Notes under the pieces: model-generated
Databases searched by the model: none
Seen by the model: the letters and a program-made list of their open reading frames with translations, nothing else
Told to the model about the DNA's origin: nothing
Shown: positions 1-64,000 of the stretch, piece after piece
How positions within the stretch are numbered: position 1 is the first letter of the stretch
Layout of the letters: every line of letters begins with the position of its first letter
Translations under genes and position numbers: made by a program
NCBI GenBank assembly: GCA_026126165.1
Contig: JAHCJR010000001.1
Coordinates: 1 to 64,000, forward strand
Reading direction: 5' to 3'
Origin: Alphaproteobacteria bacterium
Lineage (GTDB): Bacteria; Pseudomonadota; Alphaproteobacteria; Ferrovibrionales; Ferrovibrionaceae
Length of the DNA: 64,000 nucleotides

Positions 1-1
1 A

Positions 2-637
2 CACCTGCTCGCCGGCGGCCTGGTCCTCATCAGCTTCTCGCTGCTTTACCAGGACCGGCTCCACGCGCTGGTCAATGTCTACGCCCTCCATGCCTTTATC
101 CTGGCCCTCTCGGTCGCCTGGCAGGCACTGGCGCAGCACGCGCCGCATCTCTACCTGACCGCCGCCATCGCTTTCCTGTTCAAGGCGCTGATCGTGCCCC
201 TGGCGTTGCACCGGATCATCCGGAGGCTCGGCATCCACCGGCAGATCGAGAATGTGGTCGGCATCGTTCCGACCATGCTGGCGGGGATGGCCCTAGTCGC
301 CCTTTCCATGGTGGTCATGCTGCGGGTGACGCCGGAGGCCGATCCGCTGGCGCGGGAGGACCTCGCCTTCGCCCTCTCGGTGGTCCTGCTCGGCCTGCTG
401 ACCATGGTCACAAGACGCAACGCCGTCGGACAGGTCGTGGGTTTCATGGCACTGGAGAACGGCCTTGTCCTGGCGGCGACGGGCGCCAGCGGCATGCCCC
501 TGGTGGTGGAGATCAGCGTCGCCTTCTCGATCCTCATCGCCTTCATCGTCATCGGCATCTTCCTGTTCCGCATCCGGGAACGCTTCGATACCGTCGACAT
601 CGCCGCGCTCGACGATTTCCGCGGTGAACGGCGATGA
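2..637 (+). CDS. hyfE: Hydrogenase-4 component E-like membrane subunit (HyfE), 5' end outside window
   Basis: Reading from base 2 there is an unbroken frame to the TGA at 635-637, so the true start lies left of the window. The visible ~211 residues are almost wholly hydrophobic, with about six membrane segments and a short basic cytoplasmic tail (FRIRERFD near the end). This matches HyfE of hydrogenase-4 and related energy-converting complexes, a NuoK-like subunit of the membrane arm thought to help ion translocation. It overlaps the next gene by 4 bp (ATGA), as expected for a coupled operon. The family call rests on the hydrophobic profile plus the unmistakable hyfF-hyfG-hyfI order downstream; a generic NuoK-like subunit is the only real alternative. 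Confidence 0.85.
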   Translation, partial: HLLAGGLVLISFSLLYQDRLHALVNVYALHAFILALSVAWQALAQHAPHLYLTAAIAFLFKALIVPLALHRIIRRLGIHRQIENVVGIVPTMLAGMALVALSMVVMLRVTPEADPLAREDLAFALSVVLLGLLTMVTRRNAVGQVVGFMALENGLVLAATGASGMPLVVEISVAFSILIAFIVIGIFLFRIRERFDTVDIAALDDFRGERR

Positions 638-2082
638 CATACGACCTCGCCGACCCGCTGCTGCTCGTCCTGCTGGTGCCGGTCTGCGCCGCCGGGCTGC
701 TGGCGCTGATCCCCGGCTACCGCGTCTCGGCGCGCGTCAACGTCGCGGCGAGCTTCGCCACCCTGCTCGCCGCACTTGGCCTGCTGGCGGAACGCCCGGA
801 AGCCGGCCGCTTCCTGTTCGTCGACGATCTCAGCATCGTCTTCATCCTGCTCAACAGCCTGGTCGGCTTCACCACCAGCCTGTTCAGCGCCGGCTACATC
901 GCGCACGAGCTGGACAAGGGACGGCTGACGCCGCGGCACCTGCGTTTTTATCATGCGATGTACCAGTTCATGATGTTCGGCATGAACCTGGCGCTGATTT
1001 CGAGCAGCATCGGCCTGATGTGGGTCGCGGTCGAGATCGCCACGCTCACCACCGTGCTGATGGTGGGCATCTACCGCACCCACGAGGCGCTGGAGGCGGC
1101 CTGGAAATACTTCATCCTTGGCAGCGTCGGCATCGCGCTGGCGCTCTTCGGCACCATCCTCGTCTACATGGCGGCCCGGCCGGTGATCGGCGAAGGGCAC
1201 GATGCGATGGCCTGGCCGCTGCTGATCGGCCGCGTCGCGGAGTTCGATCCGGCGCTGCTCAACGTCGCGTTCATCTTCCTGCTGCTGGGCTACGGGACCA
1301 AGGTCGGCCTCGCCCCGGTGCATGCCTGGCTGCCGGATGCGCATGCCGAGGGTCCGACGCCGATTTCCGCCGTGCTTTCCGGCCTGCTGCTCAACGTGGC
1401 GCTCTATGCGCTGCTGCGTTTCAAGATGCTGATGGCGGCCAGCCCCGGCGCACTGGCGCCGGGACCGCTCATGGTGACGATGGGTCTCGGCTCGCTGATC
1501 TTCGCCGCCTTCATGCTGTACCGGCGCCGCGACATCAAGCGCATGTTCGCCTATTCCTCGATCGAGCATATGGGCATCATCGTCTTTGCCTTCGGCATGG
1601 GCGGCGCGCTCGCCAACTTCGCCGGCCTGCTGCACATGGTGGCGCACAGCCTGACCAAGTCGGCCATCTTCTTCGCCGTCGGCCATGTCGCGCAGGTGAC
1701 CGGCACGCAGAAGATCGCCGAGATCCGCGGCCTGACCACCTCCCACCCGCGCCTCGGCTGGGGTCTCGTCCTCGGCGTGGTCGCCATCGCCGGCCTGCCG
1801 CCGCTCGGCATCTTCATGAGCGAATTCCTGCTCGTCACCTCGACCTTCTCCCGCGCGCCCCTGCTTGCCCTGCTGCTCGCCGCCGGACTGCTGCTCGCGC
1901 TCGGCGCCCTGCTCTGGCGGCTCGGCGGGCTTGCCTTCGGCCCGCCGGCGCCGGGCCTCGCGCCGCTCGGCGCTTCATGCCTGCCCATGTATGCCCATCT
2001 CGGGCTGGTCGCCATGGCCGGCCTCTACCTGCCGCCGCCGCTGGTCCGCTGGTTCCAGTCGGTGGCCGCGCTGCTCGGCTAG
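634..2082 (+). CDS. hyfF: Hydrogenase-4 component F-like proton-pumping subunit (HyfF, NuoL/M/N family)
   Basis: A 482-residue polytopic membrane protein with about 14 hydrophobic segments, of the Mrp/NuoL-M-N antiporter-like family that carries protons or sodium ions across the membrane. The family's key charged residues are visible: a membrane glutamate at E134 (WVAVEIATLTT), K158, the channel lysine K223 in GTKVGLAPVHAWLPDAH, and H230. The PISAVLSG signature follows directly. Length is normal for HyfF (about 480-530). The start overlaps hyfE by 4 bp and the stop is 18 bp before the large-subunit gene, which has a good AGGAAAG ribosome site. In the complex it would couple electron transfer in the soluble arm to ion translocation. 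Confidence 0.93.
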   Translation: MTYDLADPLLLVLLVPVCAAGLLALIPGYRVSARVNVAASFATLLAALGLLAERPEAGRFLFVDDLSIVFILLNSLVGFTTSLFSAGYIAHELDKGRLTPRHLRFYHAMYQFMMFGMNLALISSSIGLMWVAVEIATLTTVLMVGIYRTHEALEAAWKYFILGSVGIALALFGTILVYMAARPVIGEGHDAMAWPLLIGRVAEFDPALLNVAFIFLLLGYGTKVGLAPVHAWLPDAHAEGPTPISAVLSGLLLNVALYALLRFKMLMAASPGALAPGPLMVTMGLGSLIFAAFMLYRRRDIKRMFAYSSIEHMGIIVFAFGMGGALANFAGLLHMVAHSLTKSAIFFAVGHVAQVTGTQKIAEIRGLTTSHPRLGWGLVLGVVAIAGLPPLGIFMSEFLLVTSTFSRAPLLALLLAAGLLLALGALLWRLGGLAFGPPAPGLAPLGASCLPMYAHLGLVAMAGLYLPPPLVRWFQSVAALLG

Positions 2083-2100
2083 AGGAGCGAGGAAAGCGCC

Positions 2101-3615
2101 ATGAGCCCGCTCGGCAAGCTGCTCTCCGACACGAGGCCGGCCGCGCCCCATGCGCCCTGGCGGCGCGCGCTGGCCGGCGATGCCACCTGGCAGGCCGCCA
2201 TCGGCGAGCTTTGCACCGGCCATCTTGCATTGCTTGGCCTCTGGGGCGAGCGGCAGGCGGTCCACATGGCCCTGCTCGACGAGGCACATTCGGAAATCGC
2301 CGTCCTCACCCACGAATGTCCGTCGGGCACATACCCCTCCGTGGCGCTGCACCACGCCCCGGCGATCCGGCTCGAGCGGGCGATCCGCGACCTCTTCGGA
2401 CTGGAGCCGGACGGCGCGCCCGACCGGCGCCCCTGGCTCGATCACGGGACATGGCCACTCTCGCGACCGCTTGGCGCCCACCCGAGGGCGGAAATCGGCC
2501 GGCAGGATTATGCGTTCCTCGCCGCCGAGGGCGAGGGTCTGCACCAGATTCCGGTCGGCCCCGTCCATGCCGGGATCATCGAGCCCGGACATTTCCGCTT
2601 CAACGTCAACGGCGAGACCGTGGTCCGCCTCGAGGCAAGGCTTGGCTATGTCCACAAGGGCATCGAAGGACTGATGGCGGGCGCCGATCTGGCGCGGGCC
2701 GCGCTGCTTGCCGGTCGCGTCAGCGGCGACAGCACGGTCGCCTATTCGATCGCCTATGCCCGCGCCGTCGAAGCCGCGCTGAGCGCAGCCGTGCCCGAAC
2801 GCGCGCACTGGCTGCGCGCGCTCTGCGCGGAACTGGAGCGGATCGCCAATCACCTGGGCGATATCGGCGCGATCTGCAACGATGCCTCCTTCGCCCTGAT
2901 GCAGGCCCATTGCTCGGCCCTGCGCGAGGATGTGTTGCGCGCCGCCGGCGCCTGCTTCGGCCACCGTCTGATGCAGGGCTGCGTCGTCCCCGGAGGCATG
3001 GCGACGGATATCGCGCCGGAAGGTCTCGCGCTCCTGCGCCGGCTGCGGGCGGAGGTCGCGGCGCGCCTGCCGGACCTGACGGAACTCTACGACACGACGA
3101 CCTCGCTGCAGGACCGCACCGTCGGAACCGGCATCCTCTCTCCCGCACTGGCGCGCGCCTTCGCCGCCGGCGGCTTTGTCGGCCGTGCCTCGGGACGCGC
3201 TTTCGATGCCCGCCGCGCCGTAGCCTATGCGCCCTACGACCGGCTCTCCTTCGAGGTCCCGGTGCTCGATGCGGGCGATGTTGATGCAAGGGTCTTGCTG
3301 CGCTTCCGCGAGGTGGAGCAGAGCCTGTCGCTGATCGCGCAGCTCCTCGACGGGATGCCCGAAGGTCCATCGCGCGCCGGACTGCCCGCGGGGGAGGGTC
3401 CGGCCGAAGGCATGGCGCTGGTCGAGGGCTTTCGCGGCGACGTGCTGGCCTGGCTCAGGATCGGCGCGGACGGGCGGATCGCGCGCTGCCATCTGCGCGA
3501 CCCGTCATGGTTCCAGTGGCCGCTGCTGGAGGCGGCAATCGAAGGCAACATCGTGGCGGACTTCCCGCTCTGCAACAAATCCTTCAACTGCTCCTATTCC
3601 GGTCATGACCTCTGA
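2101..3615 (+). CDS. HyfG/HycE-like large subunit lacking the N-terminal Ni-Fe cysteine pair (Ehr-type)
   Basis: 504 residues: an N-terminal NuoC-like (30 kDa) region, about residues 35-125, fused to a NuoD-like (49 kDa) region from about residue 145, starting with the strongly conserved PVGPVHAGIIEPGHF. This is the fused HycE/HyfG architecture. In catalytic group 4 hydrogenases the segment after LxYVHKGIE has RxCGxC and the C-terminus has DPCxxC; together these bind the Ni-Fe centre. Here the first site reads RVSGDST (206-212), with no cysteine, and the second reads FPLCNKSFNC (488-497), with cysteines 491 and 497 in altered spacing. A normal Ni-Fe site therefore cannot form. This is known for Ehr complexes, whose reaction is unknown. 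The protein would sit on the NuoB-like subunit encoded next. Confidence 0.9.
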   Translation: MSPLGKLLSDTRPAAPHAPWRRALAGDATWQAAIGELCTGHLALLGLWGERQAVHMALLDEAHSEIAVLTHECPSGTYPSVALHHAPAIRLERAIRDLFGLEPDGAPDRRPWLDHGTWPLSRPLGAHPRAEIGRQDYAFLAAEGEGLHQIPVGPVHAGIIEPGHFRFNVNGETVVRLEARLGYVHKGIEGLMAGADLARAALLAGRVSGDSTVAYSIAYARAVEAALSAAVPERAHWLRALCAELERIANHLGDIGAICNDASFALMQAHCSALREDVLRAAGACFGHRLMQGCVVPGGMATDIAPEGLALLRRLRAEVAARLPDLTELYDTTTSLQDRTVGTGILSPALARAFAAGGFVGRASGRAFDARRAVAYAPYDRLSFEVPVLDAGDVDARVLLRFREVEQSLSLIAQLLDGMPEGPSRAGLPAGEGPAEGMALVEGFRGDVLAWLRIGADGRIARCHLRDPSWFQWPLLEAAIEGNIVADFPLCNKSFNCSYSGHDL

Positions 3616-3627
3616 GGGAAACATCGG

Positions 3628-4158
3628 ATGATCAGGTTGCTTGCCCGGAACCTGTTCGGCCCGCCGCTCACCGAGCAGCCGCCGGCAGCCGACGATGCGG
3701 CGGGCCGCGAGATCGCGGCGGCGCTGCAACGCGCGTCGCGCCGTCATCTCGGCCACAGCCTCGCCATCCGCCATGTCGATGCCGGATCGTGCAATGGCTG
3801 CGAACTGGAAATCCATGCCCTCGGCAATCCCTACTACGACCTCGAACGCTATGGCCTGCGCTTCGTCGCCTCGCCACGCCATGCGGACCTTCTGCTGGTG
3901 ACCGGGCCGGTCACGCACAACATGGCGGAGGCGCTGCATCGGACCTATACGGCGATGCCGGGCCCGAAATGGGTGGTCGCTGCCGGTACCTGCGCCCTCG
4001 ATGGCGGCTGCTTCGCCGGCAGCTACGCGGTGCTGGGCGGGGTCTCGGCCCTGCTGCCGGTCGATCTGCATGTCGCCGGCTGCCCGCCCGCGCCGCTCGA
4101 TCTGCTGCGCGGCCTTCTCGCGGTGATGGAACGGCCCAGGAAAGCGACAATTGCCTAG
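3628..4158 (+). CDS. HyfI/NuoB-like [4Fe-4S] small subunit
   Basis: 176 residues of the NuoB / HyfI / HycG family, the subunit holding the [4Fe-4S] cluster closest to the active or quinone site. The cluster ligands are all present: C55 and C58 in DAGSCNGCE, C122 in AGTCA and C152 in AGCPP. C128 is an extra cysteine. So the small subunit looks functional even though the large subunit has lost its N-terminal nickel cysteines. It is shorter than E. coli HyfI (about 250) but close to HycG/NuoB core length. GAGGG lies just upstream of the ATG, 12 bp after the large-subunit stop. The 3' end overlaps the methyltransferase frame by 8 bp if that gene uses its TTG start. Confidence 0.93.
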   Translation: MIRLLARNLFGPPLTEQPPAADDAAGREIAAALQRASRRHLGHSLAIRHVDAGSCNGCELEIHALGNPYYDLERYGLRFVASPRHADLLLVTGPVTHNMAEALHRTYTAMPGPKWVVAAGTCALDGGCFAGSYAVLGGVSALLPVDLHVAGCPPAPLDLLRGLLAVMERPRKATIA

Positions 4159-4822
4159 TTCGCTGTTGTCCGAATCGCCGAATTGGTCTTGTCTTGCCCT
4201 GTCTGGCGCAACAGTGGTGCGGGGCATGTTCGGTTTCCGTGCGGGACGGGTGAAGAAGGCGCTGGCCAGGGCGACGCTCGGCCTGCTGGCGCGGCGTGAG
4301 TCGGACCTCGCGCGCTGGTCGGATCCGCGCAACCTCCAGGCCGAATGGGACGAACGCGCGGCAATGGCGGCGCGCCACGTCCTGCAAGGCCAGCCGGTGC
4401 TCGATCTCGGCTGCGGCGCCATGGCGCTGGAGCGGTTCCTGCCGCCGGGCACGCCCTACCGGCCGGCGGATATCGTCGCCCGCCGCGCCGACTGTCTCGT
4501 GATCGATCTGAACCGGGGCGAGTTTCCCGATGGACGCTTCGGCAGCGTCACGCTGCTTGGCGTGCTCGAATATCTGTATGAACCGGAAGCGGTATTGCGG
4601 CGCGCGCGGCTTGCTGCCGGACGGCTGGTGCTGAGCTATGCCATCGATCTCGGACAGAGGCCCGAGAAGCGGCGCGCCAATGGCTGGGTCAATGATTTCA
4701 AGGAGGCGGAGATCAGGCGCCTGCTCGAGGCGAGCGGCTGGCGGCTGGTCGGACAGTCGCCAATCCGCGTGCGTCGCAAGGTCAGGCACGATCTCTTCGT
4801 CTGCGATGGCGAGCCAGGCTGA
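4151..4822 (+). CDS. SAM-dependent class I methyltransferase
   Basis: 223 residues if translation begins at TTG 4151, which has AGGAAAG about seven bases upstream; an in-frame ATG at 4226 would give 198 residues and keeps the whole domain. Motif I for SAM binding is VLDLGCGA at about residues 83-90, and a motif II-like DxDx stretch and GVLEYLYEP follow, in the style of MetW-like methyltransferases. The substrate cannot be read from the sequence. It starts inside the end of the NuoB-like gene and ends inside the start of the cyclase gene, so it is probably co-expressed with the energy-converting complex. Whether it modifies a component of that complex is not known. Confidence 0.8.
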   Translation: MPSSLLSESPNWSCLALSGATVVRGMFGFRAGRVKKALARATLGLLARRESDLARWSDPRNLQAEWDERAAMAARHVLQGQPVLDLGCGAMALERFLPPGTPYRPADIVARRADCLVIDLNRGEFPDGRFGSVTLLGVLEYLYEPEAVLRRARLAAGRLVLSYAIDLGQRPEKRRANGWVNDFKEAEIRRLLEASGWRLVGQSPIRVRRKVRHDLFVCDGEPG

Positions 4823-5834
4823 ACGGCGGCGGCGCCTGGGCGCGCTCGGGCTGCTGCTCTTCTTCATGCTGATCGGCGCGGCCGGCGGCGCGCTCTACCG
4901 GCTGATCTTCGACCCGGCCAGCGAGCGCGAGGCCGCGCAGTTCGCGCGCAGCATGGCGCAGGGCATGTTGCTGGCCACGGCGCTCTTCCTCGCAGACAAC
5001 GCCTTCACGGCCCTGGAAGCGCGCTACCGCAGACGCCCGCCGCTGCTCGCAAGCTTCCTGATCCGCGCCATTGCCCTTTCCGGGGTCATCGTCGTCACCA
5101 TTGCCGCCAGCGAGGCGCTCCTCACCGGCCATCCGCCTTCCCTTGCATGGCTAAGGCAGATACTGCCGCGCGTGCTGGGACCGGCACTGCTCATCGGCTT
5201 CCTGATCCAGGCTGCGGTGAGCGTCGCCAGCCTGGTCGGCCTGTCCGAACTGCTGAGTTTCGTGCTCGGCCGGTATCGCCGGCCGATCATCGAGGAACGC
5301 ATCGTCATGTTCGCCGACCTCGTCGGTTCCACACGCATCGCCGAACGGCTTGGCGAGGCGGGAGCGCAGGAACTGCTTGCCACCCTGTTCCGCGAAATCG
5401 ATCCCGTCTTCCGTGGTCATGGCGCGCGGGTGATGAGCTATGTGGGCGATGCGGTGATCGTCACCTGGCCTTGCGAGGCCGGCAACGCCGACCGGGCACT
5501 TGCCTGCGGGCTGGAACTCGAGCGCCGGCTCCGCGACCTCGGGCCTGGTTTCGAGGCCCGCTTCGGCGTCCGGCCCGAGCTGCGCGTGAGCGCCCATGCG
5601 GGCCCCGTCGCCATCGGCGAGATCGGCGAGAGCCGCAAACAGATCGCGCTGCTCGGCGATGTGGTCAATGTCGCCGCCCGCATGGAAGAGGAGGCGAAGG
5701 CGCGGGGCGAGCGCTTCCTCGCCTCCGAAGCGCTCCTCGAGCGGGCCGCGCCGGCCTGGCGCGGGCGGGCACGCAGCCTCGGTCCGCGCCCGCTGCGCGG
5801 CCGCGCGGAGCCGGTCGAACTCTTCGCCATCTAA
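4806..5834 (+). CDS. Membrane-bound class III adenylate cyclase
   Basis: 342 residues from the ATG at 4806, which overlaps the methyltransferase stop by 17 bp. An open frame runs further upstream, but that part overlays the methyltransferase gene and has no family resemblance. The N-terminal ~155 residues hold about four hydrophobic segments. A class III nucleotidyl cyclase domain follows at about 163-342. Catalytic residues are present: metal-binding D171 (FADLVGS) and D215 (YVGDA), purine-specifying K278 and D285 (SRKQ...LGD), and transition-state N288 and R292 (VVNVAARM). K/D at the specificity positions points to ATP and therefore cAMP. Only one domain is present, so it must dimerise. The target pathway is not evident nearby. 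Confidence 0.9.
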   Translation: MASQAERRRRLGALGLLLFFMLIGAAGGALYRLIFDPASEREAAQFARSMAQGMLLATALFLADNAFTALEARYRRRPPLLASFLIRAIALSGVIVVTIAASEALLTGHPPSLAWLRQILPRVLGPALLIGFLIQAAVSVASLVGLSELLSFVLGRYRRPIIEERIVMFADLVGSTRIAERLGEAGAQELLATLFREIDPVFRGHGARVMSYVGDAVIVTWPCEAGNADRALACGLELERRLRDLGPGFEARFGVRPELRVSAHAGPVAIGEIGESRKQIALLGDVVNVAARMEEEAKARGERFLASEALLERAAPAWRGRARSLGPRPLRGRAEPVELFAI

Positions 5835-5892
5835 GCCTGACGGGTGCACGAGGTTCCGGGATCGTCGGCGCGGAGCGGACACCCGGAAAGAC

Positions 5893-5967
5893 TGGCTGGG
5901 GCGGGAGGATTCGAACCTCCGTATGTCGGAATCAAAATCCGATGCCTTACCACTTGGCGACGCCCCA
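5893..5967 (-). tRNA. tRNA-Gln (anticodon UUG)
   Basis: On the minus strand the 75-nt sequence folds as a cloverleaf: acceptor TGGGGCG pairs with CGCCCCA, the anticodon stem is TCGGA/TCCGA around a TTTTGAT loop with anticodon TTG, and the T arm is GGAGG-TTCGAAT-CCTCC. The 3' CCA is encoded in the DNA (5893-5895). It lies about 70 bp after ispE in the same orientation and may be read from the same transcript or from its own promoter. Confidence 0.96.
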
Positions 5968-6039
5968 GCAGGCGCCCGCGCGAGGCGGCAGGACCATAGA
6001 CGTTTCGGAAAACGGATTCCAGCCCCCCGGGCGCCCGTC

Positions 6040-6912
6040 CTACGGAAGCACGGGTCCGGCCGCCACCCACCAGGAGGGCTCGATCTCACGCATCCGGCGG
6101 GCCGCCAGATCGGCCGCCGCCGCCTCGGCGAAAAGGGCGAAGCAGGTCGCCCCGCTCCCCGACATGCGGGCGAGCAGGCTGCCCGGCAGATTCTCCAGCA
6201 AGGACAGGACGCGGCCGATTTCCGGCTCGATGGCGATGGCCGGTGCCTCCAGGTCGTTCCGGCGGCCGCGCAGGAACCCTGCGAAGCGCGCCGGCCCGTC
6301 CAGATCCGGCTCGAACGGGCGAGCGCCGGAAAAGACCAGAGCGGGATGCCGGAAGACCTGGCCCGTGGGCACCGGCCGGAGCGGGTTGACCAGCAGCACG
6401 GAAAGCGGCGGCAGCGGCGCAAGCGGCGTCAGCCGATCGCCGATCCCCTCCATCCGGAGCGGGCGCGCCAGCAGGCAGGCCGGCACGTCGGCGCCAAGCC
6501 CGAGGGCGAGTTCCTGCAAGCTTGCCGGATCGGGCGAGAGGTTCCACAGCGCGGAGAGCGCCCGCAGCGCCGCGGCCGCATCGCTCGACCCGCCGCCGAT
6601 GCCGCTCGCGATCGGCAGGCGCTTGGTCAGCCGGATCGAGGCCTGCGCCGCGATGCCATGGTTCTCCGCCAGGGCGCGGGCGGCGCGCAGAACCAGATTG
6701 TCCGGTTCCGCCGCCAGGCCGGCACCAAAGGGACCATCGAGGTGCAGTTCCAGGCGCTCCGCCGGCGCCACTGCCACGCTGTCGCCGATGCCGGCGAAGA
6801 CCACGAGGCTGTCGAGCAGGTGATAGCCGTCGGCGCGCCGGCCGGTCACCTCCAGAAACAGGTTGATCTTGGCCGGCGCGAAGGCCGCCAGGGACGAAGA
6901 CTGCTCGGACAT
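6040..6912 (-). CDS. ispE: 4-diphosphocytidyl-2-C-methyl-D-erythritol kinase
   Basis: 290 residues, normal for IspE. It phosphorylates the 2-hydroxyl of CDP-methylerythritol with ATP in the cytosolic MEP pathway to isoprenoid precursors. GHMP-kinase motifs are clear: APAKINLFLEV at 12-22 with the active-site lysine K15, the glycine/serine-rich ATP loop SGIGGGSSDAAAAL at about 103-116, the catalytic aspartate D142 (LGADVPACL), and the C-terminal SGSGATCFALF motif. It starts 12 bp after the stop of the upstream TPR lipoprotein gene, so the two are very likely one transcript, an order common in alphaproteobacteria. Confidence 0.96.
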   Translation of the reverse strand: MSEQSSSLAAFAPAKINLFLEVTGRRADGYHLLDSLVVFAGIGDSVAVAPAERLELHLDGPFGAGLAAEPDNLVLRAARALAENHGIAAQASIRLTKRLPIASGIGGGSSDAAAALRALSALWNLSPDPASLQELALGLGADVPACLLARPLRMEGIGDRLTPLAPLPPLSVLLVNPLRPVPTGQVFRHPALVFSGARPFEPDLDGPARFAGFLRGRRNDLEAPAIAIEPEIGRVLSLLENLPGSLLARMSGSGATCFALFAEAAAADLAARRMREIEPSWWVAAGPVLP

Positions 6913-6924
6913 GCCAGTGCCGGG

Positions 6925-8718
6925 TCAGCCGCCCCGATTGTTCGATGCCGCCGGCTTCGGCGGCTGGCCGTTGACCAGTCCGCTCGCCAGCTTGCCCTCG
7001 ATGATCGGCACTTGCGCCGCATCAGGCTTGAGCGACAGGGCACGACGCCACTGGAAGCGTGCTTCCGCATGACGGCCCGTCTTCCAGTAGGCATCCCCCA
7101 GATGGTCGTTGATGGTCGGATCTTCCGGCCGCAACTCGACGGCGCGTTCGAGATGCAGGACCGCCTCGCGATAATTGCCCATGCGGTAGAGCACCCAGCC
7201 GAGACTGTCGACGATGTAGCCGTCGTTCGGACGCTGCTTGACGGCGCGCTCGATCATCGCCCGGGCGCGCTCCATATTCACGCCCTGCTCGACCCAGGAG
7301 TAGCCGAGATAGTTCAGCACCAGCGGATCGTCGGGCTTGAGTTCGAGCGCCTTGAGCAGATCGGCTTCCGCCTTGGCCCACTGCTTGGAACGCTCATGCG
7401 CGATCCCGCGGGCATAGAACAGCGCCCAGTGGCGGGGCTCCGGCGGGCCCAGGCGCTGGATCGCCCGGTCATATTCCTGAACCGCTTCGACGAAGCGCTC
7501 CTCACTGCGCAGCAGGTCGCCGAGAGCGATCAGCGCATCGGAACGCGATGGCTGCTCCTCCGCCATCTCCCGCAGGAGCTGCACCGCCTCCTCCTTGCGC
7601 TCGCTCCTCGCCATCGCCCAGGCCATCCGCAAACGGGTCGGCCAGCTATAAGGCGAGGCGCGGTCGATCGTGCGATAAACATGGATCGCAGCATCCAGGC
7701 GGCCGTCATTTTCGTGCAGGTCCGCAAGGAGCGTGCGCGCCAGCACGAAATCCGGCTTCAGGAACAGCGCGAGCTGGACATAGATCTCGCCCGAGTCCGA
7801 CCGGTCGTTGCGCGAAAGCACGACGGCGGTCCCGTAAAGCGCCTCGGCAATGCCTTCGGCCGCGCCGCCGACCATCGGCCGCGACGGCACAATGCCGCGA
7901 TCGAGCCGCTCCATCAGGTCCTTGATGCCGGGATTCTCGGGATTGCGCGCCAGGTAGGCCGCATAGACCTGGCGCGCCTCATCCGCGCGAGCGAGACGGA
8001 GCAGCAGGTTGCCATAAGCCTCGACCCCACGCAGCGATGCCCCGCCGGCCTCGGTCAGGGACTGCTTGTAGGAGGTCTCTGCCACGTCGTGGCGACCGGC
8101 CAGATCGGCGATCAATGCGCCATGGAACAGGCGGAAACCCGCAAAAGCCTGATTATCCTTCAGCGCCTCGAGCGCCGCCAGGGCCCCGTCCGGATCGCCG
8201 CCATCCTGGCGCGCCCAGGCGACCATGATCGGTCCGATCAGGGCATTGAAACCGGTCCGCCCGGTCTCTTCCATACGGCTCGCGGCACTGGCCGACTCGC
8301 CGGCCTTCAGTGCATGGACGGCGAGGATCAGATTGGCCAGCCCGTCGCTGGGCGCGAAAGCCATCACCTGTTGGGCCAGCCGGCGCGCCTCCTCGTGCCG
8401 CCCGTCGGCCGCCATGAGCTGCATGGTGCGGTGCGTGAGATACTCGTTCCCCACATCCTCGGCCAGGGCCTGGGCGTAGAAATCGGCCGCCCGGGTAGTA
8501 TCCTTGAGCGCGCGCGCCGCGAAGCGGCCGGCCAGATAGCTGCCAAGCCCCGATTCGGTGGGGATGCGCTCGGCGCGTTCGAAGGCGAGGTCCTGGCCCG
8601 GGCCCCCGCCCTGGCCGGCGCAGCCCGACAACAGCAGCACCGCGGCAAGCGCGATCGATACCGGCCACAGGCCCCGAACGGCGCGCGGCGGATTGGCGAG
8701 AACGGCGGAATCGCTCAT
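6925..8718 (-). CDS. TPR-repeat lipoprotein
   Basis: 597 residues from the ATG at 8718. In-frame ATGs at 8727 and 8736 and a longer open frame to 8781 also exist; 8718 gives the cleanest lipoprotein signal. A basic/hydrophobic signal runs to a lipobox LSGC with C33 as the lipidated cysteine. The rest is helical repeat, with canonical tetratricopeptide units (W, G, Y, A, P spacing) clearest in the C-terminal half, about residues 330-570, such as LNYLGYSWVEQG and VDSLGWVLYRMG. It is probably an envelope scaffold anchored in the outer membrane. The ETF-QO gene lies 78 bp upstream and ispE 12 bp downstream. Exact role unknown. Confidence 0.85.
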   Translation of the reverse strand: MSDSAVLANPPRAVRGLWPVSIALAAVLLLSGCAGQGGGPGQDLAFERAERIPTESGLGSYLAGRFAARALKDTTRAADFYAQALAEDVGNEYLTHRTMQLMAADGRHEEARRLAQQVMAFAPSDGLANLILAVHALKAGESASAASRMEETGRTGFNALIGPIMVAWARQDGGDPDGALAALEALKDNQAFAGFRLFHGALIADLAGRHDVAETSYKQSLTEAGGASLRGVEAYGNLLLRLARADEARQVYAAYLARNPENPGIKDLMERLDRGIVPSRPMVGGAAEGIAEALYGTAVVLSRNDRSDSGEIYVQLALFLKPDFVLARTLLADLHENDGRLDAAIHVYRTIDRASPYSWPTRLRMAWAMARSERKEEAVQLLREMAEEQPSRSDALIALGDLLRSEERFVEAVQEYDRAIQRLGPPEPRHWALFYARGIAHERSKQWAKAEADLLKALELKPDDPLVLNYLGYSWVEQGVNMERARAMIERAVKQRPNDGYIVDSLGWVLYRMGNYREAVLHLERAVELRPEDPTINDHLGDAYWKTGRHAEARFQWRRALSLKPDAAQVPIIEGKLASGLVNGQPPKPAASNNRGG

Positions 8719-8796
8719 GACGACCATATGGACCATATAATTGGGCGCGGGCGTCAGCGGGGCAACGGCAAACTTCGCCAAGAACCCCCCGACAAT

Positions 8797-10479
8797 CTAC
8801 ATGTTGGGGTAATTGGGTCCCCCGCCGCCCTCCGGCACGACCCAGTGGATGTTCTGGGTCGGGTCCTTGATGTCGCAGGTCTTGCAGTGCACGCAGTTCT
8901 GGGCATTGATCTGCAGCCGCGGATTCGACCCATCGTCGGCCCGCACGATCTCGTAGACGCCGGCCGGACAGTAGCGCTGCTCCGGCGCGTCATACTCGGC
9001 GAGGTTGACCCGGATCGCCACCGACGCATCCTTCAGCGTGAGATGGGCCGGCTGGTCTTCCTCGTGATTGGTATTCGACAGATAGACCGAACTCAACCGG
9101 TCGAAGCTGATCACGCCGTCGGGCTTGGGATAGTCCGGCTTGCGGCAGCGCGAGGCCGGCAGCAGCGTCTCGTGATCGGCGGATCCATGGCGCAAGGTCC
9201 AGGGCACCAGGAAACCCAGGCCGAGATCGTTCAGCCACATATGCACCCCGCCATGCAGGGTCCCCAGCCAGAGGCCCCATTTGAGGCCGGGCTTGACGTT
9301 GCGCACCTTGTAGAGGTCCTTGTAGACCCACGATCCCTTCAGGGCTTCCGGATAGTCGGCGAGTTCGTCGCGGCCCGCGCGACCGGCCTTGAGCGCGTCG
9401 AACGCCGCCTCCGCCGCCAGCATGCCGGACTTCATGGCATTGTGGCTGCCCTTGATACGCGGCACGTTGACGAAGCCGGCCTCGCAGCCGATCAGCGCGC
9501 CGCCGGGGAAGACCAGCTTCGGCAGCGATTGCAAGCCGCCCTCGTTGATGGCGCGCGCGCCATAGGCGAGCCGCTTGCCGCCCTCGAGGAACGGCCTGAT
9601 CGTGGGGTGCTGCTTGAAGCGCTGGAACTCCTCGAACGGCGAGATATGCGGACTGGCGTAGTTCAGGTGCAGCACGAAGCCGATCGCCACCTGATTGTCT
9701 TCCATGTGATACATGAAAGAGCCGCCACCGGTCGAACTGTCGAGCGGCCAGCCCTGGGTATGCAGCACGAGCCCGGGTCGATGCACCGCCGGGTCGACCT
9801 GCCAGAGTTCCTTGATGCCGATACCGAACTTCTGCGGATCCACGCCATCGCGCAGGCGGAAGCGTTCCATCAGCTCCTTGCCGAGCGAGCCGCGGCAGCC
9901 CTCGGCGAAAAGCGTGTACTTGGCATGCAACTCGACGCCACGGGTGAAGGTCGGCTTGCGCTCGCCATCCTTGCCGATGCCCATGTCGCCGGTAGCGACG
10001 CCGCGCACCGAGCCGTCCTCGTGATAAAGGACTTCCGCCGCCGCGAAGCCGGGATAGATCTCGACGCCAAGCGATTCCGCCTGGGCGGCAAGCCACCGGC
10101 AGACATTGCCGAGACTGACGATGTAGTTGCCGTGATTGTTCATCAGCGGCGGCAGGAGGAAGCCGGGAACCGGAATGTGGTTCGCCTCGGTCAGGATGTA
10201 GAAGCGGTCCTCCGCGACCGCGGTGCGGATCGGCGCGTCCTTCTCCTTCCAGTCGGGGATCAGCTCGTTCAGCGCGACCGGATCGATGACCGCGCCGGAG
10301 AGAATGTGCGCGCCGACCTCGGAGCCCTTTTCGATGACGCAGACCGACACGTCGTGACCGGCCTCGCCGGAGAGTTGCTTGAGACGGATGGCCGCGGCGA
10401 GCCCGGCCGGGCCCGCCCCCACGATCACCACGTCGAACTCCATCGCCTCACGAGGCTCGGCCGCCTGACTCGTGCTCAT
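8797..10479 (-). CDS. Electron transfer flavoprotein-ubiquinone oxidoreductase (ETF-QO)
   Basis: 560 residues. It takes electrons from reduced ETF, which is loaded by acyl-CoA and amino-acid dehydrogenases, and passes them to ubiquinone at the inner membrane. Near the N-terminus is a Rossmann FAD motif [14 protein letters not shown] at about 18-31. The C-terminus has the [4Fe-4S] cluster ligands C504 (YCPAG), C529, C532 and C535 (CVHCKTC), with the family end motif DPTQNIHWV. Length matches the mitochondrial and proteobacterial enzymes. It is head-to-head with the uracil-DNA glycosylase gene across a 134-bp divergent gap that must hold both promoters. Confidence 0.97.
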
Positions 10480-10613
10480 CCGTCCCTTCCGCCTTCCAGG
10501 TTCTGGCGCCAGTCTCCCGGACCGGAGTAGCCCGGCGCAAGGCCAAAAGCAAGCAGGCGCGAGCCGCCGGCGCGAGCGGTGGCGGGCGGTGCGGCCGATG
10601 CTAGACTGGCGCC

Positions 10614-11447
10614 ATGCCGCGCGAACCCGGAGCGCTCGAGGCGCTCATCTTCCAGCTCGATCTCGGGATCGACCTCGCGCTCGAGGAGCGCCCGCTCGAC
10701 CGCCTGCACGCCGCGCCGTCGCGCCAGGAAGGAGCGGCGCGGGCCGACCTGCCAGCCGACGGCTCGGTCGGGCAGGCCAGCGCCGCAGCGCGGCCGAAGC
10801 CGCGCCAACCTGCGGCCGCGGTGGCAAGCGCCCTGCTCGCCCCGGGCGAGGCGGCGGCGCGCGCGGCTGGGCTTGCCGCCGACTGCCCGGACCTGGCATC
10901 CCTGCGCGAGGCGCTGCAGGCTTTCGACGGCTGCGCGCTCAAGGACACGGCGACACAACTGGTCTTCTCCGACGGCAACCCGGCGGCGGACGTGATGCTG
11001 GTGGGCGAGGCGCCCGGACGGGAGGAAGACCGGCTCGGGCGACCCTTCGTCGGCGAGAGCGGCCAGCTTCTGGACCGCATGCTCGCCGCCATCGGGCTCG
11101 ATCGCGACAAAGTCTACATCACCAACATCGTGCCCTGGCGGCCTCCGGGCAACCGCTCGCCCAGCCAGGAAGAGACCGCCGCCTGCCTGCCTTTCCTGCG
11201 CCGCCATATCGAGCTGATAGCACCGCGGATCCTGGTACCGCTCGGCGGAGTCGCCGCCGCCACCCTGCTGGAACGGGGCGATGGCATCACCCGACTCCGC
11301 GGCCGCTGGTACGACTATCCGATGGCCGGACGCCTCCTGCCCGCGCTGCCGATGTTCCACCCCGCTTACTTGCTCAGGACGCCGGCAGGCAAGCGCGAGA
11401 CTTGGCGTGATCTTCTTGAACTAAGAAAAGCCTTAGTAAAAAAATAA
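10614..11447 (+). CDS. Family 4-like uracil-DNA glycosylase, iron-sulfur cysteines partly lost
   Basis: 277 residues: an N-terminal ~90-residue alanine/proline-rich extension without a recognisable domain, then a uracil-DNA glycosylase core. Motif A is [17 protein letters not shown] at 131-147, and motif B is HPAYLLR at 249-255, both typical of family 4. It should remove uracil from DNA at the start of base-excision repair. Classical family 4 enzymes carry four cysteines for a [4Fe-4S] cluster. Here the first position is F104 (F-x-x-C107), the third is W175 (VPWRPP instead of xxCRPP), and only C107 and C191 remain, so a normal cluster is unlikely. Similar cluster-less forms are, to my recollection, described from Bradyrhizobium. 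Confidence 0.88.
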
Positions 11448-11567
11448 GAAATATCGTTAACGTATCAAATAAAACCATCAAGAATAACTCTAAGTCATTA
11501 TAATTGCGGCGGTTTTCCTGATTATCCCCGGTTTCCTCCCATGACTTGGTGAACAAAGTGTTGCCAA
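11448..11567. other. A+T-rich intergenic gap with a possible promoter
   Basis: The 120 bp between the glycosylase and the transglycosylase gene are much richer in A and T than their surroundings. A perfect TATAAT hexamer lies at 11499-11504, about 65 bp before the next start codon, on the plus strand. No convincing -35 element stands at 16-18 bp spacing, so only the -10 is supported. No strong terminator hairpin was seen after the glycosylase. Confidence 0.35.
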
Positions 11568-13451
11568 GTGATCGGAAGTCGTTTATCTGCGCTTTTCATG
11601 CGTGCCCGGTCCACTATAACGGCACCGCCGAAGTCTTGGCCGCGACTGGCGATGATTGTCGCGATGGCCTCGGCGATCCTCGTTTCTCCGCAGGCCCCCC
11701 TGGGGGCCATGCCCTTTGAAACGGCTGGCGCTTCTCCAGGCTTTCGGCTGTTCGGCGGCGAGTTTTCCCTGCCACGGGTGCTGAGCGCGGCGGAGGCGGC
11801 GCGCTATGCCCGGATTTTCGATCTGCAGAACGACGGGCGATTCGCCGAGGCGGCGCGCGAGATGGAAAAACTCGGCGACCCCATCCTTGTCGGGCATGTC
11901 CTCTACCAGAGATATCTGCACCCGCGTTACCGCACGACCTATGAAGAGTTGCGGGACTGGCTCGCCCTGTATGGCGATCATCCGGGCGCGGAGCGGCTCC
12001 ACCGGCTCGCTCTCAAACGCAAGCCGCAGGGGGCCCGTCCGCCGCCCGATCCACGCGCGCCCGACCTGTCCGGCTACAGCCTGGACGAGCCCTCGGGAGA
12101 GGATCGCGTCTATGTATCGCCGCGCCGGACCCGGCCCGAGGAAGGGCGGCCGGTAATCCAGGCGCAGGCCGGAATCCTTGAAGAAATTCGTGCCGAGCAC
12201 CCGGAAGTCGCCGAGCGCAAGCTGCAGCGGCTCGAGGTCAAGGCCCTTCTCGAGCCGGCGGAATTCGACGACCTGCTGCAGCGGGTCGCCCTCGCCTATT
12301 ACCATGCCGGCGACGATCGCAAGGCTTTCGAGCTGGCGGCGCGGGCGGCCGAGCGGTCCGGCGCGGAAGTGCCGCAAGCCCATTGGGTGGCCGGCCTGGC
12401 CGCCTGGCGCCTCAAACGCTACAGCGCCGCCGAGGCGCATTTCGCGGCCCTGGCCCGTTCGCCCGTCGTCTCGACCTGGGATCTCACCGCCGGCGCCTAC
12501 TGGGCCTCGCGCGCGGCGCTGCGCAGCCGCAAGCCGTCCCAATCGAACGCCTATCTGGTCGAGGCGGCGCGGTATCCGCGCACTTTCTATGGACTGCTGG
12601 CTGCACGGCAACTCGGCCATCATGTCAACTTTCGCTGGGATTCAACGAGCCTGCAGCGCCGGCAACTCATCGATCTCACGCGCATCCCCGGCGTCCGCCG
12701 CGGTCTTGCCCTGGCGGAAATCGGCCAGAACGAAATGGCCGGCCACGAAATCCGACGCCTGTATCTGAAGGCGGGGGACGATCTGGCCGGACAGCTCATC
12801 GCCGTGGCCGGACTGGTCGATGCGCCGGCGGCGGCACTCAAGCTCGCCGTCCATTCCCGCGATTCCCGCGGCTGGCACCACGATTCGGCCCTTTATCCCC
12901 TGCCACCCTGGCAACCGGAGAGCGGCTTCACGGTTGACCGGGCGCTGCTCTTCGCCTTCATGCGCCAGGAATCGAAATTCGAGACCAATGCACGTTCCGG
13001 CGCCGGTGCAACCGGACTGATGCAGATCATGCCGCGCACGGCGGCGCTGATGGCGCGCGACAAGTCGCTGGTATCGACCAACCGCGACAAGCTGCTGGTG
13101 CCGGGCTTCAACCTCGAACTTGGCCAGCGCTACCTCCAGCACCTTCTGCTGCAGGAAAACATCCGCGGCAACCTGATCGTGCTTGCCGCCGGCTACAATG
13201 CGGGACCGGGCAATGCCGCCCGCTGGCAGCGGACGATTCGCTACGAAAACGATCCGCTGCTCTTCATCGAGTCCATACCGATCCGCGAGACCCGGATCTT
13301 CGTCGGCCGGGTGCTCACGAACTTCTGGATCTACCGCTCGCGCTTCGGACAGGACGAGCCTTCGCTCGATGCACTTGCCGGGGGCAGGTGGCCCTATTAC
13401 GTTGCCATGGACGATGCAGCCTTCGCCCTGGCAGACCATGAGCAGGATTGA
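11568..13451 (+). CDS. Soluble lytic murein transglycosylase (SLT family)
   Basis: 627 residues from GTG 11568; ATG 11598, ten codons later, is equally possible and leaves a cleaner signal peptide (hydrophobic stretch [10 protein letters not shown] then cleavage near PLGA). The first ~440 residues are helical repeats as in the superhelical ring of Slt70. The C-terminal SLT domain has catalytic glutamate E468 in MRQESKF, then [10 protein letters not shown], and [10 protein letters not shown]. It cleaves the MurNAc-GlcNAc bond of peptidoglycan in the periplasm with formation of 1,6-anhydroMurNAc. It overlaps the following moaB start by 14 bp. Confidence 0.94.
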
Positions 13452-13986
13452 CGAGAGCCGCCCCTTTATCCCGGTCCATGTCGCGGTCCTGACCGTTTCC
13501 GATACGCGCAAGGAAGCGGACGACAAGTCGGGCCAGACCCTTGTCGAACGTCTCCGGGATGCCGGGCACGAACTGGTAGAGCGCGCCATCGTGCCCGACG
13601 AGCGCGCGCTCATTCAGGCGAAGCTTCGGCTCTGGATCGACAATCCCGGCATCGAGGTGGTGCTGGCGACCGGCGGCACCGGCGTCACCGGGCGGGACGT
13701 GACGCCGGAGGCGTTCGAGGAACTGTTCGAGAAGCCGATTCCTGGCTTCGGCGAACTCTTCCGGATGCTGAGCTATCAGAAGATCGGGAGTTCCACCATC
13801 CAGTCCCGCGCCACCGCCGGCGTGGCCCGCGGCACCTATCTCTTCGCCCTGCCAGGTTCGCCCGGAGCCTGCCGCGACGCCTGGGACGACATCCTGAAAT
13901 GGCAGCTCGACTATCGCTTCCGCCCCTGCAATTTCGTCGAGCTGCTGCCCCGGCTGCGCGAGCATGAACGGCGAAAGTCCGGTTAA
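13438..13986 (+). CDS. moaB: Molybdopterin adenylyltransferase-like protein (MoaB/MogA family)
   Basis: 182 residues from the ATG at 13438, inside the 3' end of the transglycosylase gene; the open frame continues upstream but that part is a shadow. It has the MoaB/MogA signature [15 protein letters not shown] (about 80-94) and [15 protein letters not shown] near residue 140, with SRATAG between. The family binds molybdopterin and adenylates it for metal insertion in molybdenum-cofactor synthesis; MoaB of E. coli has little proven activity, whereas some other MoaB proteins are active. The overlap suggests co-translation with the transglycosylase, though the two functions are unrelated. Confidence 0.93.
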
Positions 13987-14080
13987 GGGCTTTTTGGTCT
14001 TCCGGCGCCAGGATGGCGGCCGCCCCTGCCCGCCCTGCCGGGCATGACCGGACCGGTTTCCAGCCGAGGCTCTCCGCCCG

Positions 14081-15655
14081 ATGAACGCACCTGATCCTGC
14101 CGCCCCGAAATCCGTTCTGGCACAGCCGTCCGGCTCGCCGGCTGGTTTGACCTGGCGGCCCGTCTGGCGGATGGCCTGGGCGAGCCTCGGCCTGTCGCTG
14201 CTGGCGGCCAATGCCCTGCTCTTCCAGACCCTGGCCTCGATGGTGCAGATCTGGAACGGCAGTTCGACCTACAATTACTGCCTGCTCATCCCGCTGATCA
14301 GCGTCTATGTGGCCTGGCAGCGCCGCGCCGCGATCGCGCCACTCGCGCCCCGCCCCTCCGTGCTCGGCATGTTGTTCGTGCTGGGTTTCGGCTGCCTCTG
14401 GCTGGTGGCGGATGCGGCCAGCCTGAACGAAGGGCGGCATGCCGCCCTCATCGGCATCAACCAGTCTCTCATCCTGGCCATCCTCGGCCGCGAGGTGGCG
14501 CTCAGGCTCGCCTTCCCCATCCTCTATCTCTGGCTCGCCCTGCCGACGGGGCTGTTCCTGCTCGGCCCGTTGCAGAGTCTCGCCGCCGACATGTCCACGC
14601 ATCTGCTGCGGATTTCGGGCATTCCGGTGTTTCAGCAGGGAACCCTGCTCGAAGTGCCCTCGGGCCGCTATGTGGTGGCGGAAGTCTGCGCCGGGCTGAA
14701 TTTCCTGCTTGCCTCCCTGGCACTTTCGCTCGTCTATGCGAACCTGCTCTACACCGGCTGGATCAAGCGCACGCTCGCGGTGGCGATCGCCCTCCTCATC
14801 GCCCTGGTCGCCAACTGGCTGCGCATCTGGGGCATCATCGCCTTCAACCACATGACCGGAGGGGGCATCGATATCGGCGGCGATCATCTGGTCTGGGGCT
14901 GGGGCTTCTTCGCCATCGTCTGCCTCGTCACCATGTTGTTCGGCCTCGCCTTCCGCGACGACGAGGACGAGGCGGCAACGACAGCGGAGACGCGATCTGC
15001 CGCGCCGGCGAGCCGCGGCACCCGGGCCGGCGACGGGCGCCGTCTGGCGGGCGCGGGCGCGCTCGCCATCGGCCTGCTCGTCCTGCCGCTCGCCTACGGC
15101 GAATACACGATCTCGCCCGTGACCAGGGCGGAGGGGCCGGCGGTGATGCTGGCTCCGGCGCAACCCTGGCGGGCCGTCGCCCCTTCGAACGACTGGTCCC
15201 CGATCCATCTCGGCGCAGACCGTCGGACAAGGGCCGCCTTCGTATCAGACGACGGGACCGTCGAGATCTACATCGCGCAGTATTCCCACGAGGCCGAAGG
15301 CCGCAAGCTGATCGCCCATGGCAACGAACTCTATGACCCGAAGACCTGGCGCCTGCTCGGGCGCGGTGCAGCTTCCCTGACCCTGAACGGCCGCGAGTCA
15401 CAGGTCAGCGTGGTGCGGCTGATCGGTGAACGGGAACGGCGGGAGATCTGGTACTGGTACCTGGTCGATGGCCGCGTCGTGACCAGTCTGGCCATGATGA
15501 AGCTGTTGCAGGCGAAGGCGAGGCTGCTTGGCGGCACCCGCGAGGCGGCGGTGATCGCCATTTCCGTCGATACGGCGGAAGGTGCGGGCGCGGGCCTGCT
15601 GCGGCGCTTCGCCGCCGAGACCCGCTTTCAGCCCACTGCGTGGTTCGCGCGCTGA
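14081..15655 (+). CDS. xrtA: Exosortase A fused to EpsI
   Basis: 524 residues in two parts. Residues 1-290 form a polytopic exosortase with about eight membrane segments and the full catalytic triad: C203 (AEVCAGL), R248 (NWLRIW) and H269 (GGDHLVW). Exosortases are membrane transpeptidases that cut PEP-CTERM sorting tails and are thought to hand the protein to another acceptor. After an acidic linker (DDEDE), residues ~310-524 have one more membrane segment and an EpsI-type periplasmic domain, which in other bacteria is a separate gene. The fusion is known in alphaproteobacteria. No PEP-CTERM protein is encoded in the window. The 3' end overlaps the convergent acyltransferase gene by 28 bp. 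Confidence 0.93.
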   Translation: MNAPDPAAPKSVLAQPSGSPAGLTWRPVWRMAWASLGLSLLAANALLFQTLASMVQIWNGSSTYNYCLLIPLISVYVAWQRRAAIAPLAPRPSVLGMLFVLGFGCLWLVADAASLNEGRHAALIGINQSLILAILGREVALRLAFPILYLWLALPTGLFLLGPLQSLAADMSTHLLRISGIPVFQQGTLLEVPSGRYVVAEVCAGLNFLLASLALSLVYANLLYTGWIKRTLAVAIALLIALVANWLRIWGIIAFNHMTGGGIDIGGDHLVWGWGFFAIVCLVTMLFGLAFRDDEDEAATTAETRSAAPASRGTRAGDGRRLAGAGALAIGLLVLPLAYGEYTISPVTRAEGPAVMLAPAQPWRAVAPSNDWSPIHLGADRRTRAAFVSDDGTVEIYIAQYSHEAEGRKLIAHGNELYDPKTWRLLGRGAASLTLNGRESQVSVVRLIGERERREIWYWYLVDGRVVTSLAMMKLLQAKARLLGGTREAAVIAISVDTAEGAGAGLLRRFAAETRFQPTAWFAR

Positions 15656-16797
15656 CCGCGCGCCAGCAATGACCTGACGGCGGCGCGGCCGCGCTCCAGC
15701 GCTGCGCCCGCGAGACCAAGCGGCCGGCGGGGATCAAAGGCAATCAGGCCACGTCGCGCGCGCCGGCAGGGCAGCCAGTCTTTCTTGTAGGAATCGTCGC
15801 CACGGCCGAAATCGATCTCCACGGGCCGATCCTCGGTCAACACGCGCTCCATCATCCAGGCGGTCAGGAGCGAACCTGGCGAGAGCGCCTTCCCGCGTTC
15901 GTCATGGGCCAGCTTGAAAATCGTCGCCCTGCCGCCGGACACGATCCAGATCTGCGCCGCCGCCGGCGCGCCGTCGATCTCGAGCAGGCCGAGACGCAAT
16001 GCGCCGGCCTGCGCCGCGCTTTCGATGAGCGCGCCGATGAACCGCGGATAGGGCTCGGCGACCTTCCAGCTCCGGGCATAGACCATTTCATAAGCCGCGC
16101 GGGCACGTGCCGCCTCGTCGGGCGCGGCAAAGAGCGTGAAGCGGCCATCATGTCCGCCGGAGAGGCGCCGGCCCTTGCGATCCAGAGTGTTGCGCAACTG
16201 CGCTGGAAGTCCGGCGCGCAGCTCGTGCCAGGACAATCCTTCCGTCTGCCGGTACCAGTTGCCGAAATGCTCGAACTCCCGGAGGAAGAAGCCGGCCCCG
16301 TCGAAAGCCTGCCGAAAGGCGGCAAGCCACGGCCCTTCTTCCGCCAGCGCCTCGAAAACCAGGTAGTCGGTGCCCGGGCAGGCGGCGCGGAAGCCGGCCG
16401 CGAGGGCCGCCGCGGCCTCGGCCGCATCGATACCGGGCGCCGCGATCGGCGAGCAGACGGTGCTGTAGGGCGTGACGAAGGCGGCGACCTCGCGCGCGCC
16501 AGGCAGGAGTCGCGCCCGCTTCGGCAGGCGGAGCGGCAGCAGCAGCGAAGGCGCGGCCCCGGGCTGTCCGAGGGCGAGGACGCAAGCCGCCTCGCCGGCA
16601 TCGAGACAGGTCGCGATCTGGGTTTCAGCCCAGGACCGGCTGGCAAAATAGTCCGCCGAACCGGCGCCTACCGGGCCTCCCCCCGGCCAACCGGCGAGCA
16701 GGGTCGGATCGTGTCGGATCAATTGCATATGGCCCAGACTATCGCCCCCGGCTCGGTGCGCGGCGCATCTCGCCGCGGCTGCCGGATCATAGCCCAT
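15628..16797 (-). CDS. CelD/BioF2-like GNAT (FemAB-related) acyltransferase
   Basis: 389 residues from ATG 16797, or 366 from ATG 16728, where family similarity begins; neither has a strong ribosome site. The C-terminal ~200 residues show the Acetyltransf_6 (BioF2/CelD-like) pattern, including LRNTLDRKGRRL around residues 200-210, RLGLLEIDGAPAAAQIWIV, and the ending IDFGRGDDSYKKDW typical of this family. Such proteins move acyl or aminoacyl groups and are common in exopolysaccharide and exosortase loci. It converges on the exosortase gene with overlapping 3' ends, and its start is head-to-head with the SRP RNA. The exact acceptor cannot be told. Confidence 0.83.
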   Translation of the reverse strand: MGYDPAAAARCAAHRAGGDSLGHMQLIRHDPTLLAGWPGGGPVGAGSADYFASRSWAETQIATCLDAGEAACVLALGQPGAAPSLLLPLRLPKRARLLPGAREVAAFVTPYSTVCSPIAAPGIDAAEAAAALAAGFRAACPGTDYLVFEALAEEGPWLAAFRQAFDGAGFFLREFEHFGNWYRQTEGLSWHELRAGLPAQLRNTLDRKGRRLSGGHDGRFTLFAAPDEAARARAAYEMVYARSWKVAEPYPRFIGALIESAAQAGALRLGLLEIDGAPAAAQIWIVSGGRATIFKLAHDERGKALSPGSLLTAWMMERVLTEDRPVEIDFGRGDDSYKKDWLPCRRARRGLIAFDPRRPLGLAGAALERGRAAVRSLLARGQRANHAVG

Positions 16798-16850
16798 TAC
16801 CCCGCCGCCTGCCCCTTGCGTCGGAGCGGCAACTGGCCGATATAAGGACC

Positions 16851-16945
16851 GGGAGGTTGGTTGCGGACGGGCTCCTCGCCAACCCGGTCAGGTCCGGAAG
16901 GAAGCAGCCGTAACGAGTTTCGGCCCGGGTCGTGGCCAGCCTCCC
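16851..16945 (+). ncRNA. ffs: Small (4.5S-type) signal recognition particle RNA
   Basis: A 95-nt sequence whose ends pair over ten bases (GGGAGGTTGG with CCAGCCTCCC, one G-U pair). Its apical part contains the universal Ffh-binding hairpin GGTCAGGTCCGGAAGGAAG followed by CAGCC. The RNA binds Ffh and directs ribosomes to the membrane. It stands 63 bp before dnaX, a placement often seen in alphaproteobacteria. The promoter should lie in the ~120 bp upstream shared with the divergent acyltransferase gene. Confidence 0.96.
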
Positions 16946-17008
16946 GCCTCGCGACCATCCGACAGATCCGGACGCCGGCGCCACCGGACGAGGCCGGGCG
17001 GAGGCCTC

Positions 17009-18766
17009 ATGAGCGACAGCGCCCCCTACCGCGTTCTGGCACGGAAGTACCGGCCGCAGACTTTCGCCGAACTGGTCGGCCAGGAAGCGATGGTGCGCAC
17101 CCTGACCAACGCCATCGAATCCGGCCGCATCGCCCATGCCTTCATCCTGACCGGCGTGCGCGGCGTCGGCAAGACGACCACGGCCCGCATCATCGCCCGC
17201 GCCCTCAACTGCACCGGCGCCGATGGCACCGGCGGACCGACCATCGAGCCCTGTGGTCAGTGCGATTCCTGCCGGCGCATCGCCGAGGATCGTCATGTCG
17301 ACGTACAGGAGATGGATGCGGCATCCCGCACCGGCATCGACGACATCCGGGAGATCATCGAGTCCGTGCGCTATGCGCCGGCCTCCGCGCGCTTCAAGAT
17401 CTATATCATCGACGAAGTGCACATGCTCTCGACCCAGGCTTTCAACGGCCTGCTCAAGACCCTGGAAGAGCCGCCCCCGCACGTAAAGTTCATCTTCGCC
17501 ACGACCGAGATCCGCAAGGTCCCGGTCACCGTGCTGTCGCGCTGCCAGCGATTCGATCTTCGGCGCATCGAGCCCGAGACCCTGATCGGCCATCTCGCCG
17601 CTATCGCCGAGCGGGAGAATGTCGAGGCGGAACGGGAAGCGCTCGCCCTGATCGCACGGGCGGCCGAGGGCTCGATGCGGGACGGGCTCTCGCTGCTCGA
17701 CCAGGCGATTGCCCATGGCGGCGGACGCGTCCTGGCGGCGCCGGTGCGCGACATGCTGGGCCTCGCCGATCGCGGCCAGGTCTTCGAGGTCTACGAACAG
17801 GCGATGCGCGGCAATGCGGCCGGCGCCATCGCCAGTCTGGGGCGCCAGTATGACGGCGGCGCCGACCCGCTCGTCGTCCTGCAGGACATGCTCGAACTGA
17901 CGCATTGGCTGACCCGGATCAAGGTGACGCCGGAGGCGGCCGACGATCCGACCATGGCGGATGCCGAACGCGATTCCGCCCGGCAGCTCGCGGAGCGGCT
18001 TTCGATGCCAACCCTGAACCGGAACTGGCAGGTACTGCTGAAAGGGATCGGCGAGGCGCGCGAGGCACCGCGTCCGCTGCAGGCAGCCGAGATGACGCTG
18101 ATCCGGCTCGCCTACATTGCCGACCTGCCACAGCCCGCCGATCTGATCCGCCAGCTTCAGGGCCAGGGAGCCCCGCAACGCGCCGCGGCTCCGGCCGGCG
18201 CCACCCCGCCCCGCCCCGCCGGCCCTGCGCCTTCGGCCAGCGCGGGCCGAAGAGTGGCGAGTGAGGCCCTGCCGCGAACCGAAACCTTACCGGCGGACGA
18301 AGCGGAGGCGGTGGCGGAGCCGTCCAGCTTCGCCGCGCTGGTCGATCTGGCCGGCGCGAAGCGCGATCTTCGGCTCAAGGCGGAATTGATCGGCAATGTC
18401 CATCTGGTTCGCTTCGAGCCGGGACGGATCGAGATCCGGCCGACCGCGCAGGCTTCGCCGCGCCTGGCCAGCGAACTTGCCGAACGGCTGCAGCAATGGA
18501 CCGGGCGGCGCTGGCTGGTGACGCTCTCGCGCGAACCGGGCGCCGCGACGCTGCGCGAGCAGGAGCAGGCATCGAAAGCAAGCCAGCGCCAGGCGGTCGA
18601 GGGTCATCCTCTGGTGCAGGCGGCACTGCAGACCTTTCCCGGCGCGTCCATCCGTGGCGTACATCGGCTCGGCGGGGCCGAGGCGGACACCGGCACGGGC
18701 GCGGAGCGGGACGGGGGCGGAACGGACGATACATTCGGAATCGAGGATGGAGAACCGGAGCCATGA
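17009..18766 (+). CDS. dnaX: DNA polymerase III subunit gamma/tau
   Basis: 585 residues. The clamp-loader ATPase subunit: RGVGKT P-loop at 51-56 within [15 protein letters not shown], zinc-module cysteines C67, C82, C85 and C88, Walker B region [10 protein letters not shown] at about 131-140, and the SRC sensor motif [10 protein letters not shown]. The proline/alanine-rich hinge is at about 390-430 and the tau-like C-terminal region runs to the end. There is no obvious A-rich slippery site for the frameshift that makes gamma in E. coli. It overlaps the ybaB start by ATGA, and recR follows, the classic dnaX-ybaB-recR operon. Confidence 0.97.
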
Positions 18767-19086
18767 AGAACCTTGGCCAGATGATGAAGCAGGCGCAGGA
18801 AATGCAGGCCCGCATGGCGGCCATGCAGGCGGAACTGGAAACGCACGAGATCAGCGGCCAGTCGGGAGGTGGCATGGTCCGGGTGACCTTGAACGGCAAG
18901 GGCGAGATGCGCCGGATCAAGATCGACCCCAGTCTGATCGACCCTGCGGAACCGGAGATCCTCGAAGACCTGATCGTGGCGGCGCACAAGGACGCAAAGG
19001 TCAAGGTGGAGCAGCACCTGGCGGAAGAGATGGCGAAAGTGACCGGCGGCCTCAAGCTTCCCGGCGGCATGAAGCTGCCGTTCTGA
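18763..19086 (+). CDS. Nucleoid-associated protein YbaB/EbfC family
   Basis: 107 residues from the ATG at 18763, which overlaps the dnaX stop (ATGA) and has GGAG ahead of it. The N-terminal helix is methionine- and glutamine-rich ([16 protein letters not shown]), followed by [24 protein letters not shown] and a C-terminal GLKLPGG, all typical of the family. These small dimeric proteins bind DNA and help organise the nucleoid. An open frame extends upstream of the ATG inside dnaX but is not homologous. Confidence 0.96.
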
Positions 19087-19122
19087 CCTGGGGCCGGATA
19101 GCGGATCGGAGAGTGGCCGAAC

Positions 19123-19716
19123 ATGGCTTCCGGTGACCTCGACCGGCTGATCGCCCTGCTGGCGAAACTGCCTGGATTGGGGCCGCGATCGGCCCGGCGG
19201 GCGGCGCTGCACCTGCTGAAGCGGCGGGAGCAGGTGATGCTGCCGCTTGCCGAAGCGATCCGGCGCGCGGCGGAGTCCGTCCTGCCCTGCTCGGTCTGCG
19301 GCAACCTCGATGCCGAGGATCCATGTTCGGTCTGCCGGGATGCAAGGCGCGATGCCAGCCAGCTCTGCGTCGTGGAGGAGGTCGGCGATCTCTGGGCACT
19401 GGAGCGGGCGCATGCCTTCAAAGGCCGCTATCATGTGCTGGGCGGCACGCTTTCGGCACTTGACGGCGTCGGCCCGGACGACCTCAGCATCGGCCGTCTG
19501 GTCGAGCGCGTGGCTGCCGGGGGCATCGGCGAGGTCATCCTGGCCACCAACGCCACCGTCGATGGCCAGACGACGGCCCATTACATCATGGACCGCCTTG
19601 CCGGGCTGCCGGTCTCGGTCTCGCGCCTCGCCCATGGCGTCCCGGTCGGCGGCGAACTCGACTATCTCGATGACGGAACGCTCTCGGCAGCGTTGCGGGC
19701 ACGCCGCCCCTTTTGA
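19123..19716 (+). CDS. recR: Recombination mediator protein RecR
   Basis: 197 residues, standard length. Order of domains: helix-hairpin-helix ([18 protein letters not shown], about 13-30), a C4 zinc finger with CSVCGN and CSVC (about 56-75), a Toprim domain with VVEEVGDL and the acidic positions of that fold, and the C-terminal Walker-like tail [22 protein letters not shown]. It works with RecO (and RecF) to load RecA at single-stranded gaps. It starts 36 bp after ybaB and is the last gene of the dnaX operon. Confidence 0.98.
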
Positions 19717-20257
19717 AGATGCGTGGCGCGGGCATTTAGGGCTGCCCAGCCGCATGAACCGCTTGCGTTACGGCCGAATTAACCCCACGTTAAGCATGTC
19801 CGTTCACCATCCGATTCGCGGCGAGGGCTGGCGCCTTCGCCCGGGCGGAGATGAGCGGACAAGGGACGCTGCGCGCGGCCCGGATGCCATGGCCGCCAAG
19901 AACGTCCCGGAGCGAGGCAACGACCTCAAGGGGTGGTGAAGCATGGCCGAAATTACCGATGGCGAATTTGGCCCGGCGGCGCGCGGACGGCAAGGTCCGG
20001 ATTCCGACGGACGCTGGTCAGCGGGGCGCGCCCTCGCCTTCATGCTGATGATCTCCGCCGGTGCCTGGACGGCGACGCTCGCGGTGCTGATGCGCTAGAG
20101 CTTTCTTCTGTGGCCCCTGCTGCGCCTGTGCGCCCGCGGGGTGTTGCCACATCGCTGTGGACTTGCGGCTTCGCTTGTTAGAGATTTCTTCAGCGCGCGC
20201 CAATAGGCTGCGTGCGCCTTGCCGCCATGCGCGGGTCAATCGGTTATCGGGGGATGT
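19717..20257 (+). other. 541-bp boundary between the dnaX operon and the polysaccharide region
   Basis: Apart from the 51-residue peptide gene at 19943-20098 there is no supported coding sequence. The stretch 19745-19800 contains TTAACCCC and ACGTTAAG, more A+T-rich than its flanks, a plausible promoter area for the peptide. The 160 bp before the dehydrogenase start (20099-20257) include a TTGCCACATCG...TTGTTAGAGATT segment, but no -35/-10 pair I would defend. No clear terminator hairpin with a T-run follows recR. Confidence 0.4.
19943..20098 (+). CDS. Small single-span membrane protein (51 aa), unrecognised
   Basis: ATG at 19943 preceded by AAGGGGTGGTGAAGC, a good ribosome site, and closed by TAG at 20096-20098. 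The polar N-terminal half is acidic/basic (MAEITDGEFGPAARG...), and residues about 29-50 form one hydrophobic helix ending LMR (ALAFMLMISAGAWTATLAVL). The ribosome site, the coherent signal-anchor layout and the empty surroundings favour a real gene. I do not recognise a family. It sits just before the nucleotide-sugar dehydrogenase and could be a small partner of the polysaccharide machinery, but nothing proves that. Confidence 0.5.
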   Translation: MAEITDGEFGPAARGRQGPDSDGRWSAGRALAFMLMISAGAWTATLAVLMR

Positions 20258-21661
20258 ATGTCGGGACACAGTATCGTCGAGCGCAACCCTGCCACCCAGG
20301 CTGCCTCGCAGGCAACAGGGGCAGCGACCGGACCCGAGATCGAGCGGCTCGTCGCCCTCTATGCCGATCGCAAGGCCACTGTCGGCGTGGTCGGCCTGGG
20401 CTATGTGGGGCTTCCGCTGGTCAAGGCGCTCAGTGCCCGGGGCTTTCGCACGATCGGTTTCGATATCGACCGGCGGAAGGTGGACCAGCTCAATGCCGGC
20501 AAGTCCTATATCCGGCATATCCCCTCGGAACTGGTGGCGGAGATCGTCGCCGGCGGCCGTTTCCTCGCCACCGCCGATTTCAGCCGGATCAAGGATGCCG
20601 ACGCAATCCTCATCTGCGTGCCGACACCGCTGACCCGCCAGCGCGAGCCGGACATGACGTATGTGATCGGCACCACCGAGCAGATCGCGCCCTACCTGCG
20701 GCAGGGGCAGCTCATCGTTCTCGAATCGACGACCTATCCCGGCACCACGACCGAGATCATGAAGCCCATTCTCGAACGCGGCGGACTCCGGTCGCAGCGG
20801 GACTTCTTCATCGCCTATTCGCCGGAGCGGGAAGACCCGGGCAATCCCAATTACGAGACCTCCACCATCCCGAAGGTGGTCGGCGGCGATGGCGATGCCG
20901 CCACGCGAATGGCCGCTGCGCTCTATTCCCAGGTTGTCGCCGGCGTGGTGACCGTCAGTTCGGCGGCTACCGCCGAGGCGGTGAAACTGACGGAGAACAT
21001 ATTTCGCGCAGTCAACATCGCGCTGGTCAACGAGCTCAAGGTCGTGTTCGCCCGCATGGGCATCGATATCTGGGAGGTGATCGATGCGGCAAAATCAAAG
21101 CCATTCGGGTACATGCCCTTCTATCCCGGCCCCGGCCTTGGTGGGCACTGCATTCCCATCGACCCCTTCTACCTGACCTGGAAGGCCCGCGAATACGACA
21201 CCCCGACCCGCTTCATCGAACTGGCGGGCGAAGTGAACGTATCGATGCCGGCTTATGTCGTGCAGCAGCTTGCCCAGGAGATCGACCGGCGTTTCTCCAA
21301 GGGACTGAACGGCGCGCGCATCCTGATGCTTGGCGTCGCCTACAAGAAGAATGTCGAGGACATCCGTGAAAGCCCGGCCTTCAAGCTCATGCACCAGCTC
21401 GAAGAGCGCGGCGCCCGGGTCGACTACTACGATCCCTTCGTCGCCGAAATACCGGTGACCCGCGAGCACCCCGAATATGGCGGGCGCCGGTCCGTCGACT
21501 GGAGCCCGGCGGCGTTCGGCAAGTACGACGCCTGCCTGATCTGCACCGATCACGACGGGGTCGATTACGACGCGCTGGTGAAGGCCGCGCGCCTGGTCAT
21601 TGACACGCGCAACGCTACGGGCAAGGTCACCGAAGACCGCGACAAGATCGTCAAGGCATGA
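20258..21661 (+). CDS. Nucleotide-sugar 6-dehydrogenase, probably UDP-GlcNAc dehydrogenase (WbpA-like)
   Basis: 467 residues from ATG 20258, with GGGGGA in front; a TTG 13 codons upstream is less likely. It oxidises C6 of a UDP-hexose to a uronic acid with two NAD+. NAD-binding GLGYVGLPL is at about 47-55, and the catalytic cysteine C298 sits in PGPGLGGHCIPIDPFYLTWKA. That exact surround and the DIRESPAFK motif are typical of the WbpA/UDP-N-acetylglucosamine 6-dehydrogenase branch rather than plain UDP-glucose dehydrogenase. It is followed by a uronate epimerase and a glycosyltransferase, together building an N-acetyl-uronic-acid precursor for the surface glycan. Confidence 0.9.
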   Translation: MSGHSIVERNPATQAASQATGAATGPEIERLVALYADRKATVGVVGLGYVGLPLVKALSARGFRTIGFDIDRRKVDQLNAGKSYIRHIPSELVAEIVAGGRFLATADFSRIKDADAILICVPTPLTRQREPDMTYVIGTTEQIAPYLRQGQLIVLESTTYPGTTTEIMKPILERGGLRSQRDFFIAYSPEREDPGNPNYETSTIPKVVGGDGDAATRMAAALYSQVVAGVVTVSSAATAEAVKLTENIFRAVNIALVNELKVVFARMGIDIWEVIDAAKSKPFGYMPFYPGPGLGGHCIPIDPFYLTWKAREYDTPTRFIELAGEVNVSMPAYVVQQLAQEIDRRFSKGLNGARILMLGVAYKKNVEDIRESPAFKLMHQLEERGARVDYYDPFVAEIPVTREHPEYGGRRSVDWSPAAFGKYDACLICTDHDGVDYDALVKAARLVIDTRNATGKVTEDRDKIVKA

Positions 21662-21695
21662 CAGGAACCAGGACCGGCGCAGGGACTAACCCCGC

Positions 21696-22676
21696 ATGAG
21701 CATTCTTCTCACCGGTGCTGCCGGATTCATCGGCTACCACGTCTCCGAAGCACTGCTGCGCGGCGGCCATCGCGTGATCGGCATCGACAATCTGAACGAT
21801 TACTACGATGTCCGCCTCAAGGAGGCACGGCTTGCGCGACTGCGCGCCAAGCCCGGTTTCGTTTTCCATCGGGTCGACATCGCGGACCGCGACCGACTGT
21901 TCGCTGCCCTGCAAAACGAGAAGGGGATACGCCGGATCGTCCATCTGGCGGCGCAGGCCGGGGTCCGGCACTCGCTCAAGGACCCCTTCGCCTACGTTCA
22001 CTCCAATCTCCAGGGTCACATGGTCCTGCTGGAGTTCGCGCGGGCGCTCGAGAAGTGCGAACACATGGTCTATGCCAGTTCCAGTTCGGTCTATGGCGGA
22101 AACACCAAGCTTCCCTTCTCGGTCGAGGATCGGGTGGACCAGCCGGTCTCCCTCTACGCCGCGACCAAGAAGGCCAACGAACTGATGAGCTATTCCTACA
22201 GCCATCTCTTCAGGCTGCCGCTCACCGGGCTCCGCTTCTTCACCGTCTATGGCCCCTGGGGCCGCCCGGACATGGCGCTCTATATCTTCGCCAGGGCGAT
22301 CGTCGAGGGAAGGCCCATCGAGGTGAACAATTACGGCGACATGGAGCGGGACTTCACCTACATCGACGATATCGTAAGCGGCGTGCTCGCCGCGCTCGAC
22401 AATCCTCCGCCCGACCGGGAAGGAGAAGCGCCGCACCGGGTTTACAATATTGGCAATCACCAGCCCGAGCCGCTGCTGCGGCTGATCGAGATTCTCGAGA
22501 ACGCGCTTGGCCGGAAGGCCGAGAAGATCATGCGGCCGATGCAACCGGGCGAAGTACGCGCCACCTATGCCGACATTGATGCCATCGCCCGCGATTTCGG
22601 CTATGCCCCCACGACGCCCATCGACAAGGGCGTACCGCGGTTTGTCGATTGGTTCCGCAGCTATCACGGCGTCTGA
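21696..22676 (+). CDS. NAD-dependent epimerase, UDP-glucuronate 4-epimerase type
   Basis: 326 residues of the extended short-chain dehydrogenase family. The NAD motif is TGAAGFIG at 6-13; NLNDYYDVRLKEARLARL is the hallmark stretch of bacterial UDP-glucuronate 4-epimerases; the SSSSVYGG loop holds the catalytic serine, and the Y154-xxx-K158 pair is in YAATKKANE. It probably inverts C4 of a UDP-uronic acid, either UDP-GlcA or the N-acetyl form made by the gene before it. It starts 34 bp after the dehydrogenase stop and ends 10 bp before the glycosyltransferase start, so the three form one operon. Confidence 0.92.
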   Translation: MSILLTGAAGFIGYHVSEALLRGGHRVIGIDNLNDYYDVRLKEARLARLRAKPGFVFHRVDIADRDRLFAALQNEKGIRRIVHLAAQAGVRHSLKDPFAYVHSNLQGHMVLLEFARALEKCEHMVYASSSSVYGGNTKLPFSVEDRVDQPVSLYAATKKANELMSYSYSHLFRLPLTGLRFFTVYGPWGRPDMALYIFARAIVEGRPIEVNNYGDMERDFTYIDDIVSGVLAALDNPPPDREGEAPHRVYNIGNHQPEPLLRLIEILENALGRKAEKIMRPMQPGEVRATYADIDAIARDFGYAPTTPIDKGVPRFVDWFRSYHGV

Positions 22677-22686
22677 GGACCCGGGC

Positions 22687-23928
22687 ATGCGAATCCTGCA
22701 TGTGCTGGACCACTCGGCCCCCCTGCAAAGCGGCTATGTCTTCCGGACCCTTTCGATCCTTCGCGAGCAGCGGAGGCTCGGCTGGGAGACCGTGCAGCTA
22801 ACGGGACCAAAGCAGGGTAAAATTACCGCCGACCTCGAGCGGGTAGACGGATTCGAGTTCCATCGCACCCGGCCTGCCGGTGGCTGGCTGGCCCGTCAGC
22901 CGGGCGCCGGCGAACTCTGCCTGATGCGCGAACTTGCCAGGCGGCTTGCAGAAGTCGCCCAGGCCAGTCGACCGGATATCCTGCATGCGCACTCCCCGGT
23001 TTTGAATGCGCTGCCCGCGCTCTGGGTCGCCCGAGAGCTTCGCCTGCCGCTCGTCTACGAAGTCCGTGCCTTCTGGGAGGATGCGGCAGTCAGCCATGGC
23101 AGCGAACGCGAGGGCGGCCCGCGCTATCTGGCGACGCGCTGGCTGGAGACCTTCGCTCTCCGCCGGGCGGATGCCGTCACCACCATCTGCGAAGGCCTGC
23201 GTTCCGACATGGTGAAACGCGGCCTGCCGGCAGAACGGATCACCGTCATACCCAACGCAGTCGATGTCGAGGAGTTTCCGCCCATTCGCGAGCGCGATCA
23301 GGCGCTGGCGGAGGAGCTGGGCCTTGCCGATTGCGAGGTGCTTGGCTTCATCGGCTCGTTCTATGCCTATGAAGGATTGCATCTTCTGCTCGAGGCTCTG
23401 GCCCTTCTCAAAGCCTCGCGGCCGAAGTTGCGGGTCCTTCTGGTCGGCGGCGGACCGGAGGAAGCGGAGCTGCGGCGGCTGAGCGGCGCACTCGGCATCG
23501 CGGACAGAACCGTCTTTACCGGCCGCGTACCGCATTCGAGCGTGCAGCGATACTACAGTCTGGTCGACCTGCTCGTTTACCCGCGACTGAAAATACGACT
23601 GACCGATCTTGTCACGCCGCTGAAGCCGCTTGAGGCCATGGCGCAGGAGAAGCTGCTGCTCGCCTCCGATGTCGGTGGCCATCGCGAACTGATCCGCGAT
23701 GGAGAAACGGGTTTCCTCTTTCCCGCCGACGATGCTTCCGCCCTTGCCAGGCGTGCCGTCGAGGCGCTGGAAGCACGGGAGCGCTGGCCGGCCATGCGTG
23801 CGAACGGCCGGCGCTTCGTGGAGCAGGAACGCAACTGGGCGCGCAGCGTCTCCTATTACCAGCCGCTCTACGAACGGCTGCGCGAAGCTCGCCTGGCGGC
23901 TTCAGGCGCGGCCGCTGCGGCGCCTTAG
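22687..23928 (+). CDS. Exosortase A-associated GT4 glycosyltransferase
   Basis: 413 residues from ATG 22687; the open frame continues upstream into the epimerase, but that part is a shadow. The opening MRILHVLDHSAPLQSGY and the following FRTLSILREQRRLGW are the recognisable start of the exosortase A-associated GT family typified by Daro_2409. The GT-B C-terminal half has the donor site with VGGHRELIRDGETGFLFP and a conserved E before it (KPLEAMAQEK). It transfers a sugar to the growing glycan at the cytosolic face of the membrane. Its last 27 bp overlap the 3' end of the convergent epimerase gene. Confidence 0.9.
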   Translation: MRILHVLDHSAPLQSGYVFRTLSILREQRRLGWETVQLTGPKQGKITADLERVDGFEFHRTRPAGGWLARQPGAGELCLMRELARRLAEVAQASRPDILHAHSPVLNALPALWVARELRLPLVYEVRAFWEDAAVSHGSEREGGPRYLATRWLETFALRRADAVTTICEGLRSDMVKRGLPAERITVIPNAVDVEEFPPIRERDQALAEELGLADCEVLGFIGSFYAYEGLHLLLEALALLKASRPKLRVLLVGGGPEEAELRRLSGALGIADRTVFTGRVPHSSVQRYYSLVDLLVYPRLKIRLTDLVTPLKPLEAMAQEKLLLASDVGGHRELIRDGETGFLFPADDASALARRAVEALEARERWPAMRANGRRFVEQERNWARSVSYYQPLYERLREARLAASGAAAAAP

Positions 23929-25002
23929 GCTTTCGGCGACCCGCTTCGCGGTCCTGCCATCCCAGAGCGGCGGCGGCGGCTTATCGCCGCGGCGCGGGGG
24001 CAGTTCGGCCATCGCGCGCTGCAGCATCTGCGGCTTGACCAGCCGATTCGTGCCGTGGGTCACCGTGACCGGTCGTTCGGTGTTCTCGCGCAGGGTGAGA
24101 CAGGGAATACCGAGATAGGTGGTTTCCTCCTGCACGCCGCCGGAATCCGTCACGACCGCCGCCGCCCCGGTCACCAGGCTCATGAACTCCACGTAGCCAA
24201 GCGGCTCGGTCAGGGTCACGTCGGAGCGCCCTTCGAGGAGGGACAGCAGGTCGAATTCGCGGGCCCGGTGCCGGGTGCGCGGATGCATGGGAAAGACGAC
24301 GTGCCTGCTGCTTGCGATTGCGCCCAGCGCCTCGAACAGCTCGCGAAGCTGGCGCGGGTCGTCCACGTTGGAGGGGCGATGCAGCGTGACCACGACATAG
24401 CCCTGCCGCGTCAGGCCGAGCTTGCCCGGCAATTCTTCCCGTTCGATGCGCGGGCGGAGCATCTCGTAGGAATCGATCATGATGTTGCCGACGCATTCGA
24501 TGCGGGCCGGATCGACGCCTTCACGCAACAGGTTGCGATCGGCATCTTCCGAGGGCGTCCAGAGCACGTCGGAGATGGCGTCGGTGGCCAGGCGGTTGAT
24601 CTCCTCGGGCATCCGCCGGTCGCCGCTGCGCAGACCGGCTTCCAGATGCGCGACCGGAATGCCGAGCTTGGCGCCAACCAGTGCGCAGGCCACCGTCGAG
24701 TTGACGTCGCCCACCACCACGACCCAGTCCGGCCGCCGTTCCTGGCAGATCTTTTCGTAGGCGATCATCACGCCGCCGGTCTGCTGGGCATGGGTGCCCG
24801 AACCGACATTCAGGTGATGGTCGGGCTCGGGTAGCATGAGGTCGCGAAAGAATGCATCCGACATGTTGAAGTCGTAATGCTGTCCGGTATGGACGAGGAT
24901 CGGCTGGCACCAGCTTTCCTGGCGGAGGGCGTGGTAGAGCGGCGCCACCTTCATGAAGTTTGGCCGTGCCGCCGCGATCAGTTGGACTTCCACAGGTTTC
25001 AT
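23902..25002 (-). CDS. wecB: UDP-N-acetylglucosamine 2-epimerase (non-hydrolysing)
   Basis: 366 residues. It interconverts UDP-GlcNAc and UDP-ManNAc. Family motifs are complete: HTGQHYDFNMSDAFF (about 39-53), GDVNST (about 98), HLEAGLRSGDRRMPEEINR (about 119-137), and the donor-binding DSGGVQEE near residue 290 followed by LRENTERP. Its minus orientation, opposed to the epimerase-GT operon, and the 60-bp gap to the next upstream glycosyltransferase gene suggest it is co-transcribed with that gene. The C-terminus overlaps the neighbouring glycosyltransferase end. Confidence 0.95.
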   Translation of the reverse strand: MKPVEVQLIAAARPNFMKVAPLYHALRQESWCQPILVHTGQHYDFNMSDAFFRDLMLPEPDHHLNVGSGTHAQQTGGVMIAYEKICQERRPDWVVVVGDVNSTVACALVGAKLGIPVAHLEAGLRSGDRRMPEEINRLATDAISDVLWTPSEDADRNLLREGVDPARIECVGNIMIDSYEMLRPRIEREELPGKLGLTRQGYVVVTLHRPSNVDDPRQLRELFEALGAIASSRHVVFPMHPRTRHRAREFDLLSLLEGRSDVTLTEPLGYVEFMSLVTGAAAVVTDSGGVQEETTYLGIPCLTLRENTERPVTVTHGTNRLVKPQMLQRAMAELPPRRGDKPPPPLWDGRTAKRVAESLRRRSGRA

Positions 25003-25062
25003 GTCAGAGAATTTCTCAGCTATCGGTCGGAACGCAGACGCCGGCGGCCCGGCGGGTGAGGC

Positions 25063-26235
25063 CTATCGAGAAGACAGGATGCGGGTGAAGAGATCGTAAA
25101 TCCCCAGGGCGGTCGCTTGCCAGCCGAAGGTGTCGGCATGCGCGCGCACCAGTCCGCGCTCGGCCGGCCCTTCGAGCAACCTGCGCGCCGCCTGCGCCAG
25201 CGTGGAAGGCCGGCGATCCGCCGCGACGGCACCGACGCGGGGATTCGTGATGATCTCCTCGATCCCGGGCAACGGGACCGAGACGACCGGGCTGCCGCAA
25301 GCCATCGCCTCCAATACCACATTGGGCCATCCTTCGCTGAGCGAGGTAAGCAACAGCAGATCGGCGGCTGAATAGACGAGCCTGAGCCTTTCCTGTGGGA
25401 GGCGGCCCAGGAAGCGGACACGCTCGGCAAGGCCAAGCGACTGAGCCAGGCGCGCAAGCTCGCCACGCAGGGGGCCCTCGCCGGCGAGCAGGAGCACCGA
25501 TCCCGGCAGTTCCCGGAGGACGGCGATGGCAAGGGCGAAATCCTTCACCGGAACCAGGTTGCCGACCGACGCCAGGATCGTCATCCCGGCGGGCAGGCCG
25601 AGAGCCTCGCGGGCACCCTCTTCCGGCGCGAAGCGGCCGGTATCGACGCCGTTGCGCAGCACGGTTATGCGGCTTTCCGGAATGCCGAGTTCCACCATCC
25701 GCCGCCGCAGGCCGGTGGAAACGGCGATCAGGCCGGCTGCGTCCCGGGCTGCCGCAAGGATCATCTGCCGGGCCGCGGGGTCTTCCGGAATGACGTTGAT
25801 ATCCGATCCGCGCGCGGAGATGACGACCGGAACTCCCAGCGCGCGGCCCAGGCGGGCGGCGGCGACACCGTCGGGGAAAAAATAGTGTGCATCGATCAGA
25901 TCGAATCCAAAGCCTTCCCTTCGCAGCCGGCGCAGGACCGGCAGCGTGCGCCAGTAGAGCGCGGCCGGCGCCAGCAAGGCACCGATGCGCGGGAGGACCG
26001 GATAGCGTGGATGCAGAACACTGATGCCACCGCGCTCCTCGTATGGCGGAACACGGGCAAAGTCGGCGTACCTGCCAAAGAAAGGATGCGCGATGGGAAA
26101 CCAGGGAACCGGCGCGACAACCCGGGCCTCGACCGGCTGGCGCGCCACCAGCTCGCGCAAACGCGTTTCGATGAAAATGCCGTGCTGCGGATTTACGCTG
26201 TTTGGATATAGACTTGTGAAGGTAAGGATGCGCAT
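25063..26235 (-). CDS. GT4-family glycosyltransferase
   Basis: 390 residues from ATG 26235 (MRILTFTSLYPN); an in-frame ATG at 26265 would add ten residues that do not fit the family. GT-B fold: acceptor-side glycine loop PQHGIFIETRLREL, DAHYFFPDG, and SARGSDINVIP in the N-terminal half; VGNLVPVKDF marks the start of the C-terminal half; the E(x7)E donor motif lies in SEGWPNVVLEAMACG. The donor sugar cannot be predicted. It is divergent from the beta-helix gene, with 120 bp between start codons for two promoters. Confidence 0.88.
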   Translation of the reverse strand: MRILTFTSLYPNSVNPQHGIFIETRLRELVARQPVEARVVAPVPWFPIAHPFFGRYADFARVPPYEERGGISVLHPRYPVLPRIGALLAPAALYWRTLPVLRRLRREGFGFDLIDAHYFFPDGVAAARLGRALGVPVVISARGSDINVIPEDPAARQMILAAARDAAGLIAVSTGLRRRMVELGIPESRITVLRNGVDTGRFAPEEGAREALGLPAGMTILASVGNLVPVKDFALAIAVLRELPGSVLLLAGEGPLRGELARLAQSLGLAERVRFLGRLPQERLRLVYSAADLLLLTSLSEGWPNVVLEAMACGSPVVSVPLPGIEEIITNPRVGAVAADRRPSTLAQAARRLLEGPAERGLVRAHADTFGWQATALGIYDLFTRILSSR

Positions 26236-26355
26236 GCAGCCTGTATCTGCCCGGACCAGCCACATGGTGGAATAGTGGCCGGATTGAATGCGAAAGGAGC
26301 ATCCAGACTAGTCCGGCCCGCGCTGCCGACCAACAGCAAAGGGGAATTGCCGTTG

Positions 26356-27366
26356 ATGACACACCGGTGCGCCAGGGACGCGGCCTGCCTCCCCGGATTG
26401 CGGCGGATTCTGTTGGCCGTGGCGATGCTCTGCTGCCTCGCCCCGCAAGTGCTGGCGGCCGGGCGAACGCTGGAGGTGGGCCCGACGCGCCCGCTCCGCC
26501 TGCCAAGCGAGGCGGCGAGGCTCGCCGGCGACGGCGACCGCGTGCTGATCGACCCTGGCATCTACCGGGACTGCGCCTATTGGCCGCAGAACGATCTTGT
26601 CTTGCGAGCCCGCGACGGCGAGGTGCATCTGACGGAAAAGGTCTGTGGCGGCAAGGCAATCTGGGTGATCGCAGGCCGCGACGTCGTGGTCGAGGGGATC
26701 CGCTTTTCCCAGGCCCGCGTGCCCGACCGCAACGGGGCGGGCATTCGGCTCGAGCCCGAGGCGAGCCTTACCGTGCGCCATTCGCACTTCCTGGGCAACG
26801 AGATCGGGCTTCTGGCCGGCAACGGCGCCCGCTCCTATGTCGTGATCGAGCATAGCCGGTTCGAGGAGACCACGCTTTCGCATGCGCTCTACGTGAATTT
26901 CATCGACCGGCTGGAGATCCGGAACTCCGTGTTCCTCCGCCAGTTCGGCAAGCATCACGTCAAGTCACGGGCTCGGCTGAACCTGCTGGTCGACAACACC
27001 ATCGACGACGGAACGGACGGGGTGTCCAGCTATCTCGTGGATTTCCCGAACGGCGGTACGATCACCCTGCAAGGCAACCGGCTGACGAAGGGTCCGCGTT
27101 CGGCAAATGCCACAGCGGCGATCGCCATCGGTCTCGAGGGCGAAAAGCTCCAGAGCGAAGGAATCATGCTGCGCGACAATGAATTCACATCGCGCCGCCC
27201 GGGGCTGCGGGCCTTCGTGCGCAACGCGACCGGCGTGGAAGCGCAGATCTCCGGCAACCGGATCAGGGGCTTCGTCACCGTGCTCTCGGGTCCGGGAACG
27301 GTCACGCCGGGACCCCGGCGCACGTCGAACGGGACAGACGGGAGAAAGAATGTCGTTGGCCAATAA
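26356..27366 (+). CDS. Secreted right-handed parallel beta-helix protein
   Basis: 336 residues from ATG 26356; a GTG at 26275 is in frame but would bury the signal peptide. A basic start (RR) and a hydrophobic stretch ILLAVAMLCCLAPQVLAA give a Sec signal with cleavage after LAA. The mature part shows short beta-helix rungs: repeated patterns such as GIRLEPEASLTVRHSHFLGN, YVVIEHSRFEE and RLEIRNSVF, with N/S ladders typical of pectate-lyase-like or alginate-epimerase-like folds. These often bind, cut or epimerise uronic-acid polymers, fitting the uronate genes nearby. No catalytic set could be assigned. It overlaps the next gene by 17 bp. Confidence 0.78.
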   Translation: MTHRCARDAACLPGLRRILLAVAMLCCLAPQVLAAGRTLEVGPTRPLRLPSEAARLAGDGDRVLIDPGIYRDCAYWPQNDLVLRARDGEVHLTEKVCGGKAIWVIAGRDVVVEGIRFSQARVPDRNGAGIRLEPEASLTVRHSHFLGNEIGLLAGNGARSYVVIEHSRFEETTLSHALYVNFIDRLEIRNSVFLRQFGKHHVKSRARLNLLVDNTIDDGTDGVSSYLVDFPNGGTITLQGNRLTKGPRSANATAAIAIGLEGEKLQSEGIMLRDNEFTSRRPGLRAFVRNATGVEAQISGNRIRGFVTVLSGPGTVTPGPRRTSNGTDGRKNVVGQ

Positions 27367-30300
27367 CGCGAAAGACGGCGTGTTTGCCGGTCCCAACCGC
27401 CGCGAGGTGCTGCAAGGAACCTTGGCCGGCGCGGCCGCGATCGGCCTGCCGGGCCTGATGGGAGCGGCGGCCGCCCAGAGCGGCGATGACCTGGGCCGGG
27501 TGCGATTGTTCAATCCCGGCCGCCAGACTCTGCGACCGGCACCGGTGACATTCGGGTTCGCCGCGCCACGCGGCGCGGTGCCGCGCGGGCAGAATCTCGC
27601 CCTTGTCATTGGCGCTGGCCGTCACCCGGTTCAGATCGACTTCTTCAATGCCTGGAACGATGGCACGCTCCGGTTCGGCGTCATCTCCGCCATCGTTCCG
27701 GAACTGCCGCCCGGACGTGAAATCGAGGCAAGGATCGCACGCCTGCCAGGGCCACCGCCGGAAGGCGCACCCATATCCGCCTCCGACATTGCCCGGTATC
27801 TGGAAGAGACTGGTGGGGCGCCGAACCTGGAATGGCTGGATCGCGACGGCGGCGCCTATCGGGCAGACGCAACCACGGCGCTCCGCGGGCCGACTGGCTG
27901 GAATCCCGACGGTCCGTCGGTCTCCGGCCGCTGGCTGGCGGGACCGGTCTGTACAGAATGGGTCTGCAGCATTCCGCTCGCGAACGAACGCCGGCAGGCT
28001 CATCCCTCGCTCCGTGCCTATTTCCACTGCCGGGCCTGGCAAGGCGGCGGCAGGATCCTTGGCGTAAGAATTGATGTCGTCCTCGACAACACGGTCGGGC
28101 CTTTCGACACGCGTGTCCGGGAGGCGGTGGGCGATCTGCAAATAAGGCGGGGGAACAGCCCCGACTGGAGCCGGACGGGTGCAGACCTGTCGGGCGCCGG
28201 GCTTGAAGCGGCTGCGGCGGGAAGTTCGGGCAACGACCTGCTCCTGCGCGCCAGGTCAGCAGCGTTTCGGCCCGATCACCGGTTCATGACCCTGGACTGG
28301 GATGGCGTGGCGTTACATGTCCTCGAGATCCGAAGCGAACGAGAGGTACTGGCGCGGCCGCTTGTCGACGAGAAGTGCGTCGTCAGCGGACTGAACGTCC
28401 GGGCAGCCGGGCCTCTTTCGCTCAACGGGTCTGCCGTCTATCGCGGCATCGCCTATCTGCATCAGTCGCGGCGGCTCAGGGTCGCAGCGACAGCCAAGCA
28501 GGCCATGAGCGGGCGCAGGTTTCACCTGAAGGGACGCGATGGTGCGGGCCGACCCGTCGAGGAAATTCTGGTGAGCGGCGCCGATGGCAGTGCCAGCGGC
28601 CAACAGCGCTTCGCCGAAGTCCATGAAGCGACGTGCGACGGAGCAACAGGTGGCACCATCGAGATCGGAACGGCGCGCCCGGCCCATGGGCGTGCCGGCG
28701 CGGCGCGGCTCTGGGGTGTCTCGATCGCTGCCTGGACACGGTGGCCGATCAGGCTCGAATACGGCCTCGCCGGCGCCGAACCGATGCTCGACCCTGGCGT
28801 CCTGGTTACTTCCGGATTGCTGCCGCGCTACGGAATGGACATGGTATCGAAAGGCCATGCGGCCTGGGTCGAACGGATGGTGCGATCGATTGCCGGTCAG
28901 ACGGATTCCTCGGGCCGGATCATTCCCGGCAGCCGCGATCCCGACTACTCCCACGGGCGATGCCTCAATGTCATCATGGGCGGCGCGCAGCCAGGTGGCC
29001 GCCCCGACCTTGCCGTCGTGCCCGGACAACAGGCCGCCTGGGTGTTCGCGCCGACGAACCGGGCGATGTACCGCGCCATGCTTGCCTGCGGCCATGCCAT
29101 GCATCAATGGCCCTGTCACTGGCGGGAAAGGGAGACCGGCCTTGGCGTCGATCCCGGCCGCAGGCGCAGCTTCACCACGCATTTCAATGCGTCGGAGAAC
29201 GACAAGCCGCCGCACTGGCGACGCAGCACCAACACCATCGCCAGGATTGCCACCGACCCGGAACACTGGATCGAGTTCAGCTACCTCCCCTTCCTCGCCA
29301 CCGGCGATCTACATCACTACGAGTCCCTTTACGACGTCACCTTCGCGGCCTGGGCCTGGCATCCGGCGAAATGGCCCTACCAGACGCAGCATGACGGCTA
29401 TGAGCGCGCCACAGTGACCACCAATGCGCGGGCCGTCGCCTGGGTCATGCGCAATCTCGGGCATTTCCGCGTCTGCGCGCCCGAGCACCTGCCGGACCGC
29501 GCTGTTGCATCGCCGCCCGAGACCATCTACCGGATCTACGCGACGCAACAGGCCTGGCTCAAGCGCTGGCATGTCGATGGACCCGATCTGAACGGCCTCA
29601 TGCCGGCGGATAAGGGGGATCACAAGTTCCTTCAGCATGGCAAGGGGCCGGTCTTCGCCTACGCCCAATGGATGCACTCCTATCTGTCCGCAGCCATGGC
29701 ACATCTGGCGCAATCGGAAAGCCTCGATGCTGACGGATTGGCGTTCTTCGACTGGTACAAGAGCTATTCGGTCGATCAGGCCGACCCACGACAGACGCAT
29801 CCGGGGGTCGCTGCCGGATTCTATTACTGGCGTGCCCGTCGGCCAGACGGGAAGCCGCTGCGCAGCATGGCGGAGTTGTACCGTTACATGGCCGATGAAG
29901 AGTGGCCGACGCCGGCTTCCCCGCTTTTCACGCAGATCGAGCCCAATGCCGAACTCGTGCTTGAAGGGCAGCGGACAAATGCCGGCTCCCGACTTGTCGC
30001 GCAAGCCCTGTCCGGACGCGCCGGGGCGCCGAGCCGTGTCTTCGCGGCCGAATTACAGGGACGACAGATCCATACCGCCGGCGATAATGGCCTTGGCCGG
30101 ATCGTGCAGGTAATGGATATCGAAGCTGGCTTAGGCAGCCGTCTCGAGATCGTGGTGGAGCGACCCTTCCGGAGCGAGCGCTACAACCCCAAGCAGTGGC
30201 GATTGCAGATGCCTCCGCCCTCGGCCGGCAGCGGGCTCGTGCTCGATCCAAGTCGAAGCGTCGGCGACTATCCCTATCTACTCATGGGCGCTCTTGGGAC

Positions 30301-30433
30301 GCTGGCGGCAGTCGAGGTCGCTGGTGCGCGCGAAGCCTGGAGGCGTTTACGGGCGCTGGCACGGGCATCCGGCAAGGATTTCCCCGATGCGCGCGCCGAT
30401 CTTTGTGGCTGGGCAATCTCCGCTGGAACCTGA
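27350..30433 (+). CDS. Tat-exported large putative glycan-active protein (related to the RTX protein core)
   Basis: 1027 residues from ATG 27350, with GGAG seven bases upstream. The N-terminus has a twin-arginine signal NRREVLQGTLAG, a hydrophobic core and a cleavage site near AAAAQ (about residue 44). The mature part starts with a beta-rich domain (VTFG at 66, DGTLRF near 104) and continues into an alpha-helical domain with aromatic, histidine-rich stretches (HAMHQWPCHWRE, SYLPFLATG at 644). This order resembles exo-acting polysaccharide lyases of the rhamnogalacturonan exolyase type: RIFT-like barrel plus alpha/alpha barrel. That is inference; no active site is proven. The same order and many identical motifs recur in the RTX protein at 46555-51951. 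Tat export suggests folding, perhaps with a cofactor, before transport. Confidence 0.7.
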   Translation: MSLANNAKDGVFAGPNRREVLQGTLAGAAAIGLPGLMGAAAAQSGDDLGRVRLFNPGRQTLRPAPVTFGFAAPRGAVPRGQNLALVIGAGRHPVQIDFFNAWNDGTLRFGVISAIVPELPPGREIEARIARLPGPPPEGAPISASDIARYLEETGGAPNLEWLDRDGGAYRADATTALRGPTGWNPDGPSVSGRWLAGPVCTEWVCSIPLANERRQAHPSLRAYFHCRAWQGGGRILGVRIDVVLDNTVGPFDTRVREAVGDLQIRRGNSPDWSRTGADLSGAGLEAAAAGSSGNDLLLRARSAAFRPDHRFMTLDWDGVALHVLEIRSEREVLARPLVDEKCVVSGLNVRAAGPLSLNGSAVYRGIAYLHQSRRLRVAATAKQAMSGRRFHLKGRDGAGRPVEEILVSGADGSASGQQRFAEVHEATCDGATGGTIEIGTARPAHGRAGAARLWGVSIAAWTRWPIRLEYGLAGAEPMLDPGVLVTSGLLPRYGMDMVSKGHAAWVERMVRSIAGQTDSSGRIIPGSRDPDYSHGRCLNVIMGGAQPGGRPDLAVVPGQQAAWVFAPTNRAMYRAMLACGHAMHQWPCHWRERETGLGVDPGRRRSFTTHFNASENDKPPHWRRSTNTIARIATDPEHWIEFSYLPFLATGDLHHYESLYDVTFAAWAWHPAKWPYQTQHDGYERATVTTNARAVAWVMRNLGHFRVCAPEHLPDRAVASPPETIYRIYATQQAWLKRWHVDGPDLNGLMPADKGDHKFLQHGKGPVFAYAQWMHSYLSAAMAHLAQSESLDADGLAFFDWYKSYSVDQADPRQTHPGVAAGFYYWRARRPDGKPLRSMAELYRYMADEEWPTPASPLFTQIEPNAELVLEGQRTNAGSRLVAQALSGRAGAPSRVFAAELQGRQIHTAGDNGLGRIVQVMDIEAGLGSRLEIVVERPFRSERYNPKQWRLQMPPPSAGSGLVLDPSRSVGDYPYLLMGALGTLAAVEVAGAREAWRRLRALARASGKDFPDARADLCGWAISAGT

Positions 30434-30466
30434 CGCCATTCATCATCGTATGCCGGGCCAACTCGC

Positions 30467-31678
30467 ATGATCTCCCTTGGGTATGCCGAATGGGGCTGGC
30501 CGGAGCTGCGGGCGGCCTTCCTTGCTTCGATGCGGCCAGCGGACGCGTCCTCGTCCACCAGGCTGCTAAGCGATGCGTTCCAATCTCTCGGTTATGGACC
30601 CTGCCTGTTGCCGCTGAACCTCGGCCGTTCGGCGCTCAGGCTTGTTCTCGATGCACAGCGTCGGCTCGCGCCACAACGCCGGCTGGTGCTACTGCCCGAC
30701 TATGTCTGTCCCAGCGTCGTATCGACCGTCAGGCTGGCCGGTCTCGAACCCGTCCCCGTACCTGTCGCGGCCGATGATCTGAATATGCTGCCGGAAGCCG
30801 TTTCGTCCATGATTAGCCACGAGACGCTGGCGGTGATTGCCGTCAGCATGTATGGCGTTCCCGTGCCACTGGAGGAGATCGCGGCTTCCTGCCGTCGAAG
30901 CGGAGCCATTCTGGTGGACGATGCCGCCCATGCCGTCGGCATCCGGCGTGGCGATCTACTGCTTGGCTGCGGCGGCGATGCCGGGCTTCTCAGTTTCAAT
31001 CAGTCGAAGACGATCACGGGCGGCAGTATCGAAGGCGGCGGCCTGCTGATCATCAACAATCCGGCATTGCAGAAAGAGATTTTCGACAACCTCCACCGGA
31101 TGGCGCGCGCGACCGGCCGTCCGGTTGAGGTGCTTTCGTTCGTCCTCAACCACCTGTGCGACCGTTTCGCCTATCCACCCGAGGTCTACACCGGACAACT
31201 GCGCCGGAGGTTTGGCCTGCCCGTACCAGCGCGACCCGAAATCGGCCCGGCGCTGATCTCCAATGCTGCGGCCTCCGCGGTCCTTGCCCAATTGCCCCGG
31301 TTGCCCGCAATCCTCGACGGCCGGATCAGGATCGCCGGGTGGTATGGAGAGCTTCTGCCCCGAATCGAAGGCCTGGAATTCCCGCAGGGCCGACCGGGAC
31401 GCTATCTTTCGCGCATACTGGTTCGTCTGCCACCGGGAACAGAGGCGAAGGCCCTGCAGGATGCCTTACGCACACACGGCGTGCGGACACGGCTTGGCTA
31501 TCCGGACTGGGCCCGGCAAAGGAAACCGGAAGCCCCGGAACTGATCGAGCTGCCCATGCGGTTAGCGATGTCGAAACCAGATGTCGCGAAAGTATGCGGC
31601 GCGCTGGCGAAGGAATTGGCGCGGGTGGCCCAAGGATGGCGTACGGAGCGGCGGCCACGCGTGGGGAGCGGTGAATGA
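30467..31678 (+). CDS. DegT/DnrJ/EryC1-like PLP-dependent aminotransferase
   Basis: 403 residues. Fold-type I PLP enzyme of the sugar-aminotransferase family: VDDAAHAVG (about 147-155) carries the cofactor-pyridine aspartate, and LLSFNQSKTITGGSIEGGG contains the expected Schiff-base lysine. This branch is divergent; N- and C-terminal parts do not match the common WecE/PglE types closely. Family members usually move an amino group onto a nucleotide keto-sugar. It begins a run of four closely spaced plus-strand genes. Its stop overlaps the ATP-grasp start by 4 bp (ATGA), so the two are coupled. Confidence 0.8.
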   Translation: MISLGYAEWGWPELRAAFLASMRPADASSSTRLLSDAFQSLGYGPCLLPLNLGRSALRLVLDAQRRLAPQRRLVLLPDYVCPSVVSTVRLAGLEPVPVPVAADDLNMLPEAVSSMISHETLAVIAVSMYGVPVPLEEIAASCRRSGAILVDDAAHAVGIRRGDLLLGCGGDAGLLSFNQSKTITGGSIEGGGLLIINNPALQKEIFDNLHRMARATGRPVEVLSFVLNHLCDRFAYPPEVYTGQLRRRFGLPVPARPEIGPALISNAAASAVLAQLPRLPAILDGRIRIAGWYGELLPRIEGLEFPQGRPGRYLSRILVRLPPGTEAKALQDALRTHGVRTRLGYPDWARQRKPEAPELIELPMRLAMSKPDVAKVCGALAKELARVAQGWRTERRPRVGSGE

Positions 31679-32865
31679 CGAATGGTGGCTACGCGATACC
31701 GGCCGTCGTGGTGGGTGGCGGGCTCAATGGCCTTGGCGTCGTGCGAAGCCTCGGCCAGGCGGGCATACCTGTCACGGTGCTCGACAAGGATCCCGGAGCG
31801 CCGGCCATGCGGTCGCGTTTCGCGCGTGCCATCCGCGCTGGCAGCCATGGACCCGAGAAAGTGGAAGGTCGGGATCTCATCGATACCCTCATGGATCTGC
31901 GGAGCGGCTGGGATACACGACCTGTCCTGTTCCTGACCCAGGAAGAATCCGTCGCTTTCGTTTCAGCGCGGCGCGAGCGTCTGGGGAACGGCTACCGCTT
32001 TACAATGCCCACGCACGATACGATGGCGACGCTGCTCGACAAGACGCGCTTTCAGGCACGCGCCGAAGCCCTCGGATTCCCGCTGCCCCGATCCTGCTCG
32101 CTTTCTGGGCTGCAGCATCTGCTGTCAGCCCGGGGCCTGCGCTATCCCTGCATCGTCAAACCTGTCACCAAGAACCCGCTCTGGGGCGCGAAATTCAAAA
32201 AGGCCTACGAAGTGGCGACATTCGCGGAACTGGAAACGCTCTATCGCACGATGGTCGAGTTTTCTTCAGATGTCATCGTGCAGGAATGGATCAAGGGACA
32301 GGATTGCGATGTCTATTTCTGCCTGCAGTATCGGGATCGGAACGGCCAGACGCGTGCGAGCTTCACAGGGAGGAAGATACGTCAGTGGCCACCGATGGTA
32401 GGCGGTACGGCAAGCTGCATGCCGGCGCCGGAGGCTGCCGCGGTGCTCGAAGAACTCACGTCGCGCTTTTTCGATGCGGTCGGTTTCGTCGGTATTGGCA
32501 GCATGGAGTACAAGCGGGACCAGAGGGACGGCCAGTTCTACATGGTCGAGCCCACGGTGGGCCGAACCGACTATCAGGAAGAAGTCGCCACCCTGAATGG
32601 CGATAACATAGTTCTAGCGGCCTACGAGGCGGAGTGCGACCTCCCTTCGAGGCCGCGGGCGCCAACCGGGAGAGCCCCGGGGCGGATTTGGCGCGATCCT
32701 TTCGGCGATGCACGATCCGCTGAATTGCAGCCGGATCATATTGCTCCGGCAGAGGCCAGGAATTGTGAGGTTGTCGATGCCTACTGGCGCTGGAACGATC
32801 CCGGCCCCTGGATCGGCATTAAATTCGATGCGATCCGCAATCGGTTGCGCCGCCTGACAGAATGA
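31675..32865 (+). CDS. ATP-grasp ligase
   Basis: 396 residues. The N-terminus is a Rossmann-like pre-ATP-grasp domain (VVVGGGLNGLGVVRSLG at about 11-27, then VLDKDPGAP). LLDKTRFQARAEALGFPLP marks the entry to the ATP-grasp fold, with the phosphate-gripping segment PCIVKPVTKN around residue 162, IVQEWIKGQD near 203, and a metal-site stretch MVEPTVGRTDYQEE near 290. Such enzymes join a carboxylate to an amine or thiol via an acyl phosphate. Related stand-alone ATP-grasps appear in polysaccharide loci. The substrate is unknown; a uronic-acid carboxyl plus an amino acid or amino sugar is one option. Confidence 0.8.
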   Translation: MTNGGYAIPAVVVGGGLNGLGVVRSLGQAGIPVTVLDKDPGAPAMRSRFARAIRAGSHGPEKVEGRDLIDTLMDLRSGWDTRPVLFLTQEESVAFVSARRERLGNGYRFTMPTHDTMATLLDKTRFQARAEALGFPLPRSCSLSGLQHLLSARGLRYPCIVKPVTKNPLWGAKFKKAYEVATFAELETLYRTMVEFSSDVIVQEWIKGQDCDVYFCLQYRDRNGQTRASFTGRKIRQWPPMVGGTASCMPAPEAAAVLEELTSRFFDAVGFVGIGSMEYKRDQRDGQFYMVEPTVGRTDYQEEVATLNGDNIVLAAYEAECDLPSRPRAPTGRAPGRIWRDPFGDARSAELQPDHIAPAEARNCEVVDAYWRWNDPGPWIGIKFDAIRNRLRRLTE

Positions 32866-32973
32866 TGAACCGAAGCCTGGTCGGGTTGACCGGCAGCGAC
32901 TGGCAATGTTTTGTTAGGCAGGAATCGTCACCATGTTCGACAATCCTCGATGGGATATCGAAAGAATATCAGT

Positions 32974-34185
32974 ATGAACGCGTTTCAGCATGCCGCTACA
33001 CTCGCGCGCCGCTGGCGAGAGGAATTTCGCCTTCCACAGGCTGCGAGGCGTGAGCGGACGCGGGATCGGCAGGGCCTGCCGCAGAACGATCCGGGTGCCG
33101 CGAGCGCAATCGCTGCAGGGCTCGACTGGCTTTGTCAGGCGCAGGACAGATCGGCGACCAAGGACGGCGGCGCCGCGCGCCATTTCAGCCTCCTGACAGG
33201 CTGGGCAAGTTCCTATCCAGAGACTAGCGGATATATCGTCCCGACACTTCTGCGCGAAGCGAGACTTTCCAGCGATCCAAAGCTCGAAGCGCGCGCGCGA
33301 CGCATGCTCGACTGGCTGGTATCCATCCAGTTTCCCGAAGGCGGCTTCCAAGGTGGCGTTGTCGACGCCCTGCCCCGCGTGCCTGTCACTTTCAATACCG
33401 GGCAGATCCTGCTTGGACTCGCCGCTGGTGCCGCCGAACTGGACCGTGACCGCTATCTCGAATCCATGCGCAAGGCGGCCCAATGGCTGGTGGACTCCCA
33501 GGATAGCGATGGTTGCTGGCGCCGCCACCCGACGCCCTTTGCCAAGCCCGGCGAGAAGGCCTACGAAACCCATGTCGCCTGGGGACTTTTCGAGGCGGAT
33601 CGGGTACTTCCCGGACTTGGATTCGGCGAGGCCGGCCTTCGCCAGGTACGCTGGGCGATAGCCTGCCAGCATCCAAACGGCTGGTTCGAGAAATGCTGTC
33701 TGAGCGATGCGGAGCGGCCGCTGACACATACGCTGGGATACGTCTTGCGCGGCATCATCGAGGCGTATCGTCTCGTGCCCGCCGATGACCTGCTCGCGGC
33801 TGCGATACGCACCGCCGATGGCCTGCTCGGCGTACTCGAACCCGACGGGCGCCTGCCGGGCCGGCTCGACAAGGAGTGGCGTGCGGCTGCGCCCTGGGTC
33901 TGCCTGACAGGCAGCGTGCAGATCGCCCATTGCTGGTTCCTCCTCTCCGATATCACCGGCAATGCGCGATATCGCGAAGGCGCGCGCCTGGCCAATCGCT
34001 ATGTGCGGCGAACCCTGGTGATCGATGGCCCGCCCGAAATACGCGGCGGTGTCAAGGGGTCGTTTCCAGTCGATGGCGGATATGGACGTTTCGAGTATCT
34101 CAACTGGGCCTGCAAGTTCATGATCGATGCCAATCGGATGGAGCTTGACAATCTGGCGAAGGGCGCGACCGACCGCGTAATCTGA
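32974..34185 (+). CDS. Alpha/alpha-toroid (prenyltransferase/cyclase-like or six-hairpin) protein
   Basis: 403 residues from ATG 32974; ATG 32950 and TTG 32911 are in frame but without better ribosome sites. No signal peptide. Helical hairpin repeats with QxxxGG-type turns: YIVPTLLREARL, RARRMLDWLVSIQFPEGGFQGG, TFNTGQILLGLAAG, AAQWLVDSQDSDGCW, and YETHVAWGLFEAD. These are the marks of an (alpha/alpha)6 barrel as in terpene cyclases, glycosidases and C5-epimerases/lyases. No DxDD cyclase motif was seen, so terpene chemistry is unlikely; a sugar-chain role fits the surroundings better. The preceding 108 bp hold nothing else I can name. Confidence 0.65.
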   Translation: MNAFQHAATLARRWREEFRLPQAARRERTRDRQGLPQNDPGAASAIAAGLDWLCQAQDRSATKDGGAARHFSLLTGWASSYPETSGYIVPTLLREARLSSDPKLEARARRMLDWLVSIQFPEGGFQGGVVDALPRVPVTFNTGQILLGLAAGAAELDRDRYLESMRKAAQWLVDSQDSDGCWRRHPTPFAKPGEKAYETHVAWGLFEADRVLPGLGFGEAGLRQVRWAIACQHPNGWFEKCCLSDAERPLTHTLGYVLRGIIEAYRLVPADDLLAAAIRTADGLLGVLEPDGRLPGRLDKEWRAAAPWVCLTGSVQIAHCWFLLSDITGNARYREGARLANRYVRRTLVIDGPPEIRGGVKGSFPVDGGYGRFEYLNWACKFMIDANRMELDNLAKGATDRVI

Positions 34186-34210
34186 TGCAGAATTCCGGCA
34201 CGGAAGTCCG

Positions 34211-35950
34211 ATGAGCGGTCTGCTGGTCCAGTGGAAAGGCGACCGGAGCGAAGGCGTGCGTCAAGCGCCGGATGCCGCGCGGCAGACGTTCCGGGAATCT
34301 GGACAATTGCTGGTAAAAACGATCGAGAAGCCCGACTACCGGATCGACTGTTTCAGCCGCATCGACAATGCGACCGACAGTGTCGTCAGCTTCCCCGATG
34401 GCGGATTCGCGGCCTGCGCGGGCACACTTTTTCACCAGCGTGCGACGGGGGAGGAGGCACTCAGGCGGATATACGCCGAGTTTGACGGGAATCCGGGAAT
34501 CCTCGCCGGGACCAGCGGGCATTTCCTGCTGGCAATCGGAAAGGACGGGCGGCTCTTCCTGATGCGCGATCGCAACGGCGCCTTCGAGACTTATGCGACG
34601 AAGGACAGGCGCATTCTTTCTACATCTTTTCTGGCCCTTGCCGCCGCCCTCCCCCGACATTCGCTCGCCTTCCAGGAGGCTTATGAGTACGTCTTCAATG
34701 GGGTCACCCTTGGCGATGGCACGGTGATTGAGGAGATCGAAAAACTTGGCATTGATGAGTGGCTGACCTTTGGCACCAATGTGCAGCGGCATCGGCACGA
34801 TTGGCCGCTACTGCCCGAACCATCCAGCCGGATGCGCGATCAGCTTCTTGCCGCGTTGCACGAAAAGCTGCGTCGCCTGGTTGACCAGACCGCCGGCGCC
34901 TACGATGGCAAGGTGCGGCTTGCACTATCTGGTGGCTACGACAGCCGGCTTCTTGTTGCACTGCTGCGGGAAGCAGGATACGCGCCGGAACTCTATGTCT
35001 ATGGAGATGCCGCCAGCCCGGATGTGCGCATTGCCATGCACATCGCGAAAAGTGAGCAAGTGGCGCTTGCACATCTCGACAAATCCGATGCGCCGGAACC
35101 CACCATCGGGCAGTTCCCCGCGCTGGTCCGGCGCAACTATCTCGTCGGGGACGGACTGCCCTGGGGCGGGCTCTTCAACAGGGGAGCGGAACATTCCGCC
35201 CGCAAGCGGCGGCATGCCGGCGGCGCGCTTCTCCTCAATGGCGGCGGTGGCGAGGTCCTGCGCAATTTTTTCAACTTGCCCGACCGCGATGTCCGGCCCA
35301 TTGACCTGGCCTATGCCTTCTATTCCCAGTTCGATGCGGCGACATGCAGCGTCGGCTTTGACCGAGGGGCGCATCTGGCACATATCGCGGAGAAGATCCG
35401 GCGGCTGCCGGGACTGGATCGCCCTCGACTGACCAGGCAGATGGCGGAAGCGGTCTATCCGCATTTCCGTTGCCGGTCGTGGAACGGACGGGAGAGCCTG
35501 ATCAACAGCCGCTTCGGACCCTGGCTTCTGCCATTTTACGACTACGAGATCACCCAGGCAGCCCTCTCCATCCCGGTGCGGTTCAAGTACCATGGCGATT
35601 TCGAGGCGGCCCTGATCCGGCGTGCCGATCCGCGTCTGGCGGCCTATCCGAGCAACTATGGAACCGGTTTCGATCAAGATGCGCCACTCAAGCGGCGCCT
35701 TGGCGACTGGGCATACTATCTCCAGCCGACCTGGCTCAGGCAGTATCGCTATGCGATCAAGCATCGCCTGCGGTCCGAACGGAACTTCGCCAGGTGGCTC
35801 GACGGGGAGCATGCCGGCCAGGTTATCGACCTGGAGCTGCCCTACATGTCGCGCCTGTTCCGGCCCGAGCGCATCTTCGACGAGGCGCAGTATTCCCGCG
35901 TCCTGACCCTGGAGTATCTGCTGCAAACCCTGAATGCGAGGATGGATTAG
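34211..35950 (+). CDS. Asparagine-synthase-like protein without the glutaminase cysteine
   Basis: 579 residues. The C-terminal part is an ATP-pyrophosphatase (PP-loop) domain with LALSGGYDSRLL, the AMP-forming loop at S240-S245, as in asparagine synthetase B and beta-lactam synthetase. The N-terminal part (~1-215) has the length and strand pattern of a class II glutamine amidotransferase domain, but starts MSGLLV instead of MCGI, so the N-terminal nucleophile cysteine is missing and glutamine cannot be split there. Loss of this cysteine is also seen in beta-lactam and lasso-peptide (McjC-like) synthetases, which use an internal amine. It may therefore make an intramolecular amide or use ammonia or an amine from elsewhere. 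It ends 2 bp before the next glycosyltransferase. Confidence 0.85.
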   Translation: MSGLLVQWKGDRSEGVRQAPDAARQTFRESGQLLVKTIEKPDYRIDCFSRIDNATDSVVSFPDGGFAACAGTLFHQRATGEEALRRIYAEFDGNPGILAGTSGHFLLAIGKDGRLFLMRDRNGAFETYATKDRRILSTSFLALAAALPRHSLAFQEAYEYVFNGVTLGDGTVIEEIEKLGIDEWLTFGTNVQRHRHDWPLLPEPSSRMRDQLLAALHEKLRRLVDQTAGAYDGKVRLALSGGYDSRLLVALLREAGYAPELYVYGDAASPDVRIAMHIAKSEQVALAHLDKSDAPEPTIGQFPALVRRNYLVGDGLPWGGLFNRGAEHSARKRRHAGGALLLNGGGGEVLRNFFNLPDRDVRPIDLAYAFYSQFDAATCSVGFDRGAHLAHIAEKIRRLPGLDRPRLTRQMAEAVYPHFRCRSWNGRESLINSRFGPWLLPFYDYEITQAALSIPVRFKYHGDFEAALIRRADPRLAAYPSNYGTGFDQDAPLKRRLGDWAYYLQPTWLRQYRYAIKHRLRSERNFARWLDGEHAGQVIDLELPYMSRLFRPERIFDEAQYSRVLTLEYLLQTLNARMD

Positions 35951-35952
35951 CG

Positions 35953-37098
35953 ATGGCGCGCGGGCAGGCCGGCACGCCGGCGCTGACGTTGTTTCACGTC
36001 TTCCCCTCCTTCGGCATCGGCGGGGCACAGATACGTTTCGCGCAACTCGCCAATCATTTCGGCGCGCGCCATCGCCACCTGGTGCTTGCCATCGACGGCG
36101 ACTACGGCACGGCTGCGCTGCTGCGGGAGGAAGTCTCGCTGACCAGGCTGGAAGCAGGTTTCCCGAAAGAAAGAGCGCTCTGGCATCTGCCGGCCATGCG
36201 CCGCCTGATGACGGCGAGCAGGGCGGATATTCTGGTGACCTACAATTGGGGTTCGATCGAATGGGCGCTGGCGAACCGCTGGCTGTCCGCCATTCCACGG
36301 CATGTGCATTTCGAGGACGGATTTGGCCCGGAAGAGGCAAACCGGCAGGTGCCGCGCCGGGTCTGGTTCCGCCGGCTGGCGCTGGGCGGCGGGCATACGC
36401 GCGTCATCGTGCCCTCGCGTGTGCTCGAAGGGCTGGCGCTGCGGCACTGGCGGCTCGCGCGGGAACAGGTGATCTACCTGCCCAACGGCATCGACCTGAC
36501 GCGGTTTTCGGCGGCCGGCGAACGGCGTTCGGCGGAGAGCGTGATCGGCACCATCGCCCGCTTGCGCCCGGAAAAGAACCTGAGGCGCCTGATCGATGCC
36601 TTCGCGACCCTCGCCGAGCTGCCCGAACTGCGCCTGCTTCTGGTGGGCGACGGAGCGGAGCGCGAGGCGCTCACGCGCCAGGCGAGGGCACTTGGTCTCG
36701 GCGATCGGGTGCGTTTCCATGGCGCGACCGACCGGCCGGAGGCGCTGCTGCGGGAGATGGATATCTTCGCGCTCTCCTCGGACACCGAACAGATGCCGAT
36801 CAGCCTGATCGAGGCGATGGCAAGCGGCCTGCCGGTCGCCTCGACCGATGTGGGCGACGTGGTCAATATGCTGCCCGAAGAGAACGCGGCGCTGGTGCGA
36901 GGCTGCAAGGACACCGCAAGTCTCGCCGTCCAGCTCCGCCGCCTCGCCGAGGATCGGGACCTGCGCAGGAGGCTCGGCGCCGCGAACCGGGAGCGGGCGG
37001 AACGCAGCTTCGATGAAAGGGAGATGCTCGGCCGCTACGAGACCCTGTTTGCACCACCCGATGGCACCGGCGCCGCTTCGCCGGACAGCCGCTCATAA
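35953..37098 (+). CDS. GT4-family glycosyltransferase
   Basis: 381 residues from ATG 35953, just after the preceding stop. GT-B fold: SFGIGGAQIRFAQLANHF is the acceptor-side glycine loop, NGIDLTRF the linker, GTIARLRPEKNLRRLIDAF the start of the C-terminal domain, and the E(x7)E motif lies in EQMPISLIEAMASGLPV. It probably adds a sugar to the lipid-linked repeat unit. It closes the plus-strand run that starts at the beta-helix gene, and its final 64 bp overlap the 3' end of the convergent fusion gene in a different frame on the other strand. Confidence 0.9.
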   Translation: MARGQAGTPALTLFHVFPSFGIGGAQIRFAQLANHFGARHRHLVLAIDGDYGTAALLREEVSLTRLEAGFPKERALWHLPAMRRLMTASRADILVTYNWGSIEWALANRWLSAIPRHVHFEDGFGPEEANRQVPRRVWFRRLALGGGHTRVIVPSRVLEGLALRHWRLAREQVIYLPNGIDLTRFSAAGERRSAESVIGTIARLRPEKNLRRLIDAFATLAELPELRLLLVGDGAEREALTRQARALGLGDRVRFHGATDRPEALLREMDIFALSSDTEQMPISLIEAMASGLPVASTDVGDVVNMLPEENAALVRGCKDTASLAVQLRRLAEDRDLRRRLGAANRERAERSFDEREMLGRYETLFAPPDGTGAASPDSRS

Positions 37099-39440
37099 AG
37101 CGCGATCGGCGTCATTGCCACGCCGCCAATGGTCTCGAGGAAGTAGCGGAAATAACGCTCCGTCGTGGTGATGAACTCCTTCAGGTCGCGCTCGGTCCGC
37201 ACATAGGGCGTATTGCCCGGCGAGAGGGAGGGCGAGTGGAACGAGAAAGTGATCACCCGCTGCCCGCCCGCCAGCAGCGATTCGGTGAGGCGGCGCAGCT
37301 CGTCGAAGGTGATGCCTTCCGGCGTGAGGGTGATGCGTTCCATCGCATGCAGTCGCGCGAAGGGGCCGAGGATGGCATAACGGGTGAGCGCCGAGCGGTC
37401 GAGCCGGGGAAAGATGCGCGGCCCCGCCCAGGCGAGCGAGCCGGCGAAGCCCCGCGAGACAGGCAGGGAGAGCAGGCGGCGATGCTGGCCGAACCAGAAG
37501 GGCGTGGCGCCGAAGCCGCTATAATCCGGCCCGCCCTCGGCGGAAAGGTCGGTATGCGGCATGATGCTGGTATCGACCAGGTAGCCCAGGTCTTCGAGGA
37601 TCTCGGCACTGTTCGGCCCTAGCCCGTAGCGGCCCGCCTTGTAGACCTTCGGCCGGACGCCGATCCGCGCCTGGATTTCCTCGGTGAGCGCGGCGAGCTT
37701 GGCCCGTTCCAGCGCACGCGGCAGGTTGCCGGCGAAGGAATTGGCCTTGGAGACCGTCTCCTGGTGCGGCGGATTGACCCAGGGATGGAGCTGCGCGCCC
37801 ACGAGGCAGCGGCCCTCCCGCGACCAGGCGCCGAGCAGGGCCTGACCCATGTCCGAGGTCACCACCGGATAATCCACGAGATAGGTCGGCACGATGTTCC
37901 AGCGCTGGAAGACATCCTGGGCGAGCGACAGGTTTCCCAGCGAGGAGACGGAGAAATTCTCGCGCGAGAAGGGCTGACGCCAGTCGAAATCCTCTTCCGT
38001 GTCGACGATGGCGACCAGCGCGGGCCGCTCCAGCGCCGCCGCATCGATCGGCGCGTGGAAGCGGCTGCGGGTCATGCCGGTCTGGTCGCGGCGCGGCTGC
38101 GGATCGCGCCGGAGCGAGGGGCGCAGCTCGTTCAGGAAGCGCTCCAGGCTGGCGAACTGTTCGGCCCGCGAGAGGCCCTGGGGGCTGCGTTCGGGAAGCG
38201 GCGCGATGCCGCCCGAGGCCTTCTCCGCGATCCAGGTCCGGAGCTGCCTGGCGATGCCTTCTGCCTCGTTGCAGACGATGCCGGCCCCATGCTCGCGCAT
38301 GATCTGCGCCACCGACCCGCCGTCGTAGCCGATGCCGAGGACGGGCCGCCGCGCGGCTATGTATTCGAACAGCTTGCCCGAAATGGTGCCTTCCTCGCGC
38401 GGATCGTTCCATTGCAGATGCAGCAGCACGTCGGCGTTCATCTGCAGCCGCAGCGCCTCCCGGTAGGGAATGGGCGGGCTCACCTGGACCAGGTCTTCCA
38501 CGCCGCAGCGCCGGGCGAGCGCGCGCACCACCTCGTTGCTGGTGCCGACGAACTCCACGCGGACGCGCCCGCGCTCCTCACCCAGGAGGCCGATGGCCTG
38601 GAAGAGCGGCGTCGGATCGCGGTAGCCTTCGTAGATATGGCCGGTATAGACGATGCGCACCGGACCTTCGGCCGATGGCCGGGCCGGCGGCATCTCGGGG
38701 AAGTCCTCGAGCACGAAACCGTTCATGATGAGCGCGGTCGGCTTGCCGAACTTGCGCCGGAGCACGCCCTGCCAGGGCGGCGAGACGGTGACCATGGCGG
38801 CGGCGCGGTCGAGCACGCGCCCTTCCCAGATCCGTTCGAGCACCTTGCGCGCGGCCGAGTAGCTGTAATAGGGATGGTCGATCCAGAGATCGCGGAACTC
38901 GGCGATCCAGGGGATGCTGAAGCGCCGCGCGAGCCGGTCCGCCACCAGCAGGCTGGTGAAGGGCGGCGCCGAGGCATAGATGATATCCGGCCGCCAGTCG
39001 GCGAGCAGGGTGCTGCCGGCCCGCACCGCGTGCGGCAGCCAGCCGATGCGGTTGTCGGGCCAGCGCACCAGCTCGCAATAGAGCCGGCGCAGCGCCACGC
39101 GCAGCCGGCTTTCCGCGCCACCCCCGCCGGTCGCCCCCGACGAGGCGCCGCCCAGTGCATCGGCGGCGGCCGGGGTCGCGGCGGCCCGGGCGCGGCGGCG
39201 GTACCAGTCCGGGATCAGGCTGTCGATCGCATGATCGACCTCGAACCAGGGCGTGTAGACGACCCGCTCCTCCGGTATTTCCACGGGCAGGTTCTTCGCC
39301 TCGCCCGAATCGGCGGCGAGCACGCGCACGTCCCAGCCGCGCTCCATGAGGAAGCGCGAAAGCTTGCCGATGCGCAGCGCCCCGATCCCGGCATAGGGCG
39401 GATAGAGGTAGGACACGAGGAGGATGCGCGGCTTCTGCAT
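37035..39440 (-). CDS. Fusion of a GT4-type glycosyltransferase with a polysaccharide deacetylase-like domain
   Basis: 801 residues. Residues 1-~440 are a GT-B glycosyltransferase: SYLYPPYAGIGALRIGKLSRFL at the start, EFRDLWIDHPYY, VYTGHIYEGYRDP opening the donor half, and EEGTISGKLFEYIAARRPVLG in place of the usual E(x7)E. After a linker (about 440-470), the rest is a NodB-like carbohydrate esterase domain: VDTEEDFDW (catalytic/metal aspartates), QLHPWVNPP (a metal histidine), YKAGRYGLG and ITFSFHSPSL. The two activities are usually separate genes in exosortase loci. The fused enzyme might add an N-acetyl sugar and deacetylate it. Metal-site completeness cannot be fully checked by eye. Confidence 0.82.
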   Translation of the reverse strand: MQKPRILLVSYLYPPYAGIGALRIGKLSRFLMERGWDVRVLAADSGEAKNLPVEIPEERVVYTPWFEVDHAIDSLIPDWYRRRARAAATPAAADALGGASSGATGGGGAESRLRVALRRLYCELVRWPDNRIGWLPHAVRAGSTLLADWRPDIIYASAPPFTSLLVADRLARRFSIPWIAEFRDLWIDHPYYSYSAARKVLERIWEGRVLDRAAAMVTVSPPWQGVLRRKFGKPTALIMNGFVLEDFPEMPPARPSAEGPVRIVYTGHIYEGYRDPTPLFQAIGLLGEERGRVRVEFVGTSNEVVRALARRCGVEDLVQVSPPIPYREALRLQMNADVLLHLQWNDPREEGTISGKLFEYIAARRPVLGIGYDGGSVAQIMREHGAGIVCNEAEGIARQLRTWIAEKASGGIAPLPERSPQGLSRAEQFASLERFLNELRPSLRRDPQPRRDQTGMTRSRFHAPIDAAALERPALVAIVDTEEDFDWRQPFSRENFSVSSLGNLSLAQDVFQRWNIVPTYLVDYPVVTSDMGQALLGAWSREGRCLVGAQLHPWVNPPHQETVSKANSFAGNLPRALERAKLAALTEEIQARIGVRPKVYKAGRYGLGPNSAEILEDLGYLVDTSIMPHTDLSAEGGPDYSGFGATPFWFGQHRRLLSLPVSRGFAGSLAWAGPRIFPRLDRSALTRYAILGPFARLHAMERITLTPEGITFDELRRLTESLLAGGQRVITFSFHSPSLSPGNTPYVRTERDLKEFITTTERYFRYFLETIGGVAMTPIALYERLSGEAAPVPSGGANRVS

Positions 39441-39627
39441 TCTGGCACAGTATCTCCCGGCACGGTGCGGCTGGACAAGCGCCGCGCCCGGCCCACAGAC
39501 TGCGCCGGCCCGGTTAAGGATATCTCAAGCGCGGGCGCGGTTGTATGTCGCGGCGCGATATGGAGAATGCGCCCGGCCTCGCCCGCCTGGCGCGCGCGGC
39601 GGCAAGGGTCTCGGGCCAGGAGCGGGA

Positions 39628-41061
39628 ATGGACGTAGCCGACAGGATCAGGCGGGGCGTGAAGTGGCTGGCGCTCGGCAAGGCGGCGACGCAGGTCATCC
39701 TGTGGGGCTGCACCATCGTCACCATGCGCCTGCTGGCGCCGGCGGATTACGGCCTGGTGGCGCTGGCGGCGGTGTTCATGTCCTTCGTCGCGCTGTTCCA
39801 GGAACTGGGCCTCAGGGTGCGCCTCGTCCAGCTCGAGAAGCTGGAGCACGATTACGTGCGGGCGGTCTATGGCCTCAGCATCCTGGTCAATCTCACGCTC
39901 GCGCTCTGCCTCGTTGCCGCGGCGCCGCTGATCGCCGCCTTCTTCGGCGAGGAGCGGCTGGCGCTCATCGTCACCCTGCTCGCCGTGCAGTTCCTCTTCT
40001 CCTCCATCGCCGTGATCCCGGATGCGATGATCCGCCGCAGCCTCGATTTCCGCGCGCTCACGCTGGTCGAGATGCTGCAATCGACGAGCGGCGCGCTGCT
40101 CACCCTGGCGCTCGCCTGGATGGGCTACGGCGTCTGGTCGCTGGTCTGCGGCACCCTGCTCGCCGCCCTCGTGAAATCGCTCGGACTGATCTGGATCTCG
40201 CCCTTCCGGGCGCTGCCGCGCCTGACATTCAAGGGCATGCGCAGCACCCTGGTCTTCGGCGGCTATGTCACCGGGCAGCGGATCTCCTGGTGGTTCTATA
40301 CGGGGTTCAGCACCATGATCCTCGGCCGCCTGTTCGATGCGGCAACGGTCGGCATCTACACGGTGGCGCATACCATCGCCTTCATGCCGCTTGAGAAGCT
40401 CGGCTCTATCATGGCGACGGCGAGCTTTGCCGGCCTCTCCCGCGTCGCGGGCGACATGCCCGTCTTCCAGGCCTATCTCCTGAAGGGCGTGCGGCTGCTC
40501 TCGGTCGCCGGGTTTCCGGTCTTCTTCGGCATTGCCGCCATCGTGGCGGAGCTGACGCCACTGGTGCTGGGCGAGAAGTGGCTCCCCATCGTGCCGGTCG
40601 CCCAGCTTCTCTGCCTGGTTATGCCGCTGCGCATGCTGAACGGGCCGCTGACCGAGAGCCTGAACGCAATTGGCAAGCCGGCGGCGGCCTGGAACAACGT
40701 GCTGATCGTCGCGGTCTTCGTCATTGCCGGCGTCGCGGCCGGCGTCGCCTGGGGCCCCGTCGGCGTGGCGTGGGGCTGGGTCGCGTCCTTTCCCGTCGCC
40801 TTCCTGATCAGCACGGCGCGGGTGGCGCGCCATTGCGGCCTCGCCTATAGAGAGTTTCTCCGGCCCATGCTGCCGGCGGCAGGTCTGGCCGGCGCGATGC
40901 TGACCGGACTGCATTTCGGGCGGCCCTATCTCCCGCTGCCCTTTCCATCCTGGGAAGGGCTCGCGGCCACCGTGCTGCTTGGCATCCTGTTCTATGGCCC
41001 GGCCACCCTGCTCCTCGACCGGGAAGGCAGCCGGCAGGTGCGGGCACTGCTCAAACGATGA
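39628..41061 (+). CDS. Polysaccharide flippase (MOP superfamily, Wzx/WzxC-like)
   Basis: 477 residues from ATG 39628, preceded by GGAGCGGGA. About 12-14 membrane segments spread over the full length. It begins with an amphipathic VADRIRRGVKWLALGKAATQV and the charged first helix typical of Wzx proteins; the motif LAPADYGLVALAAVFMSFV and the later segment FGGYVTGQRISWWFYTGFSTMILGR are found in WzxC/LPS-exporter-like flippases. It moves lipid-linked glycan units to the periplasm. It is divergent from the GT/deacetylase fusion across a 187-bp gap that must hold both promoters. Confidence 0.88.
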   Translation: MDVADRIRRGVKWLALGKAATQVILWGCTIVTMRLLAPADYGLVALAAVFMSFVALFQELGLRVRLVQLEKLEHDYVRAVYGLSILVNLTLALCLVAAAPLIAAFFGEERLALIVTLLAVQFLFSSIAVIPDAMIRRSLDFRALTLVEMLQSTSGALLTLALAWMGYGVWSLVCGTLLAALVKSLGLIWISPFRALPRLTFKGMRSTLVFGGYVTGQRISWWFYTGFSTMILGRLFDAATVGIYTVAHTIAFMPLEKLGSIMATASFAGLSRVAGDMPVFQAYLLKGVRLLSVAGFPVFFGIAAIVAELTPLVLGEKWLPIVPVAQLLCLVMPLRMLNGPLTESLNAIGKPAAAWNNVLIVAVFVIAGVAAGVAWGPVGVAWGWVASFPVAFLISTARVARHCGLAYREFLRPMLPAAGLAGAMLTGLHFGRPYLPLPFPSWEGLAATVLLGILFYGPATLLLDREGSRQVRALLKR

Positions 41062-41083
41062 AGCCGGCCAGGGATGGCGGGGG

Positions 41084-41263
41084 TCACCGTTCCGGCAGTT
41101 TGAACCGCCGGTCGGTCTCGTTCTCGCGCGGCGCCTGATTGTCCCGCATGGCGAACAGGCCCTTGGTCTCGCCGGTATCGCCCGCGCCATCGTTGATGAT
41201 GGTCCAGTGCACGATCAGGGCGATGACGACGAGGGCCGCGGCAAACAGAAGTCCTGTTACCAT
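41084..41263 (-). CDS. Small membrane protein (59 aa) coupled to the O-glycosylation ligase gene
   Basis: ATG 41261-41263 overlaps the stop of the ligase gene as TAATG, with GGGAG seven bases upstream; TGA at 41084-41086. Residues 3-22 form one membrane helix (GLLFAAALVVIALIVHWTII), followed by a hydrophilic, charged tail (MRDNQAPRENETDRRFKLPER). The termination-reinitiation layout strongly supports translation. I do not recognise the family. Expression in fixed ratio with the ligase suggests an accessory subunit or regulator of it. The 3' end is 22 bp from the convergent flippase stop. Confidence 0.75.
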   Translation of the reverse strand: MVTGLLFAAALVVIALIVHWTIINDGAGDTGETKGLFAMRDNQAPRENETDRRFKLPER

Positions 41264-42606
41264 TACCGTCTCCCGAGTTCGGAAACATTGCCGGGGACAG
41301 CCGGTTTAGGGCCGGTGCCCGGAAGTTCGAAACGCGCCGGCTGGCTGGCCATGGCGAGGGTGACGCCCGAGATCTGACGTTCCACTGCCTTGCGGGTCGC
41401 GGCCATGAGGGCGACCATGACATAGACCACGTCGTAGTAAGCCATGCTGAGGGCCGCGCCGGCCACGGCGAAGGCGACCAGACTGACCTGCACCATTCCG
41501 GCAAGATCGTAAGCCCAGACCAGATCGGCCCGTCGCCGCGTCAAGGTCTGGATGCGCCGGGCATTGGTGATACCCGCCGCGAGAATGCCAAGGAACAGCA
41601 GCAAGCCGACGATTCCATGTTCGCCGAGCACCTGGAGATAGACGCTATGCGCCGCCCTCGGCTTCTCTGCGTTTGGTACGTACCGGTAGTAGACCTCGGC
41701 TGTCTGCTGCGCTTGGAACCCTGCGCCGACCAGCGGCCGGTCCATGGCAATCTGGACCGCGACTCCCCAAGCTTCAATCCTTGCCCGGAACGATTCGTCG
41801 GACATTGGATCGCGGATCGTCTGCATCCGGGTTTCCCATTCGGCCGGCATGAAATTCACGCCGACCGCCACGACGAGTGTTGCGACGAAAACGGTAACAA
41901 TCTTGTACCGGCCCTTGACGAAGAGCGCGAAGAACACAACCGCAAGTCCGACCAATCCACCTCGCGAATAGCTTCCAATCACCGCCACCGAATTGAGGGT
42001 AAAAACCGCAATCAGCCCAAGGCGGAGAAATAAATAGCGGGAGTTCAAACGCAGATAATTGATTAATGGCAGGGTCAGGACCAGTGCCAATGCCAGGTGG
42101 TTGTTGTCTGCTATTTCTGTCTGCGGTGGCCCCCACACCCTGTCAGTACCGCCGGTCAGCAGGACGAACCCGCCACCCTTGATCCCGTAATAGGCAAGGC
42201 ACGACACGATCAACAGGATGAAGGCATGAATTCGCGTTCGCCGATCAATGAGGAAGAGAACGAGTATGGCGAAGATCAGCGTCTTTATGTGGCGATCAAA
42301 GTAGGTCCAGGCGGCACTGCCATTCAGGGCAAACAAGGTTGTCAGAAGGAACCATAGTCCGAAAGCGAGCATCAGCCATAGCGTGCGATCCGAATAGAGC
42401 CGGACCCTTTCCTTGTAAAGGATCAGGCCGAGCAACGTGATCCCCGCGACGATCATATTGAGCGGAAGAAGCGTCCCAAACCCGAAGACCTGCCGGTGCG
42501 GGCTCATGAACGAGATCCAGCCCCAGACCAATAGGCCAACATAGGGCAGGAACAGCCCGATGGGTGCGAGGCAAAAATATGTCAGCATCAGGACGAGATC
42601 ACGCAT
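41263..42606 (-). CDS. Putative O-glycosylation ligase, exosortase A-associated (O-antigen ligase fold)
   Basis: 447 residues, about 10-12 membrane segments and one larger periplasmic loop near residues 260-320, as in Wzy/WaaL proteins. The N-terminal LMLTYFCLAPIGLFLPYVG and WGWISFMSPHRQVFGFG are characteristic of the exosortase A-associated ligase family. GGTDRVWGPPQTEIADNNHLALAL, and later HSVYLQVLGEHGIVGL with a likely catalytic histidine in the family's large loop, fit. It would transfer the lipid-linked glycan to protein or another acceptor at the periplasmic face. Upstream of the start (42607-42751) lie 145 bp without a gene, turning A+T-rich. Confidence 0.9.
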   Translation of the reverse strand: MRDLVLMLTYFCLAPIGLFLPYVGLLVWGWISFMSPHRQVFGFGTLLPLNMIVAGITLLGLILYKERVRLYSDRTLWLMLAFGLWFLLTTLFALNGSAAWTYFDRHIKTLIFAILVLFLIDRRTRIHAFILLIVSCLAYYGIKGGGFVLLTGGTDRVWGPPQTEIADNNHLALALVLTLPLINYLRLNSRYLFLRLGLIAVFTLNSVAVIGSYSRGGLVGLAVVFFALFVKGRYKIVTVFVATLVVAVGVNFMPAEWETRMQTIRDPMSDESFRARIEAWGVAVQIAMDRPLVGAGFQAQQTAEVYYRYVPNAEKPRAAHSVYLQVLGEHGIVGLLLFLGILAAGITNARRIQTLTRRRADLVWAYDLAGMVQVSLVAFAVAGAALSMAYYDVVYVMVALMAATRKAVERQISGVTLAMASQPARFELPGTGPKPAVPGNVSELGRR

Positions 42607-42751
42607 CGAGGCACCCGAACAGCTACAGCAGCCCTGCTAACCAGCGTCCCCATCAGAGCCGGGGATTGGCCGTCCTAACGAGACAAGTCACCCAATTCTC
42701 GCGCCATTCCCTTAAACAACTTGCAAAATCCCGCAACTGTCGCCACTTCGA

Positions 42752-43471
42752 TCAAATGCCGCTCGAAGGCTTATTCAACGACGCCAGTATCCATCCCTGA
42801 AGAAACTTAAGGCGAGGGAAACGACGCAGGGTCAGTTCGTAGTGTGAAGCCAACCGGAACAGCCAAGGACTGAAAACGAAATATGCGGGATATTGGCCAA
42901 GATAGGTAAATTCCTCCAGCCGCAGGCGAGACAGGCTGGCCAATCTTGTTATGGCGCGACGCGTGTTGCTGCGATACCGAGTAGGGAAAACATCCATTTC
43001 GTCGCGCCCTTCGGTCATCCTAACGATTCGACCGTGGAATCGATTCGGGATGACCCATGCTATGAGCGACGCGTAGTCCCAAAAGTTTGGCGTGAGAAAA
43101 ATGAAATGGCCCCCCGGCTTCAGAACTCGCGCAACTTCCTTATAGACTGCCTCCGGATCGTCAACATGCTCCATCACGCTGCGCGCATACACTATATCGA
43201 CTGACCCATCGGGCAGCGGCATCTGGCCAATGTCACCTTGATGTAATTCTATCCCATCGGGCTGGCCTTCGAAATCAACCAGATCCACACCTATAAGTCG
43301 CCGACTTCCGCTCGCAAACTGACGTAGCACCGGCGCGGTCCTCCCACAGCCGGCATCGACAATGACGGCATCGTCTCGCGCCACCTTTCGCACGCGCTCT
43401 GCGAGCTGTTCGTAAGGATGCACGTCACCGCCAAAATACTTTCTCAAAAGAAATGCGACATCAGATCTCAT
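42752..43471 (-). CDS. SAM-dependent methyltransferase (Methyltransf_11 type)
   Basis: 239 residues from ATG 43471 with GGAG eight bases upstream. Motif I is VDAGCGRTAPVLRQF (about 38-52), then an acidic loop IGVDLVD, motif II-like DGSVDIVYARSVMEHVDDPE, and motif III LKPGGHFIFLTPNFWD. It probably methylates a sugar or lipid in the glycan pathway. The gene is visibly poorer in G+C than its neighbours, as are both flanks, which suggests a separate origin. Two inverted repeats stand 39-84 bp upstream of the start. Confidence 0.85.
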   Translation of the reverse strand: MRSDVAFLLRKYFGGDVHPYEQLAERVRKVARDDAVIVDAGCGRTAPVLRQFASGSRRLIGVDLVDFEGQPDGIELHQGDIGQMPLPDGSVDIVYARSVMEHVDDPEAVYKEVARVLKPGGHFIFLTPNFWDYASLIAWVIPNRFHGRIVRMTEGRDEMDVFPTRYRSNTRRAITRLASLSRLRLEEFTYLGQYPAYFVFSPWLFRLASHYELTLRRFPRLKFLQGWILASLNKPSSGI

Positions 43472-43509
43472 ACATTTGCTCCACGACTACACAATTCAAA
43501 TAGAATGCA

Positions 43510-43555
43510 ATGAAATCATTTTTCATGTAAAATTTTGACTCAGTATTCTATACTG
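43510..43555. promoter_or_regulatory. Two inverted repeats upstream of the methyltransferase gene, possible operator
   Basis: In the A+T-rich gap 43472-43630, CAGTAT-TCT-ATACTG (43541-43555) is a perfect 6-3-6 inverted repeat, and ATGAAA-TCATT-TTTCAT (43510-43526) a perfect 6-5-6 one. Their centres are 30 bp apart, close to three helical turns, both ahead of the minus-strand methyltransferase start. A dimeric regulator binding two sites is a reasonable reading. Neither is followed by a T-run suited to a terminator. Chance palindromes are more frequent in A+T-rich DNA. Confidence 0.4.
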
Positions 43556-43630
43556 TAAATTTTGTTTTGTTTGACGATTTTTTGGTTTGCAAATATTCAA
43601 TTATTTTACGGATATCAAGAAACGCGTCAA

Positions 43631-44872
43631 TTAGTTCACCCTCCTTTCGAGTGCTTCGACATCCTGTGAAAAATCCTGTAGATACCCCCTCCGCGCGGCA
43701 CGGATCGAAGAGATGCGCACTTCCACATTCTCCGGCCGCAACCTCACCCCTCGTACGTCCTCATGACCCGAAATCAGCATCCTGTCGAGAAGCTGCCGGC
43801 CTAGTTCTGCCTTGTAATGCCCGGCTTCCCAATACCATTTCATCTGCGTCGTCACATCTCCCCTCTTCGGAACAGGCTCCATGGTCCAGGTGGTATAGCC
43901 CGAGAAATCCCAAAGCTCCGGCTCCTTCCGCCAGTCACCCGACGACGACTCCTGAACCAGTTTTGTAATGTCACGCTTCCAGGATTCGAATGCCGACCAC
44001 AGCCCGGCAATGCGGAAGATCTCCAGAATTCTCGCATGATAGGGATGAATGAACAGTATGACTTCGGCACCCTCGGCCCGGGCAATGTCCATCATCCGGC
44101 GAAGGATCTCATAGCTGAAACCAAGACCGCCCCGCGGATCGCGGGTGGTTCGCGGGCCGGCCATGCGCTGCTGCAGGTTCTCCCTGTCCCGCTGTTCGAA
44201 CAGGCTGAAATGACCCTCCAGCCGAACCAGGCGGTGATATTCATCCAGCGGGTTGAAGCCGAGCGGCGTTCGGTGACCGGCTTCGATCCCCTGCCCGAGG
44301 ACCGTCAGAACGCTGTCCGCGACCGAGTTGAGCGAGAAGAACGCAACATTGAAATCACCGGCCAAAGCACGTCCGCGCGTCCGGTTCGGCGCGCCGTTCC
44401 TGTCCACGACGAGACGCCCTTCAAACTCGCGGACGGGCTGCTCGAACGGCGAGCGCGCATCGGGCCGTGCGAGAAAATCCACGAAATCAAGTCCAACGAT
44501 CAGCAGCCTGAGGCGTTGGCCGTGAATGGCATGCTGAAGATAGCGGAGCTGTTCGAACATCCCGGCCCCCGGAATGCCCAGATTGAAGGGGCGCAGTCCT
44601 GCCTCGATCAGCGCCGGGTGCTCCGGATCGATCCCGGCTTCGACACGCGAATTTCCCAGGATTATCGCATCCGGCGCCGCGCGGCGTGCGTCATACGCCT
44701 TGTTCAGCCTGATCTGCAAGCCCGCTTGAGGTTTCCGCTGGTTGAAGTCAGGAATCTCGATCAGTGCCAGCATCCGGTATGGATCGACAAGGAGGCAGGC
44801 CCCGGCAACGGCAAGTCCGCCGATCAATACGGTCCCAAGCAGGCCGGCCAGGTAACGGGTAAAACGGTCCAT
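43631..44872 (-). CDS. SGNH/GDSL-like partner protein of the MBOAT acyltransferase
   Basis: 413 residues from ATG 44872, 5 bp after the MBOAT stop. One N-terminal membrane helix (LLGTVLIGGLAVAGACLLV) anchors a periplasmic domain. AIILGNSRVEAGIDPEH is the block I region of SGNH hydrolases, with serine in GNSR, followed by FNLGIPGAGMFEQL (block II-like) and FIHPYHARILEIFR, where DxxH-type residues occur. AlgJ/AlgX- and PatB-like proteins of this kind take an acyl group delivered through an MBOAT channel and put it on a glycan. The pair here probably O-acetylates the exopolysaccharide. The open frame extends upstream into the MBOAT gene as a shadow. Confidence 0.82.
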   Translation of the reverse strand: MDRFTRYLAGLLGTVLIGGLAVAGACLLVDPYRMLALIEIPDFNQRKPQAGLQIRLNKAYDARRAAPDAIILGNSRVEAGIDPEHPALIEAGLRPFNLGIPGAGMFEQLRYLQHAIHGQRLRLLIVGLDFVDFLARPDARSPFEQPVREFEGRLVVDRNGAPNRTRGRALAGDFNVAFFSLNSVADSVLTVLGQGIEAGHRTPLGFNPLDEYHRLVRLEGHFSLFEQRDRENLQQRMAGPRTTRDPRGGLGFSYEILRRMMDIARAEGAEVILFIHPYHARILEIFRIAGLWSAFESWKRDITKLVQESSSGDWRKEPELWDFSGYTTWTMEPVPKRGDVTTQMKWYWEAGHYKAELGRQLLDRMLISGHEDVRGVRLRPENVEVRISSIRAARRGYLQDFSQDVEALERRVN

Positions 44873-44877
44873 GACGA

Positions 44878-46446
44878 TCAGAACTGAAAATACAGGAACT
44901 CGCTCACTCTGGAGAGAGCAAGCAGCGAAGCAAGGAGCAGCGCGCCCGAATAGAACGCCCATTGCGGTACCGGCCGCCAGACCAAGGCGCCGAGCCATCC
45001 CGCGCCCATCCTCTCCATGCGATCGTCGAGAAGGGCCGGACGGTAGCGGCGCAGAAGTTCCTGCGTGTTGGGTGCGAGGAAGGCGAGGACCGCAAGCGCC
45101 AGGCACCAGGACCATGTCGAGATGAATTGGGTACCGCCGCCAAGCCGGCCGGCGATCCCTGCTTCCTGGAGCATTGGCCCCAATCCCCCCAGTCGCGCCA
45201 TGATACCGGCCGGCAGTGCGACGCCGTTGCCCCCGGCCATGCCCCAGAGAATGGCAACGGCGCTCTCGAAGCTTGTGGCGCGGAACAGGACCCACCCGAC
45301 CACGACCGCAAGAAACGTCACAAGCCAGCCCGCCAGCCGTTCTGCGCCTCCAACTGGCCCGACCGGCAGTCGCGCCCGGACATAACGCCAGGCATGATTG
45401 ACGACCAGATAGAAGCCATGAAGCGCGCCCCACGCCACGAATGTCCATGCCGCCCCATGCCAGAGCCCGCCGAGCAGCATCGTGACGAAAAGATTGCCGT
45501 ATCGTCGTGCCTTGCCCTTTCGCGCACCGCCCAGACCTATGTAGACATAGTCGCGCAGGAACCTTGAAAGGGTCATGTGCCATCGGCGCCAGAAATCGAT
45601 GATGCTGAGCGCCTTGTAGGGCGAATGAAAATTGAGCGGCAGTCGGATGCCGAAGAGCCGCGCGGCCCCTATCGCCATGTCGGAATAGCCTGAAAAGTCG
45701 AAGTAGAGCTGGAACGTATAGGCCAGCGCCCCACCCCACGCCTCGAAGAAATCCGGCTGGGCGCCGGCGGCGGCGCCATCGAAAACCACATTGGCAAAGG
45801 GCGCGATCCCGTCGGCGATCACCGCCTTCTTGAAGAGCCCGATGGCGAAGATCGTCGTTCCCACTGCCAGGTTCTGCCGGCTGAACTGGTAGATTCTTCG
45901 ATTGCGGAATTGCGGCAGGACTTCACGGGGATGAACGATCGGTCCGGCGATGAGCTGCGGGAAGAAAAGGACGAACACGCAATATCTGAGGAAGCTCCGC
46001 TCCCTGTACTCGCCCCGCTGAACATCGACCAGGAAGGCAATCATCTGGAAGGTGAAGAAGGAGATGCCGAGTGGCAGAACGATCTGTCCGGCGGAAAATC
46101 CGGTGTCGAACAGCAGGTTCACGTTCTGAAGCGCAAAACCGGCATACTTGAAGTAACCGAGGATCAGCAGGTTGATCGCGACGCCTGCAAGGGCCGCCTG
46201 CCGGCGCCGGAAGTCGCGGTCCTTGCCCGTAGGGGATTGCAGGGCCGTCGCGATCCCATAGTTGATCGCGATCATTGCAATGATCAACGTGAGATAGGTC
46301 GGATTCCACCAGCCATAGAAGAAGAGGGATGCCGCAACCAGCCATGCCAGGGCGGCACGCTGTCCGAATCTTGAGGCAATCAGGAAAAAACCGAGCAGAC
46401 TTGCCGGCAGAAACGCAAAAATATACTCGACCGAATTGAAGAGCAT
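44878..46446 (-). CDS. MBOAT-family O-acyltransferase (AlgI/DltB-like)
   Basis: 522 residues, about 11-12 membrane segments. The MBOAT signature is clear: SIIDFWRRWHMTLSRFLRDYVYIGLGG with its WHMT histidine near residue 288, and the catalytic histidine H330 in LLGGLWHGAAWTFVAWG, with H343 in ALHGFY. N-terminal MLFNSVEYIFAFLPASL is typical of the AlgI group. It passes an acyl group, usually acetyl, across the membrane to the SGNH-like partner encoded next. Together they form a two-gene acylation module for the surface glycan. Confidence 0.94.
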   Translation of the reverse strand: MLFNSVEYIFAFLPASLLGFFLIASRFGQRAALAWLVAASLFFYGWWNPTYLTLIIAMIAINYGIATALQSPTGKDRDFRRRQAALAGVAINLLILGYFKYAGFALQNVNLLFDTGFSAGQIVLPLGISFFTFQMIAFLVDVQRGEYRERSFLRYCVFVLFFPQLIAGPIVHPREVLPQFRNRRIYQFSRQNLAVGTTIFAIGLFKKAVIADGIAPFANVVFDGAAAGAQPDFFEAWGGALAYTFQLYFDFSGYSDMAIGAARLFGIRLPLNFHSPYKALSIIDFWRRWHMTLSRFLRDYVYIGLGGARKGKARRYGNLFVTMLLGGLWHGAAWTFVAWGALHGFYLVVNHAWRYVRARLPVGPVGGAERLAGWLVTFLAVVVGWVLFRATSFESAVAILWGMAGGNGVALPAGIMARLGGLGPMLQEAGIAGRLGGGTQFISTWSWCLALAVLAFLAPNTQELLRRYRPALLDDRMERMGAGWLGALVWRPVPQWAFYSGALLLASLLALSRVSEFLYFQF

Positions 46447-46517
46447 GAAGAGCCCGGCCGCAATGAAATCCGGACCGAGCTTACATGAACGGAAAGAAAG
46501 ATAGGATTAAGAACGGA

Positions 46518-46547
46518 TGCCGGCCGGACCTTGCGGCCCGGCCGGCA
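46518..46547 (-). terminator. GC-rich hairpin after the RTX gene
   Basis: TGCCGGCCGG and CCGGCCGGCA form a perfect ten-pair stem around a ten-base loop, starting 7 bp after the RTX stop on the minus strand. The following bases (TCCGTTCTTAATCC) are only moderately T-rich, so it may be a weak intrinsic terminator or an mRNA 3'-end stabiliser that partly separates the RTX gene from the MBOAT gene downstream. Confidence 0.6.
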
Positions 46548-46554
46548 CTACCTG

Positions 46555-49500
46555 CTACGCGGTAAAGACGAAGTCGCTTGCCTGCAAGGTTCCTGCCTGG
46601 ACACCGAGCAGGATGATCTGGTTTCCGGCGCCGAGATCGATGACACTGTTGCCGTCGGCATCGATACTGACCTTGGTCAGAATCTGCGCCGCACTGGTGA
46701 CGCCGTTGCCGTTGAGATTCTGCTTCAGTTCGATCTTGTCGATGCCCGACGTGAAATCGGCGATGACATCGCTGCCGGTGCCGTTCTCGGCGAAGACGAA
46801 CGTGTCCTTGCCGGAATTGCCCTTCAGGTAATCATTGCCGGTCCCGCCGATCAGGCGGTCGTCCCCCGCCCCGCCGAACAGATAATCGTCGCCCGACCCG
46901 CCCATCAAGGTGTCGTTGCCATCCCCGCCGTAGAGCAGGTCGATCCCCGCCCCGCCGGCGATGGCATCGTTGCCCGCCGCTCCGTGCAGCAACTCGCTCG
47001 CCGCCGTCCCCTGCATGACCACGCCGGCATTGTCGGTCGCCACATGGGTCCGGTCATAGGTGAGGAAGCTGCCATCGGCGAGCTTCGGCGCGAGGTTCCA
47101 GTGCGGGTCGGAGGCGAAGTTCTTCGCCAGCGGCAGGGTATGGGCGATCAGCCAGCCATAGGCCTCGATCGCGTCCGGCGAGCCGGTGCCGCTGATCACG
47201 CTGGCAAGCGAGCCCTTGGCGATGGCGGCATAATGGTCGGGATTGAAATTGCCCTGATAGAGACCATCGGTTAGCGGATCCTTCGTCGCGTAGGTCGCAT
47301 CGAAAATCTCCTTCCAGGTATTGAAGGAATTCTCCTTACCAGGATCGAAGTATGCGGTGCCTCCGGCAAGATGCTGAAAGATCTGGATGTAATAGCCGGT
47401 GCCGAGCATCGGGTCATAGCCATTGTCGCCATTGATGAAGCGGCCGGCGATGAAATTGGCCTGCCAGGCGAGCAGTTCCTCCGACAGGGCGAAGTCCCGC
47501 TGCACCAGTGTATTCATGGCCATGGCAACGAAGTCCTGCATCCAGGGTGCGGTCTTGCCGTCGGTGCTGTAGCCATTGATCCAGCCCGTGACATCGCCGG
47601 CCTCTGTGAAGTCGCCCAGCACATACTTCTCATAGAAGTGCTGGAGGTTGTTGTTGACCATGGTGTTGAAGTAATCCTTCATCGCATGGTCGTCCGGCGT
47701 CAGATAAGCCGCATCCGCGATGCCCCGGATCGCCCAGGCTTGCGCCCTGGTCTCGCTCACATCCAGCAAGCCCTGATCGTTCAGCCTTGGAATGTTCCAG
47801 GTATAGCCGAGAGCAAACGAACCCTGATGCAGCATATTGTCCAGGTGATACTGGCTGCCGGTGATCAGGTAGGGCAGGTAGCTGAGCTGCGGCTGATGCG
47901 CATTGTCAAGGTTCCAGCCGACCGACTTGGGATCGTAGGGCGTGGCGAGCTGGCCGGATCCAGAGGCGCGGCCGTCGATCCATAGGGTCGGATGGTCGTC
48001 GATGCGCACCGCCTCGCCGGTCGCCTCGTCGCGGAAATGCCAGGGCACCGAGCCTGCGGCATCGCCGACCGCCAGCATGATCTCCAGGGCGCGCGCATCC
48101 ATGGTGACCAGGTAGTTCGCAGTCCAGGTCGGCGTGATGCCGATATCCGGACGTCCGCCCGCCATCGGCATCGCCATCGTGATGAGCGCATTGCCCATCG
48201 GATCGGTGTTGGAGGCTTCGAGCTTCGCCAGCATATTGGCGATGGCCTGGTCCGTCACGCCGGTGGAGAGGTCGTAGGTTGGGATGGCGCCGGTCTGGTT
48301 CATGTAATTGACGTCATAGACGACATGAGCCGCCGGCTGGCCCTCGCTCCAGACCTCCTTGTGCCACATGGCATTGCGGTAATGGGCGATGGCGTCCTTG
48401 GCATAGACCGTCTCGCCGCCCTCGCGGATGGCGACGTCGTAGGTTACGGTCTGCACCGGCTGGAACGTATGGTCGTTCGACATGATTACGTCGGTGCGGA
48501 TATTGCCATCCGCCGTCATGCGGATGTCGAACACCGCGCGGATGTCGTTCGTCACCCAGGTCTCGACCCGGAATTCCGACGCCATCGCGCCGCTGAGCCA
48601 GGTCTTGACGCTGCCATCGGCCAGTGCCTGCTGGAGGACCTGCGCCACGTCCACCGTCACGTTGGTCTTGCTGCCATCGCCATTGTGGAAGGCGAAATCG
48701 ACCTTGAGGTCATAGCCCTTGGCGAGAATGTCGCCCGCCTGGATGGCGGCGGCGGTGCCCGCCGGGCCGGACTTCGCGGCCAGCATGATGTCGAGCTCGC
48801 CCTGGGCCGGGATCGGCGGGGCAACCATGGTCAGCACCGCATGGCGGACGGAACCGTCCGCATGGGTCGCCTTCACGTCCATCTGCACCTGGTACTCGAC
48901 GCCGCCGATCCTCGCCACCAGATCGGTGCCGGGCTGAAGCTGGCCCTTGGCGAAGACCTGGCCGAAGGTCACTGCCTTCGCCCCTTCCGCCTCGCCGCCA
49001 TTGTTCTGCAGCTTCATGCCGACAATGTCGTTCGCCTCGCTCGCCTGCAGGACGCCCGGCGCGCGCACGATCGTGCCGGAACTCGGAGCCGGGGCCGGGC
49101 TCGGGCTCGGGCTGGACGTGCCGCCGCCGCTCGAGCCGCCGGAACCCACGGCCGCGCCGGTCCCGAGATCGAAGAGCTGGTCGGCGAACTGCACCCGCTC
49201 CATATTGAGCAGCGTGTCGCGGCCTTCGCCCTGGTCCTTGCCTTCCTTCGCCTCGATGATCCAGGAACCGTCCGCCTGCTTCACCAGGCCGTAATCGGAA
49301 TAATTGCCCTTGTAGACCACCGTGTCGGTGCCGTTGCCGCCATCGATCGTGTCATCGCCCTTGCTGCCGACGATCGTGTCGTTGCCCCAGCCGCCATCGA
49401 TCTTCTCGATGCCGGTGAGCTTGGTGGCGCTGAAATCGTAGAAGTCGGCATTGCCGCTGCCGAGGATATGGACGCCCGAATTGCCGAGCCCGGTGATCTC

Positions 49501-51951
49501 CTCGATGCCGTTGCCCGGGCCGAAGCCCGAGGCCAGACGGATCGCCGTATTCGCTTCCGCGCCCACGATCACGTCATGGCCGGCCGCGCCCGTATCGCTG
49601 ATCGTGTCCCAGAAGTTGCCGTCGTTGAGGCGGAAGATGTAGGTATCGGAGCCCTCGCCGCCATCGAGGGTATCGGTGCCGTAGCCGCCCTCGATCGTGT
49701 CGTTGCCCGCACCGCCCAGGATCACGTCGTTGCCCCAGCCGCCGACGATATAGTCGCTCGCCTTCGAGCCGGTGATCGTGTCGTTGCCGCCGCTGCCCAC
49801 CACCTTGATGTCGCCATCGAGGATGGTCTGGCTGAAATCGAGCGCGACGGCGGAGGCGCTGGTCGTGACGGTCACGCTGCTGTAGCCGTTGGCGGAGATG
49901 CGCTCGATGCCGCTCGCCGGGCCGAAGCCGGAAGCGAAGCCGATGCGCGTGCCGTTCGAGAGCGCCAGGATCTGGTCGTAGCCGGTGGTGCCGGTGTCGT
50001 TGTAGGTGTTGAAGCCGTCCCACACGCCGGAGACGAGGTAGGTGTCGCTGCCCTCGCCGCCATTCATCGTATCGTTGCCGCCCTGGCCGCGGATCACGTC
50101 GTCGCCCGCTGTGCCGGTCAGGTTGTCGGCACTGGACGTGCCGAGGATCGTCACTTTCGGCGACAGGAAGACCGGCGCGGGCGGCGAGTCGTCCACCGGC
50201 TCCGGCTCGGGCGCGGGTTCCGGCGCGGGTTCGGGCTGCGGCGCGGCGCTGACCGTGACCTCGACAGTCGTGGCCTTCACCGCGGTCGAGCCATTGGCCT
50301 CGCTCGCCACCGCCTGCAGGCTGAGCTGGATGGTGCCGCTGAAATCGGCGGGCACCAGCAGCGCGAGACCGGCGATCTGCCCCGCCTCGACCCGCCAGGT
50401 GCCGTCCGTCTGCTTCGTGCCGGCGCTCAGGCCGGCGCCTTCCGGCAGCCCGCCGACCACCAGATGCAGGCTCTCCGAGCCATCCGTATCGGTGAGGGAG
50501 GCGGAGAGATCGAGCGCGATCGGCTCGCCCGCCTGGCCCGATGCATTCTGCGCCTGCAGCAGCGGCATGTCGGCCACCGCCGCCACCACGACGAGCAGGC
50601 TGGCGCTGCGCGAGGCGGTCGAGCCACCATTCTTCTCCATGGCGGTGGCAACCACCTGGAGCGTCGCTTCGCCCGCCCAGTTGGCGGGCGGATTGAACTT
50701 GAGATTGGCGAGATCGGCCGGCGTCAGCACCCAGCTTCCGTCACCCAGATCGCTGCCGGCCGAAAGGCTCGCGCCGGCGGGCAGCCCGTCGATGCGCACC
50801 GAAAGGATCTCCGAGCCGTCGGTGTCGGTGAGCGCCGCCTGGATGTCGAGCGCGACAGCCTGGTCCTCCTGGCCGGATGCCGCCTTGACCGCGAGGTCCG
50901 GCAGGTCGGCGACCGCCTCCACCGCGACCGCGAGCACCGCTTCCGCGCTGGCCGTGGCGCCGCCATTGCTCTCGGTGGCCACCGCCGTCACCTTCAGCGC
51001 GAAATCCGCATCCGAGTTCTTCGGCGGCGTGAGGGTGAGGCCGGCGAGCTGCGCCTGGTTCAGCGACCAGACGCCATTGCCCATATCGGTCCCGGCCGAG
51101 AGCTTTGCCCCCGCCGGCACGCCGGAAATCACGATGGCGAGCGTCTCCGAGCCATCCGTGTCGGTCAGCGCCGCCTGGATGTTCAGGGCGATCGGCTGAT
51201 CTTCCTTGCCGCTCGCCGCGACGACGCTCAGGCTCGGCGTCGAGGCTTCGAAGTCGTTGTTGACGACATGGATCGGCAGCTTGCCGACCGAGACCACCTG
51301 ATCGCCGAAGCGGATCGTCTCGATGCCGATGAGCAGGTCCGAACCATCCTCCAGCGCGAGGTTCCTCAGGCCGGTGACGCGCACCGTGCCATCCTCGAAA
51401 CGCAGGATCTCGTAATCCTCGCGCCGACCGATGAAGACGGCCATGTCGTTGCCGGCGCCGCCATCGAGCGTGTCGTTGCCACGCCCGCCCTGCAGCGCGT
51501 CATTTCCCTGACCGCCCAGGATGTAATCATCGCCGGCGCTGCCCACGATCGTGTCGTGGCCACGGCCACCCTCGATGCGCTCGATGCCGGTGAGGCGCGT
51601 CGCCGAAAAGTCGAGCCGCGCCGAACCCGCCGGCGCTTCGATATAGACGCCCGACAGCCCGTTCGCGGTGATCTCCTCGATGCCGTTGGCAGGACCGAAA
51701 ACGGAGGCAAGGCCAATGCGCGTGCCCTGCTCGGTCGCGGCGACCACGTCGTAACCGCTCTTGCCGCTGTCCTTGAATGTGTTGAAGCCGTCCCCCAGGC
51801 CGCCGACCAGATAGACGTCGCTCCCCTCGCCGCCATCCATCACGTCATCGCCGCCGCCGCCCCAGATCACGTCGTCGCCGGCGGTACCCTTGAGCGTATC
51901 GTTCCTTGAAGTGCCGGTGATTGTCGGGCTCTTCGTATATGTGGTCATCAT
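46555..51951 (-). CDS. Giant RTX-type secreted protein with a putative glycan-acting core
   Basis: 1798 residues; tandem ATGs at 51951/51948 after CGGAGTAG. Order: RTX calcium-binding module (about 13-215); three ~105-residue cadherin-like repeats (246-567), each with LTDTDGSE; PEP-rich linker (572-592); two more RTX modules (604-930); Ser/Gly/Pro linker (936-960); a ~690-residue globular core (960-1645); classical GGxGxDxL nonapeptides (1646-1710); and a type I C-terminal signal ending DFVFTA. No Sec signal, no cysteine-rich parts. It should leave the cell through the ABC/HlyD pair encoded just upstream and fold outside with calcium. The core resembles the Tat protein at 27350-30433, pointing to a carbohydrate-active enzyme, not a haemolysin. 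Adhesion or matrix binding through the repeats is likely. Confidence 0.88.
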   Translation of the reverse strand: MMTTYTKSPTITGTSRNDTLKGTAGDDVIWGGGGDDVMDGGEGSDVYLVGGLGDGFNTFKDSGKSGYDVVAATEQGTRIGLASVFGPANGIEEITANGLSGVYIEAPAGSARLDFSATRLTGIERIEGGRGHDTIVGSAGDDYILGGQGNDALQGGRGNDTLDGGAGNDMAVFIGRREDYEILRFEDGTVRVTGLRNLALEDGSDLLIGIETIRFGDQVVSVGKLPIHVVNNDFEASTPSLSVVAASGKEDQPIALNIQAALTDTDGSETLAIVISGVPAGAKLSAGTDMGNGVWSLNQAQLAGLTLTPPKNSDADFALKVTAVATESNGGATASAEAVLAVAVEAVADLPDLAVKAASGQEDQAVALDIQAALTDTDGSEILSVRIDGLPAGASLSAGSDLGDGSWVLTPADLANLKFNPPANWAGEATLQVVATAMEKNGGSTASRSASLLVVVAAVADMPLLQAQNASGQAGEPIALDLSASLTDTDGSESLHLVVGGLPEGAGLSAGTKQTDGTWRVEAGQIAGLALLVPADFSGTIQLSLQAVASEANGSTAVKATTVEVTVSAAPQPEPAPEPAPEPEPVDDSPPAPVFLSPKVTILGTSSADNLTGTAGDDVIRGQGGNDTMNGGEGSDTYLVSGVWDGFNTYNDTGTTGYDQILALSNGTRIGFASGFGPASGIERISANGYSSVTVTTSASAVALDFSQTILDGDIKVVGSGGNDTITGSKASDYIVGGWGNDVILGGAGNDTIEGGYGTDTLDGGEGSDTYIFRLNDGNFWDTISDTGAAGHDVIVGAEANTAIRLASGFGPGNGIEEITGLGNSGVHILGSGNADFYDFSATKLTGIEKIDGGWGNDTIVGSKGDDTIDGGNGTDTVVYKGNYSDYGLVKQADGSWIIEAKEGKDQGEGRDTLLNMERVQFADQLFDLGTGAAVGSGGSSGGGTSSPSPSPAPAPSSGTIVRAPGVLQASEANDIVGMKLQNNGGEAEGAKAVTFGQVFAKGQLQPGTDLVARIGGVEYQVQMDVKATHADGSVRHAVLTMVAPPIPAQGELDIMLAAKSGPAGTAAAIQAGDILAKGYDLKVDFAFHNGDGSKTNVTVDVAQVLQQALADGSVKTWLSGAMASEFRVETWVTNDIRAVFDIRMTADGNIRTDVIMSNDHTFQPVQTVTYDVAIREGGETVYAKDAIAHYRNAMWHKEVWSEGQPAAHVVYDVNYMNQTGAIPTYDLSTGVTDQAIANMLAKLEASNTDPMGNALITMAMPMAGGRPDIGITPTWTANYLVTMDARALEIMLAVGDAAGSVPWHFRDEATGEAVRIDDHPTLWIDGRASGSGQLATPYDPKSVGWNLDNAHQPQLSYLPYLITGSQYHLDNMLHQGSFALGYTWNIPRLNDQGLLDVSETRAQAWAIRGIADAAYLTPDDHAMKDYFNTMVNNNLQHFYEKYVLGDFTEAGDVTGWINGYSTDGKTAPWMQDFVAMAMNTLVQRDFALSEELLAWQANFIAGRFINGDNGYDPMLGTGYYIQIFQHLAGGTAYFDPGKENSFNTWKEIFDATYATKDPLTDGLYQGNFNPDHYAAIAKGSLASVISGTGSPDAIEAYGWLIAHTLPLAKNFASDPHWNLAPKLADGSFLTYDRTHVATDNAGVVMQGTAASELLHGAAGNDAIAGGAGIDLLYGGDGNDTLMGGSGDDYLFGGAGDDRLIGGTGNDYLKGNSGKDTFVFAENGTGSDVIADFTSGIDKIELKQNLNGNGVTSAAQILTKVSIDADGNSVIDLGAGNQIILLGVQAGTLQASDFVFTA
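49339..51915 (-). repeat. Repeated modules inside the RTX gene
   Basis: A ~130-residue unit occurs three times: residues 13-147 (51915-51511), 604-739 (50142-49735) and 747-871 (49713-49339). Each runs through RTX turns, then GFNT(F/Y)xDxGxxGxD or its WDTISDTGxxGHD variant, ASxFGPxxGIExI, a strand-rich part, and for the outer copies DFSATxLTGIExIxGGxGxDTI. Between copies 1 and 2 lie three cadherin-like repeats at about 246-345, 356-457 and 468-567 (51216-50251). Protein-level repeats are clear; DNA identity is lower, so the copies are not recent. Confidence 0.85.
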
Positions 51952-52183
51952 CTACTCCGGAAGGCTTTGGGGGGTGGGGAGTTGGAATGCCCGCCATACT
52001 GCGCGGAAAGTCTCTCCGCGGAGTTAACGGGCGGGCTAATTCCTCAATTAAAACAATGGCTTGAATTTGATATCACAATATTATCATTCTTGATGCAAAA
52101 GTAACTGTCTATTAAAGCCTCGATTACTTTCGGCAATCAAAAACTCACAGAAACGAAATAGAAAATTAATTTTAGAGCCAAAT

Positions 52184-52221
52184 AAAAAAGCCGTCCGGCT
52201 CAAATAAATGAACCGGACGGC
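52184..52221 (-). terminator. Rho-independent terminator after the type I secretion genes
   Basis: On the minus strand GCCGTCCGG and CCGGACGGC form a perfect nine-pair stem around a 14-base A+T-rich loop and are followed directly by six T residues. It lies about 27 bp after the HlyD-family stop. It should end the ABC-HlyD transcript before the RTX gene, so the RTX gene probably has its own promoter in the A+T-rich 52000-52180 stretch. I cannot point to a convincing -35/-10 there. Confidence 0.85.
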
Positions 52222-52247
52222 CTCGGCAATGACGGAATGGTTGGGCT

Positions 52248-53582
52248 CTAGCCCCGGAAGGCGCGCGCCATCGCGTCCTGGAAGGGCTGCGCGAAGTACT
52301 GGAAGAGCGTCCGCTCCTCCTTGTTGATGATCGCCTCGACGGGGAGACCCGGCACCAGGCGGTAGTCCTTCAGCTTCTCCCGGCCCTCCTCGCCCACGTC
52401 GATACGGACGATATAGTAGGGCTGCTCGGTGCGCGGATTGACCAGACGGTCGGCGGAGACCATGCGCACCGTGCCATGCACGACCGGCGTGGTGCCGCGC
52501 CGGAAGCCGACGAAGCGGAGATCGGCGGTGAGGCCCTCGTTCACGCCCTCGATATCGCCCGGGCTGACCCTGGCCTCGACCACGAGTTCGTCCTGCTTCG
52601 GCACGATATCGAGCAGGCGCGCGCCCGGCTGTGCGACGCCGCCCGCGGTATGGATGGCAAGATCGACCACCGTGCCGGCGACCGGCGCCCGCACGGCAAG
52701 CCGCCCCAGACTTTCCCGCACCACATTGAGCCGCTCCATGGTCTCGAAGACCTGCGCCTGCGCCTCGCGCAACTCGGTTGCCACGCTTTCGCTGAAGGAC
52801 TTGCGGATCTGGAAGATCTGGAGCTGCGCCTCGCCGATCGCCTGGCGCACCTCGGAAAGACGGGCGACGACCTCGCCGCGCTCGCCGGCAACCCGGGCCA
52901 TTTCGCGCTCGAGGGCGGAGACCTGCTTGCCGGATGCGACACCCTTCTCGAAGAGCTGCTTGAGGCCCTGGAGCTCGGTGTTGAAGAGCTGGAGCTGGCG
53001 TATTTTCGATGCCTCCTGCTGTTGCAGGCCGGCAATCTGCGATTTGGACTGCTCGATCCGGTTCTCGAGGATCGAGACCTGGCTGGTGAGCGAGGCCCGG
53101 CGCGCCTCGAAGATGCGCCGCTGGCCGTCGACCGACTCGGCGAGTTCCGGATCCCGCACCGCCATTTCCTGCAGATCGGCCGGGAATTGCACGTGCGTCC
53201 GCCCCTCGCGTTCCGCCGTCAGCCGCGATTCGAGCGCGCGTGCCGATGCGTAGCGACCTTCCAGCAGCTTCAGGCTGGCCTGCATCTGCGTCGCATCGAA
53301 ATGCATCAGCACCTGGCCCGCCTCGACCGCCTCGCCGTCGCGCACCAGGATCTCGCGCACGATGCCGCCCTCGAGATGCGCGACCGACTTGCGGTTGCTC
53401 TCGACGACCAGCGCACCCGGCGCGATCGCCGCCGCCGAAATCGGCGCCGTGGCCGACCACAGGCCGAGCGCACCGAAGGAAGCGCCGACCACCAGCAGGC
53501 CGGCCAGCGTCAGGCTGGCATACTGGTCCTTGCCGACGAGACGGCGGGCGGGACGGCGGGTTTCCATGCTGTTCTCGCTCAT
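52248..53582 (-). CDS. Type I secretion membrane fusion protein (HlyD family)
   Basis: 444 residues. Short cytosolic N-terminus, one membrane helix (about 27-46: LTLAGLLVVGASFGALGLWS), a first barrel half with ALVVESNRKSVAHLEGGIVREI (lipoyl-like half motif), a long coiled-coil hairpin rich in Glu/Arg/Leu (about 110-290), then the second half motif VRAPVAGTVVDLAIHTAGGV and a C-terminal RIDVGEEG...PGLPVEAII. This is the PrtE/HlyD layout, linking the ABC exporter to an outer-membrane TolC protein, which is not in the window. It overlaps the ABC gene by 4 bp (ATGA). Confidence 0.95.
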   Translation of the reverse strand: MSENSMETRRPARRLVGKDQYASLTLAGLLVVGASFGALGLWSATAPISAAAIAPGALVVESNRKSVAHLEGGIVREILVRDGEAVEAGQVLMHFDATQMQASLKLLEGRYASARALESRLTAEREGRTHVQFPADLQEMAVRDPELAESVDGQRRIFEARRASLTSQVSILENRIEQSKSQIAGLQQQEASKIRQLQLFNTELQGLKQLFEKGVASGKQVSALEREMARVAGERGEVVARLSEVRQAIGEAQLQIFQIRKSFSESVATELREAQAQVFETMERLNVVRESLGRLAVRAPVAGTVVDLAIHTAGGVAQPGARLLDIVPKQDELVVEARVSPGDIEGVNEGLTADLRFVGFRRGTTPVVHGTVRMVSADRLVNPRTEQPYYIVRIDVGEEGREKLKDYRLVPGLPVEAIINKEERTLFQYFAQPFQDAMARAFRG

Positions 53583-55384
53583 GCGCCGGCTCCCCTGAGG
53601 CGGGCCACGACATTCTGCATCGGCACCGGCGGCCGTTGCGGCTGTTGGCCCGCCGGCCCGCGATTGATGAGCCGGGCGAGCACGTCGGCTGCATTGCCGG
53701 ACAGGCGCACCGCGCCGTTCGCCAGCACCACGATCTGATCGGCAAGCGAAAGGACCGCTGGACGATGGGAGACGAGAAGGACGGTGACCCCGGCCTGTTT
53801 CAGGTTGCGCAGCGCCTGGCCGAGCGCCACGTCGCCCGCTTCGTCCAGGTTCGAATTGGGCTCGTCGAGCGCCACGATGACTGGATCGCCATGGATGGCC
53901 CGCGCCAGACCGATGCGCTGGCGCTGCCCGCCCGAGAGCATGGCGCCACCCGGTCCGACCGGCGTGTCGTAGCCCTTCGGCAAAGAAAGGATCATTTCGT
54001 GCGCCCCCGCCTTGCGCGCGGCGGCGACGATCGATTCCGAATCGTGTGGGCCGAAGCGGCAGATATTCTCCGCCACCGTGCCCTCGAACAGTTCCACATC
54101 CTGCGGCAGGTAGCCGATATGAGGGCCGAGATCTTCCGGATCCCAGTTATGCACCTCGCCGCCATCGAGCCGGACCGTGCCGGCCGCGGGCGGCCAGACC
54201 CCCATCACGGTGCGCAGCAGGGAAGACTTGCCCGAGCCGCTCGGGCCGGTAATGCCGATGATGGTGCCGGGCTGGAACTGCAGATTGACCTGCGCGACGA
54301 TCGGCTCCTTGCGGTCGGGCGCCGCCACCGAGACATTCTCCAGGCGCAGCAGCCCCTTCGGGCGCGGCAAGACCGTCCGTTCGGCCGGCGCTGGATTCTC
54401 GATGAGCAGCGCCGAAAGCCGGCGCCGCGCATCGCGCGCCTGCACGAACTGTTTCCAGACGCCGATCGCCATCTCGAACGGTGCGAGCGCACGGCCCATG
54501 ACGATGGACGAGGCGATGATGGCACCGGGCGATATCAGCTCATGAATGGCGAGCCATGCACCGGCGCCGAGCAGCATCGTCTGGGCCACGAAGCGCAGCA
54601 TCTTGGTCAGGCCGGAGATGTTACCGGCCCGGTCGCTGGCCAGCGTCTGCAGCTGCAGTACCTCGTTGCGGCGGTCGTACCAGCGCTCGCGCATGTTGGC
54701 GAGCATGCCCATGGCACCAAGCACCTCGCTGTTGCGCAGCGCGCCGCCAACGGCGGAAAGAAAGCCCGCATAGCTCTGGTTGGCCTGTTCGAGCGGCCGG
54801 CGCGTCGCCAGCTCGTTGGCCACGGCGAGGACGAACAGGACCAGAGCGGAGACCGTTGCAATGATGCCGAGCAGGGGATGAAGGAGAAAGATCACGCCGA
54901 GCAGCAGCGGTGTCCAGGGCAGATCGAAGAAGGCGAGTGGCGCATTGCCCGACAGGAACTGTCGAACCGCGTCGAAATCCCGCAGGCTCTGCGTGGAACC
55001 GGCACCCGGCCGGCGCTGATTGGCGAGGAACACCGCGCCCAGCACCCGGTCGCTCATCAGTATCTCCAGCCGCGTGCTGAGACGTACCAGGATGCGCGAG
55101 CGGATTGCCTCGAGCAGGGCCATGACCGTGAGCAGGCCGACCACGAGGCCCGCCAGCACATAAAGGGTCGGCTCGCTCCTCGTCGGCAGGATGCGATTAT
55201 AGACTTCCATGTTGAAGATCGGCGTCGTCAGCATCAACGCATTGATGAAGAAGCTGAAAATGCCAACGACGATGAAGCCGGACCGGCAGGATGCCAGGGC
55301 ACGCTTCAGTTCGGAATCAGGTTTCGCCACGCTCCTCGCACCCGCTTGTGACTCGAGAGGCGTCCGATCCCCTCCCCCCGGCAA
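53579..55384 (-). CDS. Type I secretion permease/ATPase (PrtD-like)
   Basis: 601 residues from a TTG at 55384, or 583 from GTG 55330, where family similarity starts; neither start is decisive. The N-terminal half is a six-helix ABC exporter domain without a C39 peptidase domain, as in PrtD/AprD transporters that recognise an uncleaved C-terminal signal. The ATPase half has Walker A GPSGSGKSSLL, Q-loop YLPQD, signature LSGGQRQR, Walker B VIVALDEPNSNLD and the switch histidine in LLVSHRP. It drives export of the RTX protein encoded just downstream. Confidence 0.95.
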   Translation of the reverse strand: MPGGGDRTPLESQAGARSVAKPDSELKRALASCRSGFIVVGIFSFFINALMLTTPIFNMEVYNRILPTRSEPTLYVLAGLVVGLLTVMALLEAIRSRILVRLSTRLEILMSDRVLGAVFLANQRRPGAGSTQSLRDFDAVRQFLSGNAPLAFFDLPWTPLLLGVIFLLHPLLGIIATVSALVLFVLAVANELATRRPLEQANQSYAGFLSAVGGALRNSEVLGAMGMLANMRERWYDRRNEVLQLQTLASDRAGNISGLTKMLRFVAQTMLLGAGAWLAIHELISPGAIIASSIVMGRALAPFEMAIGVWKQFVQARDARRRLSALLIENPAPAERTVLPRPKGLLRLENVSVAAPDRKEPIVAQVNLQFQPGTIIGITGPSGSGKSSLLRTVMGVWPPAAGTVRLDGGEVHNWDPEDLGPHIGYLPQDVELFEGTVAENICRFGPHDSESIVAAARKAGAHEMILSLPKGYDTPVGPGGAMLSGGQRQRIGLARAIHGDPVIVALDEPNSNLDEAGDVALGQALRNLKQAGVTVLLVSHRPAVLSLADQIVVLANGAVRLSGNAADVLARLINRGPAGQQPQRPPVPMQNVVARLRGAGA

Positions 55385-55621
55385 GGACCGATCCGCTGTT
55401 GATGAACCAGAAACTTAACCATGTCAGTTTAAGAAAGGATAAAGGCGGCGCGCGGCGACAGGTGCGTGAGCGAAGAGGCAACGCCGATCAAGTGCTGGCC
55501 ATGGCGGTGGCCGCGGCCGCGCCGCAAGCCTTTGCATTTTCAAAGCTTCGCTGGCTCGAAATCCGTGAAGTCCCGCTCCTGACGCCGTGAGCGCGTCACG
55601 ACGAGTTGACGGGGCGCCGCT

Positions 55622-56827
55622 TCAGGCTGCCCAGGCCGCGAGCGAGGTGCCCAGCCGCTCTGCCACGATCCTGTCCATGCGTGCCATCGCGCTCTCCCAG
55701 TCATGATGGCTGCGCACCCGCGCCCGCCCGGCCTGCGACAGGCGGCGGCGTTCCTCGGGATGCCCGAGAAGATTGCAGACCGCCCGTGCCGTCGCCTCCG
55801 CTCCGTCGGCGACGATCAGATGCTCGCCCGGCACCGCGTCGACCCCGCGCGCGCCGATGGAACTGGTCACCACCGGCACACCCATGGCCATCGCTTCCAG
55901 GATTTTGTTCTGGGTCCCGCGCGCGATCGAAAGCGGGGCGACCATCACCGCGGAGCGGCGGACGTATGGCCGCACGTCCGGCACGGAACCGGTCACCTCC
56001 ACCCCCGGCAAGGAGGCGAGTTCCTGAACCGGACGGCTCGGATTGGCGCCAACAATGACGATGCGCGCTTCCGCATGCTGTTGGCGGATGCGCGGCAATG
56101 TCGTCCGGCAGAACTCGACCATACAGGCTTCGTTGGGGAAATAGTCCATTCTGCCGATGAAGCTGAGCAGGCAGGGTTCGGCATCCGTCCCGTCGGGGGC
56201 GAAATACTCTGCATCGACCCCGTTCGGAAACCAGTCGCTCCGCTCCGCCAGGCCGAATGCGCGAAGCGTTTCGAGTTCGCCTGCCGTGGCCACGGTCGAG
56301 AGATCAAAGACGCGACCAAGCCGCTGTTCCTCCTTCTCCAGCCGACGGCCCTCCAGACCGTAGACCAGAGACATGGGAAAGGACTTGTGGCGCGCATATT
56401 CCTGCCATTTCTGCGAATCCATGTCGCAGAAATCCAGGATCTTCGGGAGTCCGGGAAGGTGCTCGACATACTGTGCCGCCGAGGAGCTGTGCACGAAGGC
56501 AAGATCGAACGGCTTCTCGCGCGCCTTCGCGTCGATCCAGCGCGCCAGTTCCCCGGAATGGAAATACCCCATCGAAAGTGGCTCGGTGCCAAGCATCCGC
56601 AGGGCGGTGCGCGCAAGCTGCACGGGCTCGCTCACCCGGGCGGCGAAGAATTCGTGACACTGACCGGCGATTCCCTGGGCCGCCGCCAATTCGCCGTCAT
56701 TGCGGCAGATCGAAGCAACGCTCACTTCGTGGCGTTTCGCCAGATGCCTGATGATGTGATAGGCGCGGATCTTGCCGCCCTCGTTGGGCGGATAGGGAAA
56801 GCGGTGGCTGACGAAAAGAACTCGCAC
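55622..56827 (-). CDS. Exosortase-associated sugar transferase (GT4)
   Basis: 401 residues. The start MRVLFVSHRFPYPPNEGGKI followed by RAYHIIRHLAKRHEVSV is the signature of the PEP-CTERM/EpsH1-system sugar transferase family. GT-B C-terminal half: FIGRMDYFPNEACMVEFC, VVGANPS-like loop, and the donor motif ARGTQNKILEAMAMGVPVV with its conserved glutamate. Last gene of a four-gene minus-strand operon (TPR protein, FemAB-like protein, amidotransferase, this gene) with gaps of 18 bp or less before it and 237 bp of non-coding DNA after it. Confidence 0.92.
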   Translation of the reverse strand: MRVLFVSHRFPYPPNEGGKIRAYHIIRHLAKRHEVSVASICRNDGELAAAQGIAGQCHEFFAARVSEPVQLARTALRMLGTEPLSMGYFHSGELARWIDAKAREKPFDLAFVHSSSAAQYVEHLPGLPKILDFCDMDSQKWQEYARHKSFPMSLVYGLEGRRLEKEEQRLGRVFDLSTVATAGELETLRAFGLAERSDWFPNGVDAEYFAPDGTDAEPCLLSFIGRMDYFPNEACMVEFCRTTLPRIRQQHAEARIVIVGANPSRPVQELASLPGVEVTGSVPDVRPYVRRSAVMVAPLSIARGTQNKILEAMAMGVPVVTSSIGARGVDAVPGEHLIVADGAEATARAVCNLLGHPEERRRLSQAGRARVRSHHDWESAMARMDRIVAERLGTSLAAWAA

Positions 56828-56845
56828 GGTCGGGCGCCCTCCACT

Positions 56846-58774
56846 TCAATAGCTGGCCGCGGCGAGGTCCTCGCCGGCCGCTTCGCCAGCCACGACGCGG
56901 CGCAGAAAGCCCTCGAAGGCATAGATCAGCCACAGCGGTTGCGAATGATCGGACCTGCCGGACAGGTGCCGCGACAGCAGCTCGCCGATGGCATTCTGGT
57001 CGAACAGGCCGCTATCGGCGAGCCAGGGGCTGGCCACTGCCTCGCAGAGCCGGGCACGGAGCGGCCCGCGAAACCAGCTTGCCAGCGGCACGGAAAAACC
57101 CTGCTTCGGCCGATAAAGAACCTCGTGGGGAAGGAAGGGCTCCAACGCTTTCTTCAGGATGAACTTCCGTTCACTACCGCGTATCTTGAGCGCGCGCGGC
57201 AGCCCGGAAGCCCATTCCACGAAAGTATGGTCGAGCATCGGCACGCGCACCTCAAGGCCGTTGGCCATGCTCGCGCGGTCCACCTTGGTGAGGATGTCGC
57301 CGACCAGGTAAGACCGCAGGTCGGTGTATTGCGCGGCCGCCACCACATCGTCGGTATCGGCCTCCGCCATCAGTCGCTCGATCAGGTTGATGGCGTGATA
57401 GCCGCCAAGATCGGACTTCAATGCGCGGGAGTAAAGCTCCTGACGCTGCCCGTCCTTCACCACGGCAACGTTGTTGAAGTAGCCTTCCGTGTCGTCGAGT
57501 GCCAGTTCCTGGAACGTGGTGCGGGCCCGCAGGAACTGAGGTGCCCAGTCGAGCTTCGGGTAGACCCGGCCAAGCGCCCCGAACAGCGGTCGACGGATCG
57601 CCTCAGGCAGCAGCTTTCGCGCCTGCGACTCGCGAAGATGCCAGAGATAGCGCCGGTAACCGGCGAAAAGCTCGTCCCCTGCATCGCCGGACAGCGCGAC
57701 GGTGACGCCGGTCCGCGCCATGGCGCAGACACGGAAGGTGGGAAGCGCCGAAGCATCGCCGAATGGTTCGTCATAGATGTCGGGCAGCCGATCGAGGATA
57801 TCGAATGCCTCGGGCGCCAGCACCCGGCTCGCATGAGATGTGCGATAGCGTTGCGCCACCATGTCCGCGAACCTTGACTCATCGAACACCGCCTCGCCGA
57901 ACGAGACATTGAATGTCCGCACCGGATCGTCGCTCAACGATGCCATCATCGCGACCACGCCACTCGAATCGACGCCGCCCGAGAGGAAGGCGCCGAGCGG
58001 CACTTCGGAGATCAGGCGGACATCTACGCAATCCTTTAGCCGCGCGATCAATTCCGATGCCGCCTGCTCCTCGCCCATGGCCGGCCGCGGTGCCAGGCGG
58101 GGCCGCCAGTAGGCGCGCGGCCTCACCTCGCCGCCCCGCTCGATGCGCAGGCTCTCGCCGGGTCCAAGCTTGCGGACGGCCGAGAAGATGCATTTCGGAT
58201 CGGGCACGTAGCCGAGCGCGAAATAGTCCTCGACCGCCTGCCGGTCGATCGAACGGTCGAGACCGGGGTAGACCAGCAGCGACTTGAGTTCCGAGGCGAA
58301 CAGAAACTGCCGGTCCGCCACCTCTGCATAATACAGGGGCTTCTTGCCCAGCCGGTCCCTCGCCAGGAACAGCGTGCGGCGGTTACGGTCCCAGATCGCA
58401 AAAGCGAACATGCCGCGCAGCCGGTTCACGCAATCCTCGTCCCACTCCTCCCAGGCATGCACGATGGCTTCGGTGTCCGAGCGGGTCGTGAATCGGTGGC
58501 CCAGGGCTTCCAGTTCCCTGGTCAGTTCCCGGAAATTGTAGATCTCGCCATTGAAGACGATGCCGACCGAGCGGTCCTCGTTCCAGATCGGCTGATCGCC
58601 GCCCGCCACGTCGATGATCGCCAGGCGGCGGTGGCCGAGGCCGATCCCCGGCTCGAATAGAAAACCCTCGCCATCGGGCCCGCGATGGGCGATGCGTTCC
58701 GTCATGCGTCGGACGAGCGAACGATCGGGCGCCCGCTCCCCTGCCCGGTCGAACCAGCCTGTTATGCCGCACAT
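56846..58774 (-). CDS. Exosortase A-associated amidotransferase (asparagine synthase family)
   Basis: 642 residues. Complete two-domain asparagine-synthetase-type enzyme: nucleophile C2 in MCGITGWFDRAG, RIAHRGPDGEG, NGEIYNFREL and the SDTE loop make a working class II glutaminase; the synthetase part has the PP-loop SGGVDSSGV (about residue 264) and LSGDAGDELFAGYRRY. It uses glutamine and ATP to amidate a carboxylate. The length and surroundings match the exosortase A-associated amidotransferase. With uronic acids made by this locus, a uronamide is a plausible product. It lies 12 bp after the FemAB-like gene. Confidence 0.94.
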   Translation of the reverse strand: MCGITGWFDRAGERAPDRSLVRRMTERIAHRGPDGEGFLFEPGIGLGHRRLAIIDVAGGDQPIWNEDRSVGIVFNGEIYNFRELTRELEALGHRFTTRSDTEAIVHAWEEWDEDCVNRLRGMFAFAIWDRNRRTLFLARDRLGKKPLYYAEVADRQFLFASELKSLLVYPGLDRSIDRQAVEDYFALGYVPDPKCIFSAVRKLGPGESLRIERGGEVRPRAYWRPRLAPRPAMGEEQAASELIARLKDCVDVRLISEVPLGAFLSGGVDSSGVVAMMASLSDDPVRTFNVSFGEAVFDESRFADMVAQRYRTSHASRVLAPEAFDILDRLPDIYDEPFGDASALPTFRVCAMARTGVTVALSGDAGDELFAGYRRYLWHLRESQARKLLPEAIRRPLFGALGRVYPKLDWAPQFLRARTTFQELALDDTEGYFNNVAVVKDGQRQELYSRALKSDLGGYHAINLIERLMAEADTDDVVAAAQYTDLRSYLVGDILTKVDRASMANGLEVRVPMLDHTFVEWASGLPRALKIRGSERKFILKKALEPFLPHEVLYRPKQGFSVPLASWFRGPLRARLCEAVASPWLADSGLFDQNAIGELLSRHLSGRSDHSQPLWLIYAFEGFLRRVVAGEAAGEDLAAASY

Positions 58775-58786
58775 GGGGTGGCCCGC

Positions 58787-59833
58787 TCAGCCGAGATTGC
58801 GGACGATGAGCGGACCCAGAAGGTTCGCCAGGCCGAGCGGCAGGCGCTTCCAGGTCTCGATCATGAGGCGGTAGCGCGGATTGAGAGGATTGTGCTCTGG
58901 CGGTTCGCCTCCATGGCGCAAGTGAAACGCATAGGTGAGCGGCGTCGGCTCGAAACCCCAGTTCTTCTTGAAGGCAAAGGCGCCGGTTCCGTACTTGCTG
59001 CGCCCGAAATCGAACAGCCTGTAGCCTTCCGCCGCGCCGCGCCGGATGATGTCCCAATACATGAAGTCGTGTGCGCCGTACTTTCTCGCCTCCGGCACTC
59101 CGCCCGCATAATAGGGCAGGATCTGATCACGGAAACGGAAGGTCAAGCAGCCGGCGAGCGGTTCGCCATCGTGATAGATGTCGAGGATCTCACACGCATC
59201 GCCGAACTGCCGCTTGAGGCTGGCGAAGTACCTCCTGGGAAAGGTCGGGGTGCCGAGATTGCGCAGGCTGATCGCATAGAGGCGCCAGTTGACGTCGACA
59301 TCGCCAACGACCCGCGCCTCGAGTCCCTTGCCGAGGCTCTGGCGCACCACCGCCCGCTGCTTGCGCGGGATCATGGCAAGATTCTTCTCTGGATCCGGAT
59401 CGATCGCACGCCGGAAAGTCGCGTAAGTACCCGACTTCTCGATCCAGCCCGGCCGGCCTTCGGTGGCGGCACGATACTCCACGTGATTGACGTTCAGCCG
59501 CGCCGCCAGGGCAAGCGCCGCCGCGTCGAGGCGAAGCAACGCCTCCTCCCCGGTCCCGACCGGCCCGCCATGCACGGCGAAGGCTCCCGAGATCAACGAA
59601 TGTCCGAACAGCAGCGAGCGGATGCGCACCAGCGGCAGGACGCCGACGATCTCGCCCCCCCGTTCCGCATAGAGATAGGGCGCCTCGTGACCGAAGCTCT
59701 CGGCGATCACCTGGCGCCAACCGGAAAGATGGAAAAACGTGGCCTCGGGATGGGCCTCGACGAAGGCATCCCATCGCGCGCGATCGGCGTCCTGGAACTC
59801 CTTCACGACCACGGACTGGAGCGGTGCCGTCAT
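58787..59833 (-). CDS. FemAB-like exosortase/PEP-CTERM-associated acyltransferase
   Basis: 348 residues. GNAT-fold tandem like FemAB: ATFFHLSGWRQVIAESFGHE near the start, VGVLPLVRIRSLLFGHSLIS, LAMIPRKQRAVVRQSLGKG in the middle (the family's basic stretch), and YYAGGVPEARKYGAHDFMYWDIIRR with GYRLFDFGRSKYGTGAFAFKKNWGFE at the C-terminus. Such enzymes add an amino acid or acyl group to an amino sugar or peptide. It is a known member of exosortase A loci. Sits between prsT (49 bp upstream) and the amidotransferase (12 bp downstream). Confidence 0.92.
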   Translation of the reverse strand: MTAPLQSVVVKEFQDADRARWDAFVEAHPEATFFHLSGWRQVIAESFGHEAPYLYAERGGEIVGVLPLVRIRSLLFGHSLISGAFAVHGGPVGTGEEALLRLDAAALALAARLNVNHVEYRAATEGRPGWIEKSGTYATFRRAIDPDPEKNLAMIPRKQRAVVRQSLGKGLEARVVGDVDVNWRLYAISLRNLGTPTFPRRYFASLKRQFGDACEILDIYHDGEPLAGCLTFRFRDQILPYYAGGVPEARKYGAHDFMYWDIIRRGAAEGYRLFDFGRSKYGTGAFAFKKNWGFEPTPLTYAFHLRHGGEPPEHNPLNPRYRLMIETWKRLPLGLANLLGPLIVRNLG

Positions 59834-59882
59834 GTTCCCCCGCCCTCGCGTCCTGCCTCGCGCGAGCGCGCGCCCGACGGCC

Positions 59883-62690
59883 TCACCCGCCCAGTTCCTT
59901 CAGAAGCTGCTCGGCCTTCGGTCGGTCGTTGAAGCGATCCTCACCCGCCATGACCTCGCGCAGGACTGCCCTGGCCTCCTCCCGTTCGCCCGCCTTAACC
60001 AGGCCGAGGGCGAGGTGGTAGCCGATCTCGCCGGAGTTCGGCGCCTTGGCGCGCGCTGAGCGCAAATGCTCGAGGCCTCGCTTGATCTCGCCCTGCTGCA
60101 TGAGCAGATGGCCCAGCGTGTCCTCGACGAAAGCCGAGTTCGGCGCCAGCTTGAAAGCGCGCTCGGCCAGTCCGAGTGCCCGGCCATCGCCGCGCTCGCC
60201 GAGAATCCAGGCGACGTTGTTCAGCAGCAGGGCGTTATCCGGCTCGGACCTGAGCAGAAGCTCGTAATGAACCAGCGCCTCGTCCTTGCGCTGCAGGCTG
60301 AGATACAGATCGGCAAGCGCGAAGCGCGCCACGTTGTCCTCGGCGCGCGCCTCGACCCAGTCCTGCAGGGTCTTGATCGCCTTCTCGTGTTCCCCGGATC
60401 GCGCCAGCGCACCCGAGAGCCGCGTCACGATCGGGCTCGATGGCTGCCGGGCCTGCGCGGTCCGATAGGCTTCGACCGCTTCGCGATGCTTGCCGATCCG
60501 CGTGAGCGTGTCGCCCAGAATGACATGACCAGCGGTCAGCGCCGGCCGCGCGCGCGACCAATCTGTCGCCATCCTCTCGGCTGCTTCCGGGCGCTTGGCG
60601 CGCAATTCGGCCTCGATCAGTTCGAGCAGCGCCGGCGCATAGTTGCTGTCCACCGCCAGCGCCTGACGGAACGAGGACAGCGCGCCCTGCTGGTCCCGCG
60701 CCTGCTGCAACGCCTTGCCCAGCCGGTAATGCGCTTCCGCGACGCGCGGGGTCAGCGCCACCACCTGGCGGAAAGTTTGCACCGCGCTCGCCGTCTCGCC
60801 GGTCGCGAGCTGGGTGCGGGCCAGGGAATCCAGGGCTACCGGGTTGTCCGGAAGCCGGCTTTGCAGATCGCGCGCCACCTGGATCGCGCGATCAGGCTTG
60901 CCATCGCGCATGTAGAGATCGATCAGCGCCAGCGATGGGCGAAGCGCCTTCGGGTCGATGGTCCGCGCCTTTTCGAGCCATTCCTGCGCCTCCGCCATCC
61001 GGTTTCCGGAGACCGCGAGCTGGGCCAGACCCACATGCGCTTCGATGCTGTTGGGCGTCGTCTCAAGGACCGAGCGGAAACCCTGGGCTGCCTTCTCGCG
61101 CTCGCCCGTGCGCGCATCGAGCGTCGCCAGATTGAGCCGGGCGGGCGTGAAGTCAGGCTTCAGCTTGATCGCCTCCTCGAATGCGGCGCGTGCCTCGGCA
61201 ATGGCATTGCGCGCCACGTGGACGGTGCCGATCACGTTGTGCGGGACGGGGTTGTCCGGCTGTCGGGCCTGCAAGTCCCTGGCGGCGGCCAGCGCCTTGT
61301 CGTGTTCGCCGCCGCGCATGTAGGCCAGTGCCAGGGCAAGTCGGGCCTGGACCGAGTTCGGATCCTGCTCGAGCGCCGATTCCAGTTCCTTGACCGCCTC
61401 GGTGGACTGGCCAAGTTGCATGCGCCCATAGGCGATCTGGAGCTGCTGGCGCACATCCGTGTTCGGCAGCGCCGCCGCCCGGTCGAACCACTTGGAGGAT
61501 TCCTGGAACTGCCGGTCGCGCAGATAGGCGGCCGCGAGCAGGCCGAAGGTCACCGGATCCTCGACGCCGGTATCGACCGCGAGCTTGAGGACCTCGATGG
61601 CCCGCTCGTTGGCATTGCGGCGCATATAGAGTTCCGCAAGAAGCTGTCGGGCGCGGATATCGCGCGGCACCAGCGCGAGATACCGCTCGAAACCCGCCTC
61701 GGCCTGGCCGAACTGCTGCAGGCGGTAATGCAGGGCTGCCAGCAGATAGAGATTGGGCGGGTAGCCGGAAATGCCCGGGCCAAGCCGCTCCAGCCGTTCG
61801 CTCGCCGTCTTGAGTTCGTTCTTGCGGGCGTTGAGCAGGGCAAAAACATAGTTGGCGATCGGATGACCCGGCTGGATCGCCAGGGCCGCGCGGCTGTCCT
61901 TCTCCGCATCCTCGTTGCGCCGCTCGTCCAGCGCCAGAACGGCCCGGCCGATGAGCGCCAGCACGTTGCGCGGATCGCCTTTCAGCGCCGCGTCGAAGTT
62001 CGCGCGCGCTTCGGCCTTTCGGCCGCTCAGCCGCTGCAGCTCGCCCTTGATGGCCAGTGCCTCGGACAGTTCGGCATTCAGCGCCAGCGCCCGGTCGATC
62101 TCCTCTTCGGCCTTGCGCTGGTCGGACTGCTCGATGCCGATCCGCGCCAGACCGACATGGGCACGCGCTTCCTGCGCGTTGACCTGGATCGCTTCCTCGA
62201 ACGAAGTTCGCGCGAGATTGAGCTCGCGCTTGCCGAGGTAGGCGTAGCCACGCCAGAGCCGGACCACGCCTTCCACCATCTGCGCCCGCGTTCCCGGCGC
62301 GATCTCGCGCAGGATATCGTCGAACTTTGCCTGCGCGAACAGCGACTGCGCCAGGGGATCCAGATAGCGCTCCTCCGGGGCGCCAAGTTCGCGCGCCACC
62401 TTCACTTCCTTCTCAGCCGCGGGCGCATCGCCGATCCGCAGCGATACCTCCGCCAGCGCGAGGCGGGCATCGATATTGTTCGGGTCCGTGCGGACCGCAT
62501 TGCGCAGGTTGATCACGGCGCTGCGCAGATCGCCGCTGACAAGCTGTTTCTGACCATCGGCGAGATACTTCTCGCTACTCGGACCGCGCAGCGCGATCGC
62601 CACGCCTCCGATGCCCACCACCAGGACGACCAGGACGAGGATCGACCAGAGCCAGCGGCGGGACTTTGATTTCGCGGACCTGCTTGCCAT
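59883..62690 (-). CDS. prsT: PEP-CTERM system TPR-repeat protein PrsT
   Basis: 935 residues from ATG 62690 with GGAGG upstream; an open frame reaches 62735 but adds only unlikely residues. One membrane helix near the N-terminus (about 12-34, after KSKSRRW) without a lipobox cysteine, so it is an anchored rather than lipidated form. The rest is more than 20 tetratricopeptide units (for example YLADGQKQLVSGDLRSAVI, ALAYMRGGEHDKAL, LLLNNVAWILGERGDGRAL). Size, architecture and neighbours match PrsT of exosortase systems, thought to act as a periplasmic scaffold for glycan assembly or export. First gene of its operon. Confidence 0.93.
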   Translation of the reverse strand: MASRSAKSKSRRWLWSILVLVVLVVGIGGVAIALRGPSSEKYLADGQKQLVSGDLRSAVINLRNAVRTDPNNIDARLALAEVSLRIGDAPAAEKEVKVARELGAPEERYLDPLAQSLFAQAKFDDILREIAPGTRAQMVEGVVRLWRGYAYLGKRELNLARTSFEEAIQVNAQEARAHVGLARIGIEQSDQRKAEEEIDRALALNAELSEALAIKGELQRLSGRKAEARANFDAALKGDPRNVLALIGRAVLALDERRNEDAEKDSRAALAIQPGHPIANYVFALLNARKNELKTASERLERLGPGISGYPPNLYLLAALHYRLQQFGQAEAGFERYLALVPRDIRARQLLAELYMRRNANERAIEVLKLAVDTGVEDPVTFGLLAAAYLRDRQFQESSKWFDRAAALPNTDVRQQLQIAYGRMQLGQSTEAVKELESALEQDPNSVQARLALALAYMRGGEHDKALAAARDLQARQPDNPVPHNVIGTVHVARNAIAEARAAFEEAIKLKPDFTPARLNLATLDARTGEREKAAQGFRSVLETTPNSIEAHVGLAQLAVSGNRMAEAQEWLEKARTIDPKALRPSLALIDLYMRDGKPDRAIQVARDLQSRLPDNPVALDSLARTQLATGETASAVQTFRQVVALTPRVAEAHYRLGKALQQARDQQGALSSFRQALAVDSNYAPALLELIEAELRAKRPEAAERMATDWSRARPALTAGHVILGDTLTRIGKHREAVEAYRTAQARQPSSPIVTRLSGALARSGEHEKAIKTLQDWVEARAEDNVARFALADLYLSLQRKDEALVHYELLLRSEPDNALLLNNVAWILGERGDGRALGLAERAFKLAPNSAFVEDTLGHLLMQQGEIKRGLEHLRSARAKAPNSGEIGYHLALGLVKAGEREEARAVLREVMAGEDRFNDRPKAEQLLKELGG

Positions 62691-62932
62691 GCCAGTCACT
62701 TCCTCCGGTTGTCGAAAGTTGCGGCCACCGAACAATGCGGCCTCAGGTCAGCGCTCGGACCGGCGCGATAGCGCGGGCAGGCCATCGGCCTTCGGCCCCG
62801 CGTCTGCGGACGGTATTCCTTGTCGCATTGCATCTCGCTGAGCCCACCTCGACTATATCTATACATTCACACCAGCGTTTCAAATCACTTACCGCCGGCA
62901 TTCCGGCGGACAGTTACGGCAAGTGATCATGG

Positions 62933-64000
62933 TCACGCCAGCGGCAGAATGGCGCTGAACCGGCTGCCGCTCGAACTGGTGGCATCGAGCACAAGGTCGC
63001 CGCCGAGCCGCCGCGCCAACTCGCGCGCGATGGTCAGACCGACGCCGATGCCGCCCTGCTCGCGGCTGAGCACGCCGTTGCCGCCCTGCTCGAACTTCTC
63101 GAAGATGATCGCCTGCTTGTCCGGCGGCACCCCAGGACCAGTATCCCAGACGGTTATGGCGATTCGCCGGTCCGGCCGGGTGGCGATTTCCACCCCGACG
63201 CGACCGCCCGAAGGCGTGAACTTGACTGCATTGTTGAGCAGGTTGACCACGATTTGCACGGCACGCGTCGAGTCCACAAGCAGCATGGCGTTCAGCGGTC
63301 CTCGCGGCTCCTCGAGCCTGATCCCCTTGGCATTGGCCCGGCCGGCGACGATCCGGTACGCCTCGACCAGGAGATTGCCGAGCGGGACCTGGCGCAGCTC
63401 GATCTTCAGCGCCGCGTTCTCCACGCGCGCCAGATCGAGAATGTCGTCGATCAGTGTGAGCAGGTGGCGCCCGGACGCCAGGATGTCGTTGACATACTCC
63501 TGATAGCGTTCCGACAGAGTCCCGAACAGGCCCGACGCCATCGTTTCGGAAAAGCCGATGATGGCGTTGAGCGGCGTACGCAGTTCATGGCTCATCACCG
63601 CCAGGAAATCGCTCTTCGCCCGGCTCGATGCTTCGGCCGAGGCAAGCGCCACATCGAGCTGCTGGTTCTTTTCGCGGAGGGAGGAGAGGGTCGTCTCGAG
63701 CTCACGCTTGTAATGTTCGGCCGCCGCCTGCGCGCGCACCTGCTGCGTCACGTCGGTCGCCGTACCTCGGAAGCCGGCGAACTCGTCCGCCTCGCTGAAG
63801 ACCGGAACAGCGCCGAGATGGAAGGTGCGCACCTGCCCCCCCATGTCGCGCAGCGACACGGTCATGTCGCGGAATGCCTGGCGCAACCCGAAAGCCTTCT
63901 GCAGACGTTCGCGGTCGCGATCGGTGGCCGCGAACTCGTGCAGCGGTCTGCCACGCAGGATGGAAGGCGGCAGCCCGATGGCGTCGATGCTCCGGTCGGA
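62933..64000 (-). CDS. PAS-domain sensor histidine kinase, 5' end outside window
   Basis: The reading frame is open from the right edge, so the N-terminus is missing. The visible 355 codons begin in a PAS fold (SDRSIDAIGLPP...LHEF, then VFSEADEFAGFRGTATDVT as its end), then a coiled linker, a HisKA dimerisation helix with the phospho-accepting histidine in AVMSHELRTPLNAIIGFSE, and a HATPase domain with N box LLNNAVKFTP, G1 DTGPGVPPD, F box FEKFEQ and G2 GIGVGLTIA. No receiver domain follows. The partner regulator is not in the window. It is not the PrsK family by its visible parts. About 240 bp separate its stop from the PrsT start. Confidence 0.93.
   Translation of the reverse strand, partial: SDRSIDAIGLPPSILRGRPLHEFAATDRDRERLQKAFGLRQAFRDMTVSLRDMGGQVRTFHLGAVPVFSEADEFAGFRGTATDVTQQVRAQAAAEHYKRELETTLSSLREKNQQLDVALASAEASSRAKSDFLAVMSHELRTPLNAIIGFSETMASGLFGTLSERYQEYVNDILASGRHLLTLIDDILDLARVENAALKIELRQVPLGNLLVEAYRIVAGRANAKGIRLEEPRGPLNAMLLVDSTRAVQIVVNLLNNAVKFTPSGGRVGVEIATRPDRRIAITVWDTGPGVPPDKQAIIFEKFEQGGNGVLSREQGGIGVGLTIARELARRLGGDLVLDATSSSGSRFSAILPLA

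Follow-up and report, generated by a model that had tools for sequence, protein, structure and literature searches.

Gene content of the locus

The window analysed here, the whole stretch of 64,000 nucleotides, contains an XrtA/PEP-CTERM exopolysaccharide (EPS) locus, with matches to TIGR03097, TIGR03108, TIGR03019, PrsT, stp1 and stp3 that are all over cut-off. Seven co-directional plus-strand genes at 26275-37098 form one run, in which neighbouring genes are spaced by about -20 to +45 bases. The run opens with a right-handed beta-helix protein (26275..27366) and a Tat-signal, lyase-like secreted protein (27350..30433, start approximate) that has a weak PcRGLX match below cut-off. These are followed by a DegT/DnrJ/EryC1/StrS aminotransferase (30467..31678), a divergent ATP-grasp ligase (31675..32865), an (alpha/alpha)6 toroid protein (listed as 32911..34185) and a cysteine-less asparagine-synthetase-like protein of an XrtA-locus family (34211..35950; AsnB-like below). 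A GT4 glycosyltransferase (35953..37098), stp2-like at a score below cut-off, closes the run. An earlier sequence-only reading of this DNA had grouped the DegT, ATP-grasp, toroid and AsnB-like genes as four plus-strand genes; all four open reading frames were found at the coordinates it gave, but the run that contains them has seven genes.

Beyond the run lie a GT4 fused to a polysaccharide deacetylase (37035..39440, minus strand), a Wzx flippase (39424..41061, plus strand) and a putative O-glycosylation ligase of the exosortase A system (TIGR03097; 41263..42606, minus strand). The standard AsnB-type enzyme of the locus is the XrtA amidotransferase TIGR03108 (56846..58774, minus strand), in which the N-terminal MCGI and the RPK motif are present, and it is accompanied by a FemAB-family XrtA protein (TIGR03019; 58787..59833, minus strand). 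Precursor supply is represented by a nucleotide-sugar dehydrogenase for uronic acid (TIGR03026, over cut-off; 20219..21661, plus strand) and a WecB-type UDP-GlcNAc 2-epimerase for amino sugars (over cut-off; 23902..25002, minus strand).

Properties of the encoded proteins

The aminotransferase was assigned by a family match combined with the lysine that forms the PLP Schiff base (His in the dehydratase branch). The match to PF01041 has an E-value of 7.5e-33, over cut-off, and D151 and K181 (codon 31007-31009) are invariant in an alignment of five family members. K181 is the Schiff-base lysine, and the protein belongs to the DegT/DnrJ/EryC1/StrS family, in agreement with the PLP aminotransferase-like call made from the sequence. 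The protein is not a member of any named NCBIfam equivalog; its best score, 64.7 bits, is far below the corresponding cut-off of 420. A partner that would form the keto sugar for DegT was not identified in the window, where the only related gene is a GalE/TviC/RmlB-like SDR at 21696. On contig C2, a second DegT gene lies beside a 4,6-dehydratase-like gene and looks like a separate PseB/PseC-type pair.

The ATP-grasp gene overlaps the DegT gene by the four bases ATGA at 31675. Its family assignment rests on weak D-Ala-D-Ala ligase and CPSase-like matches below the Pfam cut-offs, and among solved structures D-Ala-D-Ala ligase B is the closest in sequence (E 5e-6). Five residues, K162 (32158-32160), E204, E278, E292 and R297, are invariant in seven homologues; the first four supply the ATP-binding lysine and the acidic Mg-binding residues of an ATP-grasp ligase, while Thr stands where Asn usually follows the last Glu. 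The ATGA-coupled ligase seen in the sequence is therefore real, though divergent.

The toroid protein yields a confident AlphaFold model (mean pLDDT 90, built with 45 sequences) with six helical hairpins in an (alpha/alpha)6 arrangement, as its description as a six-hairpin-type protein had anticipated. Residues 1-19 of the listed reading frame have low model confidence, so the listed start at TTG 32911 is doubtful and the true start is probably further in, with ATG 32950 or 32974 as likelier candidates. In fold searches the closest match is unsaturated glucuronyl hydrolase (E 1.4e-10), followed by cellobiose 2-epimerase. The toroid shares its (alpha/alpha)6 barrel with these GH88 and AGE-family enzymes and with GH76, at TM-scores of up to 0.65 by query length and 0.74 by target length; identity is only 11-14%, and a fold likeness at a TM-score of about 0.65 does not equal a shared reaction. 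In difference from the compared enzymes, the toroid has no visible signal peptide. Its invariant residues include E104, H221 and H273.

By sequence, the toroid matches the SQHop_cyclase_C and Prenyltrans families, and elsewhere it is annotated, misleadingly, as a prenyltransferase/squalene oxidase repeat protein. No squalene-hopene or terpene cyclase model covers most of its length: PF13243 scores 26.8 bits, barely above its cut-off of 26.1, and spans 54 residues only, and TIGR01787 scores 25.6 bits against a cut-off of 322.7. These weak partial matches, together with the nearer sugar enzymes in the fold search, rule out a terpene cyclase. Single-sequence phmmer searches against the PDB returned nothing for the toroid or the AsnB-like protein, and profiles were needed.

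The AsnB-like protein is assigned by TIGR03104, TIGR01536 and weak PF00733 matches, and it is not among the TIGR03108 matches of the window, where the true member is the gene at 56846-58774. Its AlphaFold model is moderate (pLDDT 71, 12 sequences) and is used for family identity only, as global TM-scores are low (0.3). The N-terminal nucleophile cysteine is absent in all seven members compared (the window protein and six close homologues), exactly as the sequence-only reading had held. The ATP pyrophosphatase motif SGGxDS is retained as SGGYDSR (34928-34948), with SGG in six of the seven members and SSG in the remaining one (L118). Beta-lactam synthetase (BLS) and the carbapenam synthetase CarA also lack the glutaminase cysteine. 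In fold and ATP motif the AsnB-like protein agrees with BLS, CarA, TsnB9 and AsnB, but it differs from them in having SGGxDSR rather than SGGxDSS and in further losses at the synthetase site. Judged by alignment, neither the catalytic Glu of the SGEGxDE motif nor the Lys of the RxK motif of asparagine and beta-lactam synthetases is present: Gly or Ser takes the place of the SGEG glutamate in a five-member alignment (NGGG, NGSA, SGGC, NGSL), and the RPK lysine has no counterpart when the protein is aligned with cysteine-bearing relatives of the same loci. The two residues are presumably the equivalents of Glu348 and Lys449 in E. coli AsnB numbering. A role as a BLS/CarA-type amide synthetase is doubted on these grounds, and because both residues are missing besides the cysteine, a working second acyl-adenylate enzyme seems doubtful. 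Of the two carboxylate-activating enzymes originally proposed, the ATP-grasp ligase stands and the acyl-adenylate step of the AsnB-like protein is weakened.

Recurrence in other genomes

The DegT, ATP-grasp and toroid families recur together in three distant EPS loci: L058 comes from another alphaproteobacterium, L076 from a pseudomonadotal MAG and L094 from Accumulibacter. Identities to the window proteins are 34-38% for DegT, 49-55% for ATP-grasp and 58-62% for the toroid. The order DegT-ATP-grasp-toroid is common to the window, L047 and L058, while L076 reads toroid-Wzx-DegT-ATP-grasp and L094 reads toroid-Wzx-ATP-grasp-DegT. All four families lie within 8.4 kb in L058, which contains GT, DegT, ATP-grasp, toroid, GT, Wzx and AsnB-like (37%) genes and then EPS export genes. 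Homologues of the GT4 at 35953 flank the block in L048 and L058, and a homologue of the GT part of the deacetylase fusion also adjoins it in L058. The whole block is present in a genus-mate (G016, locus L047) at 94-99% identity; that copy alone shows only recent inheritance, but the distant copies in L058, L076 and L094 exceed chance. The expectation that the genes would be found together in other genomes thus holds, and DegT, ATP-grasp and toroid, three of the four genes, are a true module.

The association is also visible among 77 toroid loci. The window-type ATP-grasp is found in seven of these, and a DegT gene scoring >100 bits occurs in five of the seven compared with 0 of the other 70 (p 1e-6, a loose, indicative figure, as the loci are related). 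The ATP-grasp gene is without a nearby DegT in L048, which is a short contig, L050 and L147.

The AsnB-like gene is a looser partner, a recurrent neighbour of the three-gene module. Its family is associated with XrtA loci in general, and it lies next to a homologue of the beta-helix gene in L029, L034, L036 and L152. Among 18 genomes searched at the level of the order, only the window genome and its genus-mate carry toroid and AsnB-like genes. In a class sample of 385 genomes, at the thresholds used, the toroid was found in nine, the AsnB-like protein in 10 and the ATP-grasp in three. AsnB-like and toroid genes overlap in three of these genomes (p ~0.001 with the window's own genome, 0.013 without it). 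The separate distributions in the class and phylum samples rule out an exclusive four-gene block.

No other member is as conserved or as widespread as the toroid, which is the hub of the gene set; the sequence-only reading had included it but left it unexplained. A genome-wide scan with the toroid profile finds at least 540 relatives. The best 80 of these come from Pseudomonadota, Zixibacteria, Planctomycetota, Acidobacteriota, Gemmatimonadota, Nitrospirota and Chloroflexota, many of them from MAGs, and cultured carriers include Duganella, Massilia, Janthinobacterium and Skermanella. Haloarchaeal relatives with 35-37% identity occur in glycan islands with WecB, sugar dehydrogenase and sulfatase genes, the first two of which are also supply genes of the window locus. 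Plasmid searches returned distant ATP-grasps and haloarchaeal toroids.

Exchange of acyl-transfer partners

Three acyl-transfer types that are unrelated to each other provide the gene directly beside the toroid, on the same strand, in 56 of the 77 toroid loci; this neighbour is AAC(3)-like in 39, FemAB/GNAT-like in 10 and ATP-grasp in seven. Close relatives within Janthinobacterium make up many of the AAC(3) rows, so the counts overstate independence; at 75% identity the 77 loci form 51 clusters, with AAC(3) in 17 and ATP-grasp in six. Same-strand genes within 150 bp of the toroid were counted as touching, with genes called by a simple script rather than a trained gene finder. By this measure 39 of 42 AAC(3), 10 of 12 FemAB-like and seven of 12 ATP-grasp genes touch the toroid, against a base rate of 10.5% (99 of 942 genes). 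The FemAB type was defined after inspection of the neighbours, which makes its enrichment a weaker test than those of AAC(3) and ATP-grasp. As a rule, AAC(3) genes overlap the stop codon of the toroid gene, the adjacent ATP-grasps belong to three subfamilies, and Pfam confirms PF02522 and PF13480/PF02388 in the partners.

No single toroid has AAC(3) and ATP-grasp genes adjacent to it at once, and the two types do not share any toroid cluster at 75% identity. On the toroid tree, supported branches, from a bootstrap that is not fully settled, carry at least two label changes for ATP-grasp, at least three for FemAB and at least four for AAC3, and parsimony gives 5, 6 and 12, respectively. Partners were thus exchanged repeatedly across the tree. 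None of the three types is adjacent to the toroid in the other 21 loci, some of which have Acyl_transf_3 or sulfotransferase genes as neighbours, enzymes that usually act on hydroxyls. The presence of three unrelated amide-forming or acyl-transferring types in one slot suggests one task, acylation of the sugar handled by the toroid, and their interchangeability points to acylation of a sugar amine rather than amidation of a glycan carboxylate.

Comparison with known systems

The nearest known concept is the Wbp/Vim pathway of P. gingivalis and T. forsythia (WbpA/B/E/D, WbpS, VimE, VimA), which leads to 2-N-seryl, 3-N-acetylglucuronamide and uses a DegT aminotransferase, the AsnB-family WbpS, the amino-acyl transferring VimA and a deacetylase; its authors noted relatives of VimA and WbpS/TIGR03108 in exosortase loci (PMC7468200). 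The likeness lies in the combination of DegT, an AsnB-family protein and an amide- or acyl-forming enzyme. The cassette differs in its additional ATP-grasp and toroid and in an AsnB-like protein without the catalytic residues, and unlike the Wbp/Vim arrangement, the window locus carries TIGR03108 and FemAB genes of its own apart from the cassette. No WbpB-type 3-dehydrogenase (Gfo/Idh/MocA, PF01408) was found on contig C1, and matches occur elsewhere in the genome (assembly 81% complete). The absence of a WbpB-type gene from the locus rules out the full Wbp pathway there. The earlier statement that no named system has this set is correct for the exact set and is qualified by this close functional parallel (PMC7468200).

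The psc1 locus of Rubrivivax gelatinosus and the floc loci of Zoogloea have the same backbone of PEP-CTERM regulators, FemAB, deacetylase, 2-epimerase, GTs and Wzx, but the DegT/ATP-grasp/toroid set was not found in published descriptions of these XrtA loci. psc1 is a 75-kb EPS locus with three asparagine-synthase genes, and a transposon screen for mutants with weakened or lost aggregation hit two of them (PMC3684757). Asparagine synthases are reportedly needed for floc formation, according to work cited in PMC7662799. A literature search on ATP-grasp enzymes in connection with exopolysaccharides, O-antigens or capsules returned nothing relevant, and no publication on the DegT/ATP-grasp/toroid set was found in a search that covered few subscription journals.

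Proposed function

Most probably, the gene set serves to add an amide group to a single sugar of the exopolysaccharide. The leading proposal, held at somewhat short of even confidence, is a tailoring cassette with which the XrtA/PEP-CTERM locus produces a single amino-sugar residue that is N-acylated and thus bears an amide. The residue would be made in the cytoplasm, before Wzx export. DegT would transaminate a keto-sugar nucleotide, or a sugar on a lipid carrier, to an amino sugar, and the ATP-grasp ligase would turn a small carboxylic acid or an amino acid into an acyl phosphate and join it to the new amine. The toroid may act on the same sugar by epimerase- or hydrolase-like processing, for example by freeing the amine, or may hold it for acylation. 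In other lineages an AAC(3)-type enzyme, a putative amine acylator, or a FemAB-type enzyme beside the toroid would replace the ATP-grasp step. The AsnB-like protein would be an accessory of XrtA loci with an altered synthetase site. The pairing of an amine-making with an amide-making enzyme, the natural reading from the outset, is supported by the conserved DegT and ATP-grasp residues. What the analysis establishes is the gene set with its recurrence, adjacency and partner exchange, these conserved residues and the predicted fold of the toroid, whereas the substrates, the order of steps and the role of the toroid are inferred.

The sequence-only reading had favoured amidation of a carboxylated glycan, as a uronamide or an amino-acid amide of a uronic acid, with the ATP-grasp and AsnB-like proteins both activating carboxylates. 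This is now considered unlikely. The sugar dehydrogenase of the locus could supply the uronic acid, the AsnB-like protein keeps its SGGxDS ATP site, and an AsnB-family enzyme makes the uronamide of the Wbp/Vim pathway (PMC7468200), but a standard cysteine-bearing TIGR03108 amidotransferase is already encoded at 56846-58774 and the AsnB-like family lacks the cysteine, the catalytic Glu (SGEG changed) and the Lys (RPK changed). The swap of ATP-grasp with acyl-CoA-type and FemAB-type acyltransferases fits amine acylation better. Similarly improbable is that these are independent EPS tailoring genes with no common product, brought together by gene shuffling in polysaccharide islands. The tight toroid/acyl-transfer and DegT/ATP-grasp adjacency across distant taxa opposes such shuffling, which is strongest as an account of the AsnB-like gene: this gene is usually without a toroid or ATP-grasp nearby (e.g. 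L034, L036 and L150-L152), and its overlap with the toroid is small in the class sample.

A small amide compound that is not a repeat-unit residue, attached by XrtA to the polysaccharide or to PEP-CTERM proteins, is the least probable of the alternatives and rather remote. DegT enzymes can act on non-sugar ketones, and the Janthinobacterium toroid-AAC(3) pairs are often away from recognised polysaccharide genes. The compound attached by the exosortase to its targets has no known identity, and amino-acid-modified sugars have been suggested for exosortase loci (PMC7468200). Against it, the toroid fold is nearest to glycan enzymes, and many toroid copies outside Janthinobacterium are surrounded by GT, Wzx and XrtA genes.

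The set is real, conserved and unnamed, and its chemistry is not categorically new; the notable part, so far unstudied, is the system formed by the toroid and its exchangeable partners in acyl transfer. Activated-sludge flocs and many biofilms owe their cohesion to XrtA/PEP-CTERM polysaccharides, whose amide and acyl decorations are largely uncharted. The coupling of the toroid to three unrelated acyl-transfer families is a concrete, testable handle on its job. More broadly and more tentatively, the toroid may be the founding member of a widespread and so far unrecognised class of proteins that modify sugars in the cytoplasm, each forming a working unit with an acyl-transfer enzyme that can be exchanged. 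Such a pair would be a general two-protein device by which the sugars of surface polysaccharides receive N-acyl or amino-acyl groups, and in the ATP-grasp version DegT would be the source of the amine.

AsnB-like genes and their neighbours

The gene for the cysteine-less asparagine-synthetase-like (AsnB-like) protein (in the window 34211-35950, +) and that for a relative of the window's beta-helix protein (26275-27366, +) make up a second conserved pair, being located close to each other in several lineages (loci L029, L034, L036 and L152). Additional cysteine-less AsnB-like proteins, only distantly related to that of the window and carrying the motif SGGxDSR or SSGxDSR, are encoded near toroids at nine loci (L059, L060, L064, L069, L070, L072, L073, L076 and L091). 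Internal stop codons in the AsnB-like homologues of some draft genomes (G179, G239, G432 and G514) reflect either pseudogenes or assembly errors.

Other features of the window

A single ORF (37035-39440, -) encodes a fusion of a GT4 glycosyltransferase and a polysaccharide deacetylase, which is common to the window and its genus-mate, whereas the relatives L027 and L029 carry the two as distinct genes. The stretches 46555-51951 and 52248-55384 (both -) hold a very long ORF and, next to it, an HlyD/PrtD pair for type I secretion; the ORF probably encodes a large secreted repeat protein, and a rival long ORF is present on the plus strand. GC content falls to 0.53 at 42001-44000, compared with ~0.60-0.70 in the rest of the window.

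Toroid relatives in other genomes

At L028, the same locus as L061, a toroid gene lies directly downstream of an ATP-grasp/low-molecular-weight tyrosine phosphatase fusion (L028:8623-10602). A second toroid subfamily, ~41-43% identical (L031, L032 and L033; three genomes of one family), is located outside exopolysaccharide loci and adjoins phosphatidylserine synthase and decarboxylase genes. In Janthinobacterium (L074, L079, L084 and similar loci), the polysaccharide gene types of the window are absent within 10 kb of the pair formed by the toroid and the AAC(3)-type acyltransferase, and this pair may therefore act on a product made elsewhere.

Follow-up and report, generated by a model that had tools for sequence, protein, structure and literature searches.

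A conserved single-helix microprotein family associated with the exosortase A-linked O-glycosylation ligase

The question raised by this locus is whether the short open reading frame (ORF) that follows the gene for an exosortase-associated ligase is a gene at all and, if it is, whether its product works together with that enzyme. The window, i.e., the whole stretch of 64,000 nt analysed here, carries on its minus strand (positions 41263..42606) the gene for a putative O-glycosylation ligase associated with the exosortase A (XrtA) system (DUF5935 plus Wzy_C). The predicted enzyme scored 442.3 bits against TIGR03097 (cut-off 188.1 bits), covering positions 1-406 of the 408 of that profile, and was also above the Pfam cut-offs for PF19358 and PF04932. 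The ORF lies at 41084..41263 on the same strand, and its product, a 59-aa predicted single-helix membrane protein, is proposed here to be a partner of the ligase on the basis of the ORF itself, its codon use, a homologue in a congener and a family of ligase-side relatives. The surroundings are those of an XrtA locus, with exosortase A and its companion families all over cut-off: exosortase A and an EpsI domain are fused in a single chain (14081..15655, plus strand; TIGR03109, 258 bits, cut-off 208; TIGR02914, 101 bits, cut-off 42.8), and the XrtA-linked glycosyltransferase TIGR03087, the amidotransferase TIGR03108, the FemAB protein TIGR03019 and the PrsT protein TIGR02917 are encoded at 55622..62735 (minus strand). 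The microprotein gene faces a flippase-like gene located at 39424-41061 on the opposite strand. The locus also includes type I secretion genes and an RTX-type protein of 1798 aa with calcium-binding repeats, which adjoins a TIGR01842 ATPase/permease and a TIGR01843 HlyD adaptor (46555-51951 and 52248-55384, minus strand). At 43631-46446 (minus strand) a MBOAT (DltB-like) O-acyltransferase gene is followed by an ORF without a Pfam or NCBIfam match, and the two may together acylate a polysaccharide.

The 59-codon ORF starts at an ATG, and its product reads MVTGLLFAAALVVIALIVHWTIINDGAGDTGETKGLFAMRDNQAPRENETDRRFKLPER. A preliminary description of this DNA had reported overlapping start and stop codons and a good ribosome site, and both were borne out by direct reading: in the TAATG sequence, base 41263 is common to the TAA of the preceding ligase gene and the ATG of the ORF, on the minus strand, and a ribosome-binding-like GGGAG sequence (41270..41274, minus strand) is located 6 nt before the ATG. 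The length of the ORF is in itself weak evidence of coding. An open frame of 58 stop-free codons is expected in about 13% of cases by chance at the local G+C, which is what speaks for a chance open frame in G+C-rich DNA. The codon usage of the ORF was coding-like (score +14.6, with a model trained on the other genes of the window), and the four overlapping ORFs tested gave scores from -18.6 to -72.4. A search of genome contigs for the ligase returned one locus, on contig JAHCJQ010000049.1 of a congener (G016, an alphaproteobacterial MAG), and there a 60-aa homologue is encoded 13 nt past the ligase stop codon. The two proteins are 64% identical, and at codon positions 1, 2 and 3 the numbers of identical bases were 46, 48 and 27 of 59, so that the changes are concentrated at third positions (dN 0.24, dS 1.40, dN/dS 0.17). 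A second pair of homologues (G328/G245) gave dN 0.32 and dS 1.36. These dN and dS values point to selection at the protein level, and the 59-codon ORF is a real, conserved coding gene under such selection. The chance open frame was rejected on this evidence of conservation, and we give it practically no credence.

The preliminary description had also seen one membrane helix and a charged tail in the product, and the predictions agree with it. A transmembrane helix is predicted for codons 2-24 (41192..41260, minus strand; AlphaFold2 helix 2-24); it has no K or R before it, ends in W-T-I-I-N and is followed by a charged collar and tail. With two input sequences, the mean AlphaFold2 pLDDT was 84 for residues 1-10, 89 for residues 11-20 and 64 for residues 21-30. 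A separate model of the ligase had a pLDDT of 40. In alignment A3, a GLFAMR tail motif was recognised at codons 35-40 (41144..41161, minus strand), inside a helix (residues 31-41) predicted with low confidence (pLDDT about 52). The build common to the members is an N-terminal helix, no early K or R, and a charged tail. Across 38 members there were 0 K/R in residues 1-8 and 83 in residues 19-34, some of these members having been picked with a rule (or by eye) against early K/R, and a GLFAM-like motif followed the charged collar in 22 of the 38. Given this charge pattern and the positive-inside rule, the N-terminus would be outside and the tail cytoplasmic, i.e., the predicted topology is N-out/C-in.

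The preliminary description had suggested looking for the same small ORF downstream of this ligase in other genomes, and had named lack of conservation in relatives as the outcome that would speak against the gene. When the single 59-aa sequence was used as the query, no match was found in plasmids, and among 18 genomes of the family the strong matches were the window itself and the congener; a true homologue (G004) gave an E value of 0.0066. To go further, a profile was needed. A recognisable homologue was read directly downstream of the ligase in nine of 33 TIGR03097 loci drawn from order and class samples, and these nine were used to build profile A2. Over 385 genomes of the class (Alphaproteobacteria), A2 matched in 21 at E<=1e-3, and 20 of those 21 carry an over-cut-off ligase, which is present in 39 of the 385 overall. 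In a held-out test, from which the 8 training genomes were removed, matches were found in 12 of 31 ligase genomes vs 1 of 346 others (Fisher p=1.2e-13). The 21st match (G084) has aroA and rpsA genes in its vicinity and comes from a genome that gave no ligase match at E<=1e-30; its member-like ORF encodes 56 aa (L123:12436-12642, minus strand). At E<=0.1, A2 matched 49 class genomes; the 28 with E values above 1e-3 were regarded as chance matches, and two of these (G147 and G377) were inspected. Hence the small ORF is widely conserved, and its tie to the exosortase A-linked O-glycosylation ligase reaches far beyond the genome of the window.

In 18 of the 20 ligase genomes, gene and ligase are no more than about 0.5 kb apart, and three arrangements occur: the gene follows the ligase on the same strand in 8 (G000, G004, G369, G246, G307, G384, G328 and G245), is divergent from it in 8 (G382, G068, G349, G327, G124, G074, G218 and G156) and is convergent with it in 2 (G309 and G315). 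The family of the window adds two adjacent copies, G016 (downstream) and G001 (divergent), and in a third genome of that family (G012) the ligase is present and the partner was not found. Unlinked copies are those of G018, on another contig, G362, 27 kb from the ligase, and G671. Since the neighbourhood is kept in three arrangements, it does not represent one inherited operon; a neighbour that is kept while the arrangement changes is expected of a functional link, not of a shared ancestral operon. For the same reason, one proposal of the preliminary description, that of a partner made in fixed stoichiometry, was not supported: the TAATG overlap represents one arrangement among several, neither the overlap nor the gene order is conserved, and relatives are divergent, convergent or unlinked. 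Ten more class genomes have a helix ORF assigned by place and architecture, without a profile match (G056, G183, G355, G261, G340, G226, G132, G339, G161 and G259). In three f40 genomes (L126, L127 and L128), a divergent ORF of 52-56 aa that begins MFDTA(M/A)F occupies the position expected for the microprotein; its C-terminal tail is P/K/R-rich and does not carry the tail motif, and this trio, like G261 and G340, was counted by place and architecture only. In 8 of 38 class ligase genomes, a fragment (G239) being left out, no partner was found by profile or by reading (G391, G314, G179, G248, G147, G330, G031 and G163, the last with its ligase on a 3.2-kb contig).

Outside the class, a helix ORF of 26-49 codons was found immediately 5' of the ligase gene, with an overlap at the ligase start in most cases. 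The sizes were 32 aa (G684), 27 aa (G710), 38 aa (G505), 30 aa (G409), 49 aa with a L-G-F-F-A-F-K tail (G412), and 26-39 aa in G760, G769, G791, G784, G801, G773 and G775. In family f190, which has 21 genomes with an over-cut-off ligase, one of them (G774, at a contig start) left out, such an ORF was seen by reading in 16 of the 20 examined, the assignment in four of them (G790, G805, G638 and G705) being by place and architecture alone; none was seen by reading in G767, G788, G796 and G807, nor upstream of the ligase in five genomes near G505 and outside f190 (G834, G832, G814, G816 and G707). With 39-42% identity, the ligase of G505 resembles those encoded on plasmids of the gammaproteobacteria Vibrio alfacsensis (pYa108 and that of strain VA-1) and Photobacterium sp. 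GJ3, and family f190 is thus probably gammaproteobacterial. Ligase matches in plasmids provided named examples. In both Vibrio alfacsensis plasmids, the ligase gene is separated from a glycosyltransferase gene by 86 nt, and this gap holds a 29-codon ORF (L207:2855-2944 and L209:2855-2944) that starts right after one stop codon and overlaps the next start, and an integrase gene is located just after the ligase. The Photobacterium plasmid has a 47-codon ORF at the ligase, and Sphingomonas parapaucimobilis a 53-aa protein that overlaps the ligase start by 8 nt. The earlier statement that such short ORFs are usually missed by annotation had a mixed outcome: the Vibrio ORF is absent from the PLSDB gene table, a table that is incomplete and whose gaps do not prove that the record has no annotation there, but the Sphingomonas ORF does have an annotation, as a hypothetical protein.

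The short upstream ORFs were compared with the class profile by hhalign. Fourteen outside-class sequences (A8: eleven of f190, that of G412, and the Vibrio and Photobacterium ones) matched A3 with a probability of 97.5%, and 32 slices of the ligase alignment, used as membrane-helix controls, reached at most 6.0% against A3 and 9.6% against A8. A third set (A7: G339, G161, G259, G226, G132 and the Sphingomonas protein) matched weakly, with 27.5% against A3 and 67.7% against A8, which is above its controls (at most 13.4%). When A3 was run over 398 genomes of the phylum, none of the short upstream ORFs, which were found by reading, was recovered at E<=0.01; seven genomes matched, of which G000, G671 and G753 carry an over-cut-off ligase, and the other four look like chance matches. 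These very short ORFs, which overlap or abut the ligase start, are what would be expected of a regulatory leader or translational coupler, in which translation of the ORF sets the expression of the ligase and the product is not used. Against it, all 18 adjacent class profile matches are downstream of, divergent from or convergent with the ligase and cannot lead into it, and the dN/dS of 0.17 together with the conserved residue pattern indicates selection on the protein. A leader peptide was rejected on conservation and gene order, and we consider it very improbable.

The association was also counted without a profile. A detector was used that accepted ORFs of 25-130 aa with no K/R in residues 2-7, an early hydrophobic stretch and a charged collar, located within 250 nt and not overlapping called genes. 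Such an ORF was found beside 30 of 50 ligases vs 15 of 290 control genes from these loci (p=7e-19), a comparison that is a specificity check and not an independent set, the detector having been designed after the family was seen and the 50 ligases including the discovery loci. The control set excluded any gene shorter than 750 nt or lying within 300 nt of a locus end, and any ORF that had been scored with the ligase. On reading them, about five of the 30 positives look like chance ORFs (L103, L113, L124, L129 and L177), and real or likely ORFs escaped the rules at L092, L106, L118, L121 and L137, as did the true ORF of L177. The genomic association of the microprotein with the ligase is specific.

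In a tree of 65 ligases, the partner label was strongly clustered. Of the 24 rows that form one clade (support 83/96, not starred), 23 have a partner, i.e., 17 with an adjacent homologue, 5 with an upstream ORF outside the class and 1 unlinked, G735 being the one without; the five ligases with an upstream ORF group together (100/97) inside this partner-bearing clade. In a clade of 12 outside-class ligases, which we would guess to be Betaproteobacteria-like, no partner was seen beside the ligase when the flanks were read. Seven rows labelled "none" in the tree (G226, G132, G339, G161, G259, G261 and G340) were later given ORFs by place and architecture, and they sit in a separate clade of 9 rows. 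This pattern of presence fits co-inheritance of ligase type and partner. From the partnerless genomes and the 12-row clade it follows that the ligase fold does not always depend on a partner. It could be imagined that the microprotein is a helix split off the ligase, which partnerless ligases would still carry in one chain, and the constant finding of a single helix beside a polytopic enzyme would suit such an origin. The two kinds of ligase, however, are alike: the hydropathy helix counts were 8.9 with (n=17) and 8.4 without a partner (n=18), the median C-terminal lengths were 35.0 and 37.5 with no tail helix, and no ligase-microprotein fused chain was present among the loci examined. The microprotein is therefore probably not a detached ligase helix, an origin to which we assign even less weight than to a leader peptide.

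As to known families, the window protein has no Pfam or NCBIfam match, and none of 22 members has a convincing one. The best was to CcmD, a small membrane protein, in 1 of the 22 (E 2.6e-4 with NCBIfam TIGR03141 and 0.0021 with Pfam PF04995); CcmD was rejected, with no match for the window protein, none at E<=1 for the other 21 members, and a locus of the XrtA type and not of cytochrome maturation. The features of the ligase-partner family, i.e., a gene beside TIGR03097, a helix without a preceding basic residue and a charged collar, were all found. A profile search of the PDB gave weak helix matches only (best E 0.52). In the open-access PMC literature we found nothing on this protein family, and no paper with the TIGR03097 accession or the family names tried. 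Taken together, the members almost certainly form a real protein family that is undescribed and has a functional tie to the XrtA ligase. Tiny single-helix subunits encoded beside a large membrane enzyme are known from CydX and similar small oxidase subunits, although that enzyme is unrelated to the ligase. According to the excerpts of PMC11470070, BcsF of E. coli type II cellulose secretion has one transmembrane helix, an amphipathic extension and a cytosolic tail, and recruits BcsE to a synthase. The likeness, as far as those excerpts go, would be one of architecture (a single helix with a cytosolic tail in a polysaccharide secretion system), but the partner there is a synthase and here an enzyme of the Wzy_C/O-antigen-ligase type. 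PgsE/CapE, described in excerpts of PMC9045300 as the 55-aa product of the last gene of the pgs operon and thought to associate with the synthesis machinery, is likewise similar in architecture, as a small protein tied to polymer synthesis machinery, although the polymer and the enzyme are different and the organism is Bacillus.

The best reading, by analogy, is that of a microprotein that would work like BcsF or PgsE, and from the sequence data we infer a physical partnership in which it probably binds the XrtA-linked O-glycosylation ligase as an accessory single-helix subunit. The helix, oriented N-out/C-in as suggested by the charges, would insert into the membrane and pack against the multi-helix ligase. 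Since the helix and the charged collar are common to two classes, down to proteins of 26 residues, they are probably the ancestral core, and this core may stabilise or position the ligase. The cytoplasmic tail with its G-[LIF]-[LF]-A-[ML]-[RK]-like motif would have been added in most of those members from the window's class that the profile found, where it might dock a cytoplasmic partner or the cytoplasmic face of the ligase itself; both the binding and the docking are what we infer from these features. The tail could also be the business end of the protein, bringing to the membrane a cytoplasmic glycosyltransferase or an XrtA-pathway regulator, in the way that BcsF recruits BcsE (a precedent taken from the excerpts of PMC11470070), with a loose or indirect contact to the ligase. 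Such a role would agree with the motif in 22 of 38 members, with a charge pattern that would place the tail in the cytoplasm, and with the divergent copies in G382 and G074, which are followed by glycosyltransferase-like genes; but members of 26-32 residues are almost without a tail and yet overlap or abut the ligase start, and other divergent copies are followed by unrelated genes (a histidine kinase in G068 and a glycerol-3-phosphate dehydrogenase in G124). We regard recruitment by the tail as unlikely, and keep the accessory subunit as the preferred reading.

A broader and more tentative proposal, for which the odds are somewhat less than even, is that the XrtA ligases of many Alpha- and Gammaproteobacteria are two-component enzymes, made of a polytopic catalytic chain and a dedicated single-helix microprotein of 26-130 residues, whose link was kept despite a reshuffled gene order and whose docking tail was gained in many Alphaproteobacteria. 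To our knowledge, which includes literature and database searches, no dedicated microprotein subunit has been described before in the O-antigen-ligase superfamily, and a two-component ligase, if true, would be the first with one. The very name of the TIGR03097 family calls the function of the ligase putative, and a small partner present in two classes gives a concrete handle on it. An enzyme-linked gene down to 26 codons is of a size that annotation can pass over. Expression or reconstitution of the ligase may require the microprotein, and which ligases would need the partner can be read from their tree.
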